DNA of 64,000 bases from Paenarthrobacter histidinolovorans (lineage in GTDB: Bacteria; Actinomycetota; Actinomycetes; Actinomycetales; Micrococcaceae): NCBI RefSeq assembly GCF_014647595.1, contig NZ_BMPM01000003.1, positions 434,001-498,000 on the forward strand. The letters run 5' to 3'. The notes beneath the pieces were generated by a model. That model was not told where the DNA came from, searched no databases, and worked only from the letters and a program-made list of their open reading frames with translations. The position numbers and the translations under genes were made by a program. Below, in pieces: positions 1-64,000 of the stretch; the first letter of the stretch is position 1, and each line of letters opens with the position of its first letter.

Positions 1-32
1 CGGCGCTCAGGTTGGCACCTGCGGCAATTCAC

Positions 33-401
33 CTATGCGGCCTCAAAGGCCTGCGTGATCCATTGCCGCACTTCGGCATCAACCATGGTGTGATCGTCAA
101 GTTCCACGTGATGCATCCACACGGAAGGAGCGGGGTGAACGATTTCTTTGAACCTGGGGGAGTCGAGTTCGAAAGGCAAAGCCAATGACAACACGGCCGG
201 CACCCTCGAATGAACATACTGTCCCGGCCGCCACAAGTAGGCGAAGCCACGGTGCCGCCGTAGGGCGATCTGGCTCTTCGAGACGCGGATGTGTACGTCG
301 CCGAGGCCACTGGCGATGGCAAGGACCGCCTCGCAAATGGCAAGACCTTGAGGAGATCCAGCAAAGAAGGAAACCACGTCCGGCGGTAAATCTGTGCTCA
401 T
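33..401 (-). CDS. DUF5655 domain protein
   Basis: Encodes about 122 aa and resembles the DUF5655 family, small proteins of unknown function found alone or fused to other domains. The sequence runs from a short polar N-terminus through a basic stretch around residues 35-50 to a Trp/His-rich C-terminal half. I chose the ATG at 401 because its first bases overlap the stop of the upstream permease (398) in an ATGA junction; an in-frame start at 443 would run further into that gene. It is the last visible gene of the long minus-strand run that begins at 10614. Function cannot be deduced. Confidence 0.75.
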   Translation of the reverse strand: MSTDLPPDVVSFFAGSPQGLAICEAVLAIASGLGDVHIRVSKSQIALRRHRGFAYLWRPGQYVHSRVPAVLSLALPFELDSPRFKEIVHPAPSVWMHHVELDDHTMVDAEVRQWITQAFEAA

Positions 402-1564
402 AGGGCCCTTTGGAGGCTGCGCCGCAGGAGCCACGCCCCGCATAAAAGGAGAAACGCGGCCATCACTGCAAGGACACCCAAAGAAGGCAGAATGTCAGTG
501 AAGGCAGCATCCCGACGTTGGATGGCCGCCAAAGCGTCATAGGCCCAGCGATGGGGAGTGAGCCACGAAAATGACTGCAGCGGTTCGGCGAAGAACTCCG
601 GTGGCACCATACAGCCTCCCAACCCAGCCAAAACGAGACCTGAGCCTATTCCGATACCTGTTGCCGCGCCGTCGTGATCCAAGAGCGAGCCGATAATCAT
701 GGCGCCTGCTGCGGCCACGGCGCTGAAGGCCACCAAGACCAGTGCGGTGAGCCATAAGTTGCCCCAATCGACGCCGAAGAGCAAGGCAGTGCCAACCAGG
801 ATGTACGCACCTTGCACCGATGCGATCCCAAACCTTCCCACTGCCTGGCCGGCGATCGTTTGACGGCTGGATACGGGTGCTGCCAAGGTGCGCGAGATGA
901 CACCGAAGCGGCGGGCCTGGATCAGCGTGGCGGATCCAGTCAAGGAGCTGAGGAAGATGAAAAGCAGCAGCTGCTGCACCGCTCCAAGATCGAAAACCCC
1001 AAGTCCACGGAATTCTTTTGCGGTGTTGTCGGTGTCAAGAATGTCTACCCGGGGTGCCTGGACAGCTTCCCGTGCGTGCGTCAAGGCGGACTTTGCGGCC
1101 TCTGCTGCCAGTCCGCCCTGTTCCAAGGCCGCGAGCTGGCTGTGTCGCATGCTGATGGCCTGCAGGGAACCCCTGACTTGCTGCAGGGCGGCTTGTGCGG
1201 ACGCCTGCGACGCTGTCAGAATCTCCAGCTCCGTCCGGCGTTCGTCGTTGAATGCGGTGGCGGCTTCGTTGCTGATAATGAGCCCGACGTCGGCCCTTCC
1301 GCGCCCCAGCTGTTCGCGCACCACTTGAGCGGTGCCGGACTCCACCTGCATGCCGTCGGCTTCCAATTGTTCTGTCAGAGCGGTTAGTAGCGCTGTTCCG
1401 GACCCTCCCGCCAAGGCCACCCGGGTTTCTGCGCTGCTGGAGCCGAACTGGGTGCCCAGCAACAGGATCAACAGGAGCGGGAAGATGAAGGCGAAGAAGA
1501 TATTGGAGCGGTCGCGCAGGAAACGCCGCACCTCGACGCCGGCGATGGCCAGGATCGCTTTCAC
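398..1564 (-). CDS. ABC-2 type transporter permease (exporter, second permease)
   Basis: About 388 aa with the ABC-2 (YhgE/DrrB-like) layout: one N-terminal membrane helix near residues 20-40, a soluble extracytoplasmic domain of about 150 residues, then five or six hydrophobic segments in the C-terminal half. The GTG at 1564 is preferred because it forms a GTGA overlap with the upstream permease stop and has a GGGGAG Shine-Dalgarno just upstream; the upstream ATG at 1627 would add 21 residues lacking membrane character. With the preceding permease and the ATPase at 2736..3692 it forms a three-gene exporter. Substrate unknown; relatives export drugs, lipids or polymers. Confidence 0.88.
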   Translation of the reverse strand: MKAILAIAGVEVRRFLRDRSNIFFAFIFPLLLILLLGTQFGSSSAETRVALAGGSGTALLTALTEQLEADGMQVESGTAQVVREQLGRGRADVGLIISNEAATAFNDERRTELEILTASQASAQAALQQVRGSLQAISMRHSQLAALEQGGLAAEAAKSALTHAREAVQAPRVDILDTDNTAKEFRGLGVFDLGAVQQLLLFIFLSSLTGSATLIQARRFGVISRTLAAPVSSRQTIAGQAVGRFGIASVQGAYILVGTALLFGVDWGNLWLTALVLVAFSAVAAAGAMIIGSLLDHDGAATGIGIGSGLVLAGLGGCMVPPEFFAEPLQSFSWLTPHRWAYDALAAIQRRDAAFTDILPSLGVLAVMAAFLLLCGAWLLRRSLQRAL

Positions 1565-2733
1565 GACCTGGCTCCCCGGTCCGGCAGGAAACGGGAGACA
1601 AGGACGCACACAACCGCGAATCCCCACATTGTTATCAGGGGCATGGCGATTTCTGCGATGCCGCCGCCACCGGCCGAGATTCCCAGGCCACGGATGAACG
1701 CTCCCACAGGGTTAAGGTCCATCAGCACGGCCATGAAACCTGACGCCTGGATGGGAAAGAAGGCACCTCCCGCTATACCCAACACCATGGCAACAATGGA
1801 TTGCGCCACATTGGCTTGTTCGGCTGTCCGAACCACCTTGGCCACAATAAAGGTCAAGCTGGTCGCCGCCGCCGCTGCCCCGAGGACCAACAAACCCACA
1901 ACGGACGGGGAACCGAAGTTAACGCCGAAGAGGAGCGTGCCGCTGGCAAGCAGCACCGCACTTGCGGCGACTCCCAAAGAAAAACCAACAGCCGCTTTGG
2001 CGGCGACAATGGTCCATTGCGGCACAGCGGTGGACCTGATCCGGCCGAGGGTTCCTTGTTCCTTCTCCGCCAACAGTCCAAGGACGCCGAACCCCACCGT
2101 GAACAAAAGAAACAACCCCGTTTGACCGGCCACCAAACCGGCTCGAAGCGACAACTGCCCAGCTGGCACGGTTCCTTCCGTGATATGGAGAATCGGTTCG
2201 CCGACCACCGCGATCCGCCCAATGCCTGCCGCCGCATCAGGGGGGACTCCACCCAGTTTTGCGGCCGCCTCCGTTACTGACGCAGCGGTGAACTGGTCTA
2301 CGATTCCGGTGACGATCGAGATCAGGACACTCGTCTCGAGGACGGACCCGCTGCCTTCGATAAGTTGGAGCGTGGACGGTTGCCCTGTAGCCAGGGCGGA
2401 ACTGAAGCCGGCCGGGATGACGATGCCCAAGGCGGCACCGGTAGTGCGGGTTTCGGAGCTCACGGCATCCGCTGGCACCTCACGGACAGTGACCTTCATG
2501 GCCTCGATCGAACCAAGCGAGTCCAGCAGCGCAGCTCCTAGCGGACCGGAGTCTTCTACGCTGGCTACGACCGTGGCTGGTTGCAGGTCGACGCTGCCGG
2601 TACCCAACCGGCCAAAAGCCAAGCTCAGCACGCCCATCAGCGCCAGGGGGACAATGAGCGAGAAGATGAGTACGGACTTATCCCTCAGGCGTTGCCGGAA
2701 ATCATTGCCGACCATGGTCCACAGTGCCCGCAC
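1561..2733 (-). CDS. ABC-2 type transporter permease (exporter, first permease)
   Basis: Encodes 390 aa starting with GTG two bases after the ATPase stop. A basic N-terminus (NDFRQRLRDKS) precedes the first helix at about residues 20-40; a large extracytoplasmic region follows and then a cluster of five to six helices from about residue 200 to the end. This is the same architecture as the next gene, so the two probably form a heterodimeric channel powered by the ATPase at 2736..3692. The pair resembles drug/antibiotic export systems, but no substrate can be assigned from sequence. Confidence 0.88.
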   Translation of the reverse strand: MRALWTMVGNDFRQRLRDKSVLIFSLIVPLALMGVLSLAFGRLGTGSVDLQPATVVASVEDSGPLGAALLDSLGSIEAMKVTVREVPADAVSSETRTTGAALGIVIPAGFSSALATGQPSTLQLIEGSGSVLETSVLISIVTGIVDQFTAASVTEAAAKLGGVPPDAAAGIGRIAVVGEPILHITEGTVPAGQLSLRAGLVAGQTGLFLLFTVGFGVLGLLAEKEQGTLGRIRSTAVPQWTIVAAKAAVGFSLGVAASAVLLASGTLLFGVNFGSPSVVGLLVLGAAAAATSLTFIVAKVVRTAEQANVAQSIVAMVLGIAGGAFFPIQASGFMAVLMDLNPVGAFIRGLGISAGGGGIAEIAMPLITMWGFAVVCVLVSRFLPDRGARS

Positions 2734-2735
2734 GG

Positions 2736-3692
2736 TCAGTCCCTGAGCGCTTTGCCGGTCAAGTGCAGGAACACTGATTCGAGGTCAGGACGCGTCACGG
2801 ATACTGAGGCCAGTGTCATCCCTGAGCGGACCGCGGTGCTCACAATGCCTGCGAGGAGAGCTGCACCGTCCGTAACGGTGAGTATCAACTCGGTTCCTCC
2901 TGAATCGGTGACGCGATGAACGCCGTCGAGCGACCTAAGTGCTTCAGCGGCCGCTGCGGACCGCCCGGCCCCCACCAGGCTGATCCGGTCCACGCCGCCG
3001 GTTAGCGTGATGAGCTCGTCCCTGGTTCCTTCGGCCTGGATCTGGCCTTGGTCAAGAATGGCAATCCGGTCACAGAGGCGCTCGGCCTCTTCCATGTAGT
3101 GGGTGGTGTACAGCACAGCGGTGCCCCCCGCCGAGAGGTCTCCCACCGCCTCAAGAATCGAGTTTCGGGACTGAGGGTCAACGCCCACAGTAGGTTCATC
3201 CAGGATCAACAGACCGGGGCGGTGCAGCAAACCTATGCCAATGTTTAGACGACGCTTCATGCCGCCCGAGTACTTTTTGGTTTGTTCACCAGCCCGCTCA
3301 GCCAGTCCGAGGAGTTCCAGAACCGCATTGACCCTGGAGGATAACTCCTTCCGGCCCAAACCTTGAAGCCGACCGAAGAAGTTCAGGTTCTCCCGGGCCG
3401 TCAGATCCGGATAGATGGCGAGCTCTTGTGGAACCAGGCCCAGATGACGTTTCACCGCAATGCCTGCCGGGTCCATCCGGATACCGGCCACATCCACGGA
3501 GCCGGAATCGGCGGGGATCAGACCGGCCACCATGTTGATGATGGTGGTCTTTCCGGCACCATTCGGACCAAGGAGACCGTAGGTCTCACCGGGACGGATA
3601 GCGAAAGAGACGTCGTCGACGGCGGTCAGCTCACCGAATCTCTTGACGAGCCGGTCCGCTGACAAGACAGTTCCTGTTCCAGGAGGTGCCAC
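2736..3692 (-). CDS. ABC transporter ATP-binding protein (drug/lipid exporter type)
   Basis: Cytoplasmic ATPase subunit of the exporter formed with the two downstream permeases. A Walker A motif (GPNGAGKTT), an ABC signature ([12 protein letters not shown]), Walker B ([13 protein letters not shown]) and the switch His ([10 protein letters not shown]) are all visible, followed by a C-terminal regulatory region typical of DrrA/CcmA-like proteins. I chose GTG 3692, 22 bases after the upstream stop; an ATG at 3740 lies inside the upstream gene and lacks a ribosome binding site. Length of about 318 aa fits the family. Confidence 0.9.
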
Positions 3693-3714
3693 CGGATTCT
3701 CACGGCTGACCGGA

Positions 3715-4185
3715 CTACTCCAGGCCGGCCCGCGTTGCATCGTTGAGCGGAGTGCGCAGGGACATCGGCGCCGAGAGGTCGAATCGTCTCCCGGTTACTG
3801 AAGCCGGAACGATTCTGAAGAGGTGGTCCTGACCCACTCCCTGCCACGGGAAAAGGGCACGCCTGACCTCATCAAGTCGGGGGCCTTCAGACCCGGCGTC
3901 TTCAGCTGTGCCTTTGAGGACCACACTCCACGCAATCCCGAATTCTGCACTGACGGAGTCGGCCTCCATGGCCACTACGGGCTCATCCTCCATGGCCCAC
4001 TGTTTGGTCCCCGGCCCGGTCCTGAAAACCACTGTGTTGTTATCTACGGCGAAGTTCACGGGAAAGATATCCGGGTGACCATTGACGATCACAGAAAGCC
4101 GCCCGACGTTGGCCTCACCGAGGAGCCTCCAACAATCGTCCGATTCAAGTACTTCCGCCTCAGGCACTATGTTTTTGTCGGTCAT
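3715..4185 (-). CDS. Pyridoxamine 5'-phosphate oxidase-like split-barrel protein (copy 1)
   Basis: 156 aa, one of six paralogues in the island. The FMN-binding split barrel is recognised from the order: an N-terminal helix with CWRLLGEANVGRL, the strand motif HPDIFPVNF, FRTGPGTK, and AWSVVLKG. Relatives bind FMN, F420 or heme and act as redox enzymes or scavengers; cofactor and substrate here are unknown. It overlaps the upstream membrane-protein gene by 26 bp. A DosR-like palindrome at 4221..4234 lies 36 bp upstream, inside that gene, so it may also have its own promoter. Confidence 0.88.
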   Translation of the reverse strand: MTDKNIVPEAEVLESDDCWRLLGEANVGRLSVIVNGHPDIFPVNFAVDNNTVVFRTGPGTKQWAMEDEPVVAMEADSVSAEFGIAWSVVLKGTAEDAGSEGPRLDEVRRALFPWQGVGQDHLFRIVPASVTGRRFDLSAPMSLRTPLNDATRAGLE

Positions 4186-4672
4186 GGGGAGATCCTACGG
4201 CCGGTTCCCGGCCCCCAACAGGGCCCAAAGGCCCGAGTGATCCCAGAGCAGTACCTGCAGGCACCCGCGCGGCGACTCCCAGTAAGAGCAGGAGTAATCC
4301 CACTTCCGCCAACCCGGCTCCAAAGTAAACCGCTTGCAGTGCACTGAACGGAATCAGTGCCATTTGCACGAAGATCCAAACAAGGATGGAGTAGCCTGCC
4401 GCGGCAGCTGCCAAGGATGCGAAAGCACCCCGCCGAAGATGCAGGACGAAGGCCAGCCCATGCAGTCCTCCGACGACAACTGCCAACAGAAGACCCGGAA
4501 CCAGGTAGGTGCTGAAGGGCGATCCGCTCAGGTATTCCTCCGGGAGTTGAAGCTCGGGTGGAAAAGCGCTCCTGTCCACTCCCGGCCAGGATCCCACGGC
4601 CATGACCAGGCCGCCGGCAACTGATGTGACGGCAACCAGCCCCTGAACGATCAGAAGCATCACTCGAATCAT
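4160..4672 (-). CDS. Small four-helix membrane protein
   Basis: 170 aa with four predicted hydrophobic segments (about residues 5-28, 55-78, 84-110 and 115-140) and a Gly/Pro-rich cytoplasmic tail. I do not recognise the family. The start at 4672 has a strong GAGGAG Shine-Dalgarno. The last 26 bp overlap the next gene, and a candidate DosR-like operator sits in its 3' coding region. It lies between the P-type ATPase remnant and the PNPOx-like gene, so co-expression is likely, but no function is inferred. Confidence 0.7.
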   Translation of the reverse strand: MIRVMLLIVQGLVAVTSVAGGLVMAVGSWPGVDRSAFPPELQLPEEYLSGSPFSTYLVPGLLLAVVVGGLHGLAFVLHLRRGAFASLAAAAAGYSILVWIFVQMALIPFSALQAVYFGAGLAEVGLLLLLLGVAARVPAGTALGSLGPLGPVGGREPAVGSPHDRQKHSA

Positions 4673-4699
4673 CGTTCCTCCTCAATAGTGGTGTGTCGA

Positions 4700-5230
4700 C
4701 TAGATAATGGAGCGCCGAAAATGTTTGTCAGCGGCCACTGCAACGGACGCAACCAGACCCACACCCAGAATGCCGATCCACGCCTCGGGTGTAAGGGGCG
4801 CGGTGTGGAAAAGATAGTTCATGACCGGAACGTAGGTGATTGCTGCCTGCCCTGCGAGCTGGATCAGGACTCCAAATACCAACCAGCGGTTGCTGAAGGG
4901 CCGGAGTCTCCATACGGATTGGGTCAAAGACCGGCAGCTGAAGAGCAAAATCACGGAACTGTCGACGTACTCGCCCAGTAATACGGTTACGGTGGCTGCG
5001 GCAATCAGGACATAGATCAAGGGGTTGTTGAACTGACGGGCTGCTGAGCGCAGGAGGCTTTCGCGTTGGATACCAGGCAGTCGGTTGGGCCCATAAACCC
5101 CGGCGCGTTCGGACACTTCATTGGTAGTTAGCCCACGGGCTGCGTCGGCTTCGAGGAGCAGAACAACCTCGTGTGCCGGCAGGCCATGATGCGCCGCGTC
5201 CGTGGTGCCGTGGTTCAAAGCGCCTGCCAT
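4700..5230 (-). CDS. Internally deleted cation P-type ATPase (N- and C-terminal remnant)
   Basis: Only 176 aa where P2-type cation ATPases have about 850-900. Residues 1 to about 95 match the usual N-terminus and first two membrane helices (GLTTNEVSERAGVYGPNRLP, NNPLIYVLIAA, GEYVDSSVIL). From about residue 98 the protein jumps to the C-terminal membrane domain (CRSLTQSVWRL, FSNRWLVFGV, NYLFHTAPL). The actuator domain with TGES, the DKTG phosphorylation site and the nucleotide-binding domain are all missing, so it cannot pump. The deletion is in frame (junction near 4940-4950) and the ORF remains open in its operon. It may be a decaying gene or a small membrane protein with a new role. Confidence 0.85.
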   Translation of the reverse strand: MAGALNHGTTDAAHHGLPAHEVVLLLEADAARGLTTNEVSERAGVYGPNRLPGIQRESLLRSAARQFNNPLIYVLIAAATVTVLLGEYVDSSVILLFSCRSLTQSVWRLRPFSNRWLVFGVLIQLAGQAAITYVPVMNYLFHTAPLTPEAWIGILGVGLVASVAVAADKHFRRSII

Positions 5231-5233
5231 GCC

Positions 5234-6187
5234 CTAGCCAGCTAGCATGCGGTCGAGGGTCACCATGCGGTACCCGGCCATCTTGATCTCTTTGATGATG
5301 CCCGGCAACGCGTCAGCATCCAGGGTCGTGCCGTCTTCCGGATTGGAACCAATGTGCATCAGCACAATGGCACCGGGGCGTAGGCCGTCAACAACGCGCC
5401 GAAGGACCGTCTCCTGAGTAGCGCCACCGTTGGTTCCCTTCCAGCCGAGCGTGTCCACACTCCAGCGCACAGCAACATAGCCGAGCCTGTTGACGGTGGC
5501 GATGACCCGGGAATCCCGTTCGCCGAAGGGGAACCTGAAGAATGGCCGGGGATCGCCGCCGGCAGCGAGGACCGTCGCCTCAGCTCCGCGAATCTCCTCT
5601 GCGATCTGCGCATCCGTCAGCTCTGTGAAACCCTTATGACTCATGGAGTGGTTACCCAGCCGATGCCCTTCGGCGAGGATCCGGTCCACGCTCGCGCTGT
5701 TTGCCTGGGCCCAGTCCCCGGTGAGGAAGAACGTTGCCTTGACTTGCTCTGTTGAAAGGGTTGACAGAATGCTCGCCAAAGCCGCTGAGTTTGCCCCGGC
5801 GTCGAAGGTCAGCGCTACCTCGTTCCCCGCCCCCGGCAGTTCCTCAAGATCCCGTCCCAACAATGCCTCGGGCAGCGCTGCAACCGACGGTCCACCAGTT
5901 TCCGACTCACCAGGCTCAGGCCCAACGCTCGGCGATCCATCCGGCTCCGGTGAAACTGCCGACGCACTTGGTCCAGGTGAACGTGAATCCGTTGACGTTG
6001 TCGGCGTCATCATCGACGAGGCCGACGTTGTTGATACCGCTCCTGGTACCCCCTGTGGCTGCGTAGTGACCAAGAGTATGGCCCCTCCGGCCAGAATTAT
6101 CAGGGCGAGTAAAACCACGACGGCGACCACTCGCCGTCGTGCGCTTCTTTCCGACGCGGCGGCTGCTGCCGGCTCGGCGTCATTCAC
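5234..6187 (-). CDS. Membrane-anchored polysaccharide deacetylase (NodB domain)
   Basis: 317 aa. A basic cytoplasmic tail and one membrane helix (about residues 20-42) are followed by a Ser/Thr/Pro-rich linker to about residue 110 and then a NodB homology domain outside the cell. Catalytic motifs seen are TFDAGAN (usually TFDDG; the second Asp is Ala here), the metal-binding HSMSH, FRFPFGERD and LMHIGSN. Such enzymes remove N- or O-acetyl groups from peptidoglycan or other surface glycans. The Asp-to-Ala change is seen in some family members but could alter activity. Start is GTG in a GTGA overlap with the DUF4389 gene. Confidence 0.88.
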   Translation of the reverse strand: MNDAEPAAAAASERSARRRVVAVVVLLALIILAGGAILLVTTQPQGVPGAVSTTSASSMMTPTTSTDSRSPGPSASAVSPEPDGSPSVGPEPGESETGGPSVAALPEALLGRDLEELPGAGNEVALTFDAGANSAALASILSTLSTEQVKATFFLTGDWAQANSASVDRILAEGHRLGNHSMSHKGFTELTDAQIAEEIRGAEATVLAAGGDPRPFFRFPFGERDSRVIATVNRLGYVAVRWSVDTLGWKGTNGGATQETVLRRVVDGLRPGAIVLMHIGSNPEDGTTLDADALPGIIKEIKMAGYRMVTLDRMLAG

Positions 6188-7626
6188 GTCTGCCTGGCCG
6201 TCCCGTCAGTATGCGGGGGTTGCAGTGGCTCGGGATCGAAGGCGCCCTGATCCAGGCGGAACGGCGGATATTCGTCGCGGAGGAGGGCCCCGTAGATGAG
6301 CACTCGGTAGACCCAGCGATTGATGCCCATAATAAAGGCGAACAGGGGGCGCGGATAGCTGCCGGTGAACAAAAGGGTTAGCAGGGCGATGAGGACCAGC
6401 AGGCCCAGCAAGGACAGTCCTCCGCCGCGATCGTTGATCACACCGGCAGGTCCGTCCTGGGTTCTCCAAGCCCACGTCGCCGTTCCAGTGAACGCCCCCA
6501 CGATCAGCAGGTGCGGTATGAGCAGCAACCAGGACTTTATAAGAGCAAGGCCCCGGGAGAGGCGGGCCGGATAATCCACCTCCAGGTTCGCCGGGTAGTC
6601 CGTTCGGGAGAGACTGAACGGCGGATAGTGATCGGTCCCGCCTGCACCGTAGGTGTAGAAGGCCACGCGCCAAGTCCATCGGAGAACGCCCACATTGAAA
6701 TGGAACAGGGGAAGCGGGTAGCGCCCAGTGAAAAGGATGGCAAACCAGGCAATGATGCTGGTGACAGCGAACGCGAACCAGAGGAAAAACAGCACGAAGA
6801 AATGGGGGATGGCGAGGAACCACTTCACCAGCCACATCCACGGCGACAGAGCAGGGTCCAGCTGGCCGGTGAAATGAAGCGCCGAGCTCGTGGTGCCTGC
6901 CGATGCGCCGTGCCCTGCCGCAGATGTCGAAGGAAGCTGGCCGGAAGATCCTCCGCCGCGGCCCAGACCTACGGCGCCAAGCACCAACAGAGGAACGCCG
7001 ACGAGGATGGCCAGCACGCCGGCGGACAGCAGGCCCATTGCTGCCGGTTTGATGAGGTCGGAACGGAAACCGGCCTGCAGATCCGCGGAGACTCCGCTAC
7101 TGGCGTCAGTGTTCATCACCACCACCGTCCAATTGCCGGGCGCGATGTTCCAGGTGAGCTCTTGCTCACCCGGGCCGGAGGCTGATGCTGCCCAGAACTG
7201 CTGGGCACCGGGCGCTGCGGGGGTGGATGATCCCGGAACGTCCCTGTAAACCGGCCGGAAGGGTTGGAACTTCACTTCACGCAACTCGGTGTGGTGCACC
7301 CCGGCAAGGTACCCGTCCACTTCGTTTTGGGGTGCAATGCCGATGAACACTTCACGGCCGGCCTCCGTCGCAGTGGCCCTGAGCCTGAGGGTTCCGACGT
7401 CGAAGGGAAGCCTTTCGGGGGTGCCCTCGCCCACGGCATCGAGTTGGGGAGAGACCAACGCACGGGACGAAACCGTGTACCGCTCTGTCGGGGAGGTGAA
7501 GAAAGCTCCGTCATCCTGGGAAGAGGCGAACCATGCCCCCGCCGCACCCGCCGCTGCCATCGTGAAGCCGAGCAAAGAAAGCACTATACCGATTACAAGG
7601 AGGACGATATGACCTGGCTTTTTCAT
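6184..7626 (-). CDS. DUF4389 membrane protein (two DUF4389 repeats)
   Basis: About 480 aa from ATG 7626; the open frame extends upstream to 7986 but that part overlaps the permease gene and is not believable. A first helix (residues 8-32) precedes an extracytoplasmic domain of about 170 residues, a second helix near 200-225 and a Gly/Ser-rich linker. Two DUF4389 modules follow, each with helices ending in FTGRYPLPLF or FTGSYPRPLF and a Trp-rich segment. DUF4389 is of unknown function and common in actinobacteria. Position between an ABC-2 permease and a glycan deacetylase suggests an envelope role, which is inference. Confidence 0.85.
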   Translation of the reverse strand: MKKPGHIVLLVIGIVLSLLGFTMAAAGAAGAWFASSQDDGAFFTSPTERYTVSSRALVSPQLDAVGEGTPERLPFDVGTLRLRATATEAGREVFIGIAPQNEVDGYLAGVHHTELREVKFQPFRPVYRDVPGSSTPAAPGAQQFWAASASGPGEQELTWNIAPGNWTVVVMNTDASSGVSADLQAGFRSDLIKPAAMGLLSAGVLAILVGVPLLVLGAVGLGRGGGSSGQLPSTSAAGHGASAGTTSSALHFTGQLDPALSPWMWLVKWFLAIPHFFVLFFLWFAFAVTSIIAWFAILFTGRYPLPLFHFNVGVLRWTWRVAFYTYGAGGTDHYPPFSLSRTDYPANLEVDYPARLSRGLALIKSWLLLIPHLLIVGAFTGTATWAWRTQDGPAGVINDRGGGLSLLGLLVLIALLTLLFTGSYPRPLFAFIMGINRWVYRVLIYGALLRDEYPPFRLDQGAFDPEPLQPPHTDGTARQT

Positions 7627-7628
7627 GG

Positions 7629-8393
7629 CTACAGTTCTTTCCGGTTGAAGATCAGGGAAGCAACGCCGAGGGCCGCGGCAGCGGCAACAAGGCTTGTTAC
7701 TGACGGCCAAGCCGGAGAGACATGTTCCTGGCCAGCGGCAATCGCGGCTGCGATGCCTGGCACGCCTGACGGCCCGAACGTCGCGAGCGGGTCCCAGGCC
7801 GCGCCCACGGCCAGCAAAGCGTAGATCCCCAACCCTGTTCCAGCGGCCCCGGCGGCTGCCGGGATCAAAACCGAGAACAGCATGGTGTAGGACAGTGCCA
7901 GGAGGCCATGGATCAGGAGCAGGAACGCCGCGCCCCACAACTGCCCGGAAGGCGCGGTTCCGAAGGTCAAAAAGGTAACGAACCACGTGGTGAGGGTCCC
8001 CAGGGCAAACACCACCGTGATGAACATGGCATGGATGGATGCCTTCGCCGCTATGAAAGTGGCCCTTGAAACGGGTTTGCTGAGTACGAAGGCAGCGGTG
8101 CCGTCGCGGATCTCACTGGAAACCACTCCGCCGTACATGATGATGATGGTGAACAGGACGATTTGTGAGAGGTTCTTTATCCACTGCCCGTAAGCGTCAC
8201 TGAAGGTGGCATCCGGCAGCGCCAACGAACCGGGCGCAGACCCTGTCACGGAGCCTAAAAGCTCCGGAGTTATTTTTGCCAGGGGCGGCCCAACCACTGC
8301 GAAAAACATGACTATTGCGGGCAGCACCCAAATCCTCCACGTACGGAAGATTTCGTTGCCTTCCTTGGCTGCCAGAACTGTGAAAGTGCTCAC
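7629..8393 (-). CDS. ABC-2 family transporter permease
   Basis: 254 aa with six hydrophobic segments and the N-terminal cytoplasmic pattern AAKEGNEIFRTWRIW that is typical of ABC-2 permeases of the NosY/GldF kind. The GTG start overlaps the stop of the ATPase gene by four bases (GTGA), so the pair is translationally coupled. With the ATPase at 8390..9373 it forms a second ABC system in the run, possibly together with the DUF4389 protein. Substrate unknown. Confidence 0.88.
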   Translation of the reverse strand: MSTFTVLAAKEGNEIFRTWRIWVLPAIVMFFAVVGPPLAKITPELLGSVTGSAPGSLALPDATFSDAYGQWIKNLSQIVLFTIIIMYGGVVSSEIRDGTAAFVLSKPVSRATFIAAKASIHAMFITVVFALGTLTTWFVTFLTFGTAPSGQLWGAAFLLLIHGLLALSYTMLFSVLIPAAAGAAGTGLGIYALLAVGAAWDPLATFGPSGVPGIAAAIAAGQEHVSPAWPSVTSLVAAAAALGVASLIFNRKEL

Positions 8394-9373
8394 TGGTTTC
8401 CCTTGCCGACGAGTTCCAGGAAAACCTCTTCCAGGCCGGATTCAGCGTTTTCCATGCGTATGAGACCCGTACCCTGCCTGCTGACCAGGCTGGGGATTTC
8501 ACGCTGGGCGGTTTCCTCATCCGATACCCGCACCTCAATCTCACCGCGCGGCCCGGGTTGGACTGAGACTGCCCAATCCTGTTCTCCGAAGACTCTGGCC
8601 AGTGCTTCCGCACCGTGACTGACATCGATCAGAATTCGCCGTTGCCCACGCCGGGAACGCAGCTCCTCCATGGTGGATTGGGCCAGTACACGTCCTTTGT
8701 CCAGGATGGCCACGGAGTCGCAGATACGCTCCACGTCGCTGAGAATATGGGTTGAGAAAAACACCGTGGTCTTACCGCGCAGCGCTCCAATGAATTCCAA
8801 CAGCTCCCTGCGGCCCTCCGGATCAAGGGCGCTGGTGGGCTCGTCAAGTAAAAGCAGCCTGGGAGAATTGATCAGCGCCTGAGCCACCCCAAGCCGTTGG
8901 CGCATGCCACGGGAATACTTACCGATGGGTTGATCGATTCCGGTGAGCCGGACAAATTCCAGCAACTCATCCGTCTTGGCATCCAACTCCGGTCCGTCAA
9001 GCCCAAACAACCTGCCTGCGAGGTGCAGCGTTTGCCGTGCGTTCATCCATTCATAGAACGCGGGTACATCCGGTAGGTAACCTATGCTGTGGCGGATCGA
9101 GGTCCCGTTTATCGTCGCGTCTTCGCCGAGAAGGCGCAGTGAACCCGAACCCGCCCGGGAAAGTCCGCTCATGACACGGAGGAAGGTGGTCTTGCCGGCC
9201 CCATTCAACCCCAAAAAGCCAAAGATGGAACCCTCGGGCACCTCCAGGGTCATGCCGTTAAGCGCATGATTCTTCCCAAATGTCTTGGTCAGCCCTACCG
9301 CCTCGATCACAGCAGACGCGCCGGCCACCCCTCGCTCTGGAGCTGTTGGGATGGACATCTGTCCTGTGGTCAT
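8390..9373 (-). CDS. ABC transporter ATP-binding protein
   Basis: About 327 aa. Walker A (GLNGAGKTT), signature (YSRGMRQRLGVAQAL), Walker B (LLLLDEPTSALDP) and switch His (FFSTHILSDVE) are present, followed by a C-terminal extension of about 100 residues like other ABC-2 ATPases. ATG 9373 is chosen because it has an AAAGGA Shine-Dalgarno and starts one base after the USP gene stop; the upstream start at 9475 would add 34 residues inside the USP gene. It pairs with the permease at 7629..8393. Confidence 0.9.
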   Translation of the reverse strand: MTTGQMSIPTAPERGVAGASAVIEAVGLTKTFGKNHALNGMTLEVPEGSIFGFLGLNGAGKTTFLRVMSGLSRAGSGSLRLLGEDATINGTSIRHSIGYLPDVPAFYEWMNARQTLHLAGRLFGLDGPELDAKTDELLEFVRLTGIDQPIGKYSRGMRQRLGVAQALINSPRLLLLDEPTSALDPEGRRELLEFIGALRGKTTVFFSTHILSDVERICDSVAILDKGRVLAQSTMEELRSRRGQRRILIDVSHGAEALARVFGEQDWAVSVQPGPRGEIEVRVSDEETAQREIPSLVSRQGTGLIRMENAESGLEEVFLELVGKGNQ

Positions 9374-9374
9374 C

Positions 9375-9824
9375 TCAATGATCCTTTTCAGGGGAGTGGA
9401 CCACCAGAACCGGGCAGTGCGCGTGCGCAACGCAGGCCGAACTGACCGAGCCAAGGAGAAGTCCACCAAAACCACCGTGACCGCGGCGGCCTACCACCAG
9501 AAGTGATGCATGTTTGCTGCCTTCAACAAGTCCTGCTCTCGGAGACCGTTGAACAAGGCGGGAACTGACGTTCCTGGGCTTCTCAGTACCGAAAGCCTCC
9601 ACCACTGCCTTATCGAGTCGTTCCTCGGCATCATGGGCAAAGCCATCCACACCCATGGCCAGATATCCCTCGTATCCCAGCGGCATCTCCCAGCACCCCC
9701 ACGCTTCAAGCGGTGCATTGAGAGCCAGCGCAATGCGTTGTCCCTGGCGTAGTGCTTCCACCGATGCGTCGGAGCCGTCCACGCCCACAATGATCTTGCT
9801 CGGGTCAAGCCATCCTGCCATCAC
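9375..9824 (-). CDS. Universal stress protein (single UspA domain)
   Basis: 149 aa, one UspA domain. The N-terminal KIIVGVDGSDAS strand and the C-terminal ATP-binding signature G-2x-G-9x-G-S (VVGRRGHGGFGGLLLGS) are both present, indicating an ATP-binding USP. Its sequence is close to the USP at 19244..19690 (shared GYEGY-type segment and SVSSACVAHAHCPVLVVH), suggesting a local duplication. The gene starts with GTG overlapping the flavodoxin stop; the adjacent ATG at 9821 is an equally good start. USPs of this type are hallmark members of DosR regulons. Confidence 0.93.
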   Translation of the reverse strand: MMAGWLDPSKIIVGVDGSDASVEALRQGQRIALALNAPLEAWGCWEMPLGYEGYLAMGVDGFAHDAEERLDKAVVEAFGTEKPRNVSSRLVQRSPRAGLVEGSKHASLLVVGRRGHGGFGGLLLGSVSSACVAHAHCPVLVVHSPEKDH

Positions 9825-10288
9825 GCACTCCTCTGGGTTCCATATTCTTTGGCAATGGACAAGAGTTCTTCACCCCACGCAGTTGCGCGGGACGTCTCTC
9901 CGTCAAGCAAGGGCCCCTCAGTTCCCTTGACGTAGAAGGCCATGGGCTTGGAAATAGTGCTGGCTCCGGCCTCTTTGAGGGTCTTGGTGATTTTCTTGGC
10001 TGCATCACCGTGGATGAATAACTTCACCCTCGTATCAAAGCCGGCCCCAACCACCCCTGCGAGCCCACGGCTACCAAGGCGGGACAGGGCCTCCATCGTC
10101 TTCTGGGTGGGACGCCATCCATTGATGGGGCTTCCTACCACCAACAGGTCACCGGAGGAGATATCGTCGGGTCGGAGCTGTCCGACGGGCAACACTTTCG
10201 CGTCGAGTGAGGCGAGACCCGTTGCAATGGCCTCAGCGATCGACTTGGTGTTGCCAAAGCCGGAATCATAAACGATGAGTGCTTTCAT
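9821..10288 (-). CDS. Flavodoxin-family protein
   Basis: 155 aa with a flavodoxin fold: the N-terminal phosphate-binding loop YDSGFGNTKSIAEAIA corresponds to the FMN-phosphate P-loop (T/S-x-T/S-G-N-T), here DSGFGNT, and VVGSPINGWRPT fits the isoalloxazine loop. The protein would shuttle electrons or act as an FMN reductase/oxidase; partner unknown. ATGA overlaps link it to the DUF3040 gene upstream and to the USP gene downstream. Placement as the second gene of a stress-controlled run suggests a low-oxygen electron-transfer role, which is inference. Confidence 0.88.
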   Translation of the reverse strand: MKALIVYDSGFGNTKSIAEAIATGLASLDAKVLPVGQLRPDDISSGDLLVVGSPINGWRPTQKTMEALSRLGSRGLAGVVGAGFDTRVKLFIHGDAAKKITKTLKEAGASTISKPMAFYVKGTEGPLLDGETSRATAWGEELLSIAKEYGTQRSA

Positions 10289-10614
10289 GACTGTTCCCTG
10301 TTTTTCTCGTGGGCGTTTGTCCCGCCGTGAAGCTTCCCGGACAGAGGGCGGTCACCTATGAAAATGGTTGCCCAATACGTTCCTGCACCCATGGTGAGGA
10401 AACCCAGCACGCCCAGTGCCAGACTGCCGAGGGGGAAACTCACCAGCAGCAATCCGAGCCCGCCGAGCGCAGCGAGGACGCCTCGCTTTATGCCCTTCCA
10501 GCGGCGCCGATTCAGGTTATCCAAGCTCATCAGTGCTGCCAGCCTGGGGTCATCCTCCTGAAGAGCTTTTGAAATTTTCTCCAGTTCGAGCCGTTCGAAC
10601 TCCGAAAGCGCCAT
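10285..10614 (-). CDS. DUF3040 domain membrane protein
   Basis: 109 aa. The N-terminus (ALSEFERLELEKISKALQ..DDPRLA) is the DUF3040 signature, followed by two closely spaced membrane helices at about residues 42-80. DUF3040 proteins are small actinobacterial membrane proteins of unknown function. The gene has a strong AGGAGG Shine-Dalgarno and is the first gene of the 14-gene minus-strand run, reading away from the divergent promoter region at 10615..10740. Confidence 0.88.
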   Translation of the reverse strand: MALSEFERLELEKISKALQEDDPRLAALMSLDNLNRRRWKGIKRGVLAALGGLGLLLVSFPLGSLALGVLGFLTMGAGTYWATIFIGDRPLSGKLHGGTNAHEKNREQS

Positions 10615-10667
10615 GGTGTGCCTCCTGCCTTCACTCCCAGCATGTGTGGTGCCGGGATCAGGAAACA

Positions 10668-10705
10668 GGGCCGAAAGTCACCCCGGGGTTCGGGACCAAA
10701 GACTC
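10668..10705. promoter_or_regulatory. Paired DosR/DevR-like operators in a divergent promoter region
   Basis: Two 14-bp sites, GGGCCGAAAGTCAC (10668..10681) and GGGACCAAAGACTC (10692..10705), lie 24 bp apart between the DUF3040 and PEP synthase genes. Each matches the mycobacterial DosR core GGGACTWWAGTCCC at 11 of 14 positions, and the second also has the TTC left flank. The 24-bp spacing would place two dimers on one DNA face. Both divergent operons could be controlled here. Prediction by eye only. Confidence 0.55.
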
Positions 10706-10740
10706 TGCCCGCACTGTCCTGCACCGCCCAGAATCAAGCC

Positions 10741-13152
10741 ATGGAGCCAGCCAGCGAAGAGTCATATGTCAAATGGTTTGAGGACATTGGAATGAGCGAT
10801 GTCCCCGAAGTGGGCGGTAAGAACGCGTCACTGGGTGAACTCACCACATCGTTGCGTTCAGCAGGGGTCATGGTGCCCGACGGCTTCGCCACGACCTCCG
10901 GCGCGTACAGGAAGTTCCTGGCTGCCAACGGACTCGACACGGTCATCAGTCATTCCATTAGTGAGCTCAGGTCGGGCAGGTTGTCCCTTCGCGAGACGGG
11001 GCATGCCATCCGCGATTCGATGTTGGCCGGGGAATTTCCGGCCGGTCTTATCGAGAGCATCAGGCAGAACTACCGGCGCCTCGGCGAACGGGCCGGGCAG
11101 GAACGGTTGGCTGTAGCTGTGCGCAGCAGCGCTACGGCAGAGGACCTGGCGGATGCCAGCTTTGCCGGGCAGCAGGAAACATTCCTGAATATCTCCGGTG
11201 AGAGCGCGCTCCTTGATGCCTGCCGACGTTGTTTTGCCTCGCTTTTCACTGATCGCGCCATTAGTTACCGGGAAATCAAAGGCTTTGGACACTTGGACGT
11301 GGCACTGTCCATAGGTGTCCAGCGCATGGTTAGATCCGACGTCGGTGCTTCAGGAGTGATGTTCTCCATCGATACGGAGTCGGGCTTCCCACAGAGTGTT
11401 GTCATCAGCGCGGCGTGGGGATTGGGCGAGACCGTTGTCCAGGGAACCATCAACCCGGACAAGTACCAAGTGTTCAAACCGCTGCTGGATAACCCCGCTC
11501 TGGTGCCTGTGATCGAGAGATCCGTGGGGTCCAAAGAGCGGAAGATGATTTACCGCCTGGGAGGGACCGTCTCCACGGGGATGGTGGAAACCACCGATAA
11601 AGAACGACGTGCCACTGTTCTCCCGGACCTCGACATCATCAAGCTTGCGCGGTGGGCCATGTCCGTGGAAAACCACTACGGACGTCCCATGGACATGGAA
11701 TGGGCCAAAGACGGCATCACAGGCGAGTTGTTCATGGTTCAGGCGCGACCGGAAACAGTTCAGGCCCAACAAAGCGGGACGCTCTTCCGGATGTACCACT
11801 TGGGGCAGGAAGGCCGTGTCCTTGCCTCCGGCGCCGCCGTTGGGAATTCCATTGCTGTGGGCCCCGTGTGCATCATCCGGGATGCCAAGGACATTGAGGC
11901 GTTTGTGGATGGGGCCATTTTGGTGACCCGGATGACTGACCCGGACTGGGTTCCGGTGATGAAAAGGGCAGCAGGGATCGTGACTGACCACGGGGGACCT
12001 ACCAGCCACGCGGCCATAGTGAGCCGCGAACTTGGCGTTCCGGCAGTGGTCGGCACCGGCGACGGAACTGACGCGCTGGCAGGCAGGGAAGTTGTCACGC
12101 TCTCGTGCGCCGAAGGAGAAGAGGGACACGTCTACGACGGGATGCTGGATTTTGACGTAGAAGAGGTGGACACCGGGAGCCTTGCCACAACACGCACGGA
12201 CATCATGGTCAATATCGCCAGTCCGGCTGCAGCTTTCAGCTGGTGGCGTCTTCCTGCGGCCGGAGTCGGCCTCGCGAGGATGGAATTCATCATCAACAAC
12301 CTGATCCGTGTTCATCCGATGGCCCTTATCCATCCCGAGTTGGTGATGGATGACGCCGAATCTGCTGTTATTGAACAACTGACCAGGGACTACACCAGCC
12401 CCGAGGAGTATTTCGTCAGTGTCCTTGCCACAGGCATAGCCAAGATTGCTGCTCCCTTCCATCCAAAACCAGTGGTTGTCCGGCTCAGTGATTTCAAGAG
12501 CAACGAGTATGGACATCTCGTGGGAGGCAGCTTCTTCGAACACCCCGAAGAAAACCCCATGCTGGGATTCCGAGGGGCTTCCCGCTACTACAACGAGAGA
12601 TACCGTGAAGCTTTCGCACTGGAATGCCGGGCCGTGAAACGCGCACGTGAAGTCATTGGGTTCTCAAACGTCATTGTCATGGTTCCTTTTTGTCGCACTG
12701 TGGACGAAGCGGACAAGGTGCTCAATGCGATGTCGGAGAACGGACTTGTGCGTGGAGAGCAAGGGCTGCGCATTTACATGATGTGTGAGATCCCTTCCAA
12801 CGTGGTGCTGGCGGAACAATTCGCCCGCCGCTTTGATGGATTCTCCATCGGCTCCAATGACCTGACCCAGCTGGTGCTCGGCGTAGACCGTGACTCGGAA
12901 CAATTGGCGGGGCTCTTCGATGAACGCGACGAAGCGGTGACCACCATGATCTCGGAGGTCATCGGGAAGGCACATGCAGCAGGAATCCGGATAGGGATTT
13001 GTGGTCAAGGTCCAAGCAACCATCCGGACTTTGCAGAGTTTCTTGTTCGAGAAGGCATTGACTCGATTTCACTGAACCCCGATACCTTCATCCGGACGGT
13101 ACCCTTGATAGCTGCTGCAGAAAAGCACGTCAACCGGCCGGACCCAGTGTAG
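10741..13152 (+). CDS. ppsA: Phosphoenolpyruvate synthase (pyruvate, water dikinase)
   Basis: About 803 aa from ATG 10741. Catalyses pyruvate + ATP + water to PEP + AMP + phosphate, or runs in reverse under energy limitation. Visible are the N-terminal ATP-grasp domain (GGKNASLGEL; VAVRSSATAEDLADASFAGQQ), the phosphohistidine domain with GGPTSHAAIVSRE (catalytic His423), and the C-terminal PEP/pyruvate barrel ending in the GICGQGPSNHPDF loop. Length fits the family. The in-frame start at 10618 would run through the operator region and is rejected. It is the first gene of a plus-strand operon with the GH65-HAD fusion (4-base gap) and PfkA. Confidence 0.93.
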   Translation: MEPASEESYVKWFEDIGMSDVPEVGGKNASLGELTTSLRSAGVMVPDGFATTSGAYRKFLAANGLDTVISHSISELRSGRLSLRETGHAIRDSMLAGEFPAGLIESIRQNYRRLGERAGQERLAVAVRSSATAEDLADASFAGQQETFLNISGESALLDACRRCFASLFTDRAISYREIKGFGHLDVALSIGVQRMVRSDVGASGVMFSIDTESGFPQSVVISAAWGLGETVVQGTINPDKYQVFKPLLDNPALVPVIERSVGSKERKMIYRLGGTVSTGMVETTDKERRATVLPDLDIIKLARWAMSVENHYGRPMDMEWAKDGITGELFMVQARPETVQAQQSGTLFRMYHLGQEGRVLASGAAVGNSIAVGPVCIIRDAKDIEAFVDGAILVTRMTDPDWVPVMKRAAGIVTDHGGPTSHAAIVSRELGVPAVVGTGDGTDALAGREVVTLSCAEGEEGHVYDGMLDFDVEEVDTGSLATTRTDIMVNIASPAAAFSWWRLPAAGVGLARMEFIINNLIRVHPMALIHPELVMDDAESAVIEQLTRDYTSPEEYFVSVLATGIAKIAAPFHPKPVVVRLSDFKSNEYGHLVGGSFFEHPEENPMLGFRGASRYYNERYREAFALECRAVKRAREVIGFSNVIVMVPFCRTVDEADKVLNAMSENGLVRGEQGLRIYMMCEIPSNVVLAEQFARRFDGFSIGSNDLTQLVLGVDRDSEQLAGLFDERDEAVTTMISEVIGKAHAAGIRIGICGQGPSNHPDFAEFLVREGIDSISLNPDTFIRTVPLIAAAEKHVNRPDPV

Positions 13153-13156
13153 AGCC

Positions 13157-16100
13157 ATGAAGGGATCACCCACGGCGGCTGCGGCGAGACCCCCCTACGA
13201 CGCGGTCATCTTTGATCTGGATGGAGTTGTCACCCGGACAGCCATGGTGCATCAGCTGGCGTGGCGGGACGCTTACGAAGCGATTGTGGGTGATCCCAGG
13301 TTTCCCAAGCTCAAGCCCACGCGGCCGTTTACTTCAGGCGACTATCTTTCCCTGGTGGACGGCAAACCCCGCGAAGCCGGGCTTATGAGCCTGCTGGCGT
13401 CCCGGGGCGTCGTCGTCGACCTCGGCGCGCCAACCGATGCAACCGGTGACTGGACCGCCTACGGGCTTGGGGCGCTGAAAAACAAGGCGTACCTCGCCCG
13501 CCTCAAGAAGGACGGCGTCCAGGCTTACCCCGGAACGCTGGAACTGCTGGACAGCTTGCAGGCGGCCGGGGTTCCAGCAGGAGTGGTCACTTCCAGCCGC
13601 AATGCCACACCTGTACTGGCCGCAGCGGGAATGACCGAAACCTTCGCCGCCGTGGTGGACGGTACCGTCGCCTCAAAACTGGGGCTCCCGGGCAAACCTG
13701 AACCGGATGTATTCCTTGAGGCTGCCAGGCGCCTGGGGGTCCCGCCGGGTCGCGCCGTGGTCATAGAAGACTCGGTGGCGGGGGTGGCATCCGCGCGCCG
13801 CGGTGGCTTCGGGCTTGTGGTGGGCATCGACCGGCAGGGGACCCGCCAGCAACTCGAAACAGCTGGTGCGCACGTGGTCCTCAACGATGTGGGCGAGCTG
13901 GACCTGGGCCTGGTCATGAGTGATCCCTGGCAGCTTACCTACGAAGGGACTGCGCCGGAACACGAGGGGCACCGGGAAGCCCTCACGACGCTGGGCAACG
14001 GATACATGGGTGTCCGGGGGGCTGTTTCCGAGGGCAGACGGGAGTCGCGCTATGCCGGCATGTATCTGGCCGGTGTCTACAACAGGGTGGTCGCCAAGAC
14101 GGGCGGGGAATCTGTTATCGAAGAACACATGGTCAACGCACCCGATTGCCTTCCCCTGGACCTCTGCCTGGAGAACGGCACGTGGTGGTCCGAGGGCGGC
14201 TTGCGTTTGGTGGAGGAGCGGCGGACTTTGGACATGGGTCAGGCTCTGTTGGTTCGTCATGTTCTCCTGGAGTCCCCGGACGGTCGGCGACTGGACGTCT
14301 CCGAAAGGCGTCTGGTGTCCATGGCGGAGCCGCACGTGCTGGCTGTCGAGACCCTCTTGACGCCACTTGGCTGGAACGGAACAATTTCGGTGCGGGCCGG
14401 CGTTGATGCCGGCACCAGAAATGCGAACCTGCCCGAGCCGGCACTTGGAACCCACGCCCACCTGCGCGACAAGACGGCAGGAAGCCGCGGTGGCCCAAGC
14501 TGCGATCTTCTGGTCGAAGCTGAAACCAGCCAGAGCCAAGTACGTATTGCTATTGCCTTCCATGCAGATACCTCAGGGAAGGCCAGGTCTCCTGGAAGCG
14601 TCAAGGCGTTCCACTTCCTCACTTTTGACGTTGCTTGCACTGATGGTGCGCCAACCGCCCTAACCAAGGTTGCCGCTGTCGTGACCTCCCGGGACAAGCC
14701 CATATCGTCCGCGGCTACGGCCGCTTCGGCTGTTCTTGCGAGGGCCGGCACAAACTTTGAAGCCCTGCTCAGCTCCCATGTGGCCGCGTGGAAGCGGACC
14801 CTTCGGCCCTTCCTGGTGGAACTCGACTCTTCCACCCAGGTCCAATTGGTCATGAACCTTCATCTTTTCCACCTCCTGCAGACCCTGACGTGCCATACGG
14901 CGGAGCTCGACGCCGGTGTTCCGGCCAGGGGACTGCACGGCGAGGGATATCGGGGGCATGTCTTTTGGGACGAGCTCTTCGTCCTGCCCGTTCTTACGGC
15001 CAGAACCCCCGAGGTGGCCCGGGCGCTGATCGAATACCGCTGGAGGCGGCTCCCGGCAGCAAGGCAAGCGGCGTACAGGCTCGGTTTGCCCGGAGCAATG
15101 TTCCCGTGGCAAAGCGGCAGCGACGGCAGCGAAGAAACTCCGCACTGGCTCTATAACGTGAGGTCTGGGCGCTGGGTGCGGGACCATTCCAGCATGCAAC
15201 GGCACGTGGGGCTCGCGGTTGCCTTCAACGTCTGGGAGTACTTTGAAGCCACTGGTGACAAGGCGTGGTTCCTGCACAAGGGAGCTGAACTCGTTGTGGA
15301 AGTGGCACGCTTCTTTGCTGCAATGGCCGCTTATGACCACAACGATCACCGCTTCCACCTGAAAGGCGTTGTGGGCCCGGATGAGTATCACACCCGCCGT
15401 CCAGGGGAGCCCGATCCGGGCCTGGATGACAACGCCTACACCAACGTCATGGCGGCATGGACCTGCGAGCGCGCCGCCGAGATTTACGGGATGCTGAAGG
15501 GCCATGAGTTGGCCGACCTCACGGAGCGTTTGAGCATCACGGCTAACGAAGTGTCGTTGTGGAAACGGGTGTCCCGGAGGATGTTTGTACCGTTCCACGC
15601 CGATGGTGTCATCAGCCAGTTTCATGGGTACGAGGCGCTGGAAGAACTTGATTGGGACAAATACCGCCAGGTGTACGAGAACATCGAGCGCCTGGATCTC
15701 ATCCTCGAAGCGGAGGGCGACGACGTCAACCGCTACAAACTCGCGAAACAGGCCGACGTGTTGATGTTGCCGTATCTGCTGGGCCATGAGGGGCTCCGCG
15801 AGTTCATGGCGAGACTTGGTTACGCTGTGTCCAACGAGCAACTGGACCGGACTATTGAGTACTACCTGGCCAGGACGGCTCACGGTTCCACTCTGAGCCG
15901 CGTTGCCCACGCCTCTGTCCTGGCTTCCGTGGACCCGGATAGGGCATGGGATAGCTTTCGGGACGCGTTGGACGCAGATCTCGATGACACCCAGCACGGG
16001 ACAACCAAAACGGGTATTCACCTGGGTGCCATGGCAGGTTCAATAGACGTGGTTCAGAGGAGCTTTGCCGGTCTGAAGTTGGGGCGGGATGGTTTGTCTT

Positions 16101-16324
16101 TCACTCCGTGCATGCCTAGGGGATTGCGCGCGGTTACCTTTCATGTGAAGTACAAGGGACATTCGTTGAAGATCCAGCTGAAGGACGGTCGCCTCCGCGT
16201 ATTGTCCGAGGATGGCGATGCCGCCCCCATTTCTCTTCGGATGGAAGGGCAGGCTGTCATGCTGGCTCCCGGGGAGACCAGGAGTTTCAGGATGAAGCCT
16301 GGCCAGAAGGCGCGCCGGTCATGA
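13157..16324 (+). CDS. Fusion of beta-phosphoglucomutase-like HAD domain and GH65 disaccharide phosphorylase
   Basis: 1055 aa. Residues about 12-250 form a HAD-IA beta-phosphoglucomutase-type domain: nucleophile motif DLDGVVT with Asp20 and Asp22, VVTSSRN, and the late acidic motif VVIEDSVAG. Residues about 260-1050 are a glycoside hydrolase family 65 protein; the general acid is expected to be Glu743 in GPDEYH, followed by DDNAYTN. GH65 phosphorylases split trehalose, maltose or related glucobioses into glucose and beta-glucose-1-phosphate, and the HAD domain would convert the latter to glucose-6-phosphate. The exact disaccharide cannot be fixed. It sits between PEP synthase and PfkA, so phosphorolytic sugar use feeding glycolysis is likely. 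Confidence 0.92.
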   Translation: MKGSPTAAAARPPYDAVIFDLDGVVTRTAMVHQLAWRDAYEAIVGDPRFPKLKPTRPFTSGDYLSLVDGKPREAGLMSLLASRGVVVDLGAPTDATGDWTAYGLGALKNKAYLARLKKDGVQAYPGTLELLDSLQAAGVPAGVVTSSRNATPVLAAAGMTETFAAVVDGTVASKLGLPGKPEPDVFLEAARRLGVPPGRAVVIEDSVAGVASARRGGFGLVVGIDRQGTRQQLETAGAHVVLNDVGELDLGLVMSDPWQLTYEGTAPEHEGHREALTTLGNGYMGVRGAVSEGRRESRYAGMYLAGVYNRVVAKTGGESVIEEHMVNAPDCLPLDLCLENGTWWSEGGLRLVEERRTLDMGQALLVRHVLLESPDGRRLDVSERRLVSMAEPHVLAVETLLTPLGWNGTISVRAGVDAGTRNANLPEPALGTHAHLRDKTAGSRGGPSCDLLVEAETSQSQVRIAIAFHADTSGKARSPGSVKAFHFLTFDVACTDGAPTALTKVAAVVTSRDKPISSAATAASAVLARAGTNFEALLSSHVAAWKRTLRPFLVELDSSTQVQLVMNLHLFHLLQTLTCHTAELDAGVPARGLHGEGYRGHVFWDELFVLPVLTARTPEVARALIEYRWRRLPAARQAAYRLGLPGAMFPWQSGSDGSEETPHWLYNVRSGRWVRDHSSMQRHVGLAVAFNVWEYFEATGDKAWFLHKGAELVVEVARFFAAMAAYDHNDHRFHLKGVVGPDEYHTRRPGEPDPGLDDNAYTNVMAAWTCERAAEIYGMLKGHELADLTERLSITANEVSLWKRVSRRMFVPFHADGVISQFHGYEALEELDWDKYRQVYENIERLDLILEAEGDDVNRYKLAKQADVLMLPYLLGHEGLREFMARLGYAVSNEQLDRTIEYYLARTAHGSTLSRVAHASVLASVDPDRAWDSFRDALDADLDDTQHGTTKTGIHLGAMAGSIDVVQRSFAGLKLGRDGLSFTPCMPRGLRAVTFHVKYKGHSLKIQLKDGRLRVLSEDGDAAPISLRMEGQAVMLAPGETRSFRMKPGQKARRS

Positions 16325-17346
16325 GGCGCTTGGGGATTCTTACAAGTGGCGGTGACTGCCCGGGTTTGAATGCTGTCATCCGAGGTGCAGTTCTCAGGGG
16401 GACAATCGGCCACGACTTCGAGTTCGTTGGATTCCGCGATGGGTGGAAAGGTGTTCTGGATGACGATGTTATCCCACTGCCCAGGCCTGCGGTGCGGGGG
16501 ATTTCCGGTCTGGGTGGCACCATGCTGGGGACGTCCCGGACCAATCCTCTAAGGGACGGTGGAGCGGGGCCAGTCAGTCAATCACTTCGCAGACATGGTG
16601 TGGACGGGTTGATCGCCATCGGGGGTGAGGGAACCCTTGCGGCGGCCCGCGTCTTGTCAGAGCAGGGAGTCAACGTCATCGGTGTGCCAAAGACCATCGA
16701 TAACGACTTGGGCGGTACGGATTACACGTTTGGATTCGACACGGCTGTGCAAACTGCCACTGATGCAATCGACCGCCTGCGGACTACGGGGGAGTCTCAT
16801 CATCGGTGCATGATTGCTGAAGTCATGGGTAGGAATGCCGGGTGGATTGCCTTGCATGCAGGGATGGCCTCCGGCGCCCATGCGATCTTGATACCCGAGC
16901 ACAGGGTTTCCTTGGAGCAAACAGCAGTTTGGGTCAGCTCGGCTCATGAGCGCGGCAGGGCCCCGTTGGTAGTGGTTGCAGAGGCCTTTTCACCTGCGGG
17001 ACAGGAGGAGCCGTATGCACCAAGGGGCCTGGATACCTTTGGCCGGCCACGTCTCGGTGGCATCGGAATAATGTTGGAAGGGCTGTTGCAGGAGATGACC
17101 GGGATAGAGACCAGGGCAACCGTCCTCGGACACATCCAGCGTGGCGGCGCACCCACGGCTTTCGACAGGGTCCTTGCCACCCGCTTGGGTATGGCTGCGG
17201 TGGGTCTCGCTTCTGCAGGGAAATGGGGGACCATGGTCTCCTTGAAAGGCACCGACATCACTGACGTGCCCCTCGCGTCGGCTTTGGGGGATCTCAAGAC
17301 CGTTCCGGAGTCGCGCTTCAAGGAAGCGGAAGCCTTGTTCGGATAG
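16321..17346 (+). CDS. pfkA: 6-phosphofructokinase, actinobacterial group III type
   Basis: 341 aa. Phosphorylates fructose-6-phosphate to fructose-1,6-bisphosphate. Motifs: GGDCPGLN at 10-17, GGEGT at 101-105 with Gly104, and PKTIDND at 123-129 with Lys124 and catalytic base Asp127, then EVMGRNAGWIAL. Gly104 favours ATP over pyrophosphate while Lys124 is typical of PPi enzymes; this mixed signature is known from actinobacterial ATP-PFKs. The ATGA overlap with the GH65-HAD gene indicates coupling. PEP synthase in the same operon would normally oppose glycolysis, so the operon may work around pyruvate/PEP balance under energy stress. Confidence 0.93.
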   Translation: MRRLGILTSGGDCPGLNAVIRGAVLRGTIGHDFEFVGFRDGWKGVLDDDVIPLPRPAVRGISGLGGTMLGTSRTNPLRDGGAGPVSQSLRRHGVDGLIAIGGEGTLAAARVLSEQGVNVIGVPKTIDNDLGGTDYTFGFDTAVQTATDAIDRLRTTGESHHRCMIAEVMGRNAGWIALHAGMASGAHAILIPEHRVSLEQTAVWVSSAHERGRAPLVVVAEAFSPAGQEEPYAPRGLDTFGRPRLGGIGIMLEGLLQEMTGIETRATVLGHIQRGGAPTAFDRVLATRLGMAAVGLASAGKWGTMVSLKGTDITDVPLASALGDLKTVPESRFKEAEALFG

Positions 17347-17348
17347 CG

Positions 17349-17362
17349 GGGACTTTGGTCTG
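17349..17362. promoter_or_regulatory. DosR-like operator candidate after pfkA
   Basis: GGGACTTTGGTCTG matches the mycobacterial DosR core GGGACTWWAGTCCC at 11 of 14 positions, with an intact left half site. It lies three bases after the pfkA stop and 167 bp before the DUF1508 start, so it could act with the site at 17428. Confidence 0.45.
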
Positions 17363-17427
17363 CCGTAATGTGGCATGCCTTCCAGCGTCCAATGTCCTGC
17401 AACGCGGACCGGGAATCCAGAAGCAAC

Positions 17428-17441
17428 GGGACTTCCGGCCC
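17428..17441. promoter_or_regulatory. DosR-like operator candidate upstream of the DUF1508 gene
   Basis: GGGACTTCCGGCCC (other strand GGGCCGGAAGTCCC) matches the DosR core at 11 of 14 positions and is nearly identical to the site at 21170. It lies 88 bp upstream of the DUF1508 start, a plausible activator position. Confidence 0.5.
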
Positions 17442-17529
17442 TTATGGCCCAACTCTGTCTGCGGGCATGCTGATGGAAGGCATAGGGAGACCGATATGCC
17501 GTGATCAGCACTTGCAGAAGGGCGGCCCC

Positions 17530-17787
17530 ATGAATGGGATCTTTGAGCTTTTTACGGACGGCCAGGCCAATGTCAGGTTCCGGCTGGTGGACTCCGAGGG
17601 GCGGGAGCTCGCAGTGTCGTGCTCATACGTGGACAAGGACTCCGCGGTGCAGGGCATCTCCCATGTCCGTGAGTGTGCAGGGATGGGCTTGGTCCGGGAC
17701 CACTGTTCGCCTATGACGCCAGCCGACACGAAACCTGAAGGCAGCCGGGTTCCCGTGAATGGGCGGATGAGCAGGGCTGCCGAATGA
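17530..17787 (+). CDS. DUF1508 (YegP-type) small protein
   Basis: 85 aa starting at ATG 17530 with a GAAGGG Shine-Dalgarno. The single DUF1508 repeat is recognised from FELFTDGQANVRFRLVDSEG, then ELAVS and a following segment ending in HVRECAG. DUF1508/YegP proteins are short beta-rich proteins of unknown function, often stress-induced. The in-frame start at 17368 would read through the operator region and has no ribosome binding site. Its stop overlaps the following small gene (ATGA). Confidence 0.85.
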   Translation: MNGIFELFTDGQANVRFRLVDSEGRELAVSCSYVDKDSAVQGISHVRECAGMGLVRDHCSPMTPADTKPEGSRVPVNGRMSRAAE

Positions 17788-18032
17788 AGATCGAACGCAT
17801 TCCTGAGAATCCGGATCCGGACGGACAACGCCCATCTGGGGCGGTTGAGCCAGCGACGGGCAATCAGGGCCGGCAACCGCAACGCGGAAGAGTCCGTTCA
17901 ATCCCACAGAATCCGTTGGTTCAGCAGTTGTTCCGGCTGGGAAAACGCCGCGAGGACGCGGAAGCGAAGCTTGAGAAACGGTTCGCTAAAAGACAGAAGA
18001 CCTCAAACCCAGAGCACGCTGACCCGTCATGA
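17784..18032 (+). CDS. Small basic hypothetical protein
   Basis: 82 aa, unrecognised. The N-terminal half is Pro/Gly/Gln-rich and probably disordered; the C-terminal part (about residues 44-72) is a charged, probably helical stretch rich in Arg, Lys and Glu. An ATGA overlap with the DUF1508 gene supports real translation. Its last six bases overlap the 3' end of the convergent alcohol dehydrogenase gene. Confidence 0.55.
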   Translation: MKIERIPENPDPDGQRPSGAVEPATGNQGRQPQRGRVRSIPQNPLVQQLFRLGKRREDAEAKLEKRFAKRQKTSNPEHADPS

Positions 18033-19040
18033 AATCCTCAACACAGCAGCTCCAGTGATTCTGTCATTCGCGAGATCGTCCAGTGCCTGGTCAGCTGCTG
18101 CGAAGGCATATGCCGTGGTGGTGGGAATCAATGGCATGTTCGCCGCAAGGGCAAGCAATTCCGTTCCGTCAGCCCTGGTGTTGGCCGTGACGCTGCGGAT
18201 TTGCTTCTCGTAGAAGAGTTCGTCGGCATAGCTCATCGAGGGGATGTCGGAGAGGTGGATCCCGGCGACCGCAAGAGTTCCGCCCCTGTCCAACGCCCTC
18301 ATCGCGACAGGAACCAGGTCACCGACCGGTGCGAAAAGAATGGCAGAGTCCAGCTTTACGGGGGGAGCGTCGAATGCGCCGCCGACGTATTCTGCCCCCA
18401 GGCTTCGGGCCAAAACCTGCGCCTCCTCCGATCGTGTCATGACGAAGACCGACGCGCCTGAATGGATTGCGATTTGCGCGGTCAGGTGGGCTGAGCCTCC
18501 GAACCCGTAGATGCCCAAGCGGCCGCCGGGGGGAAGGGAAGCCCGCTTCAGGGCGCGGTAGCCAATGATTCCCGAGCAAAGGAGTGGCGCTGCGTTTTCG
18601 TCGCTGAATTGGGGAGGGATGGCGTATGCGAAGTCCTCCCTGACCGTCATCATTTCCGCGAAGCCGCCGTCCCTGTCCCAGCCCGTGAAAACCGGTTTGC
18701 TGCACAGGTTCTCGGCGTCGCGCCGGCAGTAGCGGCATACCCCGCAGGTGCCGCCGAGCCATGCCACGCCCACTCTGTCGCCTTCTTTGAATCTGCCGGT
18801 ACCGGGGCCTGATCCCACGACGATTCCCACAGCTTCATGACCTGGAACAATCCGGGAATGACGAGGAGGAAGGTCACCTTCAGCCAGATGCAGGTCCGTG
18901 CGGCAGACCCCACACACATTGACCTTGACCAGCAATTCGCCCTCGTCAGGTATCGGCACGTGCTTGGTCCCTTGCTCCAGCGGATGAGTCGAAATGCTTC
19001 CTGGCCTTCCCACCCACCACGCCTTCATCATGTTTGCCAT
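18027..19040 (-). CDS. Zinc-dependent alcohol dehydrogenase (AdhA-type)
   Basis: About 337 aa, cytoplasmic MDR-family NAD(P)-dependent dehydrogenase. The catalytic zinc ligands lie in CGVCRTDLH and GHEAVG; the structural zinc site is CGVCRYCRRDAENLC with four Cys. A Rossmann motif (GIYGFGGSAHL) follows. Closest in feel to AdhA-type enzymes, which reduce aldehydes to alcohols and can dispose of NADH when respiration is limited. Start is uncertain: ATG 19040, ATG 19031 or TTG 19082 are possible and none has a strong Shine-Dalgarno. It diverges from the USP-PNPOx pair and may share that operator region. Confidence 0.9.
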   Translation of the reverse strand: MANMMKAWWVGRPGSISTHPLEQGTKHVPIPDEGELLVKVNVCGVCRTDLHLAEGDLPPRHSRIVPGHEAVGIVVGSGPGTGRFKEGDRVGVAWLGGTCGVCRYCRRDAENLCSKPVFTGWDRDGGFAEMMTVREDFAYAIPPQFSDENAAPLLCSGIIGYRALKRASLPPGGRLGIYGFGGSAHLTAQIAIHSGASVFVMTRSEEAQVLARSLGAEYVGGAFDAPPVKLDSAILFAPVGDLVPVAMRALDRGGTLAVAGIHLSDIPSMSYADELFYEKQIRSVTANTRADGTELLALAANMPLIPTTTAYAFAAADQALDDLANDRITGAAVLRIS

Positions 19041-19163
19041 GCAATGAGCGTGATGGAGATGAGATCCGGCAGCAAGAGTCAAAGGTCCTGCAGTCAGGGG
19101 GTGGGAAGCCTGTTCATCTCAAACGAGGTTCGGTCCGAAGGCAACGGACACGGGGTCTCCACT

Positions 19164-19177
19164 GTGACCTTCGGCCC
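19164..19177. promoter_or_regulatory. DosR-like operator candidate upstream of a USP gene
   Basis: Read on the minus strand this is GGGCCGAAGGTCAC inside CAGGGCCGAAGGTCAC, differing at one base from the PEP synthase site (CAGGGCCGAAAGTCAC). It lies 66 bp before the USP start. A weaker copy, GGTCCGAAGGCAAC, is at 19132..19145, 32 bp away. Confidence 0.5.
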
Positions 19178-19243
19178 TGTTCGATGCTGTCTGTTCACGG
19201 CATTCTGACAGGAAGGAAAGTCACAAGCGCCAGGAGGACAAAG

Positions 19244-19690
19244 ATGAGCAAGGACGGATCACCAGGGAAGATCGTTGTGGGGGTGGATGGTTCGGAGCCG
19301 TCCATCGAGGCGCTCCGCGAAGCCCAACGTTTGGCAGTCGTCTTGGGGACAACTGTGGAGGCAATTGCGTACTGGGATTTTCCGCCGGTCTATGAGGGCT
19401 ATGCGGCCGTTGGGATCACGGGATTTGAGGAGGCTGCCGGGCAAGTCCTGAAGGTGTCAGTCGAAAAGGCATTCGGCATCGACGTGCCGGACAACGTCAT
19501 TTCGCATCTGGAACAGGGCCATCCCCGGCAAGGACTGATCAAAGCAAGCCGTGGAGCAGAGATGGTGGTCGTGGGCAGGCGCGGCCATGGCGGATTCGGC
19601 GGCCTACTGATGGGATCGGTCAGTTCGGCCTGCGTCGCCCACGCACATTGCCCGGTTCTTGTAGTGCACACCCCCGAAAAGGAAGCATGA
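19244..19690 (+). CDS. Universal stress protein (single UspA domain)
   Basis: 148 aa from ATG 19244, which has an excellent CAGGAGG Shine-Dalgarno; the longer in-frame start at 19034 is rejected. The UspA fold runs from KIVVGVDGSEPS to the ATP-binding signature VVGRRGHGGFGGLLMGS. The last 40 residues are almost identical to those of the USP at 9375..9824. Together with the next PNPOx-like gene it forms a two-gene unit bounded by the terminator at 20143. Confidence 0.93.
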   Translation: MSKDGSPGKIVVGVDGSEPSIEALREAQRLAVVLGTTVEAIAYWDFPPVYEGYAAVGITGFEEAAGQVLKVSVEKAFGIDVPDNVISHLEQGHPRQGLIKASRGAEMVVVGRRGHGGFGGLLMGSVSSACVAHAHCPVLVVHTPEKEA

Positions 19691-19691
19691 A

Positions 19692-20135
19692 ATGAGTGTC
19701 CCCAGCCAAGAACCTGTACGCATCGATGGTGCCCGTCACGTCAGCGAAGACCTTAGTGATGTGCAGTGCTGGGAGAGGCTGCAGTTGCATGACACAGGGC
19801 GAGTAGGTTTCGTCCACCACGGCAGGGTGATGATCTTGCCTGTCAACTACCTGGTTCACGATCACGCCATTTACTTCCGCACATCGCTGGAAGGGATAAT
19901 TGGGGGGCCGGTGGCCCGAATGCAAACATCTTTCCAAATCGACGATGCCAGGGCTGATCGAAGCGAAGGGTGGTCGGTGTTGGTCAGCGGATCCTCGTCC
20001 CATGTGGTAGACCGGGAGCTACTCACGCGCCTTTGGGGCAATATGACGGCAGAACCATGGGCTGGTGGGGACAGAGGCCTCTTCATCTGTATCCAGCCCG
20101 CCATCATGACAGGCAAGCACGTATATCTCGCCTAG
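19692..20135 (+). CDS. Pyridoxamine 5'-phosphate oxidase-like split-barrel protein (copy 2)
   Basis: 147 aa, the most divergent of the six paralogues. The domain is recognised from CWERLQLHDTGRVGF, the strand MILPVNYLVHDHAIYFRT and GWSVLVSGSSSHV. The family HPDIFPVN motif is changed to HHGRVMILPVN. It lies one base after the USP stop, so the two are almost certainly co-transcribed. Flavin or F420 binding is expected from the fold but not proven. Confidence 0.85.
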   Translation: MSVPSQEPVRIDGARHVSEDLSDVQCWERLQLHDTGRVGFVHHGRVMILPVNYLVHDHAIYFRTSLEGIIGGPVARMQTSFQIDDARADRSEGWSVLVSGSSSHVVDRELLTRLWGNMTAEPWAGGDRGLFICIQPAIMTGKHVYLA

Positions 20136-20142
20136 CTGACAC

Positions 20143-20189
20143 CGAAAAGTGCGGGCTTGACCGGGGATCCGGTAAGCCCGCACTTTTCG
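20143..20189. terminator. Bidirectional intrinsic terminator
   Basis: A perfect 16-bp inverted repeat: CGAAAAGTGCGGGCTT (20143..20158) and AAGCCCGCACTTTTCG (20174..20189) around a 15-base loop. The stem is flanked by A and T runs on both strands. It separates the converging PNPOx-like (plus) and tandem USP (minus) genes and can serve both. Confidence 0.85.
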
Positions 20190-20219
20190 TGACCCCGGTC
20201 TGGGGTGCAGCGGTTGCTT

Positions 20220-21083
20220 TCAGTCGGAGTGCTTGACTGCGCTGATCCTGGTAATGATCGTGGGACAGGGCAATTTGGTGAGAACTGCGTGCGCTGTGGA
20301 ACCCAACAAGAGGCGTTTGAAGCTGCCTCGTCCGCGGCTTCCGACCACAAGCAACTGTGCTGTGGCCCCGGCCGCGAGCAATGCTTCGGCGGGCCGTGTG
20401 TGCGTGTCCAGAACCTGGTGCACCACCAAATCAGGGTACTTGTCTGCCAATCCGGCGACAGTCTCGGCCAAGACCACGCGCTCCTCTTCCGTGATGACCT
20501 CGAAGTAGTTGGTGTGGGGTACGCCGCGGGTTACCCATGGTTCTGGTGTGAGGAAAGCATGGAGGACAGTCAGCTCTTGGCCCTGGCGGTCGGCCTCTGC
20601 CGCGGCAAACGCGACGGCCTGTGTGGCCTCTTCAGAACCATCCACGCCAACTACGATCCCTTTGCGGTGTGTCATGTCGTGCTCACCAATAACTGCTACG
20701 GGACAACGCGCAACGGCGGCAACCTGTAAAGCGCGATCTGTCAGGGAACCGCCAGCCCAACCATGGCCGGAACCAATGACTACCATGGCGGCCTTTTTGG
20801 ACCTCTTGCCCAAAGCGTAGCCGGCCCCACCAGAGACGAGGTCCGTGGTGATATTGACGGTGGGTTCCATCTTGGCGGCCCGGTCCTTCGCGGCAGCAAG
20901 GAAGTTGATGCCGGATTCCCGGATCCACTCGTTGTACCCCACAGCGTCGTACACCCAACGGTCATCGACTGCATGCACGAGCTGTACCGGCTGCTTCAAG
21001 ACGGCTGCCCGGTGCATGGCCCACCCCATGGCGGCCTCGCTGCTGGGGGAATCGTTGACACCGACGACAATTGCTTCATTCAT
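20220..21083 (-). CDS. Tandem-domain universal stress protein
   Basis: 287 aa with two UspA domains (about 1-138 and 142-280), the arrangement of mycobacterial Rv2623 and Rv2005c. The second domain keeps the ATP-binding signature (VVGSRGRGSFKRLLLGS); in the first it is altered (VIGSGHGWAGGSLTDR), so ATP binding may be asymmetric. Tandem USPs of this kind are prominent DosR regulon members and Rv2623 regulates growth in an ATP-dependent way. A candidate operator lies at 21170, 87 bp upstream. Confidence 0.93.
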   Translation of the reverse strand: MNEAIVVGVNDSPSSEAAMGWAMHRAAVLKQPVQLVHAVDDRWVYDAVGYNEWIRESGINFLAAAKDRAAKMEPTVNITTDLVSGGAGYALGKRSKKAAMVVIGSGHGWAGGSLTDRALQVAAVARCPVAVIGEHDMTHRKGIVVGVDGSEEATQAVAFAAAEADRQGQELTVLHAFLTPEPWVTRGVPHTNYFEVITEEERVVLAETVAGLADKYPDLVVHQVLDTHTRPAEALLAAGATAQLLVVGSRGRGSFKRLLLGSTAHAVLTKLPCPTIITRISAVKHSD

Positions 21084-21169
21084 GGCTGGGCCTGTTCTTC
21101 GTTGATGGGTTCCCGGACGTCGGCCGGGGTCTTGTTGCCAGTTTGTACCGGGTTCACGAGGGCCGGTTA

Positions 21170-21183
21170 GGGCCGGAAGTCCT
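21170..21183. promoter_or_regulatory. DosR-like operator candidate upstream of the tandem USP
   Basis: GGGCCGGAAGTCCT matches the DosR core at 10 of 14 positions and differs at one base from the site at 17428 read on its other strand. An overlapping GGGCCGGTTAGGGC begins at 21160. The site sits at the extreme 3' end of the MBL-fold gene and 87 bp before the USP start. Confidence 0.4.
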
Positions 21184-22568
21184 TATTCCGGGTTGGCGAT
21201 GGAAATGGTCTCTGTGTACTCCGGGACACGTGCCTTCCAACCCAATTCATGCTTTATCCGGAGGCGCAGAGCATCAGAGGCTTCCGGCTCGCCATGGGTG
21301 ATGTATGTCATTCCCGGTGCCTGGGGTGCTGAACGCATCCACCGGATAATGGCGTCCGAGTCGGCGTGGGCGCTGAATCCTTCGAGTTGGACCACCTCTG
21401 CCCGGATGCGGATGTCCTGCCCGTAGACCCTAAGCTCTCGTGACCCGGCAGCCAGTGCAGCGCCCCTGGTGCCGGCAGCCTGGTAACCACTGAGGACGAT
21501 CGCGTTGTTTGGATCGTTGCCGTAGGCCGCAAGGTGATGAAGTATGCGTCCTCCGGTCAGCATGCCGCTGGCGGAGATGATGATCATGGGACCACCTCTG
21601 AGGTTGAGGAGCTTGGAGTCGTCCGCCGTTCGGGTCATGGTCGCTACGTGGTACATGTCCTGGAATTCTTCCGGGCGCAGGCGGTGTTCGTCCGGGTGCT
21701 GCTGGTACATGTAGGAGGCATCGATTGCCATGGGACTATTGAGATAGATGGGAATCTCGGGAATGAGGCCTTTTCGGCGAAGCCGCGCCAACTGAAGCAT
21801 GAGTGTCTCCGCCCGGCCAACGGCAAATGCCGCGATCAGTATGACCCCGCTGCGCTTCGCCACTCGGGAAACCACCTCGCCGAGTTCCATCTCGGAGCTA
21901 CCGGCTGGGTGGGTCCTGTTGCCATAGGTAGACTCCGTGACAAGCACGTCAACGGAATCCAGCTCCCTGGGTGGGTACATCAGGGGGTCGTCGTCGCGGC
22001 CCAGGTCGCCGGTGAAATGGACTGTGCTTCCGCCTACCCGGATCTGAAGCTGGGCTGCTCCCAGAATGTGGCCGGCCGGTACGAACGTGGCCTCGACGCC
22101 CCTGCCGAGGTCCAAGGACTCGTCGAATTCAACGGGGCGGAAACTATTGAGTGACTGCACTGCCTCCGCCGCGGTATACAAGGGCAGGGCGGGGGTGTGG
22201 ATGGACGATCCACGATGGTCGGCGTAACGTGCCTCTTCTTCCTGCAGGTGTCCACTGTCGGGCAACAGAAGCTTGCACAGCTCATTTGTCCCATGAGTGG
22301 TGTAAACGGGACCCACGAAACCATCCCTCACCAGCCTGGGAACATAGCCAGTATGGTCCAAATGGGCATGCGTCAGAAGGACAGCATCAATGGATGCAGG
22401 GGAGACAGGAAAAGGCTGCCTATTGCGTAAACGGAGGCGTTTGTAGCCTTGGAACAGCCCGCAGTCGACCAGGATTCGTGTTCCGTGGAAGTCCACAAGG
22501 TAGCGGGAGCCAGTTACGGTATCCGTGGCGCCAAGAAACTGCAGCGTTGCGGGATTTTTGGTGGCCAT
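21183..22568 (-). CDS. MBL-fold beta-CASP RNA-processing exonuclease-like hydrolase
   Basis: 461 aa. The metallo-beta-lactamase core has the zinc motif THAHLDHTG near residue 66, with later His and Asp motifs (TGDLGRDDDPL) for the di-zinc site. It is followed by a beta-CASP domain (STYGNRTH; AFAVGRAETLMLQL; SASGMLTGGRILHHL) and a C-terminal RMMBL segment (VQLEGFSAHADSD; ITHGEPEASDAL). Homologues are YSH1/CPSF-73-like nucleases. Family members of this type accompany stress islands in other bacteria, possibly for RNA turnover; that role is inference. The start has a GGATGGAG Shine-Dalgarno. Confidence 0.9.
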   Translation of the reverse strand: MATKNPATLQFLGATDTVTGSRYLVDFHGTRILVDCGLFQGYKRLRLRNRQPFPVSPASIDAVLLTHAHLDHTGYVPRLVRDGFVGPVYTTHGTNELCKLLLPDSGHLQEEEARYADHRGSSIHTPALPLYTAAEAVQSLNSFRPVEFDESLDLGRGVEATFVPAGHILGAAQLQIRVGGSTVHFTGDLGRDDDPLMYPPRELDSVDVLVTESTYGNRTHPAGSSEMELGEVVSRVAKRSGVILIAAFAVGRAETLMLQLARLRRKGLIPEIPIYLNSPMAIDASYMYQQHPDEHRLRPEEFQDMYHVATMTRTADDSKLLNLRGGPMIIISASGMLTGGRILHHLAAYGNDPNNAIVLSGYQAAGTRGAALAAGSRELRVYGQDIRIRAEVVQLEGFSAHADSDAIIRWMRSAPQAPGMTYITHGEPEASDALRLRIKHELGWKARVPEYTETISIANPE

Positions 22569-22626
22569 GACGATGCTCCATCCTTAAGGCAGGGTACGGC
22601 TCCACGGGTGAACCAAGGCCCTGCCG

Positions 22627-22654
22627 TTGGCGCCGCGCGGTGGCGCGGCGCCAA
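22627..22654. terminator. Strong GC hairpin between the SPW and MBL genes
   Basis: A perfect 12-bp inverted repeat, TTGGCGCCGCGC and GCGCGGCGCCAA with a GGTG loop. It lies just downstream of the SPW gene stop on the minus strand and before the MBL gene promoter. It lacks a U-tract, as is common for actinobacterial terminators. Confidence 0.65.
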
Positions 22655-22669
22655 TGGGTGATTTGGTGG

Positions 22670-23032
22670 TTATGGCGTAGACGCCACATGGTGGTGCCTG
22701 TATTCCTCAGTGCTTGGCTTGATCGCCAGAGCGGTCACCACCAAGGCCACCGCACCTGGGATCCAGGCACTCCATGCCGCGCCGGTCGCTGAGGTGAAGC
22801 CGCCCAACCAAGGAGCCAGGAGGAGGGCTACTGCCACGATTGCCTGCGCCCACTCAGCAGCGGGCATTCCGGGCATCGCCAGGTTAACCGCTCCACCAAT
22901 GACCAGTAAGAGGCCCAACGTGACCATGATCGCCGTCGACGACCCGGTTTGTGTGGTCCACAGAACAGACAGAGCTGCATATGCGCCGGCAGCGATCACG
23001 GTGTAGTCCTGCCAACGCGTCCATTTCTTCAT
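22670..23032 (-). CDS. SPW-repeat membrane protein
   Basis: 120 aa from ATG 23032, which has a GAAGGAG Shine-Dalgarno; the frame is open to 23137 but that would cover the DosR-like boxes. Four hydrophobic segments, with two SPW-type repeat motifs (LSVLW and WSAWIPG), define the SPW repeat family of actinobacterial membrane proteins. Function unknown. It diverges from devR and may be co-controlled from the intervening 239 bp. Confidence 0.8.
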   Translation of the reverse strand: MKKWTRWQDYTVIAAGAYAALSVLWTTQTGSSTAIMVTLGLLLVIGGAVNLAMPGMPAAEWAQAIVAVALLLAPWLGGFTSATGAAWSAWIPGAVALVVTALAIKPSTEEYRHHHVASTP

Positions 23033-23139
23033 GGGGATCGATACTCCTTCATTTTGTTCGATGCCGGGGCCGCCCACCTTCTGCGAGCGGTTCGGGTCTC
23101 CCGTTCTTCCAGCGTCGGTAAAAAGGCGCGTTCTCAACA

Positions 23140-23178
23140 GGGCCTAAAGTCACACGCGCCGGCAGGGTCCTTGGGCCC
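23140..23178. promoter_or_regulatory. Paired DosR-like operators between the SPW gene and devR
   Basis: GGGCCTAAAGTCAC (23140..23153) matches the mycobacterial DosR core at 12 of 14, the best hit in the window. GGGTCCTTGGGCCC (23165..23178) matches at 10 of 14. They are spaced 25 bp, close to the 24-bp spacing of the PEP synthase pair, and lie 93-132 bp before devR. This suggests autoregulation plus control of the SPW gene. Confidence 0.55.
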
Positions 23179-23271
23179 TTGTGGGCAGGGCAGGCAGTCG
23201 GCAAGAATTTGGCAGAGCCGCCTACACAAAGCTCTCGATATTGCGGCCATCGGCCGCCAGACAGGAGAATC

Positions 23272-23970
23272 ATGGATCGCCCAGAAACAGCCGGTCAAGC
23301 CACCGGCGTTTCCCCCGGAGAGCCAATCCGCGTTTTCATCCTCGACGACCATGAGTTGGTTCGCAGAGGCCTCCAGGAACTCTTGGAAGGCGAAGGTTTC
23401 GTGGTTGTCGGCATGTCTGGTTCGGCGGAAGAAGCGACGCGCCGGATTCCGGCATTGCGTCCCGATGTCGCTGTTCTGGACGCACGGTTGCCCGACGGCA
23501 CCGGAATCGAGGTGTGCCGGGACGTTCGCTCCGTGGACCCTGGACTGCATTGCCTGATCTTGACCAGTTACGACGACGAACAAGCCCTCCGCGCCGCTGT
23601 TCTTGCCGGGGCTGCAGGCTACGTCCTGAAGGAAATCGGGGGCACAGACCTGCTGGGCGCCTTACGCAAAGCTGCCCACGGCGAGTCGTTGTTCGACGAA
23701 GCCGTCAAGACGAGAATCGTCCAGGGCCTCACGACGCCGAAGAGGCAGGATCCCAGGACAGCTTCCCTCACGCCGCAAGAGCGCCGTGTCCTTGAATATG
23801 TTGGTCAAGGAATGACCAATCGCCAGATCGGCGAGGAAATGCTCCTGGCAGAGAAGACGGTGAAGAACTACGTCTCGTCCCTGCTGGCCAAACTAGGGTT
23901 TGAACGCCGAACCCAGGCGGCGGTGTTCATGGCTCAAGCACCTGGAGAGGATGCCGGTTCCCTGCGCTAA
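23272..23970 (+). CDS. devR: DevR/DosR-type NarL-family response regulator
   Basis: 232 aa from ATG 23272 (AGGAG Shine-Dalgarno). A receiver domain (about 19-135) carries the acidic pair in FILDDHE, phospho-acceptor Asp70 in VLDARLPDG, Thr98 and Lys120. After a linker, a LuxR-type helix-turn-helix (about 164-220) contains EKTVKNY, with Lys195, Lys198 and Asn199 matching the DNA-contact residues of M. tuberculosis DosR, and LLAKLGFERRTQAAVF is nearly the DosR sequence. It should activate hypoxia/NO/redox-responsive promoters. Unlike the mycobacterial devRS operon, the kinase gene is convergent here, four bases away. Confidence 0.93.
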   Translation: MDRPETAGQATGVSPGEPIRVFILDDHELVRRGLQELLEGEGFVVVGMSGSAEEATRRIPALRPDVAVLDARLPDGTGIEVCRDVRSVDPGLHCLILTSYDDEQALRAAVLAGAAGYVLKEIGGTDLLGALRKAAHGESLFDEAVKTRIVQGLTTPKRQDPRTASLTPQERRVLEYVGQGMTNRQIGEEMLLAEKTVKNYVSSLLAKLGFERRTQAAVFMAQAPGEDAGSLR

Positions 23971-23974
23971 AGGA

Positions 23975-25684
23975 TCAGCTCAGCGGCACAGACCACGTCA
24001 TCGATGTCCCCTTTCCAGGCCCGCTGGCGATGGTACTGGTGCCGTTCATCTCCTTTGCACGCAGAGCTATGTTGGCCAGACCGTTTCCCGGGGCAGGATC
24101 GACAAACCCACATCCGTCATCCACCATTTCCAAGGTCAGCCGTCCTTCGGCCACTGATACTGAAACGTTGATGGATCGAGCTCCTGAGTGGCGCACGGCA
24201 TTGCTGAGGCCTTCAGATACGACAGCCAGCAGGTGTTTAATGATGGCTTCGTCATCTACCGAGTCAACGGCACCAGCCAGCGTCAGATGTGGCGCGTACG
24301 GCAGGGACTTGGCGCCGGCCTGGATCGACTGGAGGATGCGGCCGCTCAACGACTCCCGCTCACGGGTACTGGCCTGCAGCGAATAGATGGTGTTGCGGAG
24401 ATCGCGGATACTTGTGTCCAGCTCTTCGGTCACTGAGTCGATCTTGCTCAAGGCAGCCTCGCCAGTTGTGAAACGCCTTAGGCTTTGGACGCTCAGGCCA
24501 GCTGCAAACAGCCGTTGTATGACCAGGTCATGGAGATCCCGTGCGATTCTGTCCCTGTCGGAGAACACCACCACTTGTTCCCGGAGCCGGTGAATCCGTT
24601 CCAGCGCCAGCGCGAGGGCCACATGGGAACCGAAGACTGCCCCCATCTCCACATCGGTCTTTGAAAAATTGCCTGTACCGGGATCGCGGGCAAGGACCAG
24701 CAGACCGTGATGGGCTCCTTGGGCGCTGAGGTCGATGATCAGCAGCCGGGCCGGCGCCCCTTCGACGGCGAGGCCGAGGAGATCCTTGGAGTCATCAAGG
24801 CAAGTGGCCTTCCCGGTGCTTGCGACGCCCTGCACTTCCGTGGCTTTCATCGCCAAAGACGCGCCAGCGAATTCAGCGCCACGGGCTCCAGCCGTGCCCG
24901 CCACTACATAGGGCTCATGAGGAGACGGAACCAGGATCAGGGCCAGGTGGGAACCCGACTCCCTGAGGGCTCTCGCTGCGATCAGGTCCAGTGCCGAGTC
25001 TTCTCCCTTCCCCAGCTGGTCGGCGCCTAGCATTCTTCCAGTAACGTCCATGCAGGCTTCAAGCCAAGAGGCGCGGCGGCGGGCATCCTCATAGAGCCGG
25101 GCATTCTCGATCGCCACGCCGGCCGCCGCGGCCAACGCCACGGCCAAGTCCTCATCCTCCGGCGTAAAATCTCCGCCGCCTTCTTTTTCGGTCAGGTAGA
25201 GATTCCCGAACACCACATCCCTTACCCGCACCGGGACTCCGAGGAACGACTTCATGGGAGGGTGGTGCTCCGGGAATCCGTGGGCTTTCGGATGGTGGCC
25301 GAGGTCGTGGAGACGCAGCGGCGCCGGCTCTGTGATGAGCAGCCCGAGGACACCGTGTCCAGTAGGGAGTGGGCCGATGCGTCGGGCGAGCTCGTCGTCT
25401 ATACCTACCGTGATGAAATGACTGAGAGCGTTGTCCTCCCCGATGACACCCAAGGCACCATAGCGCGCCTGAAGCAGCCGACATGCCGAGGTCACCACGC
25501 GGTCCAGCACCGCTTCCAGGCTCAGGTCTTCGGCCACTGCCACAACCGCTTCGAGTAAACCCCGTGTTCTTTCCTGCGCCTGGAGAAGCTCGCCAGCGCG
25601 GCCTACGAAGTCCTTCAGGAGGTCCTCAATCCGGATCCGCGGCACAATGTTGGGCTGGGGCTCAGGTGCTTCTGAGTCGTTCAC
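23975..25684 (-). CDS. devS: DevS/DosT-type GAF sensor histidine kinase
   Basis: 569 aa, close to the 578 aa of M. tuberculosis DevS. GAF-A (about 60-205) includes FPEHHPPMKSFLGVPVRVRD; His141 of the HPPM motif is in the region of the heme-ligating His149 of DevS. A second GAF (about 230-370) precedes a HisKA_3 dimerisation domain with phospho-acceptor His385 in ARDLHDLVIQRLF and an HATPase_c domain (NAVRHSGA; DDGCGF; GNGLANI). It probably senses O2, NO or CO, or redox state, through heme and phosphorylates DevR at Asp70. Heme binding is inferred from similarity only. Confidence 0.93.
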   Translation of the reverse strand: MNDSEAPEPQPNIVPRIRIEDLLKDFVGRAGELLQAQERTRGLLEAVVAVAEDLSLEAVLDRVVTSACRLLQARYGALGVIGEDNALSHFITVGIDDELARRIGPLPTGHGVLGLLITEPAPLRLHDLGHHPKAHGFPEHHPPMKSFLGVPVRVRDVVFGNLYLTEKEGGGDFTPEDEDLAVALAAAAGVAIENARLYEDARRRASWLEACMDVTGRMLGADQLGKGEDSALDLIAARALRESGSHLALILVPSPHEPYVVAGTAGARGAEFAGASLAMKATEVQGVASTGKATCLDDSKDLLGLAVEGAPARLLIIDLSAQGAHHGLLVLARDPGTGNFSKTDVEMGAVFGSHVALALALERIHRLREQVVVFSDRDRIARDLHDLVIQRLFAAGLSVQSLRRFTTGEAALSKIDSVTEELDTSIRDLRNTIYSLQASTRERESLSGRILQSIQAGAKSLPYAPHLTLAGAVDSVDDEAIIKHLLAVVSEGLSNAVRHSGARSINVSVSVAEGRLTLEMVDDGCGFVDPAPGNGLANIALRAKEMNGTSTIASGPGKGTSMTWSVPLS

Positions 25685-25786
25685 CAGTTCCTTTCGAAGA
25701 ATGCCGGAATTCCTGTGGGGACCGGACGGCGCCCTGTTGCCAGACTACTCTGGTGCCTGCGCGGCAGCCATGGACATTGTGCATGT

Positions 25787-25800
25787 GGGCCTTTGTGCCC
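25787..25800. promoter_or_regulatory. DosR-like operator candidate between devS and a PNPOx gene
   Basis: GGGCCTTTGTGCCC matches the DosR core at 10 of 14 positions with both half sites clear. It lies 35 bp upstream of the PNPOx-like start at 25836 and 102 bp upstream of the divergent devS start. Confidence 0.45.
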
Positions 25801-25835
25801 TGTTGTCCCCGCGCAGCCGGACCTACGGTCTAACC

Positions 25836-26306
25836 ATGACGAACAAACCCACGGTTCCGGAAGCCGAGATCCTGGACAACAACCAGTGTTGGGAACTGTT
25901 GCGCAGCGTCTCGGTGGGCCGCCTCGCAGTTTGGGCGAAGGACCATCCGGACATCTTTCCCATCAATTACAAGGCTGACCACGGCACACTGGTCTTCCGC
26001 ACAGGCGAGGGGAGTAAGCTGCACGCCGCCCTCAGCGCCACACCGGTAGCGCTGGAAGCTGATGGAGTAGACCAGAATTCGGGCGTCGCTTGGAGCGTAG
26101 TAGTCAAGGGACAAGCAGAGAGCATCAAGCTGACCGAGGAAGTGCTGGACACTGTCGGTCTGCTGCTCTTCCCGTGGCAGGCAGGGCGGAAGGATCATTT
26201 TGTCCGGATCGTTCCCACTTCGTTGTCCGGGCGGCGTTTCAAAGTGACACCCCCACTGACGTGGTGGAGTCCGCTCGACGACGCCACCAGGGCAGGTTTG
26301 GAATGA
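25836..26306 (+). CDS. Pyridoxamine 5'-phosphate oxidase-like split-barrel protein (copy 3)
   Basis: 156 aa from ATG 25836; the frame is open to 25647 but the extra part would cover the promoter. Motifs: CWELLRSVSVGRLAV, HPDIFPINYKADHG, FRTGEGSK, AWSVVVKG and a C-terminal VRIVPTSLSGRRF. It resembles copy 1 (3715..4185), including the ending LDDATRAGLE versus LNDATRAGLE, which points to duplication. It is translationally coupled to copy 4 by an ATGA overlap. Confidence 0.9.
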   Translation: MTNKPTVPEAEILDNNQCWELLRSVSVGRLAVWAKDHPDIFPINYKADHGTLVFRTGEGSKLHAALSATPVALEADGVDQNSGVAWSVVVKGQAESIKLTEEVLDTVGLLLFPWQAGRKDHFVRIVPTSLSGRRFKVTPPLTWWSPLDDATRAGLE

Positions 26307-26767
26307 AAACAAAGCCAAGTGCCGCCGTCGAACGTCTGGCACCGGACGAATGCTGGGACCTGTTGGCGCAAACCAATGTTGGCCGCCTGGCCGTCCTGGT
26401 GGACGGACATCCCGATATCTTTCCAGTGAACTATGTGCTGGACGGTGACAGCATCGTGTTCCGAACCGGGGCGGGCACCAAGTTCTGGAGCACACTGACA
26501 ACCCCCTGCGCCCTGGAAAGCGATGGCTACGGGACCTTCAGCGGAAAGGCATGGAGTGTGGTTGTCCGAGGGCAAACGCACCTGATACTCGACCGGAAGG
26601 AAAGAGCCGACGTCGACTCCCTGGGACTGGATCCTTGGCAACCGGGCGCCAAGGACTGCTACCTGAGGCTAACTCCGAATGCCGTCACCGGACGGCGGTT
26701 CACAACCACCAGGCCAGATCTCTGGGGAACGCCCTTGAATGACGCCCGCCTGGGCGAATTCCAGTAA
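26303..26767 (+). CDS. Pyridoxamine 5'-phosphate oxidase-like split-barrel protein (copy 4)
   Basis: 154 aa. Motifs: CWDLLAQTNVGRLAVLVDG, HPDIFPVNYVLDGDS, FRTGAGTKFWS, AWSVVVRG and the C-terminal RLTPNAVTGRRF. It starts at the ATG overlapping the stop of copy 3; the longer frame from 26090 lies inside copy 3. Two adjacent, coupled but non-identical paralogues suggest a heteromer or division of labour, which is inference. Confidence 0.9.
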   Translation: MKTKPSAAVERLAPDECWDLLAQTNVGRLAVLVDGHPDIFPVNYVLDGDSIVFRTGAGTKFWSTLTTPCALESDGYGTFSGKAWSVVVRGQTHLILDRKERADVDSLGLDPWQPGAKDCYLRLTPNAVTGRRFTTTRPDLWGTPLNDARLGEFQ

Positions 26768-26816
26768 CACCCGCGCCCGGTGTTTCAGCCAGGCACAACA
26801 CGGACGGATCAACACT

Positions 26817-27884
26817 ATGAAGGCACTCGTCTACGGTGGCCCGGGCCAAAAATCCTGGACGGACGTTCCGGATCCCGTCATCCTGCACCCCACAGACGCA
26901 ATCGTGCGCATCGATACCACCACCATTTGCGGGACAGATCTGCACATCCTCAAAGGTGACGTCCCTGCGGTCCAGCCTGGACGCATCCTCGGGCACGAAG
27001 GGGTGGGGACCGTTACCGACGTTGGGAGTTCAGCCAGTTCACTCCGCCGGGGGGACAGAGTCATCATCTCCTGTATCAAGTCATGTGGGCATTGCGGCAA
27101 TTGCAGGAAGGGCTTGTTTTCGCATTGTCTCGGTGATGAAGGACAGCCTGGAACGGGCTGGATCTTCGGCCACCTCATCGACGGTACCCAGGCCGAATCC
27201 GTTCGGGTTCCCTATGCCGAGAACTCCCTGCACAAACTGCCCCACGGCGTGACCGACGACGAAGCGGTGATGCTCTCCGACATATTGCCCACGGCCTTCG
27301 AAATCGGAGTCCAGGCCGGGCACGTGTCCCCGGGTGACGTCGTGGCCATCGTAGGGGCTGGGCCGATAGGCCTCGCGGCCATGGCAACGGCCGGTCTCCA
27401 TGGTGCGGCAACGGTGGTGGCCATAGATCCAGACGAGGGCCGCCTGGCCAAGTCCCGCGAATTCGGAGCCACACACACGGTCAATCCCAGCAACCCCGAA
27501 TGGATTGCGGACGTTCTCGCCCTCACTGATGGCGCCGGGGTGGACGTGGCCATGGAAGCCGTCGGAGTGCCGGAGACTTTTGACATGGCCTTGCGCTTGG
27601 TCCGCCCTGGCGGGCACGTAGCCAACATCGGAGTTCACGGAAAGCCCGTCCAACTTCCGCTCCAGGATCTGTGGATTCAAAACATCAATATCAGCATGGG
27701 ACTGGTCAACACCAACACCACCCCGATGCTGCTTCGCCTGGTGGCTCAACACAAGCTCCCTGCGGACAAGTTCGCAACGCATCATTTCGGGCTTGAGCAG
27801 ATCATGGATGCCTATGACACGTTCTCGCGGGCGGCGGAAACAGGGGCACTGAAGGTGGTTCTCAGCCGAAGCCCTCATGACTGA
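26817..27884 (+). CDS. Zinc-dependent alcohol dehydrogenase
   Basis: 355 aa. Catalytic zinc ligands lie in TICGTDLHILKGD and GHEGVG; the structural site is CGHCGNCRKGLFSHC. A Rossmann motif (GAGPIGLAAM) and a cofactor loop starting IDPDEGR follow. The pattern is of the broad alcohol/sorbitol dehydrogenase group often annotated as isopropanol or propanol-preferring ADH; substrate open. It follows the PNPOx pair by 49 bp and its 3' end overlaps the next P-type ATPase gene by eight bases, so a four-gene unit is likely. NADH re-oxidation at low oxygen would fit its setting. Confidence 0.9.
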   Translation: MKALVYGGPGQKSWTDVPDPVILHPTDAIVRIDTTTICGTDLHILKGDVPAVQPGRILGHEGVGTVTDVGSSASSLRRGDRVIISCIKSCGHCGNCRKGLFSHCLGDEGQPGTGWIFGHLIDGTQAESVRVPYAENSLHKLPHGVTDDEAVMLSDILPTAFEIGVQAGHVSPGDVVAIVGAGPIGLAAMATAGLHGAATVVAIDPDEGRLAKSREFGATHTVNPSNPEWIADVLALTDGAGVDVAMEAVGVPETFDMALRLVRPGGHVANIGVHGKPVQLPLQDLWIQNINISMGLVNTNTTPMLLRLVAQHKLPADKFATHHFGLEQIMDAYDTFSRAAETGALKVVLSRSPHD

Positions 27885-29829
27885 ACCAGCGGACATGACA
27901 CAACGTCTGCTGCACTCGGCCTTGCGATTTCCATTAGTGGCAGCAAGCCTGGTGGTGCTCGCCACCGTCGCGGTCCTGGCAGTCATCGGACTCGTGCCGG
28001 CAGCGCAAGGGCTGGCGAGCATTTTTGCCCTCAGTGTCGCCCTCTACCGGGCCGGCACCATGATCAAAGGGCTCCTGCACGGACGCTGGGGCATAGACCT
28101 CTTGGCCGTAGTGGCCATTTGCTCAACTGTTGCAGTGGGGGAATACCTGGCATCCCTGATCGTGGTGTTGATGCTGACGGGTGGCGAAGCGCTGGAACAA
28201 TTTGCCCAAGGTCGCGCTACCAAAGAGCTCCGTGCACTCCTGGACCGGTCCCCACGGAACGCGCACCGGGAACGGTCTGGCCTGCCCGTGGAAGATATCC
28301 TGGTCGATGCCGTGGTCCCGGGAGACGTGCTGCTGGTCAGACCGTCAGAGTTGGTTCCGGTGGACGGTACCTTGCTGTCCGACGTCGGAATCTTTGACGA
28401 GTCAGCGCTGACGGGCGAAAGCCTGCCTGCTGAGCGAACCAAGGGTGAACTGCTGCTCAGCGGCTCGATCAACGGGGCCGATGCCGTGCGGATGAAGGCC
28501 ACGGCCACCGCAGCGCATTCCCAGTACAGCCAAATAGTTGCCTTGGTTCAGGAAGCTGCCGCGAGCCGCGCGCCGACGGTACGGCTTGCCGACAAATATG
28601 CAGTGCCGTTCACCTTGGTGGCCTTGGTGCTGGCGGGCGCTGCGTGGTTCTTCAGCCAGGATCCGGGACGGTTCGCTGAGGTTCTGGTGGTAGCCACCCC
28701 GTGCCCTTTGCTGATAGCCGCACCTGTCGCATTCCTGGCGGGGACCAGCCGGGCCGCACATGCCGGCATCATCATCAAGAACGCGGGGACGCTGGAGCAA
28801 CTCAGCAGGGTCAAGACCGCCGTCTTCGACAAGACCGGGACCCTCACCCAAGGCAACCCCTCCTTGGCCGGGATCCGGGTGGCCTCAGCCTCGGATCTGT
28901 CCGAAGACGCCCTGCTGCAGTTGGCCGCCTCCGCTGAGCAGTATTCCACGCACGTCCTGGCTGCTTCAGTCATCTCAGAAGCCCGAGCGCGCGGCCTGGC
29001 GCTGGTACCGGCAACGAGCGCGAGTGAACATGCAACCAACGGTGTCACGGCCGACTGCGGAAACCACCACATAGTGGTCGGAAAACCTGCTTATGTCAGT
29101 TCCCTGGTGAGCGGCTTCGACATGACGACACTGCCTGGAGGCCATCTCGGGATTTACATCGGGGTGGATGGCCGGTTTGCCGGCACTCTGATCATGAGCG
29201 ATCCATTGCGCCCCAATGCGAAGGACACCCTGACGGAACTTCGAAAGCTCGGGGTCGTGGAAACGATGCTCCTGACCGGAGACGCTGCAACGACAGCCCA
29301 ACACATCGCCGTGGAGGCTGGCATCAGCAACGTCATGGCCGAATGCCTGCCTGCTGACAAAGTTACTGCCGTAGCCGCGCTTCCGCTCAGGCCCGTGATG
29401 ATGGTTGGCGACGGCGTCAACGACGCTCCGGTACTGGCAGCGGCCGACGTCGGCATCGCCATGGGTGCCAAAGGCGCCACTGCGGCCAGCGAGTCGGCGG
29501 ACGTGGTGATTATGGTCGATGACCTCTCCAAGGCTGCGGTCGCGGTTGGCATCGGGCAGCGTACCCTTCGAATCGCGCGAACCAGCATTTGGACTGGCAT
29601 ACTGCTGAGCCTCGGCCTGATGGTGTTGGCCTCGCTTGGCATGATTCCGGCAGTCGCCGGGGCGCTGCTACAGGAGCTGGTGGATCTTGCCACCATTCTC
29701 AATGCCCTCAGGGCCTTGGGCCCCGGACGGTCCGCAGCATCGGTAGGATCCACGGCCGTCCACGCCGTCAGTACCGTTCCGGCTCATCACCAAGTTCAAA
29801 GTGGCGGCCGTGGACCCGGGTGGGAGTGA
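27877..29829 (+). CDS. P1B-type heavy-metal-translocating ATPase, TPCP subtype
   Basis: 650 aa, no N-terminal metal-binding domain. Motifs: actuator TGES, TPCP at 274-277 where Cu/Zn pumps have CPC, DKTGTLT with phospho-acceptor Asp318, GDGVNDAPVL, and a last-helix motif QELVDLATILNALR. TPCP together with a C-terminal QExxD...NALR motif is what I recall for the P1B-5 group (Ni/Fe-type exporters), many of which carry a C-terminal hemerythrin domain; none is present here. The tail after residue 630 overlaps the convergent PNPOx-like gene. ATG 27895 is an alternative start. Metal specificity is inference. Confidence 0.88.
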   Translation: MTEPADMTQRLLHSALRFPLVAASLVVLATVAVLAVIGLVPAAQGLASIFALSVALYRAGTMIKGLLHGRWGIDLLAVVAICSTVAVGEYLASLIVVLMLTGGEALEQFAQGRATKELRALLDRSPRNAHRERSGLPVEDILVDAVVPGDVLLVRPSELVPVDGTLLSDVGIFDESALTGESLPAERTKGELLLSGSINGADAVRMKATATAAHSQYSQIVALVQEAAASRAPTVRLADKYAVPFTLVALVLAGAAWFFSQDPGRFAEVLVVATPCPLLIAAPVAFLAGTSRAAHAGIIIKNAGTLEQLSRVKTAVFDKTGTLTQGNPSLAGIRVASASDLSEDALLQLAASAEQYSTHVLAASVISEARARGLALVPATSASEHATNGVTADCGNHHIVVGKPAYVSSLVSGFDMTTLPGGHLGIYIGVDGRFAGTLIMSDPLRPNAKDTLTELRKLGVVETMLLTGDAATTAQHIAVEAGISNVMAECLPADKVTAVAALPLRPVMMVGDGVNDAPVLAAADVGIAMGAKGATAASESADVVIMVDDLSKAAVAVGIGQRTLRIARTSIWTGILLSLGLMVLASLGMIPAVAGALLQELVDLATILNALRALGPGRSAASVGSTAVHAVSTVPAHHQVQSGGRGPGWE

Positions 29830-30190
29830 TCTCTACGTAGGTGTATTTTCGGGTCGGGATCCACGGCTTCAAGGGCAGCTTGTCCGCCTCGTCGATCTCC
29901 GATTGCGACTCGATCACCCTGGCAGTCCCCTTAAGGACAACACTCCAGGCTTCGGCGTCGTCGATTTCCTCCACTTCGAAAGCAACCTTCTCGTTAACGG
30001 TCAGTTCAGCGAGCTTCGTCCCCGGATTTGTCCTCAACAGCAGCCGCTGGTTGTGAGCGATGAAATTCAGTGGGTAGATGTCCGGCTCGCCCAGAACGCT
30101 GACAGCCAAACGACCATGCTGGTTACGCTCCAGGACCTTCCATGAGTCGGCTTCGGATAGGACGGTTCCGGGACGTTCGTCGGTTTCCAT
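29768..30190 (-). CDS. Pyridoxamine 5'-phosphate oxidase-like split-barrel protein (copy 5)
   Basis: 140 aa with an AGGAGAC Shine-Dalgarno. Motifs: SWKVLERNQHGRLAVSV, EPDIYPLNFIAHNQ, LRTNPGTKLAEL and AWSVVLKGTARV. The first Cys of the CW motif is Ser here. The gene converges on the metal ATPase and overlaps its last 62 bp. It diverges from pta across a region with two candidate operators. Confidence 0.88.
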   Translation of the reverse strand: METDERPGTVLSEADSWKVLERNQHGRLAVSVLGEPDIYPLNFIAHNQRLLLRTNPGTKLAELTVNEKVAFEVEEIDDAEAWSVVLKGTARVIESQSEIDEADKLPLKPWIPTRKYTYVEITPTRVHGRHFELGDEPERY

Positions 30191-30262
30191 GGTCTATGTC
30201 TCCTGCGTGGGGTGATTGGTTTCGATGTTCCCGAGCCTAAAGCTGGCTCCCTGCCGCCAACA

Positions 30263-30309
30263 GAGTCCAAGGTCCCGAGGGCGAAAGCAGCCATCATGAC
30301 CTTCGACTC
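30263..30309. promoter_or_regulatory. Paired DosR-like sites between PNPOx copy 5 and pta
   Basis: GAGTCCAAGGTCCC (30263..30276) matches the DosR core at 10 of 14. A site at 30296..30309, read on the minus strand as GAGTCGAAGGTCAT, differs at three bases from the USP site at 19164. Spacing is 33 bp, similar to the 32 bp of the 19132/19164 pair. Confidence 0.4.
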
Positions 30310-30374
30310 TGGTGTTGTGCGCCTAAGGGGTGGAACCTGTGAAGCATCGGATGATTTGCCCGGAGGGATACACC

Positions 30375-32450
30375 ATGGTCCAAGGCGTTTACGTTTTGTC
30401 CGTAGCACCGGAAGCCGGGAAGTCACTTGTGGTCTTGGGCCTGGCTGACGCGCTGCATCGCAGAACAGGTCGTCTCGGCTTCTACCGGCCAATCGTGAAC
30501 GGAACAGCTCCGGCCGACGACCCGCTACTCCGGATGCTTCAAAGGCTTTACAAGATGGAGCCAGCCCGCTGCAAGGGCGGAATGACCTTGGCCGATGCCC
30601 GGGCAGCACTGGCCGACGGCCGCGAAGACGAGATTGTTTCCCGGGTACTCGAGGATTTCGGGCACATCGCCGAAGAATGTGACGTTGTTGTGGTGGACGG
30701 TTCGGACCTGAGGGGACCGGACGCCGGGACTGAGTTTGAGCTGAACACGCTGCTTGCCACCAATCTTGGCCTGCCGGTCCTTGCCGTCATCGGCGCCCAA
30801 GGCCTGGGTCCCCGGGAAACCGCACAGGCTGTAGCCGACGCGTCACGGCAGCTCGCAGCAGCCAGAAGCACCGTCTTGTCCGTCGTGGTCAACCGTGCCC
30901 AGCCGGCAGACGTCGACGCAGCCCGGGAAGCGGTTGGGACCGCCACAGGAAGCCTGCCGGGCTATGTGATCCCCGAGGTTGCTGAAATATCGGCGCCCAC
31001 CATGGCCGATGTGGCCATGTCATTGGCGCTCGAACGGCTCTCGGGCAGCGCAGAGCTGGACCGGGACGTGAACGGCGTGAACGTGGCTGCGATGAACGTG
31101 GAGAACTTCCTGCGGGTACTCAAGCCCGGGAACCTGGTGATTGTTCCCGGGGATCGTACTGACATTGTCATGGCTTGCATGGCCTGGGCTTTGTCCCCTG
31201 AGTTGCCCACACCGTCCGGCGTCATCCTTACAGATGGCCTGGTCCCTGACAGTTACGTGCTGCCTTTGGTGGCACATGCGCCATTTCCTGTCTTCGTTGA
31301 AACTGCGGATGCCTGCACTGCGGCTCAACGGGTGTCGCACGTCCGCAGCGAAATCCACACGGGAGAAAGCCGCAGGGTGGCCGCGGCATTGGGAATCTGG
31401 GCCCGCTCCATCGACGAAACAGAGCTTCTGGAACGCTTGGCGCTTCCTCGTCCGGCCACGATGACTCCGCTGCGCTTCCTCAATGACCTCGTGGAGCGCG
31501 CCCGCCAGCAGAAAAAGCGCATCGTTCTGGCTGAGGGCACAGATAGCCGGGTGCTGCGTGCAGCCGAGATTCTGCGTCGCCGGGACGTTTGCCACGTGAC
31601 GCTTCTTGGGAACCCGTCGGCGGTCCGGGAGCTTGCCGACGCCGAGGGCATCGAGGTGGGAGGCATCACCATCATCGACCCCACCCAATCGCCATTACGT
31701 GAGCGTTTCGCGGTGGAGTATCAGCGATTACGGGCACACAAGGGCATGATCCTGGAACGGGCCAGGGAGGTCATGCTCGATGGTGCCTACTTTGGCACCA
31801 TGATGGTCCACCTGGGGGAGGCCGACGGAATGGTCTCCGGTGCGGCGCACACCACGGCCAACACGATCCGGCCCGCGTTGGAGTTCATGAAGAGCCAGCA
31901 TGGCAACGGACTGGTGTCCTCGGTGTTTTTCATGCTGTTTCCGGACCGCGTGCTGGTGTACGGGGATTGCGCCGTGGTGCCGGACCCCACGGACCGGCAA
32001 CTGGCGGACATCGCACTCGCATCGGCAGCGACGGCGGCGCAGTTCGGCGTCGAGCCAAGGGTGGCCATGTTGTCGTACTCTACTGGCGTATCCGGCGCCG
32101 GAACGGCGGTGGACAAGGTCAGGCGTGCCACAGAACTGGTCAGGGCCGGACGGCCAGACCTTGCTGTGGACGGGCCCATTCAGTACGACGCCGCTGTGGA
32201 TGCGGCTATCGCGAGTTCAAAGTTGCCATCTTCTGCTGTCGCGGGAAAAGCGACGGTCTTCATCTTCCCTGACCTGAACACAGGCAACAACACCTATAAG
32301 GCCGTGGAGCAGTCTTCCGGTGCTGTCGCCGTCGGGCCTGTTCTTCAGGGGCTCCGCAAACCCATCAACGACCTGTCCCGGGGATCGACGATCGAAGACA
32401 TCATCAACACTGTCGCCATCACCGCTGTCCAAGCGCAGGAGTTGAACTAG
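30375..32450 (+). CDS. pta: Phosphate acetyltransferase (long, regulated form)
   Basis: 691 aa. Converts acetyl-CoA + phosphate to acetyl-phosphate + CoA. The N-terminal 320 residues form a P-loop/BioD-like domain with a degenerate loop (SVAPEAGKS) and a DRTGG-like region; the C-terminal 330 residues are the PTA domain (VSGAAHTTANTIRPALEF; GPIQYDAA; IFPDLNTGN). This is the long class II form. ATG 30375 has a GGAGGG Shine-Dalgarno. Its partners ackA and phosphoketolase are 4.7 kb to the right, so acetyl-phosphate from either route can yield ATP. Confidence 0.93.
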   Translation: MVQGVYVLSVAPEAGKSLVVLGLADALHRRTGRLGFYRPIVNGTAPADDPLLRMLQRLYKMEPARCKGGMTLADARAALADGREDEIVSRVLEDFGHIAEECDVVVVDGSDLRGPDAGTEFELNTLLATNLGLPVLAVIGAQGLGPRETAQAVADASRQLAAARSTVLSVVVNRAQPADVDAAREAVGTATGSLPGYVIPEVAEISAPTMADVAMSLALERLSGSAELDRDVNGVNVAAMNVENFLRVLKPGNLVIVPGDRTDIVMACMAWALSPELPTPSGVILTDGLVPDSYVLPLVAHAPFPVFVETADACTAAQRVSHVRSEIHTGESRRVAAALGIWARSIDETELLERLALPRPATMTPLRFLNDLVERARQQKKRIVLAEGTDSRVLRAAEILRRRDVCHVTLLGNPSAVRELADAEGIEVGGITIIDPTQSPLRERFAVEYQRLRAHKGMILERAREVMLDGAYFGTMMVHLGEADGMVSGAAHTTANTIRPALEFMKSQHGNGLVSSVFFMLFPDRVLVYGDCAVVPDPTDRQLADIALASAATAAQFGVEPRVAMLSYSTGVSGAGTAVDKVRRATELVRAGRPDLAVDGPIQYDAAVDAAIASSKLPSSAVAGKATVFIFPDLNTGNNTYKAVEQSSGAVAVGPVLQGLRKPINDLSRGSTIEDIINTVAITAVQAQELN

Positions 32451-32905
32451 CCCTTTTCGTCCTGAGTGACCACCAGGACGGGGCATTGCGCGTGGGCCAC
32501 GCAAGCCCGGCTGACGGATCCCATGGGCTGATTGAGGAATCCGCCGGAGCCCCGCCGACCCACTACGAGCAGTTGCGCGCCGCGGCTTTCCTCGACGAGG
32601 ACCTTGGCTGGTTCACCGAACTTGACCGTCACGCTTAGGTCCTCGGGGCGGTCTGCACCGAAGGCTCGTTCCAAGGCCTCATCGACCAGCCGCGTGGCGG
32701 TGTTCTCCAATTCTGTGGTGAACCGCGTCAGTTCGGGCTCGAAACGCGAAGCCATGAAGTAGTCAGACATGCCCACACAGGTGATCACCTCAAGGGGGCC
32801 TTCCAAGGCGGCTGCCATGCGACCGGCCATCTGCAAGGTGTTGGAGGAATATTCGGATCCATCGACGCCGACAACGATCCGATCAGAGCGCGATTGTGTA
32901 TTCAT
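32447..32905 (-). CDS. Universal stress protein (single UspA domain)
   Basis: 152 aa from ATG 32905. The UspA fold runs from RIVVGVDGSEYS to the ATP-binding signature VVGRRGSGGFLNQPMGS. It ends SVSRACVAHAQCPVLVV, the same pattern as the two other single-domain USPs. Its stop overlaps the convergent pta stop by four bases. A candidate operator is 36 bp upstream. Confidence 0.92.
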   Translation of the reverse strand: MNTQSRSDRIVVGVDGSEYSSNTLQMAGRMAAALEGPLEVITCVGMSDYFMASRFEPELTRFTTELENTATRLVDEALERAFGADRPEDLSVTVKFGEPAKVLVEESRGAQLLVVGRRGSGGFLNQPMGSVSRACVAHAQCPVLVVTQDEKG

Positions 32906-32941
32906 GGGACCAGCCTGCTCTTCCACCGGGCAGCCCCACTA

Positions 32942-32955
32942 GGGGCGAAGGGCAC
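32942..32955. promoter_or_regulatory. DosR-like operator candidate upstream of a USP gene
   Basis: GGGGCGAAGGGCAC in the context CTAGGGGCGAAGGGCACGGAT. It is identical at 13 of 14 positions to the site at 35636, whose context (CTAGGGCCGAAGGGCACGG) is also shared, although the match to the mycobacterial core is only 9 of 14. It lies 36 bp before the USP start. Confidence 0.45.
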
Positions 32956-32972
32956 GGATCCGGCAAACTGCA

Positions 32973-35573
32973 TCACTGGGGCAGGGCGCCTCCGCGGCGC
33001 AGCCGTTTGTAGAGCCAGTCCGCTCCCAGCACGCCCGGAATCGCCAGGAGCGCAACGGCAAAGCCAGAGAGGGGAGGCGGCGCCTGCCCCAGGATGCCCG
33101 CAACGGGAGGTACGTAGAGGAACAGAGCCAAGGCCGCCAGTTCCACCCCTACCGCCCACAACAAGAGACGGTTGGTGGACCAGCCCTGCTTCCACGCAGG
33201 GGCCGTCGCACTGCGGCATGCGAACGCGGTTGCCAATTGGCCAAGGACAACTGCCGTGAAGGCAGACCCTGACGCGCCCATCAGGACTCCCGGGTCCAAC
33301 GGATCTCCGCGGCTCCACCCGCTGCCAAAGAGAACCACAGAGAAGGCGCACATGGCGAACAACGCCTCCGTCGGACCCATCACCACAAACACCCTCAGCA
33401 TGAGTTGCCGATCCAGGAGATGCCTCTTCTCGGGAGGCCGGCTCAACACCCGTTTACCCGGTGGCTCCGCCCCGAGGGCCAACGCGGGAAGCAGATCGGT
33501 TCCAATGTCCAACGCCAATATTTGGAGGACGCCGAGGGCCAACGGGAATTGACCACCGGAAAGTGCCCAGATAACGAAGGGCGTGAGTTCAGCGACATTG
33601 TCTGTCAGGTGATACGTGAGGAACCGGTGAATATTCGAATACGTGGCCCGGCCCTGTTCTATGGCGGCGACGATGGTGGCGAAATGGTCGTCCAGGAGCA
33701 CAAGGTCTGCGGCCTCACGGGCTACATCGGTTCCGCTGAGCCCCATGGCCACCCCGATATCAGCTTGTCGTAAAGCGGGACCGTCGTTGACGCCGTCGCC
33801 AGTCATGGCAACAACGTGGCCGCGGCTCTGCAAGGCTTTTGCCACTCTGAGTTTCTGTTCGGGGGATACCCGGCTCACCACCACTCCATCGCGGTCCAGG
33901 AGGGCTCCGAGGACTTGCTCATCGTGGGGGAGGTCCGCGCCTTGAAAGACCAGGTCCGGGTGCCCCAGCAGCCCGATTTCCCGTGCAATTGCCGCTGCTG
34001 TGGAGGGGTGGTCGCCGGTGATCATCGCAATGCGGATTCCCGCACCCCTGGCGGTTTTGATGACATCAGCCACGTCCGGCCGGGGTGGGTCATGGAGGCC
34101 AATGAGGCCTATTCCTTCGAGATTCCGCTCAGCCTCGTCCGCGGGCCGGTTGCGCCAACTGCCGGCTGCTCCAGGCAGTTCCCTCGTGGCGACGGCAATG
34201 ACGCGCAGGCCTTTGGCAGCCATGGTTTCTACTTCTTGGGACATATGAGCGGCTTCGGCTCCACAGAGGGGGAGGACGGATTCCGGGGCTCCCTTCAAGT
34301 AGAGGGTATTGCCCACGATCACCGATTCTCTTCGACGGTCGGCGTCGAAGGCGAACCGTACCGAGGGCTTGAGATCCTCTGGCTCACTCCCCACAACGCG
34401 TCGTGCCAAAGTGTCGATCGCTGCCTCCATGGGATCCCCGTTTGCCACCCATTCATCGCCGTGAAGCACTGCGCGTCCCTGCGAAGCGGCCCGAGCTGCA
34501 CAAGCCACCCGGATCGCGTCCGGCAGTCCTGGACCTTCCACCAGGGCTTTGGGCTCGTAGCCCTCACCTCTGATGTATAGCGGCCCCTCCAAAGTGAAGA
34601 CCTCGACGGCGTTCATCCGGTTTTGCGTCAACGTTCCGGTCTTGTCGGTGCAAATGAAGGTAGTGGAACCCAATGTCTCCACCGCTTCGAGGTTGCGGAC
34701 GAGTGCGTTCCGGGAAGCCATCCGCTGCGCGCCCATGGCCAGCGACAGGGTCACAGTGGGCAGTAGGCCCTCGGGAATAAGCGCAACCGCAACCCCAATG
34801 GCAAAGAGAAAGGAATCACGCCACACAATTCCGACGAGGAGCGAGACCACGAAGAACAGCCCCGCGACGGCGAGCGCCACTGTGGCCACCAGGCGTACTA
34901 TTCTGCGCAGCTCCATGGTCAAAGGAGTTGGCGGAGATGTGGTGCCGCTGGTCAGCGCTGCGATGGCAGCCAGCTTGGTGTTGGCCCCGGTGGCTGTTAC
35001 CAGCCCTTCCGCTTCGCCATTGACCAGGAACGTGCCGCCCCACGCTGTGTCCGTCGCGGATTTGGGTACGGCCTCGCTCTCACCGGTGAGCATGGATTCA
35101 TCCACACTGCATGCTGACGTCGAGACGAATTGCACGTCTGCCGGCAACCTGTCGCCTGCGGTCAGGACCACCACGTCTCCGGGTACCAAAGCACTTGCAT
35201 GCACGCTCTGAAGCCGCCCATCCCGCCGGACAGTGACGTCGGCCGGGAGCAGTCCTTGTAATCGTTCGGCAGCGTGTTGGGCGCGTTCTTGTTGAATGTG
35301 GGCGAAAACGCCGTTGACGATCACCACGATGATGATTGCTATGCCCAGTTGTGGCATCCCTGCCACGTAGGCGAGTCCTGCTGCGACCCACAGCATCAGG
35401 GCAAAGAAGTGCGTCAGTTCACCCAGCAGCTTCCGCCATTGGGGGACCTTCTTGGCGGTGGGCAGTATGTTTGGTCCGGCGCTTTGCAGCAATTCGCTGG
35501 CGACACGCGAAGTCAGGCCCTTGGCGCCCGGGGTCTCGGACAGCGAGGCCGGAGGTGTGTTCCCGATGGACAT
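32973..35573 (-). CDS. P2-type cation-transporting P-type ATPase
   Basis: 866 aa from ATG 35573, which has a GGAGAG Shine-Dalgarno. Motifs in order: actuator TGESEAVP, FICTDKTGTLTQNRM with phospho-acceptor Asp310, TGDHPSTA, GDGVNDGPALRQADIG, then four to six C-terminal helices. Layout fits Ca2+/Mn2+-type or CtpF-like pumps; CtpF (Rv1997) is a member of the mycobacterial DosR regulon, which agrees with the two candidate operators upstream. The N-terminal domain is shortened. Ion specificity cannot be read from the sequence. Confidence 0.9.
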   Translation of the reverse strand: MSIGNTPPASLSETPGAKGLTSRVASELLQSAGPNILPTAKKVPQWRKLLGELTHFFALMLWVAAGLAYVAGMPQLGIAIIIVVIVNGVFAHIQQERAQHAAERLQGLLPADVTVRRDGRLQSVHASALVPGDVVVLTAGDRLPADVQFVSTSACSVDESMLTGESEAVPKSATDTAWGGTFLVNGEAEGLVTATGANTKLAAIAALTSGTTSPPTPLTMELRRIVRLVATVALAVAGLFFVVSLLVGIVWRDSFLFAIGVAVALIPEGLLPTVTLSLAMGAQRMASRNALVRNLEAVETLGSTTFICTDKTGTLTQNRMNAVEVFTLEGPLYIRGEGYEPKALVEGPGLPDAIRVACAARAASQGRAVLHGDEWVANGDPMEAAIDTLARRVVGSEPEDLKPSVRFAFDADRRRESVIVGNTLYLKGAPESVLPLCGAEAAHMSQEVETMAAKGLRVIAVATRELPGAAGSWRNRPADEAERNLEGIGLIGLHDPPRPDVADVIKTARGAGIRIAMITGDHPSTAAAIAREIGLLGHPDLVFQGADLPHDEQVLGALLDRDGVVVSRVSPEQKLRVAKALQSRGHVVAMTGDGVNDGPALRQADIGVAMGLSGTDVAREAADLVLLDDHFATIVAAIEQGRATYSNIHRFLTYHLTDNVAELTPFVIWALSGGQFPLALGVLQILALDIGTDLLPALALGAEPPGKRVLSRPPEKRHLLDRQLMLRVFVVMGPTEALFAMCAFSVVLFGSGWSRGDPLDPGVLMGASGSAFTAVVLGQLATAFACRSATAPAWKQGWSTNRLLLWAVGVELAALALFLYVPPVAGILGQAPPPLSGFAVALLAIPGVLGADWLYKRLRRGGALPQ

Positions 35574-35635
35574 CTTCTCTCCAATGTGGGATGCCTGTTC
35601 GATGAAAGACTCCACCGGGGAACTGCCCGCGTCTA

Positions 35636-35673
35636 GGGCCGAAGGGCACGGTTGAGGGAAGGACCTTCTGCCC
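35636..35673. promoter_or_regulatory. Paired DosR-like sites in a divergent promoter
   Basis: GGGCCGAAGGGCAC (35636..35649) and AGGACCTTCTGCCC (35660..35673), spaced 24 bp as in the PEP synthase promoter. Each matches the mycobacterial core at only 9 of 14, but the first matches the local consensus well. They lie between the P2 ATPase start (35573) and the PNPOx copy 6 start (35709). Confidence 0.42.
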
Positions 35674-35708
35674 TATATGTGCGTAGCCGGAAGGGATAGG
35701 CTCGGGCC

Positions 35709-36206
35709 ATGGAGAACACATCGACGGATCAGGACACCAAGGAACTCAGCGTCCACGACTGCTGGAAGTACCTTCAATCGGTGTCCATTGGCAGGATCGC
35801 CCTCGTTCACGGTGACGTACCGGAGATCTTCCCGGTGAACTTCGTCCCGAACTACGGAACTGTTCTCTTAAGGACCGGACCGGGGACCAAACTCGATGCC
35901 CTTCGTGAAGGAGCGGTCATTGCCTTGGAAGCCGATGGCTTCAACCGATACGGAACCGTCGCGTGGAGCGTCATCCTCAAGGGGAGCCCGGAATTCGTCA
36001 CGCAGCCCGAAGACATCCAGGAGGCGGTGGAGGCTGGCTTGTCCCCTTGGCAGCCCGGCGCCAAGGATGTCTTGGTCAGGGTTACGCCCACGGAGATCAG
36101 CGGTCGCCGGTTCGTCATCAGCCCGCCGTCCAAGTGGTGGCCGCCGCTGGATCCATCCGCTGCTGAGCGAGACGCTTCTGAAGGGGTCGACGCCGGAACT
36201 CAGTAG
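35709..36206 (+). CDS. Pyridoxamine 5'-phosphate oxidase-like split-barrel protein (copy 6)
   Basis: 165 aa. Motifs: CWKYLQSVSIGRIALVHGD, PEIFPVNFVPNYG, LRTGPGTKLDAL, AWSVILKGSPEF and VRVTPTEISGRRF. The C-terminus has about ten extra acidic residues compared with the other copies. It is divergent from the P2 ATPase and its 3' end overlaps the convergent tandem USP by seven bases. Confidence 0.9.
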   Translation: MENTSTDQDTKELSVHDCWKYLQSVSIGRIALVHGDVPEIFPVNFVPNYGTVLLRTGPGTKLDALREGAVIALEADGFNRYGTVAWSVILKGSPEFVTQPEDIQEAVEAGLSPWQPGAKDVLVRVTPTEISGRRFVISPPSKWWPPLDPSAAERDASEGVDAGTQ

Positions 36207-37027
36207 GTGCCGCCCGCCACGTCCCGGTGGGGTCGGGTGAGGATGGTGGGGCACTGCACGTGCAGGAGCACATGCTGGGCAACGGATCCCAGCAGCACGC
36301 TCAGACCTCCCCGGCCCTTGCAGCCCATGACCAGCAGCTGCGCTTCTCTGGCCGCAACTATCAGTGCTTCTCCGGGGCCACAGCTCGTATCCAGTACTTC
36401 CTTCACGACGACGGCCGGGAACTTCTGGTTGACCCGCTGAACAGCCGAGCTGAGGACATTCCCGTCGTCGACAAGACGGGCCTCCGGACCTGTTGCGTGA
36501 ACAATGATCAATTCATCATCCAAACGTTGAGCCTCCCTGGCCGCTTGGTCCAGGGCATCGAGTGACTCAGCGGAGCCGTCAACGCCAACCACAACGCCGG
36601 AACGCTGTTGGGGTGCCGGCCCCGGGACAACGGCGACATCGCACTTGCTGGTCACAGCAACCTGGAAACTGACCGAGCCGTATCCCTGCCCTTCAGTCCC
36701 GGGTCCGCGGTCCGTGCCCACCACCACCATCGAGCAGGCCGGTGACAAGTCCGCGATTGTTTCGGCAGGTTCGCCGGACAGTCGTTTCGTATCAATGGGC
36801 AGCGTTGGAAAGGCTACAGCCAAGCGTCCTGCTTCGCTGTTAAGCAGATCATCAGCCCGCCTCACCGCCAGTTGATGATCATTCTGCTGGGGATAGGCCC
36901 ACTCGCCCGGCACAACATGCACGATGGTCAGGCCAAGGCCAAGGGAGCTGGCGCAGGCAGCGGCCCAGTCGGCAACATGCCCGCTCCACCGGGAACCGTC
37001 AAGGGCAACCAGGATCTGTTTCTTCAC
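36200..37027 (-). CDS. Tandem-domain universal stress protein
   Basis: About 275 aa from GTG 37027, chosen because an AAGGGA Shine-Dalgarno precedes it and QILVALDGSRWS starts the first USP strand; the TTG at 37096 would overlap the operator. Two UspA domains (about 1-135 and 140-272). The second has a near-complete ATP signature (VMGCKGRGGLSVLLGS, one residue short); the first is degenerate (VVGTDRGPGTEGQGYGS). Divergent from ackA with a shared candidate operator. Confidence 0.9.
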   Translation of the reverse strand: MKKQILVALDGSRWSGHVADWAAACASSLGLGLTIVHVVPGEWAYPQQNDHQLAVRRADDLLNSEAGRLAVAFPTLPIDTKRLSGEPAETIADLSPACSMVVVGTDRGPGTEGQGYGSVSFQVAVTSKCDVAVVPGPAPQQRSGVVVGVDGSAESLDALDQAAREAQRLDDELIIVHATGPEARLVDDGNVLSSAVQRVNQKFPAVVVKEVLDTSCGPGEALIVAAREAQLLVMGCKGRGGLSVLLGSVAQHVLLHVQCPTILTRPHRDVAGGTY

Positions 37028-37096
37028 GAACCGACGTCCCTTCGGAGTGCCAACTGTGGTGGACTCCACTATCGGTGGGACAAGCCGCCGTCGCAA

Positions 37097-37110
37097 GGGC
37101 CGGAAGGCCC
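37097..37110. promoter_or_regulatory. DosR-like operator between the tandem USP and ackA
   Basis: GGGCCGGAAGGCCC is nearly a perfect palindrome and matches the DosR core at 10 of 14 positions. It lies 69 bp from the USP start and 79 bp from ackA, so one site could serve both promoters. Confidence 0.48.
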
Positions 37111-37189
37111 TCCCACTGAGCGGCCCGGTGCGTTAGGGTCCACAGCAGAGCCATCGATCGTAGCTTGCCCACGGAAGTGAGAGGAGATC

Positions 37190-38341
37190 ATGCGTGTCCT
37201 TGTGCTGAACCCCGGTTCCTCATCGTTGAAGTACCACCTCCGTGACACAGCAGTTACCCACCCGGCTGCCGGCATCCTTGCCTCCGGACAGTTGAACTGG
37301 CCACCGGAAGACCGCTCCACACCCGGCAGTCTGCATGCTGCCTTTGAAAAGATCGTTCAAAACATGAAGAGGCTCGGATCGGTGCACCCGGAGGCGATTG
37401 GACACCGCGTCGTCCACGGAGGCCAGCGGTTCAGCACCCCGGTGCGTGTCATGGCGGATGTGACAGACGCCATTGAAGAACTAAGTCCCTTGGCACCCCT
37501 CCACAACCCGGCCAGTGTCGCCTGCATTAATGCCGCCGCCGAACGGTGGCCCGGCCTCCCGCAAGTGGCCGTCTTTGACACGGCGTTCCACCGTTCCATC
37601 CCGGACTTCGCCGCCCGTTACGCCATTCCGGAGGACGCCTACCGGTCCTATCCAGTGCGGCGCTACGGCTTCCACGGAATCTCGGTTGAGATGGCCTGCC
37701 GTGACACAGCACAGTTTCTTGGGATTTCGGTTTTGTCTCTGAATGCGGTGGTCGCCCACATCGGCAACGGTGCGTCCGTCACTGCAGTGAGCAGTGGCAA
37801 GAGCGTGGATACTTCCATGGGAATGACCCCATTGGAGGGACTCGTCATGGGTACACGCTCGGGAGACCTGGACCCTTCGATTGTCTTGTTGCTGCAGCGC
37901 GGCGGTGCGACTGCCGAAGAAATTGATGACTTGCTCAACCACCGCTCGGGCTTGTTGGCGCTTGCCGGAACCGCCGACATGCGTGAAATTGGCGCCGCTG
38001 CCATCCAAGGGGAACCTGCTGCGATCCTCGCATTGGACGTGGCTGCCTACCGTCTCGCCAAGTACATCGCGGCCTACTCCATGGTGGTCGGCCGGCCTGA
38101 CGCTCTGGTCTTTACCGGCGGCGTGGGTGAGAACTCTGCGCTGTTCAGGGACAAGGTGGTCGCCTGGCTGGGACCACTGGCGCTCAGCCTTGATGAGGAG
38201 CTGAACATGGCCGTCCAGGAAGGCCTCCGCAAGATCAGCACCAAGGACTCCGCATTCCCGGTGCTCGTAGTACCAAGTGACGAAGAACGCGCCATTGCAG
38301 AATCGACGGCGGCTTTGCTCGCTGCCCCTACGGAAGGTTGA
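37190..38341 (+). CDS. ackA: Acetate kinase
   Basis: 383 aa. Converts acetyl-phosphate + ADP to acetate + ATP. Motifs: LVLNPGSSSLKY at the N-terminus, GHRVVHGG, VFDTAFHRS, GFHGIS, GTRSGDLDP and VFTGGVGEN. Length is slightly short of the usual 395-400 but all signatures are present. A GAGAGGAG Shine-Dalgarno precedes the start. Phosphoketolase follows seven bases after the stop, so acetyl-phosphate made by that enzyme can be used directly for ATP. Confidence 0.95.
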   Translation: MRVLVLNPGSSSLKYHLRDTAVTHPAAGILASGQLNWPPEDRSTPGSLHAAFEKIVQNMKRLGSVHPEAIGHRVVHGGQRFSTPVRVMADVTDAIEELSPLAPLHNPASVACINAAAERWPGLPQVAVFDTAFHRSIPDFAARYAIPEDAYRSYPVRRYGFHGISVEMACRDTAQFLGISVLSLNAVVAHIGNGASVTAVSSGKSVDTSMGMTPLEGLVMGTRSGDLDPSIVLLLQRGGATAEEIDDLLNHRSGLLALAGTADMREIGAAAIQGEPAAILALDVAAYRLAKYIAAYSMVVGRPDALVFTGGVGENSALFRDKVVAWLGPLALSLDEELNMAVQEGLRKISTKDSAFPVLVVPSDEERAIAESTAALLAAPTEG

Positions 38342-38348
38342 CCGCGAC

Positions 38349-40766
38349 ATGAGCCTGGACGAGAACGCCACCACAACCGACAAGGAGCCGGAAGTCGAGA
38401 ACTTCGACCTCCTGCACCGATATTGGTCCGCGGCCAACTATCTGACAGTTGCCCAGATCTATCTGCAGGAGAACCCCCTGCTCAGAGAGCCGCTGCAAGT
38501 AGAGCACATCAAACCCAGGCTCTTAGGTCATTGGGGCACAAGCCCCGGGTTGTCCCTGATCTATGCACACCTCAACCGCCTCATCCGTCGCACGAGTGCG
38601 GAAGTTCTGTTCGTGGCCGGTCCCGGCCACGGAGGTCCCGCCGTCGTCGCCAATACCTATCTGGAGGGCAGCTACTCGGAGGTCTATCCTGCCGTGGGCA
38701 AAGACCTGGAGGGACTCCGGAGGCTGGTCCGTCAGTTCTCGACGCCGGGAGGCATAGCAAGCCACGTCGGCCCGGCTACCCCGGGATCCATTCATGAAGG
38801 CGGTGAGCTGGGCTACTCGCTGATGCATGCCACCGGTGCGGCCATGGACAATCCGGACCTGATCGTTGCCTGCGTCGTCGGTGATGGTGAGGCCGAAACC
38901 GGTCCACTCGAGGGCTCCTGGAAGGCGCCCTCGTTCATCAACCCTCTCAGGGACGGGGCGGTACTTCCCATCCTTCACCTCAACGGCCATAAGATCTCCG
39001 GCCCCACCGTCCTGGGCAGACGCTCGAACACGGCCGTTGCGTCGCTGTTGGAAGCGCACGGCTGGGATCCCGTGATTGTCTCCGGCGACGATCCCGCCCT
39101 TGTCCACCCCGCTCTGGCATCAGCTCTGGACTCCGCCTACGCATCGATCCGGGCCATTCAGTCCCATGCCCGCACAGAGGGAGTCACCGGGCCCGCACGA
39201 TGGCCGGCCATCATCCTGCGCACCCCCAAAGGATGGACAGGGCCAGTAACCGTGGACGGAATGACCGTGGAAGGAACCCACCGCTCCCACCAGGTCCCGC
39301 TGGCCGCAATCAGGGAAAACCCCGAGCACCTAAAACAACTTGAAGCATGGATGCGTTCCTACCGGCCTGAAGAATTGTTCGACGCCGATGGGCGGCTTAT
39401 CGCCGAACTGACTGCGCTCGCCCCCGACGGCGACCGACGCATGGGAGCGCTTCCTGCCAGCCGGGGGGTTGAAAGCGGGGACTTGGCAATACCATCGCTC
39501 GATCGATACGCCCTCGAACCTGTTCCCCGCGGAGGCGTGATGCACGGGAGCACCAAACCGCTGGGGGAGATGCTGCGCGATATCTACATCGATACTGCCG
39601 ATGACCCCAGATTCCGCCTCTTCTGTCCCGATGAAACCAACAGCAACCGGCTCGGTGCAGTCTTTGAAGCCACCGACAGATGCCTCCTCGAACCAGCCGC
39701 CACCACAGAAGCCGCGCTCGCAGACGATCATGTTTCTGCCAGCGGACGCGTCATGGAAGTCCTGTCCGAACACTTGTGCCAAGGCTGGCTGGAGGGATAT
39801 GTACTGACGGGCCGGCACGGCTTGTTCGCGAGTTATGAGGCGTTTGCGATGGTGAGTGCTTCCATGACCATCCAGCACGCCAAGTGGCTCCAACATGCAA
39901 GGGACCTGGAGTGGCGCCAGCCGGTTCCGAGCCTGAACATCCTGCTGACCTCCACCTGTTGGCGGAACGATCACAACGGTTTCAGCCATCAAGGCCCTGG
40001 CCTCATCGATACAATTCTGTCACTGGCCGGCACCGTCATTCGCGTCTACTTCCCTCCCGATGCAAACACCTTGCTGGTCACCGCCGAACACATGCTCCGA
40101 AGCAAGGACTATGTGAATGTGGTGGTCATTGACAAGCAGGAGCATCCTCAGTACCTGACGCTCGAAGAGGCGCGGGAGCATGCTGCTGCGGGCGCTTCTA
40201 TATGGGACTGGGCAGGAAACGAAACTTCCGCGACGACGGCCGGCAAGGATCCGGACATTGTCCTTGCCTGTGCCGGAGACGTTCCCACGCAGGAGACACT
40301 GGCGGCCGCATGGCTGCTTCAGAAGCACGTCCCGGAGCTTTCGGTCCGGGTAGTCAACGTCATGGATGCCATGGTGTTGCCACCCCCGGAGGCGCATCCA
40401 CATGGGCTGGCTGATGAAAAGTTCAATGAAATCTTCACCGCTGGCGTGGACGTGGTGGTGGCTTGGCACGGATATGCGAGGGCACTGCACCAACTCCTGC
40501 ACGGCCGTTCACATCCTGAGCGGTTCCATGTCCGTGGCTACAACGAGCAAGGCACCACCACCACACCGTTCGACATGGTGGTCCTGAACAAGGTCAGCCG
40601 CTACCACCTGGTGATGGAAGCGTTAGGCCGGGCAAGTGGCCAATTTGCGGGGGCAGACCAACTGCTGGAGCACTGCAGGAGCCAGCTGGATGCCCATTCG
40701 CGCTACATCCGGGAGCACTTCGAAGACCTTCCCGAAATCAGGGACTGGGTGTGGACGCAACAATAA
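38349..40766 (+). CDS. xfp: Phosphoketolase (xylulose-5-P / fructose-6-P)
   Basis: 805 aa from ATG 38349. Cleaves xylulose-5-phosphate (and often fructose-6-phosphate) with phosphate to acetyl-phosphate plus glyceraldehyde-3-phosphate or erythrose-4-phosphate. TPP-binding motif GDGEAETGPLEGSWKAPSF lies near residues 178-197; LNGHKISGPT, STCWRNDHNGFSHQ and RGYNEQGTTTTPFDM are family signatures. The gene follows ackA and precedes an Mg-type ATPase. With ackA it yields ATP without oxidative steps, which suits oxygen limitation. Confidence 0.95.
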   Translation: MSLDENATTTDKEPEVENFDLLHRYWSAANYLTVAQIYLQENPLLREPLQVEHIKPRLLGHWGTSPGLSLIYAHLNRLIRRTSAEVLFVAGPGHGGPAVVANTYLEGSYSEVYPAVGKDLEGLRRLVRQFSTPGGIASHVGPATPGSIHEGGELGYSLMHATGAAMDNPDLIVACVVGDGEAETGPLEGSWKAPSFINPLRDGAVLPILHLNGHKISGPTVLGRRSNTAVASLLEAHGWDPVIVSGDDPALVHPALASALDSAYASIRAIQSHARTEGVTGPARWPAIILRTPKGWTGPVTVDGMTVEGTHRSHQVPLAAIRENPEHLKQLEAWMRSYRPEELFDADGRLIAELTALAPDGDRRMGALPASRGVESGDLAIPSLDRYALEPVPRGGVMHGSTKPLGEMLRDIYIDTADDPRFRLFCPDETNSNRLGAVFEATDRCLLEPAATTEAALADDHVSASGRVMEVLSEHLCQGWLEGYVLTGRHGLFASYEAFAMVSASMTIQHAKWLQHARDLEWRQPVPSLNILLTSTCWRNDHNGFSHQGPGLIDTILSLAGTVIRVYFPPDANTLLVTAEHMLRSKDYVNVVVIDKQEHPQYLTLEEAREHAAAGASIWDWAGNETSATTAGKDPDIVLACAGDVPTQETLAAAWLLQKHVPELSVRVVNVMDAMVLPPPEAHPHGLADEKFNEIFTAGVDVVVAWHGYARALHQLLHGRSHPERFHVRGYNEQGTTTTPFDMVVLNKVSRYHLVMEALGRASGQFAGADQLLEHCRSQLDAHSRYIREHFEDLPEIRDWVWTQQ

Positions 40767-40805
40767 GCCGTGGGTCTCTGTGTGGCGAAAAGGGACGGAT
40801 CCGGC

Positions 40806-43481
40806 ATGGCTGCTGCTGACGGGAGGCAGAGGTACTTCCTCCAGGTATCCACTGCGACAGCCTCCAGTCTTGACGCTGGACGGGTCCTGAGCCGGTTGGC
40901 TTCCGGCCCGGCTGGCTTATCGGAACAGGAATCGGCGGCCCGATCGGCGATGATGGGACCGAATGCGGTTCTATCGCACAGGGCCAATGCCTGGGGTGTG
41001 TTGGGCCGTCAGCTCGCGAGCCCCATCCTGATCCTGTTGTTCGTCACCGCGTCAGTGTCGTTGTTTTTGGGAGACGCAACCAACTCAATTGTGATCGGGG
41101 CAATCCTTCTGGTCAGTGTGGGACTTGGATTCAGCAACGAATTCAAAGCCGAGCGAGCTTCGGAATCACTGCACTCACAGATCACCCACCAGGCTCTGGT
41201 CTGCCGGGAGGGCAGGATCCTGCCGGTGAACGTGACGGACCTTGTGCCCGGCGATATCGTCCAGCTGGGACTGGGAACAATGATTCCCGCCGACTTGCGA
41301 TTGCTGAAAACAAACGACCTGCTTTGTGATGAGAGCATTCTTACCGGGGAGTCACTGCCGACGGCAAAAGATCCTAACCCTGTGCCCGATGGCTCAGGGC
41401 TGGCGGATCGGACATCATGCGCATATATGGGCACTGTCGTGCATTCCGGCAGTGGCACCGGGGTGGTGGTGACGATCGGAAGCGGCACCGAGTTTGGCCG
41501 AATCGCGTCTGGATTAGGAGAGCGCCAGCCACAGACGGAGTTTCAGCTCGGCCTTCGACGTTTCTCTTTCCTCTTATTGCAGGTAGCCATCGCTCTGACG
41601 ACGCTGATCTTCGGTATCAACGTGCTGCTTCAACGGCCCATCATCGAATCGCTGCTTTTTTCCCTGGCCATCGCCGTGGGCATCACGCCACAACTTCTCC
41701 CCGCTGTCGTGAGCACCAGCCTCGCCACTGGCACGCGGCTGCTGGCCAAACAGAAGGTACTCGTCAAACGTCTGGTCTGCATTGAGGATCTGGGCGACAT
41801 GGACATCTTGGTCACCGATAAGACCGGCACTCTGACAGAGGGCAAGATCAGTTACATCGGGCCGCTGGCGGTGGCCCCGGCAACAACCCCGGACCAAGTA
41901 CTCACCATGGGACTGCTGGCGACAGAGGCGGACTACAGTGCGGCCAAGGACTCCGTCGCCGGACAAAACCCGTTGGACGCTGCCCTCTGGGCCAGCCCTC
42001 CAGCGGCCCGACTTACCCCTGAACGTTTTACCCGTCTGGATCTCATCAGCTTTGACCACGAACGACGGCGAACCACCGTACTGGTCCACGAACCCGGACA
42101 GGGAGAACAGCTGATCACCAAGGGCGCCCCCGAAGACATCCTTGCCCTGTGTCGGCCGACGACCGAGGCGGCGCTGCAGATGCTTAATGAACAATTTGAC
42201 GCAGGGTCCCGTGTTGTCGCGGTTGCCTTCCGCAACGTCCCTGGACTTCGACAAATTACTCAAGCAGATGAACACGACTTCACCCTGGCGGGTTTTCTGA
42301 TCTTTCTGGACCGGCCCAAGGCAAACGTAAAAGCGTCACTTGACCAGCTTCAGTCGTTACGGATCACAGTGAAGATCGCCACCGGCGACAACGCAAAAGT
42401 AGCCGAGAAAGTTTGCGCTGATATTGGAATTGTTTCCGGTGGAACCCTCAACGGAGCCGACATTGATGCGATGTCCGAAGATGAATTGGTCGCCGCAGCA
42501 CGGTCCGCTTCCATTTTTGCCCGTGTGTCCCCGGAGCATAAAGCACGAATCATCACGGCGCTGCGCAAAAGTGGCGGCTCCGTAGGATTCCTGGGAGACG
42601 GCGTCAACGACGCCTTGGCCCTGCACAAAGCCGACATCGGCATCTCGGTGGATACCGCCACCGACGTCGCCAAGGACGCAGCCGATGTCATCCTGCTTGA
42701 CAAAGACCTTGGTGTCCTCGCCGCGGGTGTTGGGGAGGGGAGGCGGATCTTCGCGAACACCATTAAGTACGTCCTGATGGGAACATCGAGCAATTTCGGG
42801 AACATGTTCAGCGCGGCGACCGCCTCGGCGGTGTTGACCTTCCTGCCCATGCTGCCAAGCCAGATCCTGCTCAACAACCTGCTTTACGACGCCGGGCAGC
42901 TGGCCATCCCCACCGACCGGGTCGACAAGGAGCAACTGCGCGCTCCTGCACACTGGAATATCGCCTTCATCAGACGCTTCATGCTGCTTTTCGGTCCCAT
43001 CAGCTCGATCTTTGACTTTGCGACTTTCGCGCTGATGCTCATGGTGTTCAACGCTGTACCTGGTGAGTTCCGGGCTGGATGGTTCATCGAATCAATCGCC
43101 ACCCAGACCCTGATCATCTTCGCCATCCGCACCCGCAAGGTACCTTTCCTCCGCAGCAGACCCTCGGCCGGGCTAACCGTAGCGTCACTGGGCGTCGTCG
43201 CAGTGGGAGTCGCATTGCCTCTGTCGCCGATCGGGCCATGGCTCGGTTTTGATCCGTTGCCGGCACGATTCTTTCTTGCCCTCCTTGGTATGGTGATCGT
43301 CTACCTGACCATGGTTGAGTTCGCCAAACAGTGGTTCTTCTCCCAGGCCAAGCAACAGGCACCCACCACCCCAATGTCTATCCCTCGGCGCCGGGCAACG
43401 CATCACATCAGCCGACGGGCCTCCCGCTTCAGCACCGCCGGAAAACTGCCTGACCCTGTAAAAAAGACCGCTGTCATGTGA
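40806..43481 (+). CDS. mgtA: P3B-type magnesium-translocating P-type ATPase
   Basis: About 891 aa from ATG 40806; a GTG at 40770 is possible. Motifs: TGESLPTA, VTDKTGTLTEG with phospho-acceptor Asp338, TGDNAKVA, GDGVNDALALHKADIG and MGTSSNFGNMFS in the C-terminal membrane part, the last being typical of MgtA/MgtB. The C-terminal tail is basic and His/Arg-rich. Predicted to import Mg2+ at ATP cost. It follows phosphoketolase by 39 bp and is probably in the same transcript. Confidence 0.9.
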   Translation: MAAADGRQRYFLQVSTATASSLDAGRVLSRLASGPAGLSEQESAARSAMMGPNAVLSHRANAWGVLGRQLASPILILLFVTASVSLFLGDATNSIVIGAILLVSVGLGFSNEFKAERASESLHSQITHQALVCREGRILPVNVTDLVPGDIVQLGLGTMIPADLRLLKTNDLLCDESILTGESLPTAKDPNPVPDGSGLADRTSCAYMGTVVHSGSGTGVVVTIGSGTEFGRIASGLGERQPQTEFQLGLRRFSFLLLQVAIALTTLIFGINVLLQRPIIESLLFSLAIAVGITPQLLPAVVSTSLATGTRLLAKQKVLVKRLVCIEDLGDMDILVTDKTGTLTEGKISYIGPLAVAPATTPDQVLTMGLLATEADYSAAKDSVAGQNPLDAALWASPPAARLTPERFTRLDLISFDHERRRTTVLVHEPGQGEQLITKGAPEDILALCRPTTEAALQMLNEQFDAGSRVVAVAFRNVPGLRQITQADEHDFTLAGFLIFLDRPKANVKASLDQLQSLRITVKIATGDNAKVAEKVCADIGIVSGGTLNGADIDAMSEDELVAAARSASIFARVSPEHKARIITALRKSGGSVGFLGDGVNDALALHKADIGISVDTATDVAKDAADVILLDKDLGVLAAGVGEGRRIFANTIKYVLMGTSSNFGNMFSAATASAVLTFLPMLPSQILLNNLLYDAGQLAIPTDRVDKEQLRAPAHWNIAFIRRFMLLFGPISSIFDFATFALMLMVFNAVPGEFRAGWFIESIATQTLIIFAIRTRKVPFLRSRPSAGLTVASLGVVAVGVALPLSPIGPWLGFDPLPARFFLALLGMVIVYLTMVEFAKQWFFSQAKQQAPTTPMSIPRRRATHHISRRASRFSTAGKLPDPVKKTAVM

Positions 43482-43527
43482 TCATCGCCCAAGTATGTTT
43501 GTTGGGTATTGAGAGGGATGTTGGCCT

Positions 43528-43785
43528 ATGCACGTCGCTGTTGAGTATTCCTTCCGGTTTCACTATCAGGACACCTTCCACGAAGTGGTTGTCCCGGCAG
43601 AGCAGTTGCTGGGTGTCCCTTTGGACATCGATGTTGTCCGGCAAACGGTCGAGAACGATAAGTCCCTGCTGGCGGACCTCTTCGGAGAACTCCTGCCCCA
43701 ATATCTTTTGATGGCTAAAGATCCGGTCTACTGGTCCCAGGACCTTCAACGGGAGAATCAGACGATCAAGCTCGTCGAAGCTTGA
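43528..43785 (+). CDS. Small conserved-looking hypothetical protein
   Basis: 85 aa, family not recognised. It is acidic and hydrophobic, with a beta-like N-terminus (HVAVEYSFRFHYQD) and likely helices after it, and has no membrane segment. Codon use looks genuine (GC-rich third positions) and there is a GAGAGGG sequence upstream, although its distance to the ATG is long. It stands between mgtA and the slipin gene. Confidence 0.5.
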   Translation: MHVAVEYSFRFHYQDTFHEVVVPAEQLLGVPLDIDVVRQTVENDKSLLADLFGELLPQYLLMAKDPVYWSQDLQRENQTIKLVEA

Positions 43786-43933
43786 CAAAAGACAGGGATC
43801 CCCGTGCCGCGGTTCCGGGATGCCACGGGAACAGTGCTTTTCGCGTTCTTTGCGGGGACAATGGATAAAGGACACATGCCACGGAGCCGGGTCCGGCCCC
43901 GGCACGTCCTGTTTACCTTAGGAGGGGATCCTG

Positions 43934-44749
43934 ATGGACCCCACCACTACTGTCGTTATTGCCATTGTTCTGGTGCTGCTGCTTATCGCCGCGAAATTGT
44001 CGATCCGTATTGTGCGTCAATACGAAAAGGGTGTGCTTTTCCGGCTAGGCAGAGTTGTTGGTGTCAGGGAGCCGGGCCTGCAGTTGATCATCCCGGTGGT
44101 TGACCGGCTGCCGCTGGTAAGTCTGCGCATAGTGACCATGCCCATCCAGTCTCAAGGCATCATCACCCAGGACAACGTCAGCGTGGACGTTTCCGCCGTG
44201 GCGTACTATCGGGTGGTTGACGCCGTGAAGTCGGTGGTGGCCATTGAAAACGTGGCCTCTGCCATAGACCAGATTGCGCAGACGACGCTTCGGAAGGTCG
44301 TAGGCCGGCACACTCTGGACCAGACTCTGTCGGAGACTGAGCGGATCAACGTTGACATCCGTGAAATCCTCGACGTGCTGACCATCGACTGGGGAGTTGA
44401 AGTGACCTTGGTGGAACTCAAAGACATCCAGCTACCCGAAAGCATGAAGCGGGCCATGGCCCGCCAGGCCGAAGCAGAACGGGAAAAGAGGGCCAAAATC
44501 ATCGCCGCTGAGGGCGAGGCTATTGCCGCGACGGCCCTGGGGGATGCTTCGGACACGATGATGGCCCACCCCTTGGCTCTGCAATTACGCAACCTGCAGT
44601 CCCTGGTTGAAATCGGGGTCGATAAGAACACCACGGTTGTCTTCCCGGCGCCGCTGATGAGCACGATTGGCGAACTATCGGCGTTCCTTGCTCGCGAGAA
44701 CCAAGCCGCAACGGCCTCGAACGGCAAGCCTCCCATCAAAGCAGCCTGA
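43934..44749 (+). CDS. Slipin / stomatin-like SPFH (band 7) protein
   Basis: 271 aa with a strong AGGAGGGG Shine-Dalgarno. An N-terminal membrane helix (about residues 6-24) is followed by the SPFH domain ([40 protein letters not shown]) and a charged helical region ([20 protein letters not shown]) typical of slipin oligomerisation. Slipins organise membrane microdomains and stabilise membrane proteins. No NfeD-type partner is adjacent. Its terminator is at 44837. Confidence 0.93.
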
Positions 44750-44836
44750 CCCCTCCGGTGAGGCCATCACGTCCCGTTATTGCGAGGTACTGGATGGCGG
44801 CGTGCTCACCTTCGCCTGATCTGCCGGGCAACGGGC

Positions 44837-44862
44837 GGTGCCGCCCAGAGAAGGGCGGCACC
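44837..44862. terminator. Terminator hairpin after the slipin gene
   Basis: A perfect 10-bp inverted repeat, GGTGCCGCCC and GGGCGGCACC with a six-base AGAGAA loop, followed by CAAGGTTTCC. It is about 90 bp after the slipin stop and about 65 bp before the stop of the convergent PepSY-like gene, so it may serve both. Confidence 0.75.
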
Positions 44863-44925
44863 CAAGGTTTCCTCCTTGCCTCCGTCCGTTCCTCCGCTGA
44901 AGTACCAGCCATAAATGCAGGAGAG

Positions 44926-45432
44926 CTATGACGCGGAACCTGTGGCGCTGGGGCTGGGTGAGGTGGTGGTTCCGCCGGTATCGTCGGCGTCGCCGTCGTT
45001 ATCGCCCGGTCCATGGCCGCCCCTTCTGCCGCCGTTGGCCTGGGTGTCGGTGCCGGTCACTGTGAAGTTCTCATCAAGCAGGACAGTGGCGTGGGTGCCA
45101 TCTGTCTTGGTGATGTGTGCTTCGTAGGTGGCACCGTCAGCGTCGGTCTCCATCCGGTCGATCGTGGCATCCGGTTGGGCTGCCTTCACTGCGGCCTCCA
45201 CCTTGGCAGCCGTGTCACCGGTGAGAACCTGCTCTGTTTTGCCATTGGCCTGGTGCGGCCCGCGGGCTCCCTGGTCTGTCCCTGAGGATGCTCCCGTTCC
45301 GGCCGACGGGCTGGCTGAACTCGACGAATTGCTGCCGCTATCAGCCAGTGCGGGCAACGTCGCGGCTCCGATCCCACCAACGGCGACTATGGCCGCCAAT
45401 ATGATGCCCGAAGTCTTATTGATTCTTGGCAT
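44926..45432 (-). CDS. Secreted PepSY-like domain protein
   Basis: 168 aa with an AGGAGG Shine-Dalgarno. Residues 1-31 are a typical Sec signal peptide with a likely cleavage after LPALA. A Ser/Gly-rich linker follows, then a PepSY-like domain (about 66-125: GDTAAKVEAAVKAAQPDATI, TDADGATYEAHITKTDG, TVTGTD). The tail is Gly/Asp-rich and ends Ser/Thr/Pro-rich. PepSY-like domains often inhibit peptidases or bind ligands outside the cell. No clear link to the stress regulon. Confidence 0.85.
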   Translation of the reverse strand: MPRINKTSGIILAAIVAVGGIGAATLPALADSGSNSSSSASPSAGTGASSGTDQGARGPHQANGKTEQVLTGDTAAKVEAAVKAAQPDATIDRMETDADGATYEAHITKTDGTHATVLLDENFTVTGTDTQANGGRRGGHGPGDNDGDADDTGGTTTSPSPSATGSAS

Positions 45433-45839
45433 GGTTGCTGCCTCCTGATGTAACCCCTCGCCCCGTCATTCTGAAGGGGTCCGCAAGGGGACGGCCGTGT
45501 GACCGTAAACCCAGTCTTGGCCCTGCGGGTGTGTCACATCTTTGGGAAAGCTGTGCCCGTCCTTTGAAGCCAGGAGGCACGGGAATGAGTCCCGTGGCAC
45601 AGTCTTCCTGGAACGCCGGCCTCATGGTCGCCTCGAACAAAGAGTGGGGGACCACGCGGCCATGGACAGCGCCGCAGTGATGGCGATGCCGGCGACAGTC
45701 AAGAATCGAGCGGTAGCGACCCTTTCCTCACACCACGCCCACTCGTTCGAGGGGTGCCAAGACCTGAAGCGGCACCTCGACGCGCAGCTTCACCCCGTCG
45801 GGACCCGACGCCGTGCGCGGGAGTCCTCCGGCCGGCGGC
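45433..45839. other. Intergenic stretch without a recognisable gene
   Basis: This 407-bp interval marks the boundary between the stress island and the inositol cluster. Apart from the promoter and ribosome binding site of the PepSY-like gene near its left end I see no gene, tRNA, repeat or attachment site. An open frame on the plus strand (45426..45680) has no homology I recognise and a composition typical of a shadow frame. Confidence 0.6.
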
Positions 45840-46058
45840 CTACCCTGGGCCACCTGACTCCCACTTGTATTCGATCCATGCCGTGAAGCCTTCGTAACGT
45901 TCGAACATGCGGCGCGGCTCGGCTCCGTGGCCCTCGAGCCAGAGGATCCTGCCGTCAGAGGTGACGCCGTCAACCCTGCCCAGGCGGACGGCTTTGTCAT
46001 CTAGTCGGACTTCGATCACCTTGCCCAACAGCGGCCCCCAATCGTACTGGAGGTGCAT
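45840..46058 (-). CDS. Small hypothetical protein
   Basis: About 72 aa from ATG 46058 with a GGGAAG Shine-Dalgarno. It is a short soluble protein with a beta-rich pattern (LLGKVIEVRLDDKAVRLGRV, DGVTSDGRILWLEG) and an aromatic C-terminus; I recognise no named family. It lies 29 bp downstream of the sugar isomerase-like gene on the same strand and may be co-transcribed with it. Confidence 0.6.
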   Translation of the reverse strand: MHLQYDWGPLLGKVIEVRLDDKAVRLGRVDGVTSDGRILWLEGHGAEPRRMFERYEGFTAWIEYKWESGGPG

Positions 46059-46087
46059 CCGCTTCCCGGCCGACAGAGAATGTCCTG

Positions 46088-46948
46088 TCAGTACGGAAAG
46101 CATGACAACGCCGTCGAGTGGGCGACGGCGAGAGCCTCGCGGACAGGGAGGGCGCGGTGGGCATCGGAGAGAATTTCAACGCCCCACGGGCCGTTGAAAC
46201 CGATGCCCTGCAGAGTAGAAATGAAGCCAGTGACGTCCTGATCCCCTTCGCCACATAGCCGACGGTGGTCCCTGGTGTCTTCGAACAGAGTCCCGCGAAC
46301 TTCAGCGTCGGCATCGTTCAGCTCGACCCCGAAGATCTGGTCCACCGTGAGTTTCTGCTCGAGTTCTTCGTGTGTGGTGCCGTGCCGGAACACGTGCCAA
46401 TAATCAACCACCAGCCCACACTCGAGCATGTCCACGGAGCGCATCAGGTCGGCTGCCAGGGGGATTGAGTCCACCATGGAAAATGCCATGGGTTCCAGGG
46501 CGATCCGGGTTCCATGGTCGGCGGCTTCCTTGGCGAGCAACCGAAGTGGCTCCACGAACTGGCTGTAGTCCTCCAGGCCATCGCCGATGGCAGTGCCGAC
46601 TTTGATAAAGCTGGCACCCAGTGATTCGGCGGCGTCAAGCAGAAGGTCGAAATGTGGCCTCCATTCTCGAGAGCGGGAGTCGTCCCACCAGTTGCTGAGG
46701 AGTTCCACTTCGATGTGGTTGAGGCCCGCGTCGTCGGAGAGTCTCCGAAGCTGCGGGAAGCCGATGGTGTCCCTGACGGCGACGAGGTCGTCATGGGCGA
46801 GCCCAAACCCCGCCCATCCGGTAGAAGCCATGGATGCAACACGTTCCTGAATGGGAACGGGACTGGTCTCGGGAGTGCTGAGCGGGGCGACGTTGCCTGC
46901 GCTGGTCCAGCAGGAGGCAATCAATTGTGGTGTCTTGGGGAAAGTCAT
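46088..46948 (-). CDS. Sugar phosphate isomerase/epimerase-like TIM-barrel protein
   Basis: 286 aa of the xylose isomerase-like TIM barrel family (AP endonuclease 2 fold), which includes IolE, IolI and hydroxypyruvate isomerases. Conserved acidic and His ligands occur in IEVELLSNWWDD, ALEPMAF, LVVDYWHVFRHG, GVELNDAD and WGVEIL. Divergent from the ABC importer and sharing its operator region, it probably acts on a cyclitol intermediate, for example inosose isomerisation; the exact reaction is open. Confidence 0.85.
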   Translation of the reverse strand: MTFPKTPQLIASCWTSAGNVAPLSTPETSPVPIQERVASMASTGWAGFGLAHDDLVAVRDTIGFPQLRRLSDDAGLNHIEVELLSNWWDDSRSREWRPHFDLLLDAAESLGASFIKVGTAIGDGLEDYSQFVEPLRLLAKEAADHGTRIALEPMAFSMVDSIPLAADLMRSVDMLECGLVVDYWHVFRHGTTHEELEQKLTVDQIFGVELNDADAEVRGTLFEDTRDHRRLCGEGDQDVTGFISTLQGIGFNGPWGVEILSDAHRALPVREALAVAHSTALSCFPY

Positions 46949-46956
46949 GACTCAAT

Positions 46957-47010
46957 TGGAACGCTCCATTGACATTTGGTCAAGCCTTGATTTAGCGTTG
47001 GAGCGTTCCA
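46957..47010. promoter_or_regulatory. Inverted pair of LacI-type operators in a divergent promoter
   Basis: TGGAACGCTCCA (46957..46968) and its exact reverse complement TGGAGCGTTCCA (46999..47010), each nearly palindromic. Their centres are 42 bp apart, four helical turns, so two dimers could bridge a loop. A TTGACA (46969..46974) with a weak TTTAGC 16 bp further lies between them for the importer, and TTGACC points the other way for the isomerase gene. The LacI protein at 55654..56673 is the likely ligand. Confidence 0.7.
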
Positions 47011-47128
47011 CAAAGCGAGGTGGATCACATCCGTTCTCATCGAGATTGTTCCGTCCTCCCACCATGCGTTCGCAAAGCACAGCAGCACGGGTGACGGTCT
47101 ACATACGCGACATCAAAGGAGATTTCAC

Positions 47129-48127
47129 GTGGCGAAGTTCAATTTACGAAAGGGCGCTCTTGCGCTGGCTTTTGTCCCGCTGCTGGCCCTGGGGGCATGT
47201 TCGGCAAATGGGGGCAAGACTGAGGCCGCAGGAGCAGACGGTGGATCCGCCGGTCAGGCAGCTGACACCGCCCGCATCAAGGTAGCGATGATTACCCACG
47301 CTGCAGCAGGGGACACCTTCTGGGACATCGTTCGCAAGGGTGCTGAAAGCGCGGCCAAGAAGGACAATGTTGAACTTCTCTACAGCGGAGACGCGGAGGG
47401 TGGGCGGCAGGCCCAGCTTGTGCAGCAGGCGATCGACCAGAAGGTGGACGGCATCGTGGTGACGCTGGCCAAGCCGGACGCGCTGAAAGACGTTGTGAAG
47501 AGAGCGGTCGACGCCGGTATCCCTGTAGTCAGTATGAACGCCGGCGAGGACCAGTCCAAGGCCCTGGGTGCATTTACCCACTTTGGCCAAAGCGACAAGC
47601 TTGCGGGAGTGACGGTCGGCAAGCGGCTTGACGAAGAGGGCGTCAAGCACCCGATCTGCGTTATCCAGGAGCAGGGCCACGTAGGCCTTGAGAACCGCTG
47701 CGCCGGGATCAAGGAAAACGTTCCGGGCACTGAAATCCTCAACGTTAATGGCGCCGACATGACCTCGGTTTCGTCCACGGTGTCCGCCAAGCTCCAGTCA
47801 ACACCGGACGCCGACGCCATCGTCGGGCTCGGAGCTCCCTTCACGCTCACCATTGTGAAGTCGGTCAAGGAGACCGGAAGCAAAATCAAGGTCGCTTCCT
47901 TCGACCTCAACGACGAACTGGCCAAGGCAATCGAAGACGAAAGCGTTGAATTCACAGTGGACCAGCAGCCGTACCTTCAGGGCTACGGCAGCGTCGACGC
48001 CATCTGGCTGAGCAAGGTTGGCGGCTTCAAAGTGGGCGGCGGACAGCAGGTTTACACCGGTCCTGCCGTGGTGGACAAGAGCAACGCCGGTGACGTCACC
48101 GCATTCGCCCAGGCCGGTATCCGCTAA
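47129..48127 (+). CDS. Sugar/cyclitol ABC importer, substrate-binding lipoprotein
   Basis: 332 aa from GTG 47129 with an AAAGGAG Shine-Dalgarno. A lipoprotein signal peptide ends in LALGAC, so Cys24 is the lipidated residue. The mature part is a periplasmic-binding-protein type 1 fold of the ribose/inositol group (ITHAAAGDTFWDIVRKGAE; IDQKVDGIVVTLA; VASFDLND; FTVDQQPYLQGYGS). With the permease and ATPase it forms a CUT2-type importer. Inositol is the likely ligand from context. Confidence 0.9.
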   Translation: MAKFNLRKGALALAFVPLLALGACSANGGKTEAAGADGGSAGQAADTARIKVAMITHAAAGDTFWDIVRKGAESAAKKDNVELLYSGDAEGGRQAQLVQQAIDQKVDGIVVTLAKPDALKDVVKRAVDAGIPVVSMNAGEDQSKALGAFTHFGQSDKLAGVTVGKRLDEEGVKHPICVIQEQGHVGLENRCAGIKENVPGTEILNVNGADMTSVSSTVSAKLQSTPDADAIVGLGAPFTLTIVKSVKETGSKIKVASFDLNDELAKAIEDESVEFTVDQQPYLQGYGSVDAIWLSKVGGFKVGGGQQVYTGPAVVDKSNAGDVTAFAQAGIR

Positions 48128-48143
48128 GCAGGAAGAAATCGTC

Positions 48144-48174
48144 GGGATGCCGGGCCCCAGATGCCCGGCATCCC
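48144..48174 (+). terminator. Intercistronic stem-loop after the binding-protein gene
   Basis: A perfect 11-bp inverted repeat, GGGATGCCGGG and CCCGGCATCCC, with a nine-base loop, 16 bases after the stop. In a binding-protein operon such a hairpin usually stabilises the first cistron or terminates partially, so that more lipoprotein than permease is made. Confidence 0.65.
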
Positions 48175-48196
48175 ACGCCAAAGGAGTAAGTAAATC

Positions 48197-49237
48197 ATGG
48201 CCAATGCTGTCCTAACCGCCCCTTCGGATGAGCGCGTCAGCACCCGGAACACCCTTCAGAAATTGTTGGTCCGCCCGGAAATCGGTGCCCTCGTTGGAGC
48301 CGTCGTCCTGTTCATCTTCTTTTCCGCAATCGCACCCGTCTTCCTTCAGCCGAGCTCACTGGCGACCGTCCTCTACGGAAGCTCTACCATCGGCATCATG
48401 GCCGTGGGCGTTGCCTTGCTCATGATCGGCGGCGAATTCGACCTCTCCACCGGCGTAGCCGTCATCACCTCTGCACTGTCCGCCTCCATGTTCAGCTGGT
48501 ACTTCAGCGTGAATATTTGGGTGGGAGTCCTGTTCGCCCTGGTCGTCTCACTGGGCATCGGGTTCATCAATGGCTGGATCCTGGTCAAGACCAAGCTGCC
48601 CAGCTTCATCGTGACCTTGGCTACCTTCCTCATGCTAGCGGGATTGAACCTCGGCCTCACCCGCCTCATTGGCGGTGCAGTTGCTACCCCTTCCATTTCG
48701 GATATCGATGGGTTTGACGCTGCACGGGCGATCTTCGCCTCAAGCGTCAAAATCGGCGGGGTCGACGTCAACGTCACCGTGTTTATCTGGATCGCCCTGG
48801 TCATCGTGGCTTCGTGGGTCCTGCTGCGCACCCGTGTGGGCAACTGGATCTTCGCGGTGGGCGGCGACGCCAATGCTGCCCGTGCCGTGGGGGTGCCAGT
48901 GACCAAGACCAAGATCGGCCTGTTCATGGCTGTCGGTTTTTGCGGCTGGATCCTGGGAATGCACAACCTCTTCGCTTTCAACACAGTGCAGTCGGGCGAA
49001 GGCGTCGGCAACGAGTTCCTCTACATCATCGCCGCAGTCATCGGTGGCTGCCTGCTCACCGGCGGCTACGGCTCAGCAGTTGGCGGGGCGATCGGTGCCT
49101 TCATCTTCGGCATGGCCAACAAGGGGATCGTGTACGCACAGTGGAATCCGGACTGGTTCAAGTTCTTCCTCGGCTTGATGCTTCTGCTGGCCACCATCGT
49201 CAACCTCATCGTCAAGCGCCGAGCCGAAAGCAAGTAG
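48197..49237 (+). CDS. Sugar/cyclitol ABC importer, permease
   Basis: 346 aa with an AAAGGAG Shine-Dalgarno. About nine to ten hydrophobic helices and the BPD_transp_2 features of the RbsC/XylH family ([53 protein letters not shown]) are visible. It forms the membrane channel of the CUT2 importer with the adjacent lipoprotein and ATPase. Confidence 0.92.
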
Positions 49238-49241
49238 CCCC

Positions 49242-50168
49242 ATGAACGCACAACAAATCGACCAGCAAACCCTGCTGAAAGACGAAAAGGACCCTTTGAC
49301 GCACACACCGGTGCACCTGCTCTCCCTGGACAAGGTGGGCAAACACTACGGGAACGTCATCGCCCTGCGGGATGTCACCATGGCCGTGGACAACGGCCGG
49401 GTCACCTGCGTCCTGGGCGACAACGGCGCCGGCAAGTCCACGCTGATCAAGATCATCGCCGGGCTTCACCAACACGACGAAGGCTCATTCAAGATCATGG
49501 GCGAGGACCGCAAGCTCGGTTCGCCGCGTGAGGCGCTCGACGCCGGTATTGCGGCTGTGTACCAGGACCTCGCCGTCGTTTCACTCATGCCGATTTGGCG
49601 GAACTTCTTCCTCGGCTCCGAACTGACCACCGGCACGGGCCCCTTCAGGCGTCTGGATGTCCAGAAGATGAAAGACATCACGCTCAAGGAACTGGCCGAG
49701 ATGGGCATTGACCTTCGTGATGTTGAGCAACCCATCGGCCAGCTCTCCGGTGGTGAACGCCAGTGTGTAGCCATTGCGCGTGCGGTGTACTTCGGTGCCA
49801 AAGTCCTGATCCTGGACGAACCGACGGCCGCGCTGGGAGTCAAGCAGTCCGGCGTCGTGCTTCGCTACATTCTGCAGGCGCGCGACCGGGGCCTGGGCGT
49901 CATCTTCATTACCCACAACCCCCACCATGCCTTCCCTGTAGGAGACCGCTTCCTGCTGCTCAAACGAGGCAAGTCCATCGGCTACTACGAGAAGAAGGAC
50001 ATCACGTTGGAAGAGCTGACGGCTCAAATGGCCGGTGGCGCCGAACTGGCCGAACTCGCCCACGAGCTGGAGCAACTCGGAGGGCATACCGAGGCACTCA
50101 ACGAGGTCAAAGCCGAAGTGGCCGGAGTGGTCGACGCTGCACCCGAAAGCAACGCCAAGCGCCACTGA
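49242..50168 (+). CDS. Sugar/cyclitol ABC importer, ATP-binding protein (single domain)
   Basis: 308 aa with one nucleotide-binding domain rather than the tandem two of RbsA. Walker A (GDNGAGKST), signature ([15 protein letters not shown]), Walker B ([12 protein letters not shown]) and switch His ([10 protein letters not shown]) are present. It starts four bases after the permease stop. Single-domain ATPases of this kind would act as homodimers with the permease. Confidence 0.92.
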
Positions 50169-50215
50169 GCGCAGAAGTATCAGCAAAACGTTTACAACCC
50201 CTGGATGGAGCAACC

Positions 50216-51646
50216 ATGGAAATGCTAATAGCGGGAAACTGGCGCAATGCAACCGACGGCGGGACAGAGGAGGTCCGCTCGCCGTTCGACGGCAGGACGA
50301 TCGACACCGTTCCCGTCGCCACGGTCAAGGACGCACAAGATGCCCTCAACCGGGCAGAGATCGGCGCTCACCTGCAAAGGACCACCCCCGCGCACGTTCG
50401 CGTTGACATCCTGCTCCGCGCGGCGGCGTTGGCCGATGAACGGGCAGAGGACATTGCACAGACTATTAGCGCTGAAACGGGAAAGCCCATCACGGAAGCC
50501 AGGGGAGAGGCGTCACGTTCGGGAAACATCATCCGCTTGGCTGCCTACGAGGGAAGCCAGCTCTACGGCTCCACCCTCCCGCTGGACGCCAACGCCGGAA
50601 CAGGGCTGGACAAGATCGGCTTCACGCTGCGGCAACCAGTGGGAATCGTCGTCGCGATCACGCCCTTCAACTACCCCGCCTTGCTGGTGCTGCACAAAAT
50701 TGCACCCGCGCTGGCCGCCGGTAACGCCGTCGTTCTTAAGCCTGCCCGGGCTACGCCGCTGACGGCGCTGAAACTGGCGCAGTGCTTCGTCGACGCCGGC
50801 CTGCCGCCGGAGGCGCTGTCCGTCATCACCGGGCCCGGCAGCACCCTGGGCGATGTTCTTGTGACGGATCCTCGAGTGCGCAAGGTGTCCTTCACGGGCT
50901 CAACCGCCACCGGAACCCGCATCAGCAACATCGCCGGAGTGAAGAAGCTCTCGCTCGAACTCGGTGCTTCATGCCCGGTGATTATCCTGCCCGATGCCGA
51001 CCTCGATTTGGCCTCCACTGCTGTCGCGGCCGGCGGTTTCATCAATTCCGGGCAGGTCTGCATTTCCGTGCAGCGGGTCATTGTGGACCGCCGTGTCGAA
51101 GCAGATTTCCTGGACGCGCTGGTTCCCAAGGTGGAAGCCATCTCCGTAGGCAACCCGAAGGAAGACGACACCCGGATCGGTTCGTTGATCTCCGAGGAAG
51201 AAGCCGCACGGGTTCACGCCTCGATCAACGAGGCGCGCCACTCCGGAGCCCGGGTCCTCACTGGAGGTGACCGTGACGGCGCCGTGGTGACTCCCGCCGT
51301 CGTGGCCGGAGTGGATCCGCGCTCCAAGCTGAGCCGGAACGAATTGTTCGGCCCCGCCGTCGCTGTGTCCTCGGCGCAGGACATGGAATCGGCCATCGCC
51401 ATGGCCAACGACAACGACTACGGACTGGGCGCGGGCATCTTCACCAGGGATGTCGCGAACACGGTCCAGGCCATGCGGCAGATCGACGCCGGCAACATCC
51501 ACGTCAACTGGACCCCGCTTTGGCGCGCGGACCTCATGCCCTACGGCGGCCTGAAAGGCAGCGGCATCGGCAAGGAAGGCGTCCGCTCCGCCGTCCAGGA
51601 GATGACCGAAGAAAAGACGATCGTCCTGCACGGGCGCACCTGGTAA
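50216..51646 (+). CDS. Aldehyde dehydrogenase family protein
   Basis: 476 aa from ATG 50216; the long frame upstream lies in the ATPase gene. NAD(P)-dependent aldehyde oxidation is expected. Catalytic Cys282 is in NSGQVCISVQR, the general base Glu is in LSLELGASCP, and FTGSTATGTRIS and NELFGPAVAV are family motifs. It is distinct from the MmsA-like enzyme at 61442, which carries the CoA-type signature. Substrate probably an aldehyde from cyclitol or uronate breakdown. Confidence 0.9.
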   Translation: MEMLIAGNWRNATDGGTEEVRSPFDGRTIDTVPVATVKDAQDALNRAEIGAHLQRTTPAHVRVDILLRAAALADERAEDIAQTISAETGKPITEARGEASRSGNIIRLAAYEGSQLYGSTLPLDANAGTGLDKIGFTLRQPVGIVVAITPFNYPALLVLHKIAPALAAGNAVVLKPARATPLTALKLAQCFVDAGLPPEALSVITGPGSTLGDVLVTDPRVRKVSFTGSTATGTRISNIAGVKKLSLELGASCPVIILPDADLDLASTAVAAGGFINSGQVCISVQRVIVDRRVEADFLDALVPKVEAISVGNPKEDDTRIGSLISEEEAARVHASINEARHSGARVLTGGDRDGAVVTPAVVAGVDPRSKLSRNELFGPAVAVSSAQDMESAIAMANDNDYGLGAGIFTRDVANTVQAMRQIDAGNIHVNWTPLWRADLMPYGGLKGSGIGKEGVRSAVQEMTEEKTIVLHGRTW

Positions 51647-51672
51647 ACCCACCCCACAACGGAAATAAGGCA

Positions 51673-53622
51673 ATGACCACACCATCGCAGACCATCAGGC
51701 TCACCACCGCCCAAGCGGTCATCAAATACCTCTCGGTGCAATATTCGCTGGCTGACGGCGTCCGTCGCCGTCTGGTTCCCGCCGCCCTGGGCATCTTCGG
51801 CCACGGTAACGTCGCAGGGCTCGGCCAGGCACTGGACCAGCTCGCCGATGACATGCCGTTCATCCAGGGCCGCCATGAGCAGTACCTGGCCCACATCTCC
51901 ACGGCGTACGCCAAAGCAAGCCGCCGCCAGGCCGTCCTCGCCGTCACGGCCTCCATAGGCCCGGGCGCGCTGAATCTGGTCACCGCCGCAGGCCTGGCAA
52001 CCGTCAACAGGATTCCGCTGCTGCTCCTGCCCGGGGACACCTACGCCACCCGTCACCAGGGCCCCGTACTCCAGCAGCTGGAACACTCCACCGAAGCCGA
52101 TGCCACGGTCAACGATTCCTTCCGGCCAGTCTCGCGCTTCTTCGATCGGATCAACCGTCCGGAACAGCTCCTGACTGCGCTCCCGCAGGCCATGCGCGTG
52201 CTGACCAGCCCCACCGACACTGGTGCAGTGGTCATCTCGCTGCCCCAGGACGTCCAGTCCCACGCCTATGACTTCCCTGCAGAATTCTTCGAACCCCGCG
52301 ACTGGAAGATCCGCCGGCCCCTGCCGGACCTGGAAGAGATCGACGACGTCGCCCGCCTCATCCGCGACGCCGAGCGTCCGGTCATCATCGCTGGCGGCGG
52401 CATCCATTACTCTGACGCCCACGCTGCTTTGGAAGCACTGGCCGGCCAAATCGGCGTTCCAGTGGTGGAGACCTTCGGCGGCAAGGGTGCCGTGACCAAG
52501 GACGAATGGTGGCAGGTCGGTGGCGTCGGGCTGGAAGGCAACTTCGCCTCCAACACCCTGGTGAAGCAGGCGGACCTGGTGATCAGCGTCGGTACACGGT
52601 TGACGGACTTCGCCACGGGATCGCAGTCGATCTTCCAGGATCCGTACGTCCGGTTCGCCGCGTTGAACATCGTGGACGCCGATACCCGCAAGCAAGGCGC
52701 CACCGGCATCCTGGCCGATGCCCGCCTCGGTTTGGAAGCGCTTGCCCGGGCTCTGGAAGGACACACCACCAGCGAGGCCTGGCAGGAGACGGTTCAGGCC
52801 GAAAAAGCCAAGTGGGAGCCTATCCGTTCCCTGTGGCTCGACGCCGACACCGCCTACCGTCCGGAAGACCACCCGGACGCTCCGGTCACCGGAGCGGTGT
52901 TGACTCAACCGCAGCTCATCGGCCTCATGCAGGAACATGCCCGCTCCGGCGACACGATCATCGCGGCAGCCGGAGGCCCACCCGGTGACCTGCAGAAGGT
53001 CTGGGACGCCACGGGGAACCGTAACTGCCACCTAGAGTTCGGTTTCTCCTGCATGGGCTACGAAATCGCCGCCGGCATGGGCGTCCGCCTGGCCGAAGGC
53101 AATAACGAGAACCGCGTGGTTACCTTCATCGGCGACGGCACCTTCCTCATGGCCCCCACCGAGATCCTCACCGCGGCCCAGGAAGGCCTCAACGTCACCA
53201 TCGTTGTCTCCGAAAACCACGGATACCAGGTCATTCACCGCCTCCAAATGAACCGGATGGGACGCGAATTCGGCAACGAATTCCGCTACCGCACCGCCAG
53301 CGGAAGCGTCGCCGTCGACGACGCCCCGAAGGCCCGGCTGGACGGCGACTACCTCAAGGTGGACCTGCGCCAGATCGCCGAAGGCCTCGGAGCCTTGGCC
53401 ATCCGCGCCACCACCGCCTCCGAGGTGCGGGAAGCACTGTCCTCCACCCGCAACACCGCAGGACCCGTGGTGATTGTGGTCCCCACCGTCCCCCATGTTG
53501 ACCTGCCCGGCGGCGACGTCTGGTGGGATGTGGCACCGGCCGAGGTCTCCGACCAGGAATGGGTCCAATCCTTGCGCTCGGATTACGAGACGGCACGCAG
53601 CAGCCAGCGGTGGTTCGGATGA
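51673..53622 (+). CDS. iolD: 3D-(3,5/4)-trihydroxycyclohexane-1,2-dione hydrolase
   Basis: 649 aa, thiamine-diphosphate enzyme that opens the ring of trihydroxycyclohexane-1,2-dione to 5-deoxy-glucuronate in inositol catabolism. The TPP-activating Glu69 is in IQGRHEQYLAH; the Mg/TPP motif is GDGTFLMAPTEILTAAQEGL with the Asn of SENHGYQ. The N-terminal sequence LTTAQAVIKYLSVQ is typical of IolD. The ATGA overlap with the next gene indicates coupling. Confidence 0.95.
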   Translation: MTTPSQTIRLTTAQAVIKYLSVQYSLADGVRRRLVPAALGIFGHGNVAGLGQALDQLADDMPFIQGRHEQYLAHISTAYAKASRRQAVLAVTASIGPGALNLVTAAGLATVNRIPLLLLPGDTYATRHQGPVLQQLEHSTEADATVNDSFRPVSRFFDRINRPEQLLTALPQAMRVLTSPTDTGAVVISLPQDVQSHAYDFPAEFFEPRDWKIRRPLPDLEEIDDVARLIRDAERPVIIAGGGIHYSDAHAALEALAGQIGVPVVETFGGKGAVTKDEWWQVGGVGLEGNFASNTLVKQADLVISVGTRLTDFATGSQSIFQDPYVRFAALNIVDADTRKQGATGILADARLGLEALARALEGHTTSEAWQETVQAEKAKWEPIRSLWLDADTAYRPEDHPDAPVTGAVLTQPQLIGLMQEHARSGDTIIAAAGGPPGDLQKVWDATGNRNCHLEFGFSCMGYEIAAGMGVRLAEGNNENRVVTFIGDGTFLMAPTEILTAAQEGLNVTIVVSENHGYQVIHRLQMNRMGREFGNEFRYRTASGSVAVDDAPKARLDGDYLKVDLRQIAEGLGALAIRATTASEVREALSSTRNTAGPVVIVVPTVPHVDLPGGDVWWDVAPAEVSDQEWVQSLRSDYETARSSQRWFG

Positions 53623-54407
53623 GCGCGGAAGGTTTCGACGGCGGCCCGCTCGACGGCGGCAAGCTCCGGCGCCGCTTGGCGGCGGGCGAAGTCACCGTAG
53701 GGACGTTCGTGGGGATGTCCTCCGCCATTGCAGCTGAGGTTTGCGCAGCTTCGGGCGCCGACTGGGTGCTTATCGACCTTGAGCACGGCTCCGGCGGCGA
53801 AGAGTCCGTCCGCGACGGTGTCCTGGCAGCCGGAAGCTATGGCGTGCCCACCATCGTTCGGGTGGAGAGCGGCGAGCGGATCCGCATCGGACGCGTCCTG
53901 GATCAAGGCGCGGCCGGGATCATGGTGCCGCGGCTGAACAGCGTGGTCGAAGCGAGTGCCGCCGTGCGGCACATGCTGTACCCACCGCGCGGCGATCGAG
54001 GCGTGGCAACCTATAACCGCTCCTGCCGTTGGGGGATGGACCGTGCACCTCTGAGCTCGGCACAGCAGAGCACAGTGGGCATCATCCAGATCGAAACCCT
54101 GGAGGCATTGGACACAGCGGAAGAGATCGCGGCACAGGACGGCGTGGACGTCCTGTTCGTTGGTCCCCTGGATTTGTCCTACGCCTTGGGGGTCCCACTG
54201 CAACTGGACAGCAATCCCTTCCAGGAGGCGCTGCAACGGGTGGTCGCCGCAGCCGAGGCACACGGCAAAGCCGCTGGCATCCTCGCCGTGGACGGACACG
54301 GGGCAGCGAAATACGTCCGGCAAGGCTTCCGGTTCGTGGCCATCGGCTCTGACTCCACCATCATGGCGGCGGCCTTCCGTGACGCCTTCGACACCGCACG
54401 TAATTAA
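53619..54407 (+). CDS. HpcH/HpaI-family aldolase
   Basis: 262 aa. Metal-dependent class II aldolase that cleaves or forms 4-hydroxy-2-oxo acids with pyruvate. Motifs: DWVLIDLEHGSGGE, TIVRVESGERIRIGRVLDQGA and the metal-binding GIIQIETLEALDTAEEIA followed by VDVLFVGPLDLSYALG. It sits directly after iolD. No IolJ-type aldolase is seen, so this enzyme could replace or bypass that step; this is inference. Confidence 0.9.
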   Translation: MSAEGFDGGPLDGGKLRRRLAAGEVTVGTFVGMSSAIAAEVCAASGADWVLIDLEHGSGGEESVRDGVLAAGSYGVPTIVRVESGERIRIGRVLDQGAAGIMVPRLNSVVEASAAVRHMLYPPRGDRGVATYNRSCRWGMDRAPLSSAQQSTVGIIQIETLEALDTAEEIAAQDGVDVLFVGPLDLSYALGVPLQLDSNPFQEALQRVVAAAEAHGKAAGILAVDGHGAAKYVRQGFRFVAIGSDSTIMAAAFRDAFDTARN

Positions 54408-54433
54408 CCAAGAGAATTTTCAACAAGAAAGGC

Positions 54434-55651
54434 ATGAACGTGAGCCCCGAAACGCGCACCATCGGTGTAGGCCTCATCAGCGTCGGATGGATGGGAAAGC
54501 TCCACTCGCGCGCCTACCAGACCGTCCCTTACGCCTACCCGGACCTTGGCCTTGCCACCCGGCTTGTCATCGCTGCGGACACCGCTCCGAGCCGGGTGGA
54601 CTACGCCCGCGACGTCCTCGGCTTCGCCGAAGGCACCACAGACTACAACGATGTCCTGAACCACCCGGACGTGGACGTTGTCTCCATCTGCGCCCCGAAC
54701 TTCCTCCATGCCGAAATCGGAATCGCAGCGGCCAAAGCCGGAAAGCACTTCTGGATCGAAAAGCCCGTTGGGCGCGGCTATGACGAAACCGCAGCCGTGC
54801 AGGAAGCGGCGCTGGAGGCCGGCGTCGTGACATCCATCGGGTACAACTACCGCCACGCTCCCGCCGTTGAGCACGCACGGAAGCTGGTAGCTGAAGGCAA
54901 ACTCGGCCGGATCACCAACGTCCGCGCCGTGTTCTTCTCGGGTTACGCCTCCGAACCCAACGGCGCCTTGTCCTGGCGCTTCGACCGAAAACTCGCCGGA
55001 ACAGGCGTACTGGCAGACCTGTTTAGCCACGCAACGGACTTGTGCCAGTATGTAGTTGGGCCCATCGCCGAGGTGACCGCGCTGACCAGCACCGTCTATA
55101 CACAGCGCCCCAAGCTGGCAATGGGATCCGGTACGCACTTCGCAGTGATCGAGAACGGTGAAATGGGAGAGGTCGAAAATGAGGACTACGCCGCAGCGCT
55201 GGTCCGATTCGGCCCGTCCGCAGTCGGTGCAGGAGCCGTCGGCACTATTGAATCCTCCCGTGTCGCCGTCGGACCCGAATGCGGCTACCAGATCGAGGTC
55301 TACGGAACCGAAGGTTCACTCAAGTGGGACTTCGAACGCATGAACGAACTCAAAGTCTGCCTGGGCCGCAACAACGACGAACAGGGCTACACCACCGTCA
55401 ATGCAAGCCCCCGACACGGTGACTACTCCTACTTCCAACCCGGACCTGGCAACAGTATGGGCTTTGACGACCTCAAAGTCATCGAAGCCAAGAAGTTCCT
55501 GGTAGCCGTCGCGGGCGGAGCGCAGGAAAACTCCAATATCCACGACGCCGCATCTGCCGCCGCCATAGTCAGTGCCGCCGAAACCTCATCTCTGTCTGGT
55601 CAGTGGCAGAAGATCGAGGAAATCCACGGCACAACGGCAGCACGGGCATAA
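54434..55651 (+). CDS. Gfo/Idh/MocA-family oxidoreductase
   Basis: 405 aa with an AAGAAAGG Shine-Dalgarno. N-terminal Rossmann domain (GLISVGWMGKLHSRAY; VDVVSICAPNFLHAEI; WIEKPVGRG with the catalytic Lys) and a C-terminal Gfo/Idh alpha/beta domain. The sequence HATDLCQYV holds a catalytic-type His/Asp pair. Longer than IolG and similar to inositol or other sugar dehydrogenases such as IolW/IolX-like enzymes; specificity undetermined. Confidence 0.9.
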   Translation: MNVSPETRTIGVGLISVGWMGKLHSRAYQTVPYAYPDLGLATRLVIAADTAPSRVDYARDVLGFAEGTTDYNDVLNHPDVDVVSICAPNFLHAEIGIAAAKAGKHFWIEKPVGRGYDETAAVQEAALEAGVVTSIGYNYRHAPAVEHARKLVAEGKLGRITNVRAVFFSGYASEPNGALSWRFDRKLAGTGVLADLFSHATDLCQYVVGPIAEVTALTSTVYTQRPKLAMGSGTHFAVIENGEMGEVENEDYAAALVRFGPSAVGAGAVGTIESSRVAVGPECGYQIEVYGTEGSLKWDFERMNELKVCLGRNNDEQGYTTVNASPRHGDYSYFQPGPGNSMGFDDLKVIEAKKFLVAVAGGAQENSNIHDAASAAAIVSAAETSSLSGQWQKIEEIHGTTAARA

Positions 55652-55653
55652 CC

Positions 55654-56673
55654 ATGGCATCTTCATCCGCCCGGCGGCCGACGATCATGGACGTGGCAGA
55701 ACGTGCCGGTGTGTCAAAGTCCTTGGTCTCGCTCGTCCTGCGCGACTCACCGCGCGTCAGTGACGAGCGCCGCCAGCGGGTGCTGAAAGTTGTCGAGGAG
55801 ATGGGCTACGAACTGAACCTCGCCGCCCGCTCCTTGGCAACCCGGGACAGTGGAACCATCGGCGTCCTGGTCAGCGACATGCACAACCCCTGGGCTTTCG
55901 ACGTTGCCGATGCCGCCCGGACAGTGCTGGAAGGGGCCGGTCACACAGTCCTCTTCAGTGCTGTCACGGCGGCCGACAGGGGAGTGGACCAATCCATTCT
56001 CCAGGCCTTCCGGGACCTGCGCGTGGCCGGGTTGCTGGTGGTGGGAACGGTCCCGGACAAGGCACCCTTCAACCGTGCAGTATCGGGCGGAGCCGTGGTG
56101 TTTGCCGGTGGAGGACCGGACTACATCGACACCGCTGATGTGGTCCGCAGTGATGACACCCAGGGCATGGCGATGGTTGTTGAGCACCTGATCGCCCAAG
56201 GACACGAAAACATTGTGCATCTGGGCGGCCTTGGCGGCTCGGTAGGCCGCGCCCGCGTGGACGGCTACTCGGCAGCCATGGAGGAGCACGGACTTTCCCG
56301 CCACATCACTGTGGTGGACGCCGACTTCTTCCAGGAATCCGGCTACGTCGCCGCACAACGGGCACTGGGATCCACCCGGTCCAAGCACGAACGCCCCACA
56401 GCATTGGCCTGCATCAACGACCTCGCCGCATTCGGTGCCATGACAGCAGCCGACGAGCGCGGAGTTGAAGTGGCCATCACCGGCTACGACAACATCGCAC
56501 TAGGAGCCATGCCCCGCCTCGGCCTGACCACGGTGGACCCCGATAGCTCCACTATCGGCGTCACCGGGGCCAAGACTCTCCTGGAACGTATCCACGGCGA
56601 GGGAAACGGCTTTGCGCACCACCCCGTAACGCCACATCTCGTGGTCCGCACGTCCAGCCTGCTCGGGCTCTAG
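55654..56673 (+). CDS. LacI-family transcriptional regulator
   Basis: 339 aa. An N-terminal LacI helix-turn-helix (TIMDVAERAGVSKSLVSLVL) and hinge helix (NLAARSLATRDSG) are followed by a periplasmic-binding-protein-like effector domain (IGVLVSDMHNPWAFDVADA; AITGYDN). It likely represses the importer/isomerase promoter through the 12-bp operators at 46957 and 46999, with an inositol derivative as inducer. It begins two bases after the upstream stop. Confidence 0.92.
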   Translation: MASSSARRPTIMDVAERAGVSKSLVSLVLRDSPRVSDERRQRVLKVVEEMGYELNLAARSLATRDSGTIGVLVSDMHNPWAFDVADAARTVLEGAGHTVLFSAVTAADRGVDQSILQAFRDLRVAGLLVVGTVPDKAPFNRAVSGGAVVFAGGGPDYIDTADVVRSDDTQGMAMVVEHLIAQGHENIVHLGGLGGSVGRARVDGYSAAMEEHGLSRHITVVDADFFQESGYVAAQRALGSTRSKHERPTALACINDLAAFGAMTAADERGVEVAITGYDNIALGAMPRLGLTTVDPDSSTIGVTGAKTLLERIHGEGNGFAHHPVTPHLVVRTSSLLGL

Positions 56674-56740
56674 CTACACCCCTCCTCGCTGCTGGGTTAT
56701 GTCCAGCCGCGCTCCCACACCCACATCTTCAAGGATGACG

Positions 56741-57673
56741 ATGGCTTCTTTAACCACACCCCAAATCTTTGTCGCACTTGGCAGCGTCGAACCTGATCTG
56801 GTTGAACCGCTGCTCTCAGAAAACCAGCGACTCATTCAAGACCCAACGGCCGAGGATCTGGCCACCGCTGAGGCTGCAATCGTCCGGGCCGCCTACAGGG
56901 TGGACCGGGACATGCTGGACCGTATGCCGGCTCTTAAAGTCATTGCGAGAACAGGCGTGGGCACGGACCTCGTTGACCTCGCCGAGGCGCACCGGCGCGG
57001 CATTCCGGTAGTCATTACCCCTGGAAGCAATACGGCCTCAGTTGCTGAAGGCGTCTTCGCCCACCTTCTGTGCCTCGTCAAGAAGCTGTCTCCGTTGACC
57101 GCGCTGGTTCGCGAGGGCCGCTGGGACCATCGCGCCGACGTCGTGGTTGGCGACCTGGAGGGATTCACGCTGGGTATCATCGGCTACGGTCGTATCGGCC
57201 GCCGTGTTGCCCGCATTGCCGAAGCCTTCGACCTGAAAGTGCTGGCTTACGATCCCTACGCCGAGATCCCGGCCGCCATCCGCTGTGACAGCGTCGAGGA
57301 ACTGCTCGCGGGCAGCGACTTCACCACCTTGCACGTACCGCTGACATCCGAAAACCGGAACCTCATCAATGCGTCACGGCTGAAGGCCATGAAACCCGGG
57401 GCAGTCCTCATCAACTGCAGCAGGGGCGGCTTGATCGATCTCAATGCGGCTTACGAGGCGCTTCAGTCCGGGCAATTGTCCGGACTTGGCCTGGATGTCT
57501 ACGATCCCGAACCACCCGCGCATCACCCACTTTTTGACCACCCCAATGTGGTGCTCACCCCACACCTGATGGGCTTCACCCGCCAAGGCATGGCGCACAC
57601 CGTCAGGGACGCTGCCCAGGGTGCGGTGGATGTCCTCGCCGGTCGAAAACCAGCAGCGGTGGCGACGCCGTGA
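56741..57673 (+). CDS. D-isomer-specific 2-hydroxyacid dehydrogenase
   Basis: About 310 aa. NAD-binding Rossmann motif GIIGYGRIGRRVARIAEAF, catalytic Arg in INCSRGGLID, and the Glu/His pair in DPEPPAHHPLF and LTPHLMGF. The start is uncertain: ATG 56741 follows AAGGA, ATG 56735 and ATG 56699 are also possible. The enzyme would reduce a 2-keto acid, perhaps one produced by the aldolase, or oxidise a sugar acid. Role in inositol use is inference. Confidence 0.88.
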   Translation: MASLTTPQIFVALGSVEPDLVEPLLSENQRLIQDPTAEDLATAEAAIVRAAYRVDRDMLDRMPALKVIARTGVGTDLVDLAEAHRRGIPVVITPGSNTASVAEGVFAHLLCLVKKLSPLTALVREGRWDHRADVVVGDLEGFTLGIIGYGRIGRRVARIAEAFDLKVLAYDPYAEIPAAIRCDSVEELLAGSDFTTLHVPLTSENRNLINASRLKAMKPGAVLINCSRGGLIDLNAAYEALQSGQLSGLGLDVYDPEPPAHHPLFDHPNVVLTPHLMGFTRQGMAHTVRDAAQGAVDVLAGRKPAAVATP

Positions 57674-57739
57674 CCATCCCCGAAACGAAAAATCACGCCC
57701 ACACTTCCCCGGGCAACCCTCTGGAAAGGACCCCCATCA

Positions 57740-58753
57740 ATGTCCGCTGACCGTCCCCTCAAGGTAGCGCTGTTCGGCTCAGGCCGCATTGGCCAAGTCC
57801 ACGCCCGCAACATCCTGGCCAATCGCGGGCTGGAATTGGTTGCCATCGCGGATCCGTTCATCGAAGGCGCACAGGCTTTGGCCGAAGGAACCGGCGCCGT
57901 GGCTGTCACAACTGCTGATGAGGTCTTTGCCATCGACGGCCTGGATGCTGTCATCATCGGCTCGCCCACCAACACCCACGTCGACCTTATTTCACGGGCT
58001 GCGGCAAACGGTGTGGCAGCGCTGTGCGAGAAGCCGATCGACCTTGATCTCGACCGCGTCCTGGCCTGCCGGGACAGTCTCCGTGGCAGCGAAACCCCGC
58101 TCATGCTCGGCTTCAACCGCCGCTTCGATCCAAACTTCTCCGCTGTCCAGTCCCGCGTGTCAACGGGAGAAATCGGCAAGCTGGAGCAACTGACGATCAT
58201 CAGCCGCGACCCCGCACCGGCGCCGGCCGCTTACATCGCCAATTCCGGCGGTATCTTCCGGGATCAAAGCATCCACGACCTCGACATGGCGAGGTTCTTC
58301 GTTCCGGACATCATCGAGGTTTCCGCGACCGGTTCGAACTTGTTCTGTGACTACATCGAGGAAGCCGGCGACTTTGACTCTGTGGTCATCACCTTGCGAG
58401 GCCGTGACGGGGAACAGATCACCATCATCAACTCCCGCCACAGCGCTTTCGGCCATGACCAGCGCCTCGAAGCCTTCGGCAGCGAAGGCATGCTCACCGC
58501 AGGCAACCTCACCCCCACCAGCGTGCGGAAGTTCACCGCTGCGGGCGCGGAAGAAGCCGACCCATACCTGAACTTCTTCCTGGAGCGTTACGCAGAGGCC
58601 TACCGCAGCGAGCTGGGCAGCTTCGAAGCGGCCGTCCGCACCGGCACGGCCTGCAGCCCGGGATTCGACGACGGGCTCCAAGCACTCCTGCTGGCGAACG
58701 CGGCCGAAGAGTCCGCGCGCTCCGGGCGTGTGGTCAAGATCGGGCAGGCCTGA
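57740..58753 (+). CDS. iolG: Inositol 2-dehydrogenase
   Basis: 337 aa. Oxidises myo-inositol to 2-keto-inositol with NAD. Rossmann motif ALFGSGRIGQVHARNI, catalytic Lys in LCEKPIDLDLD, and the IolG signature DQSIHDLDMARFF with catalytic His/Asp. A GGAAAGGA Shine-Dalgarno precedes the ATG. Length and motifs fit IolG well; of the three Gfo/Idh proteins in the cluster this is the best candidate for the first step. Confidence 0.92.
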   Translation: MSADRPLKVALFGSGRIGQVHARNILANRGLELVAIADPFIEGAQALAEGTGAVAVTTADEVFAIDGLDAVIIGSPTNTHVDLISRAAANGVAALCEKPIDLDLDRVLACRDSLRGSETPLMLGFNRRFDPNFSAVQSRVSTGEIGKLEQLTIISRDPAPAPAAYIANSGGIFRDQSIHDLDMARFFVPDIIEVSATGSNLFCDYIEEAGDFDSVVITLRGRDGEQITIINSRHSAFGHDQRLEAFGSEGMLTAGNLTPTSVRKFTAAGAEEADPYLNFFLERYAEAYRSELGSFEAAVRTGTACSPGFDDGLQALLLANAAEESARSGRVVKIGQA

Positions 58754-58755
58754 CA

Positions 58756-59535
58756 ATGGCACTCCTTAAGGACAAAGTGATCCTCATCAGCGGAGGCACC
58801 CAGGGACTGGGAGCCGGCGTGGCACGGCGCGCAGCTGAGGAGGGAGCCACTGGAATTGCCGTCACCGGCCGGAATGCCGACTCGGGCGAGCAGCTCGCTG
58901 CCCAGATCACAGCCACCGGGGTGGAAACCCGGTTCATCAAAACAGACCTGACTGACGTCGAACAGGCCCGGAACTCTGTCCTGGAAACGGTGTCGGCGTT
59001 CGGACAGCTCGACTGCACGGTCAACGCGGCCGGCCTGACTACCCGCGGCACCATGCTGGACACCACGCCCGAGCTGTTTGATGCCCATATGGCGGTGAAC
59101 CTGAAGTCTCCGTTCTTCATCATGGCCGAAACCATCAAACATCTTCGCAGCAGGGGTGTTCCCGGAAGCATCCTGAACGTCATTTCCATCGCGGAACTGG
59201 GCGGACAGCCGTACCTGGCACCCTACGTAGCGGCGAAGGCGGGTTTGGCGGGCGTTACCAGGAACGCTGCCCACGCCCACCGCTGGGACAAAATCCGCAT
59301 CAACGGCCTGGACATCGGCTGGACCGCCACCGACGGCGAAGCCCAAACACAAAGGAAGTTCCACGGTGCGGGGGATGACTGGCTTGAGAAGGCCAACGCA
59401 TCCGTCCCCATGGGAAAACTCGGCCAAGTGGACGAGATCGCCGAATTCATTGTCTTTCTCCTCTCCGACAGGAGCGGTGTAGTCACAGGGTCAGTCATCG
59501 ACTGGGACCAGAACGTACTTGGAGGATCAGATTGA
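58756..59535 (+). CDS. Short-chain dehydrogenase/reductase
   Basis: 259 aa classical SDR. Cofactor motif SGGTQGLGAGVARRA, NAAG in the central strand, and the catalytic Tyr/Lys in a YVAAKAGLAG motif (Tyr-Lys with three residues between). It follows iolG by two bases and is coupled to iolE by a TTGA overlap. Probable NAD(P)-dependent alcohol/ketone conversion of a cyclitol. Confidence 0.9.
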   Translation: MALLKDKVILISGGTQGLGAGVARRAAEEGATGIAVTGRNADSGEQLAAQITATGVETRFIKTDLTDVEQARNSVLETVSAFGQLDCTVNAAGLTTRGTMLDTTPELFDAHMAVNLKSPFFIMAETIKHLRSRGVPGSILNVISIAELGGQPYLAPYVAAKAGLAGVTRNAAHAHRWDKIRINGLDIGWTATDGEAQTQRKFHGAGDDWLEKANASVPMGKLGQVDEIAEFIVFLLSDRSGVVTGSVIDWDQNVLGGSD

Positions 59536-60419
59536 GCACTATCACCAGCCGTCTTGCCGCAGCACCCATCTCCTGGGGAGTTTGCGAAGTCCCCGGATGG
59601 GGCCACCAATTGGACGCGGACAAGGTGTTGTCCGAAATGACCACCTTGGGCATCACAGCCACCGAATTCGGGCCGGCCGGCTTCCTGCCCGAACAGGCTG
59701 CCAGGCGTGCAGAGGTCCTGAAAAAGCACAAGCTGCAGGCCATCGGAGGCTTCTTCCCGGTCATTTTGCACGATCCGTCCAGGAATCCCCTGGAGGTGGT
59801 TGCGGCTGAGCTGGATGCCTACGAGGCCGCAGGAGCCAGCATCATGGTGCTCGCAGCGGAGACCGGGGTTGCGGGATACGACCAGCGCCACCAGCTCGAC
59901 GCCGATGGCTGGGACCTGTTCGGGAGGAACCTCGACGCCGTGGTCAAGGCCGCTGCAGACAAGGGAATCCAAGCGGTGGTCCACCCTCATGTGGGCACCA
60001 TGATCGAGAGCACGTCAGATGTGGACCGGGTCCTCAACGACACGTCAGCCAACCTGTGCCTGGATACAGGCCACCTGCTGATCGGAGGCACCGACCCCGC
60101 CCTGCTGGTTCGCGACTATGCGGCCCGCATCGGCCACACCCACCTCAAGGACGTGCGGACTGCCGTAGCCCGGCGCGTCCAGGCCGGCGAAATCTCCTAC
60201 ACCGACGCTGTCAAAGCAGGCATGTACGTACCCCTCGGGCAAGGCGACGTCGGCATCGCCGGGATCGTTCGCGACCTGCTGGACGCTGGCTACCAAGGCT
60301 GGTTCACCATGGAACAGGACACTATCCTCGAAGCCGCACCCACCGACGAAGGCCCGGTCCGGGACGTTCGCCAGTCCGTCGACTTCCTGCGTCAACTTGA
60401 TGCGGAGATCGGAGGATGA
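59532..60419 (+). CDS. iolE: Myo-inosose-2 dehydratase
   Basis: 295 aa. Dehydrates 2-keto-myo-inositol to trihydroxycyclohexane-1,2-dione, the substrate of IolD. The IolE N-terminus (AAPISWGVCEVPGWGHQL), HPHVGTMIES, LCLDTGHLLIGG, GHTHLKDV and WFTMEQDT are recognisable, with acidic and His metal ligands of the TIM barrel. The start codon is TTG in a TTGA overlap, with GGAGG eight bases before. Confident assignment. Confidence 0.93.
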   Translation: MSTITSRLAAAPISWGVCEVPGWGHQLDADKVLSEMTTLGITATEFGPAGFLPEQAARRAEVLKKHKLQAIGGFFPVILHDPSRNPLEVVAAELDAYEAAGASIMVLAAETGVAGYDQRHQLDADGWDLFGRNLDAVVKAAADKGIQAVVHPHVGTMIESTSDVDRVLNDTSANLCLDTGHLLIGGTDPALLVRDYAARIGHTHLKDVRTAVARRVQAGEISYTDAVKAGMYVPLGQGDVGIAGIVRDLLDAGYQGWFTMEQDTILEAAPTDEGPVRDVRQSVDFLRQLDAEIGG

Positions 60420-61441
60420 GCGCGGTCCGCTGGGGAGTGCTGACAACGGCACGGATCGCACAAGGACGCTTCCTGCCGTCCATGACCAGGGCCCGGAACG
60501 CAGTTGCATCAGCCATCAGCAGCCCTAACGGCAAGGCTGCTGAGGTCGCTGAACGGTTCGATATTCCCGCTTCCTATGATTCACACGAGGAGCTCCTGGC
60601 TGACCCAAACATCGAAGCCGTCTACCTGCCGTTTCCTAACTCACTGCACGCCGATTGGATTGTTGCGGCCGCCGAAGCAGGGAAGGATATTCTCTGCGAG
60701 AAGCCGTTGGTCGCCAACACCCACGACTACCGCAGGGTCATCGAAGCGTGCGAACGCAATGGCGTGAACCTCATGGAAGCGTTCATGTATCGCTTCCACC
60801 CGCAGCACCAGAAAGTACGGGAGTTCATCGATTCGGGCAGGATCGGCGAGCTGGTCTCCATGCATGCCCGCTTCCACTTCGCCATGGACCGAACCGGCGG
60901 TGAGGTCCGGCTCCAGCCGGGCATGGACGGAGGTGCCCTCAACGACGTCGGCTGTTACGCCGTCGACATCATGAACATGGTCATGGGCCGGGCCCCGGAG
61001 TCCGTCTACGGGAAAGGAACGAGCCGAACGGACGCAGTGGAAACCACCGTGGCCGCGATCCTTGATTACGGCGACGTCCTGGGCACGATGGATTGCGGTT
61101 TCGAAGGTCCACGCACCCACACCTTCCAGGTCATCGGAACCAAAGGCCAGATCACCCTCGATAAGGCCTTCGACCCCGACGCTGGCGAAATAGCACGTGT
61201 CACCGTCTCCTTGCGCGACGGGCGAACCGAATCATTCGACATCGGCGAAGACCAGTTCAAAACCGAAATCGAACGGTTCAGTGCCTGGGTGCGGAACTCC
61301 GGCCCCGAAGTCATCCAACGGGAACTGACCGAACAGAACCTTGCCGTCCGCCTGGCCCTCCAGGAATCACTCGCCACCGGCCTGCCCCGCACAGTCAACG
61401 ATGTCCACGCCGGGCAGCACCACCTACTTCAGGAGCAGTAA
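60416..61441 (+). CDS. Gfo/Idh/MocA-family oxidoreductase
   Basis: 341 aa. N-terminal Rossmann domain (WGVLTTARIAQGRFLPSM; VYLPFPNSLHADWI; LCEKPLVANTHDY) and C-terminal domain with FMYRFHPQHQKVREFI and LNDVGCYAVDIMNMVMG. It is of the trans-dihydrodiol dehydrogenase/xylose dehydrogenase-like group rather than IolG. It overlaps iolE by four bases and is followed directly by mmsA. Substrate open. Confidence 0.9.
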   Translation: MSAVRWGVLTTARIAQGRFLPSMTRARNAVASAISSPNGKAAEVAERFDIPASYDSHEELLADPNIEAVYLPFPNSLHADWIVAAAEAGKDILCEKPLVANTHDYRRVIEACERNGVNLMEAFMYRFHPQHQKVREFIDSGRIGELVSMHARFHFAMDRTGGEVRLQPGMDGGALNDVGCYAVDIMNMVMGRAPESVYGKGTSRTDAVETTVAAILDYGDVLGTMDCGFEGPRTHTFQVIGTKGQITLDKAFDPDAGEIARVTVSLRDGRTESFDIGEDQFKTEIERFSAWVRNSGPEVIQRELTEQNLAVRLALQESLATGLPRTVNDVHAGQHHLLQEQ

Positions 61442-62935
61442 ATGACCATCATCAACCACTTCATCAGCGGCTACGAGGCAGCCGGCAGCGGCAACACGAC
61501 CAAACCGGTCTTCAACCCGGCCACTGGAGCGGTGACGGCGGAGCTGCGCTTGGCCAGCGCCGCCGACCTTGACACGACGGTCGCTGCAGCGAAGAAGGCT
61601 GCTGAGTCCTGGGGCGATATTTCCCTTGCAAAGCGCACCGCCGTTCTCTTCAAGTTCCGTGAGCTTGTGGCATCCCACGTCGAAGAGCTCGCCCAACTGA
61701 TCACTTCCGAGCACGGCAAGGTCCTCAACGATGCCAAGGGCGAGATCGGACGCGGCCTCGAAGTTATCGAGTTTGCATGCGGCATCCCGCAGCTGCTCAA
61801 GGGGGAGTATTCCGACCAGGTCTCTACCGGGATCGACGTCTTTTCCTTCAGGGAGCCTGTGGGCGTCGTCGCTGGCATCACGCCGTTCAACTTCCCGGTC
61901 ATGGTGCCGCTCTGGATGGCTCCGATGGCGATAGCCACCGGTAACGCCTTCATCCTCAAGCCCTCCCACCGCGTGCCGTCCGCAGCCATGCTGCTGGCCA
62001 ATCTGTGGAAACAGGCCGGCCTGCCTGATGGAGTGTTCCAGGTCCTGCACGGCGACCGCGAAGTGGTCTCCGGACTGCTGACCCACCCGGACGTGGATGC
62101 CATCTCCTTCGTGGGTTCCACACCCGTGGCCAAGCACATTACCGAGGTTGCGACTACGCATGGCAAACGGGTCCAAGCCTTGGGCGGGGCGAAGAACCAC
62201 GCGATCGTGTTGCCCGACGCCGACCTTGACAACGCTGCCGACCACCTGGCTGCTGCCGCGTTTGGTTCCGCCGGGCAGCGATGCATGGCCATCTCGGTTG
62301 CCGTTGCCGTCGGCGATGCCGCTGACCTGCTCGTCAAGAAGGTCGGAGAGCGGGCCCTCGACGTCAAGGTCAAGAACGGAACCGAAGCCGATGCTGACAT
62401 GGGCCCGGTGATCAGCCAGGAATCCCGCGATTTCATCGTCAAGACCGTCACTGAAGCTGAACGGGCCGGTGCGGCCATGGTGGTTGACGGACGCGACCTG
62501 GTAGTTCCTGGCCACGAGGAAGGCTTCTGGGTCGGCCCCACCGTCATCGACCATGTGAAGACTGAAATGAGTGCCTACCAGGTAGAGATTTTCGGACCTG
62601 TGCTCGTGGTGGTTCGGGTGGCCGACCTGGAGGAAGGCATCAAGTTGATCAACTCCAACCCCTACGGCAATGGCACCGCGATCTTCACGTCTTCGGGTGC
62701 CGCCGCGCGGAAGTTCCAGCGCTCCGTGGACGTAGGCATGATTGGCATCAATGTGCCCCTGCCCGTGCCGGTGGCCTACTACTCGTTCGGCGGCTGGAAG
62801 GCTTCTTTATTCGGCGATAAGCACATTTACGGACCCGAGGGTGTCTCGTTCTACACGCGCGGGAAGGTCATAACCTCCCGCTGGCCGGAAACGAACCACG
62901 CATCGGGCGCCTCGTACAACTTCCCATCCAACTAG
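61442..62935 (+). CDS. mmsA: CoA-acylating methylmalonate-semialdehyde dehydrogenase
   Basis: 497 aa, also known as IolA. Converts malonate semialdehyde (or methylmalonate semialdehyde) plus CoA and NAD to acetyl- or propionyl-CoA and CO2, the last step of inositol degradation. Catalytic Cys281 is in GSAGQRCMAIS; GGAKNHAIVLPDADLDNA, FREPVGVVAGITPFNFPVM and VPLPVPVAYYSFGGWK are typical of MmsA. It starts immediately after the upstream stop and ends the plus-strand operon. Confidence 0.94.
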   Translation: MTIINHFISGYEAAGSGNTTKPVFNPATGAVTAELRLASAADLDTTVAAAKKAAESWGDISLAKRTAVLFKFRELVASHVEELAQLITSEHGKVLNDAKGEIGRGLEVIEFACGIPQLLKGEYSDQVSTGIDVFSFREPVGVVAGITPFNFPVMVPLWMAPMAIATGNAFILKPSHRVPSAAMLLANLWKQAGLPDGVFQVLHGDREVVSGLLTHPDVDAISFVGSTPVAKHITEVATTHGKRVQALGGAKNHAIVLPDADLDNAADHLAAAAFGSAGQRCMAISVAVAVGDAADLLVKKVGERALDVKVKNGTEADADMGPVISQESRDFIVKTVTEAERAGAAMVVDGRDLVVPGHEEGFWVGPTVIDHVKTEMSAYQVEIFGPVLVVVRVADLEEGIKLINSNPYGNGTAIFTSSGAAARKFQRSVDVGMIGINVPLPVPVAYYSFGGWKASLFGDKHIYGPEGVSFYTRGKVITSRWPETNHASGASYNFPSN

Positions 62936-62952
62936 CTCCACCGAATGCCAGG

Positions 62953-62985
62953 GTGGCGATCCCAGAGACGTGAAGGGATCGCCAC
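62953..62985. terminator. Terminator hairpin after mmsA
   Basis: An 11-bp perfect inverted repeat, GTGGCGATCCC and GGGATCGCCAC, with an 11-base loop, followed by TTCGGCAAGTTCTT. It closes the inositol operon 17 bases after the mmsA stop and may also serve the convergent MFS gene. Confidence 0.78.
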
Positions 62986-63071
62986 TTCGGCAAGTTCTTA
63001 TCAATGGCTTGTCGGGGTGCTGTCCGACCATTGCTGAGTGGTCGCAAGCGCGCGCCTTACGGCGTGTCGGG

Positions 63072-64000
63072 TCAGACCGAAGAGATAAATGGCTCGTTCA
63101 CTTCAGCCTGCTCGTCGGCGAGGGGACTACGTGCTGTCTCCGCGCTCATCAGCAGGCCCACCAGGGACAGTACGCCGATGCCCATCAGGAAGAATGCTGG
63201 CGAACTCGGGTTGCCTGTCGTCGCGATGAGCCAGGTGCCGATAAGCGGCGCGACGCCGCCGAAGAGCATGGCGCCAACGTTGAACGGCAACGCGAATCCG
63301 AGGTAGCGCGAGCGGGTGCCGAACAGCTCCGTGAAGAAGGAAGGAAACACTGCATCGTTCATGGCGAAGAACATGAGCGAGACGATGAGGACCGCGGAGG
63401 CGAGGACGATGCCTCCGAAGGAAAGCAAGGTCATGATCGGGTAGCTCAAGATGATGAAGGCGATACTCGAGATCATCAGCGTGCGCTTGCGACCGATCCG
63501 GTCGGACAGGCGCGCGGCAAGGGGAATGAAGACGATGTGCGCGACGAGGCCGATAGTAACAACCAGTGTTGCGGTTGCCTCGCTCATCCCGGCCTCTTCG
63601 ATGAGGAACGAAGGTGTGTAGCTGAGCAGGAGATAGTAGGCGCCGGCGTTCAGTGACATGACCAGCAGTGCCTTGACCATGGAAGGGAGGCTCTTGCGCG
63701 TCTCGGACCAACGGCTGGCTGCCGGGCGCTGATTAATCGTGAGCTCCCGTTGCTTCTTTTCGAGTTCCATCACTCGGCGGAACCGGGGGGTGTCTTCAAG
63801 GCGCAATCGGAGCCAGAGGCCAACGATTCCGAGCGGTCCTGCGATCAGGAACGGAATTCTCCAGCCCCATTCCTGCATGAATTCAGGGGAGGTTCCGGCA
63901 TAGAGCACGGTGGTCATGAGCGAGGCTGTCAGGAAACCCGCGGCCGCTGCGATGGGTACAACACTGGTGAGCAGGCCGCGCTTGGCTGGGGGAGCATATT
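63072..64000 (-). CDS. MFS transporter, metabolite:H+ symporter type (5' part missing)
   Basis: Partial: about 309 codons remain and the frame is open to the right edge of the window. The remaining part has about eight to nine membrane helices and the central loop segment LRLRLEDTPRF..ELEKKQRE typical of the MHS/ShiA-ProP group. SDRIGRKRTLM is the MFS loop motif. It converges on the inositol operon and may be an additional inositol or organic-acid transporter; the substrate cannot be inferred. Confidence 0.88.
   Translation of the reverse strand, partial: YAPPAKRGLLTSVVPIAAAAGFLTASLMTTVLYAGTSPEFMQEWGWRIPFLIAGPLGIVGLWLRLRLEDTPRFRRVMELEKKQRELTINQRPAASRWSETRKSLPSMVKALLVMSLNAGAYYLLLSYTPSFLIEEAGMSEATATLVVTIGLVAHIVFIPLAARLSDRIGRKRTLMISSIAFIILSYPIMTLLSFGGIVLASAVLIVSLMFFAMNDAVFPSFFTELFGTRSRYLGFALPFNVGAMLFGGVAPLIGTWLIATTGNPSSPAFFLMGIGVLSLVGLLMSAETARSPLADEQAEVNEPFISSV

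Follow-up and report, generated by a model that had tools for sequence, protein, structure and literature searches.

A reverse-strand open reading frame at positions 4700–5230 of the window, by which we mean the whole 64,000-nucleotide stretch of the Paenarthrobacter histidinolovorans genome analysed here, encodes the two ends of a P-type ATPase and not the part between them. This raises the question of whether its product is a small membrane protein that persists in a role of its own, for example as a decoy or subunit of another pump, as the first-pass annotation of this DNA proposed, or whether the gene is dead. The analysis reported below argues that it is very probably a P2 ATPase gene, calcium-pump-like in type, that a single internal deletion of 2193 bp has inactivated, and on the best reading this deletion is fairly recent and struck a dispensable gene.

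The remnant and its deletion junction

The frame runs over 176 codons, from an ATG start to a TAG stop, and is identified as what an in-frame internal deletion has left of a P2-type cation-transporting ATPase gene by comparison with intact, syntenic 907/908-aa orthologues in two relatives, Paenarthrobacter aurescens TC1 and G080, a species that belongs to the same genus. Pfam detects Cation_ATPase_N at residues 15–81 (E = 1.7e-17), the second half of Cation_ATPase_C at residues 80–170 (E = 7.2e-19) and no further domain in the remnant. With the membrane helices numbered M1 to M10 according to G080 hydropathy and the established P2 ATPase plan of ten helices, codons 1–95 (4946–5230, reverse strand; Cation_ATPase_N) correspond to the cytoplasmic N-terminus, M1 and the first half of M2, at 84% identity to residues 1–95 of the G080 protein, and codons 96–176 plus the stop codon (4700–4945, reverse strand; Cation_ATPase_C) correspond to the cytoplasmic end of M8, M9 and M10, at 81% identity to its final 81 residues. 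Both Pfam and the G080 alignment therefore bear out the initial description of a P-type ATPase cut down to its ends by an in-frame deletion; the two helices that had been assigned to residues 1–95 along with the N-terminus come down to M1 and only half of M2.

Alignment to the intact G080 orthologue places the junction between 4946 and 4945, at a codon boundary after nucleotide 285 of the frame (after codon 95) and within the interval of 4940–4950 estimated earlier, and this is the sole placement with minimum mismatch; against TC1 there are three equally good placements, all within 3 nt. Relative to G080, 2193 nt or 731 codons, about four fifths of the gene, are missing, in line with the first estimate of about 700 residues. 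The missing part contains the actuator loop TGES (G080 position 177), the M4 motif PEGLP (293), the phosphorylation motif DKTGT (336), GDPTE (417) and the hinge motif TGDGVNDAP (646), so that both the catalytic and the ion-site motifs are lost. The loss of TGES and DKTG had been recognized from the outset, and both TGES and DKTGT are indeed present in G080 and absent from the remnant. Thus, the homology of both ends and the shared operon position make this gene a P2-type ATPase by descent, while DKTGT, TGES, PEGLP and TGDGVNDAP, the marks of a functional one, are all absent; an intact orthologue in relatives together with the loss of essential domains identifies it as a deletion pseudogene.

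A microhomology- or repeat-mediated deletion was considered and rejected, given that the junction is unique against G080, that no microhomology was found at the bases flanking it in the same comparison, and that none of the five direct-repeat families of at least 12 nt in G080 joins the breakpoints. The deletion could have arisen via end-joining without homology, with the frame presumably kept by chance; since one deletion in three would do so, the in-frame outcome needs no explaining, and it was perhaps helped by sparing the genes behind from polar effects.

The lack of repeats also bears on the suggestion that the deletion is an artefact of draft assembly and that the organism has the full gene. 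The assembly is indeed a draft of 23 contigs; however, with neither a repeat nor microhomology at the breakpoints for an assembler to collapse, misassembly by repeat collapse is unlikely. Moreover, the intact 907-aa protein used as a query finds one match at E ≤ 1e-100 in the window's own assembly (G000) among the matches listed, and its E value of 1.2e-118 has the strength of 39–41% paralogues in other genomes, so that the assembly shows no near-identical copy of the missing part at another place. Only two weak paralogues are found there with the remnant as the query, and we give an assembly artefact almost no credence.

The operon spacing, which had been described as tight and preserved, is so on the upstream side only. 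The gap to the gene for PDA, a polysaccharide-deacetylase-domain protein (5234–6187, reverse strand; PF01522, E = 1.2e-29), measures 3 nt in the window and TC1 and 2 nt in G080, whereas the gap to the downstream gene for MP170, a 170-aa hydrophobic protein (4160–4672, reverse strand), measures 27 nt in the window (4673–4699, reverse strand) vs. 8 nt in G080 and TC1. By eye, the 3' end of the ATPase gene appears to be repeated in this gap, as a diverged copy of 19 nt by which the gap would have grown from 8 to 27 nt; the apparent tandem duplication (4673–4720) provides the current stop codon.

Membrane topology of the remnant

Three helices are clear in the remnant by hydropathy: M1 (residues 71–89), M9 (116–134) and M10 (149–167). 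A fourth, composed of the halves of M2 and M8, would lie between M1 and M9 if the remnant were kept as a small membrane protein that serves another P-type ATPase as decoy or subunit, by binding or modulating it; we consider this reading quite improbable. According to the ten-helix plan, M2 and M8 of P2 ATPases cross the membrane in the same direction, so such a fused helix is topologically allowed, which favors retention. The hybrid segment is, however, weakly hydrophobic, its best 19-residue window reaching a hydropathy of 0.88 vs. 1.74 for M2 and 1.59 for M8 in G080, and a fourth membrane helix is for this reason doubtful. We rely on this directed comparison because the initial hydropathy scan, which reported three helices in the remnant, detected nine of the ten in intact G080 and missed M2, making it an unfair test. 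Run on the remnant with nine full-length orthologues, AlphaFold2 returned a mean pLDDT of 50.2 and a pTM of 0.24, and the intact G080 protein, run as a control on a similarly shallow alignment, returned 39.7 and 0.30. As the intact control was poor too, neither run is informative on folding.

Search for the same architecture in other genomes

Orthologues with the same deletion, which the first-pass annotation had suggested looking for, were found in neither the 206 genomes of the genus nor a sample of 395 genomes of the family. In the genus set, 39 genomes match the remnant protein at E ≤ 1e-15, and a single match spanning residues 1–176 in a short frame occurs only in the window's own genome, the remaining 38 matching in the N-terminal part, the C-terminal part, or both as separate pieces. 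A DNA search with the locus in the same 206 genomes likewise gave an unbroken match nowhere but in the window's own genome. In the family sample 22 genomes match at E ≤ 1e-18, with no second case of a whole 1–176 match, and a plasmid collection contained no match to the remnant. That no second genome with this architecture was found in these searches counts against a retained product.

Shortened or broken frames of other kinds do occur in the genus, in G196 (196 codons), G009 (205 and 204) and G017 (585 and 570); the ATPase gene of G131 is split over two contig ends, and that of G026 has an internal stop. Short frames were also observed at paralogue-level matches in G009 (G009:C17) and G053. 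A short N-terminal match within a 254-codon frame of G240, from another genus, was rejected as a second reduced ATPase; the match belongs to another ATPase, whose sequence is spread over two adjacent frames.

Repeated loss of the pump gene from the operon

MP170 lies directly behind the ATPase in G080, TC1, G188, G066 and G042, and in G080 and TC1 the intact pump stands between PDA and MP170. With the operon defined by genes for a DUF4389 protein, MP170 or its end, and a PNPOx-like protein, in that order, we found it in nine species, four with an intact ATPase (G080, TC1, which is G152, G188 and G066) and five without (the window, G196, G023, G147 and G179). These nine are among 21 genomes with an MP170 match. 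Four others were inspected as well: in G042 the ATPase before MP170 is intact, in G121 PDA precedes MP170 and a 14-kb stretch holds no ATPase match, and the stretch inspected in G168 and G093 contains MP170 but none of the other operon genes. The operon count leaves out the eight weaker MP170 matches (G149, G178, G142, G134, G015, G028, G120 and G166).

In G196 the deletion extends from the deacetylase gene's end and has left approximately the last 185 ATPase residues, in an open frame of 191 codons that overruns the start of the next gene. G023 and G147 have lost the deacetylase and the ATPase save for a scar with the final ATPase codons, which in G147 ends in an early stop, and G179 has lost the deacetylase, the ATPase and most of MP170. 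One older event may underlie the losses in G023, G147 and G179, and we therefore set the number of independent losses of the operon ATPase at three or more. The species tree, which includes a paralogous PPDK for G179 and is without that of TC1, served as a rough guide only. Outside these nine species, in another lineage of the gene, G009 carries an internal deletion joining residues 317 to 774, plus frame changes. The open C-terminal fragment that G196 has kept independently speaks for a retained membrane protein, whereas the mere scars, or nothing at all, in G023, G147 and G179 speak against one.

It is also conceivable, although unlikely in our estimate, that the in-frame deletion was spread by selection against polarity and that the remnant is a translated spacer without protein function, a reading that is compatible with gene inactivation and not exclusive of it. 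The survival of the start, the frame and the operon position would agree with this, as would the open MP170, PNPOx and ABC frames behind the remnant in the window. Nevertheless, the genes directly behind persist both in G147, in which the scar stops early, and in G196, in which the fragment runs over the next gene's start, and the distance to MP170 is itself altered in the window.

The ABC genes of the operon show changes of their own. In G080 (L107:6159–7795) an ABC-2 permease gene that follows the PNPOx-like gene is broken into a part that ends early (7268–7795) and a part that is joined to coding sequence unlike the window permease (6159–7271). In G023, G147 and G179 (L108, L109 and L135) the ABC ATPase/permease pair beside the universal-stress gene is largely gone, with ~66 residues still matching in G023, ~34 in G147 and only a weak ATPase match in G179. 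The loss of this pair in the three genomes indicates that erosion of the operon is not confined to a single site.

Selection and sequence damage

Rates of dN/dS were estimated with our own implementation of a codon model for five taxa on a fixed tree, using codons present in all of them (160 of the 176 for the joined ends). For the joined ends, dN/dS is 0.253 on the window branch, which pools the time before and after the deletion, vs. 0.106 elsewhere (LRT 4.75, 1 df), and the model rejects dN/dS = 1 for the branch as a whole (LRT 10.5). The comparison had been put forward at the outset as a check on persistence; the ratio proved mildly raised and below 1, and does not point to clear constraint. 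When the parts are taken separately, the C-terminal part has 0.346 vs. 0.089 (LRT 4.78), with dN/dS = 1 not rejected (LRT 2.34), and the N-terminal part 0.183 vs. 0.117 (LRT 0.72), with dN/dS = 1 rejected (LRT 10.05). Intact genes of the same operon identified by Pfam as universal-stress and flavodoxin-like are similarly raised on the window branch (0.214 vs. 0.084, LRT 5.30), so the rise in the remnant is not specific, and the PNPOx, PDA, MP170 and DUF4389 genes show no significant change there (LRT 0.16 to 1.23).

A whole-branch value below 1 can be read in favor of a retained protein, as can the low value of the G196 fragment (0.067 on its branch vs. 0.049 elsewhere). The latter may equally mean that dN/dS over a whole branch is a poor guide to the period following a deletion; either the measure is uninformative here or, less likely, C-terminal fragments are kept. 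Were they kept, the fusion in the window and the G196 fragment would be two independent reductions to a small membrane protein acting on another cation pump, and the C-terminal helices of this pump would be worth keeping alone, but we regard this as very improbable indeed.

The remnant has broken 1 of 45 conserved columns in the N-terminal part and 3 of 39 in the C-terminal part, against 0–6 and 0–7, respectively, in intact orthologues, of which only 2 of 23 (G066 and G170) have three or more broken columns in the C-terminal part. The count draws on 23 of 24 orthologues, G109 being left out because no frame passed the motif filter (a 1023-codon open frame is found there), and the column set includes G026, which is without most of the C-terminal part. 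So little damage, in an open frame with its start kept, supports retention and counts against a dead gene, but it suits a recent deletion just as well. Taken together, dN/dS and column damage fit equally a deletion that is recent relative to the G080 split and weak retention.

Fate of the gene and other pumps in the window

The window carries three further P-type ATPase genes, each with TGES, DKTGT and GDGxND (27877–29829, 32973–35615 and 40770–43481). To a retained membrane protein they would offer possible partners; equally, with several pumps at hand the loss of one is easy to accept, and they may be the reason why the pump is dispensable here. The window also contains genes for pyruvate phosphate dikinase, alcohol dehydrogenase, phosphate acetyltransferase, acetate kinase and phosphoketolase, and the stretch 26739–43481, in which the three pump genes lie amid the last four of these functions, resembles an anoxia-survival cluster.

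Cumulatively, our findings lend no positive support to a persisting decoy or subunit, considering the architecture seen in no other genome searched, the varied losses, the weak hybrid helix and the dN/dS values, and favor inactivation of the pump gene by deletion. With its start and operon position intact, the remnant may still be translated into a fragment that would be unable to pump and would probably be degraded or inert. Gene loss by internal deletion is commonplace and there is little new in the mechanism; the locus nonetheless shows clearly how one operon gene has disappeared repeatedly inside a single genus, and it cautions that a remnant need not be functional even if it is in frame and its whole-branch dN/dS is low. 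Its annotation as a 176-aa "cation-transporting P-type ATPase" would mislead.

Comparison with known systems

Among the closest known systems are the P2-type calcium-transporting ATPases of the PMR1/SPCA type. The closest solved structure to the intact G080 orthologue is calcium-transporting ATPase type 2C member 1 (ATP2C1; PDB 8iww), matched over residues 16–898 at E = 2.8e-162, and its best model is TIGR01522, at 657.7 bits; as this lies under the cut-off of 798.3, the transported ion is not proven. The remnant has its best matches to the same model and the same structures, and differs from these pumps in being without the actuator core, the phosphorylation and nucleotide domains, M3–M7, half of M2 and half of M8. 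Our literature search found no paper joining P-type ATPase with truncation.

The intact pump is presumably akin to the mycobacterial CtpF group. One report describes CtpF as a calcium P-type ATPase and a ctpF deletion mutant of Mycobacterium tuberculosis in which transcription of other P2 ATPase genes is increased (PMC9180918). For the present genome, the response of M. tuberculosis may serve as an analogy and not as evidence.

Small membrane regulators of P-type ATPases include phospholamban, sarcolipin and MgtR, and the remnant resembles them in being small, probably membrane-bound, and encoded in a genome with P-type pumps. They are, however, dedicated short peptides and not pump relics, and the remnant differs from them further in showing no sign of conservation or of a partner. 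Also comparable are the deletion remnants that G196, G023, G147 and G179 carry at this locus, which derive from the same gene and operon by large deletions, and the broken homologue in G009, in which a large deletion affects the same gene in another lineage. Their breakpoints are different, and it is the window copy alone in which the two ends of the pump are joined in a single in-frame fusion.
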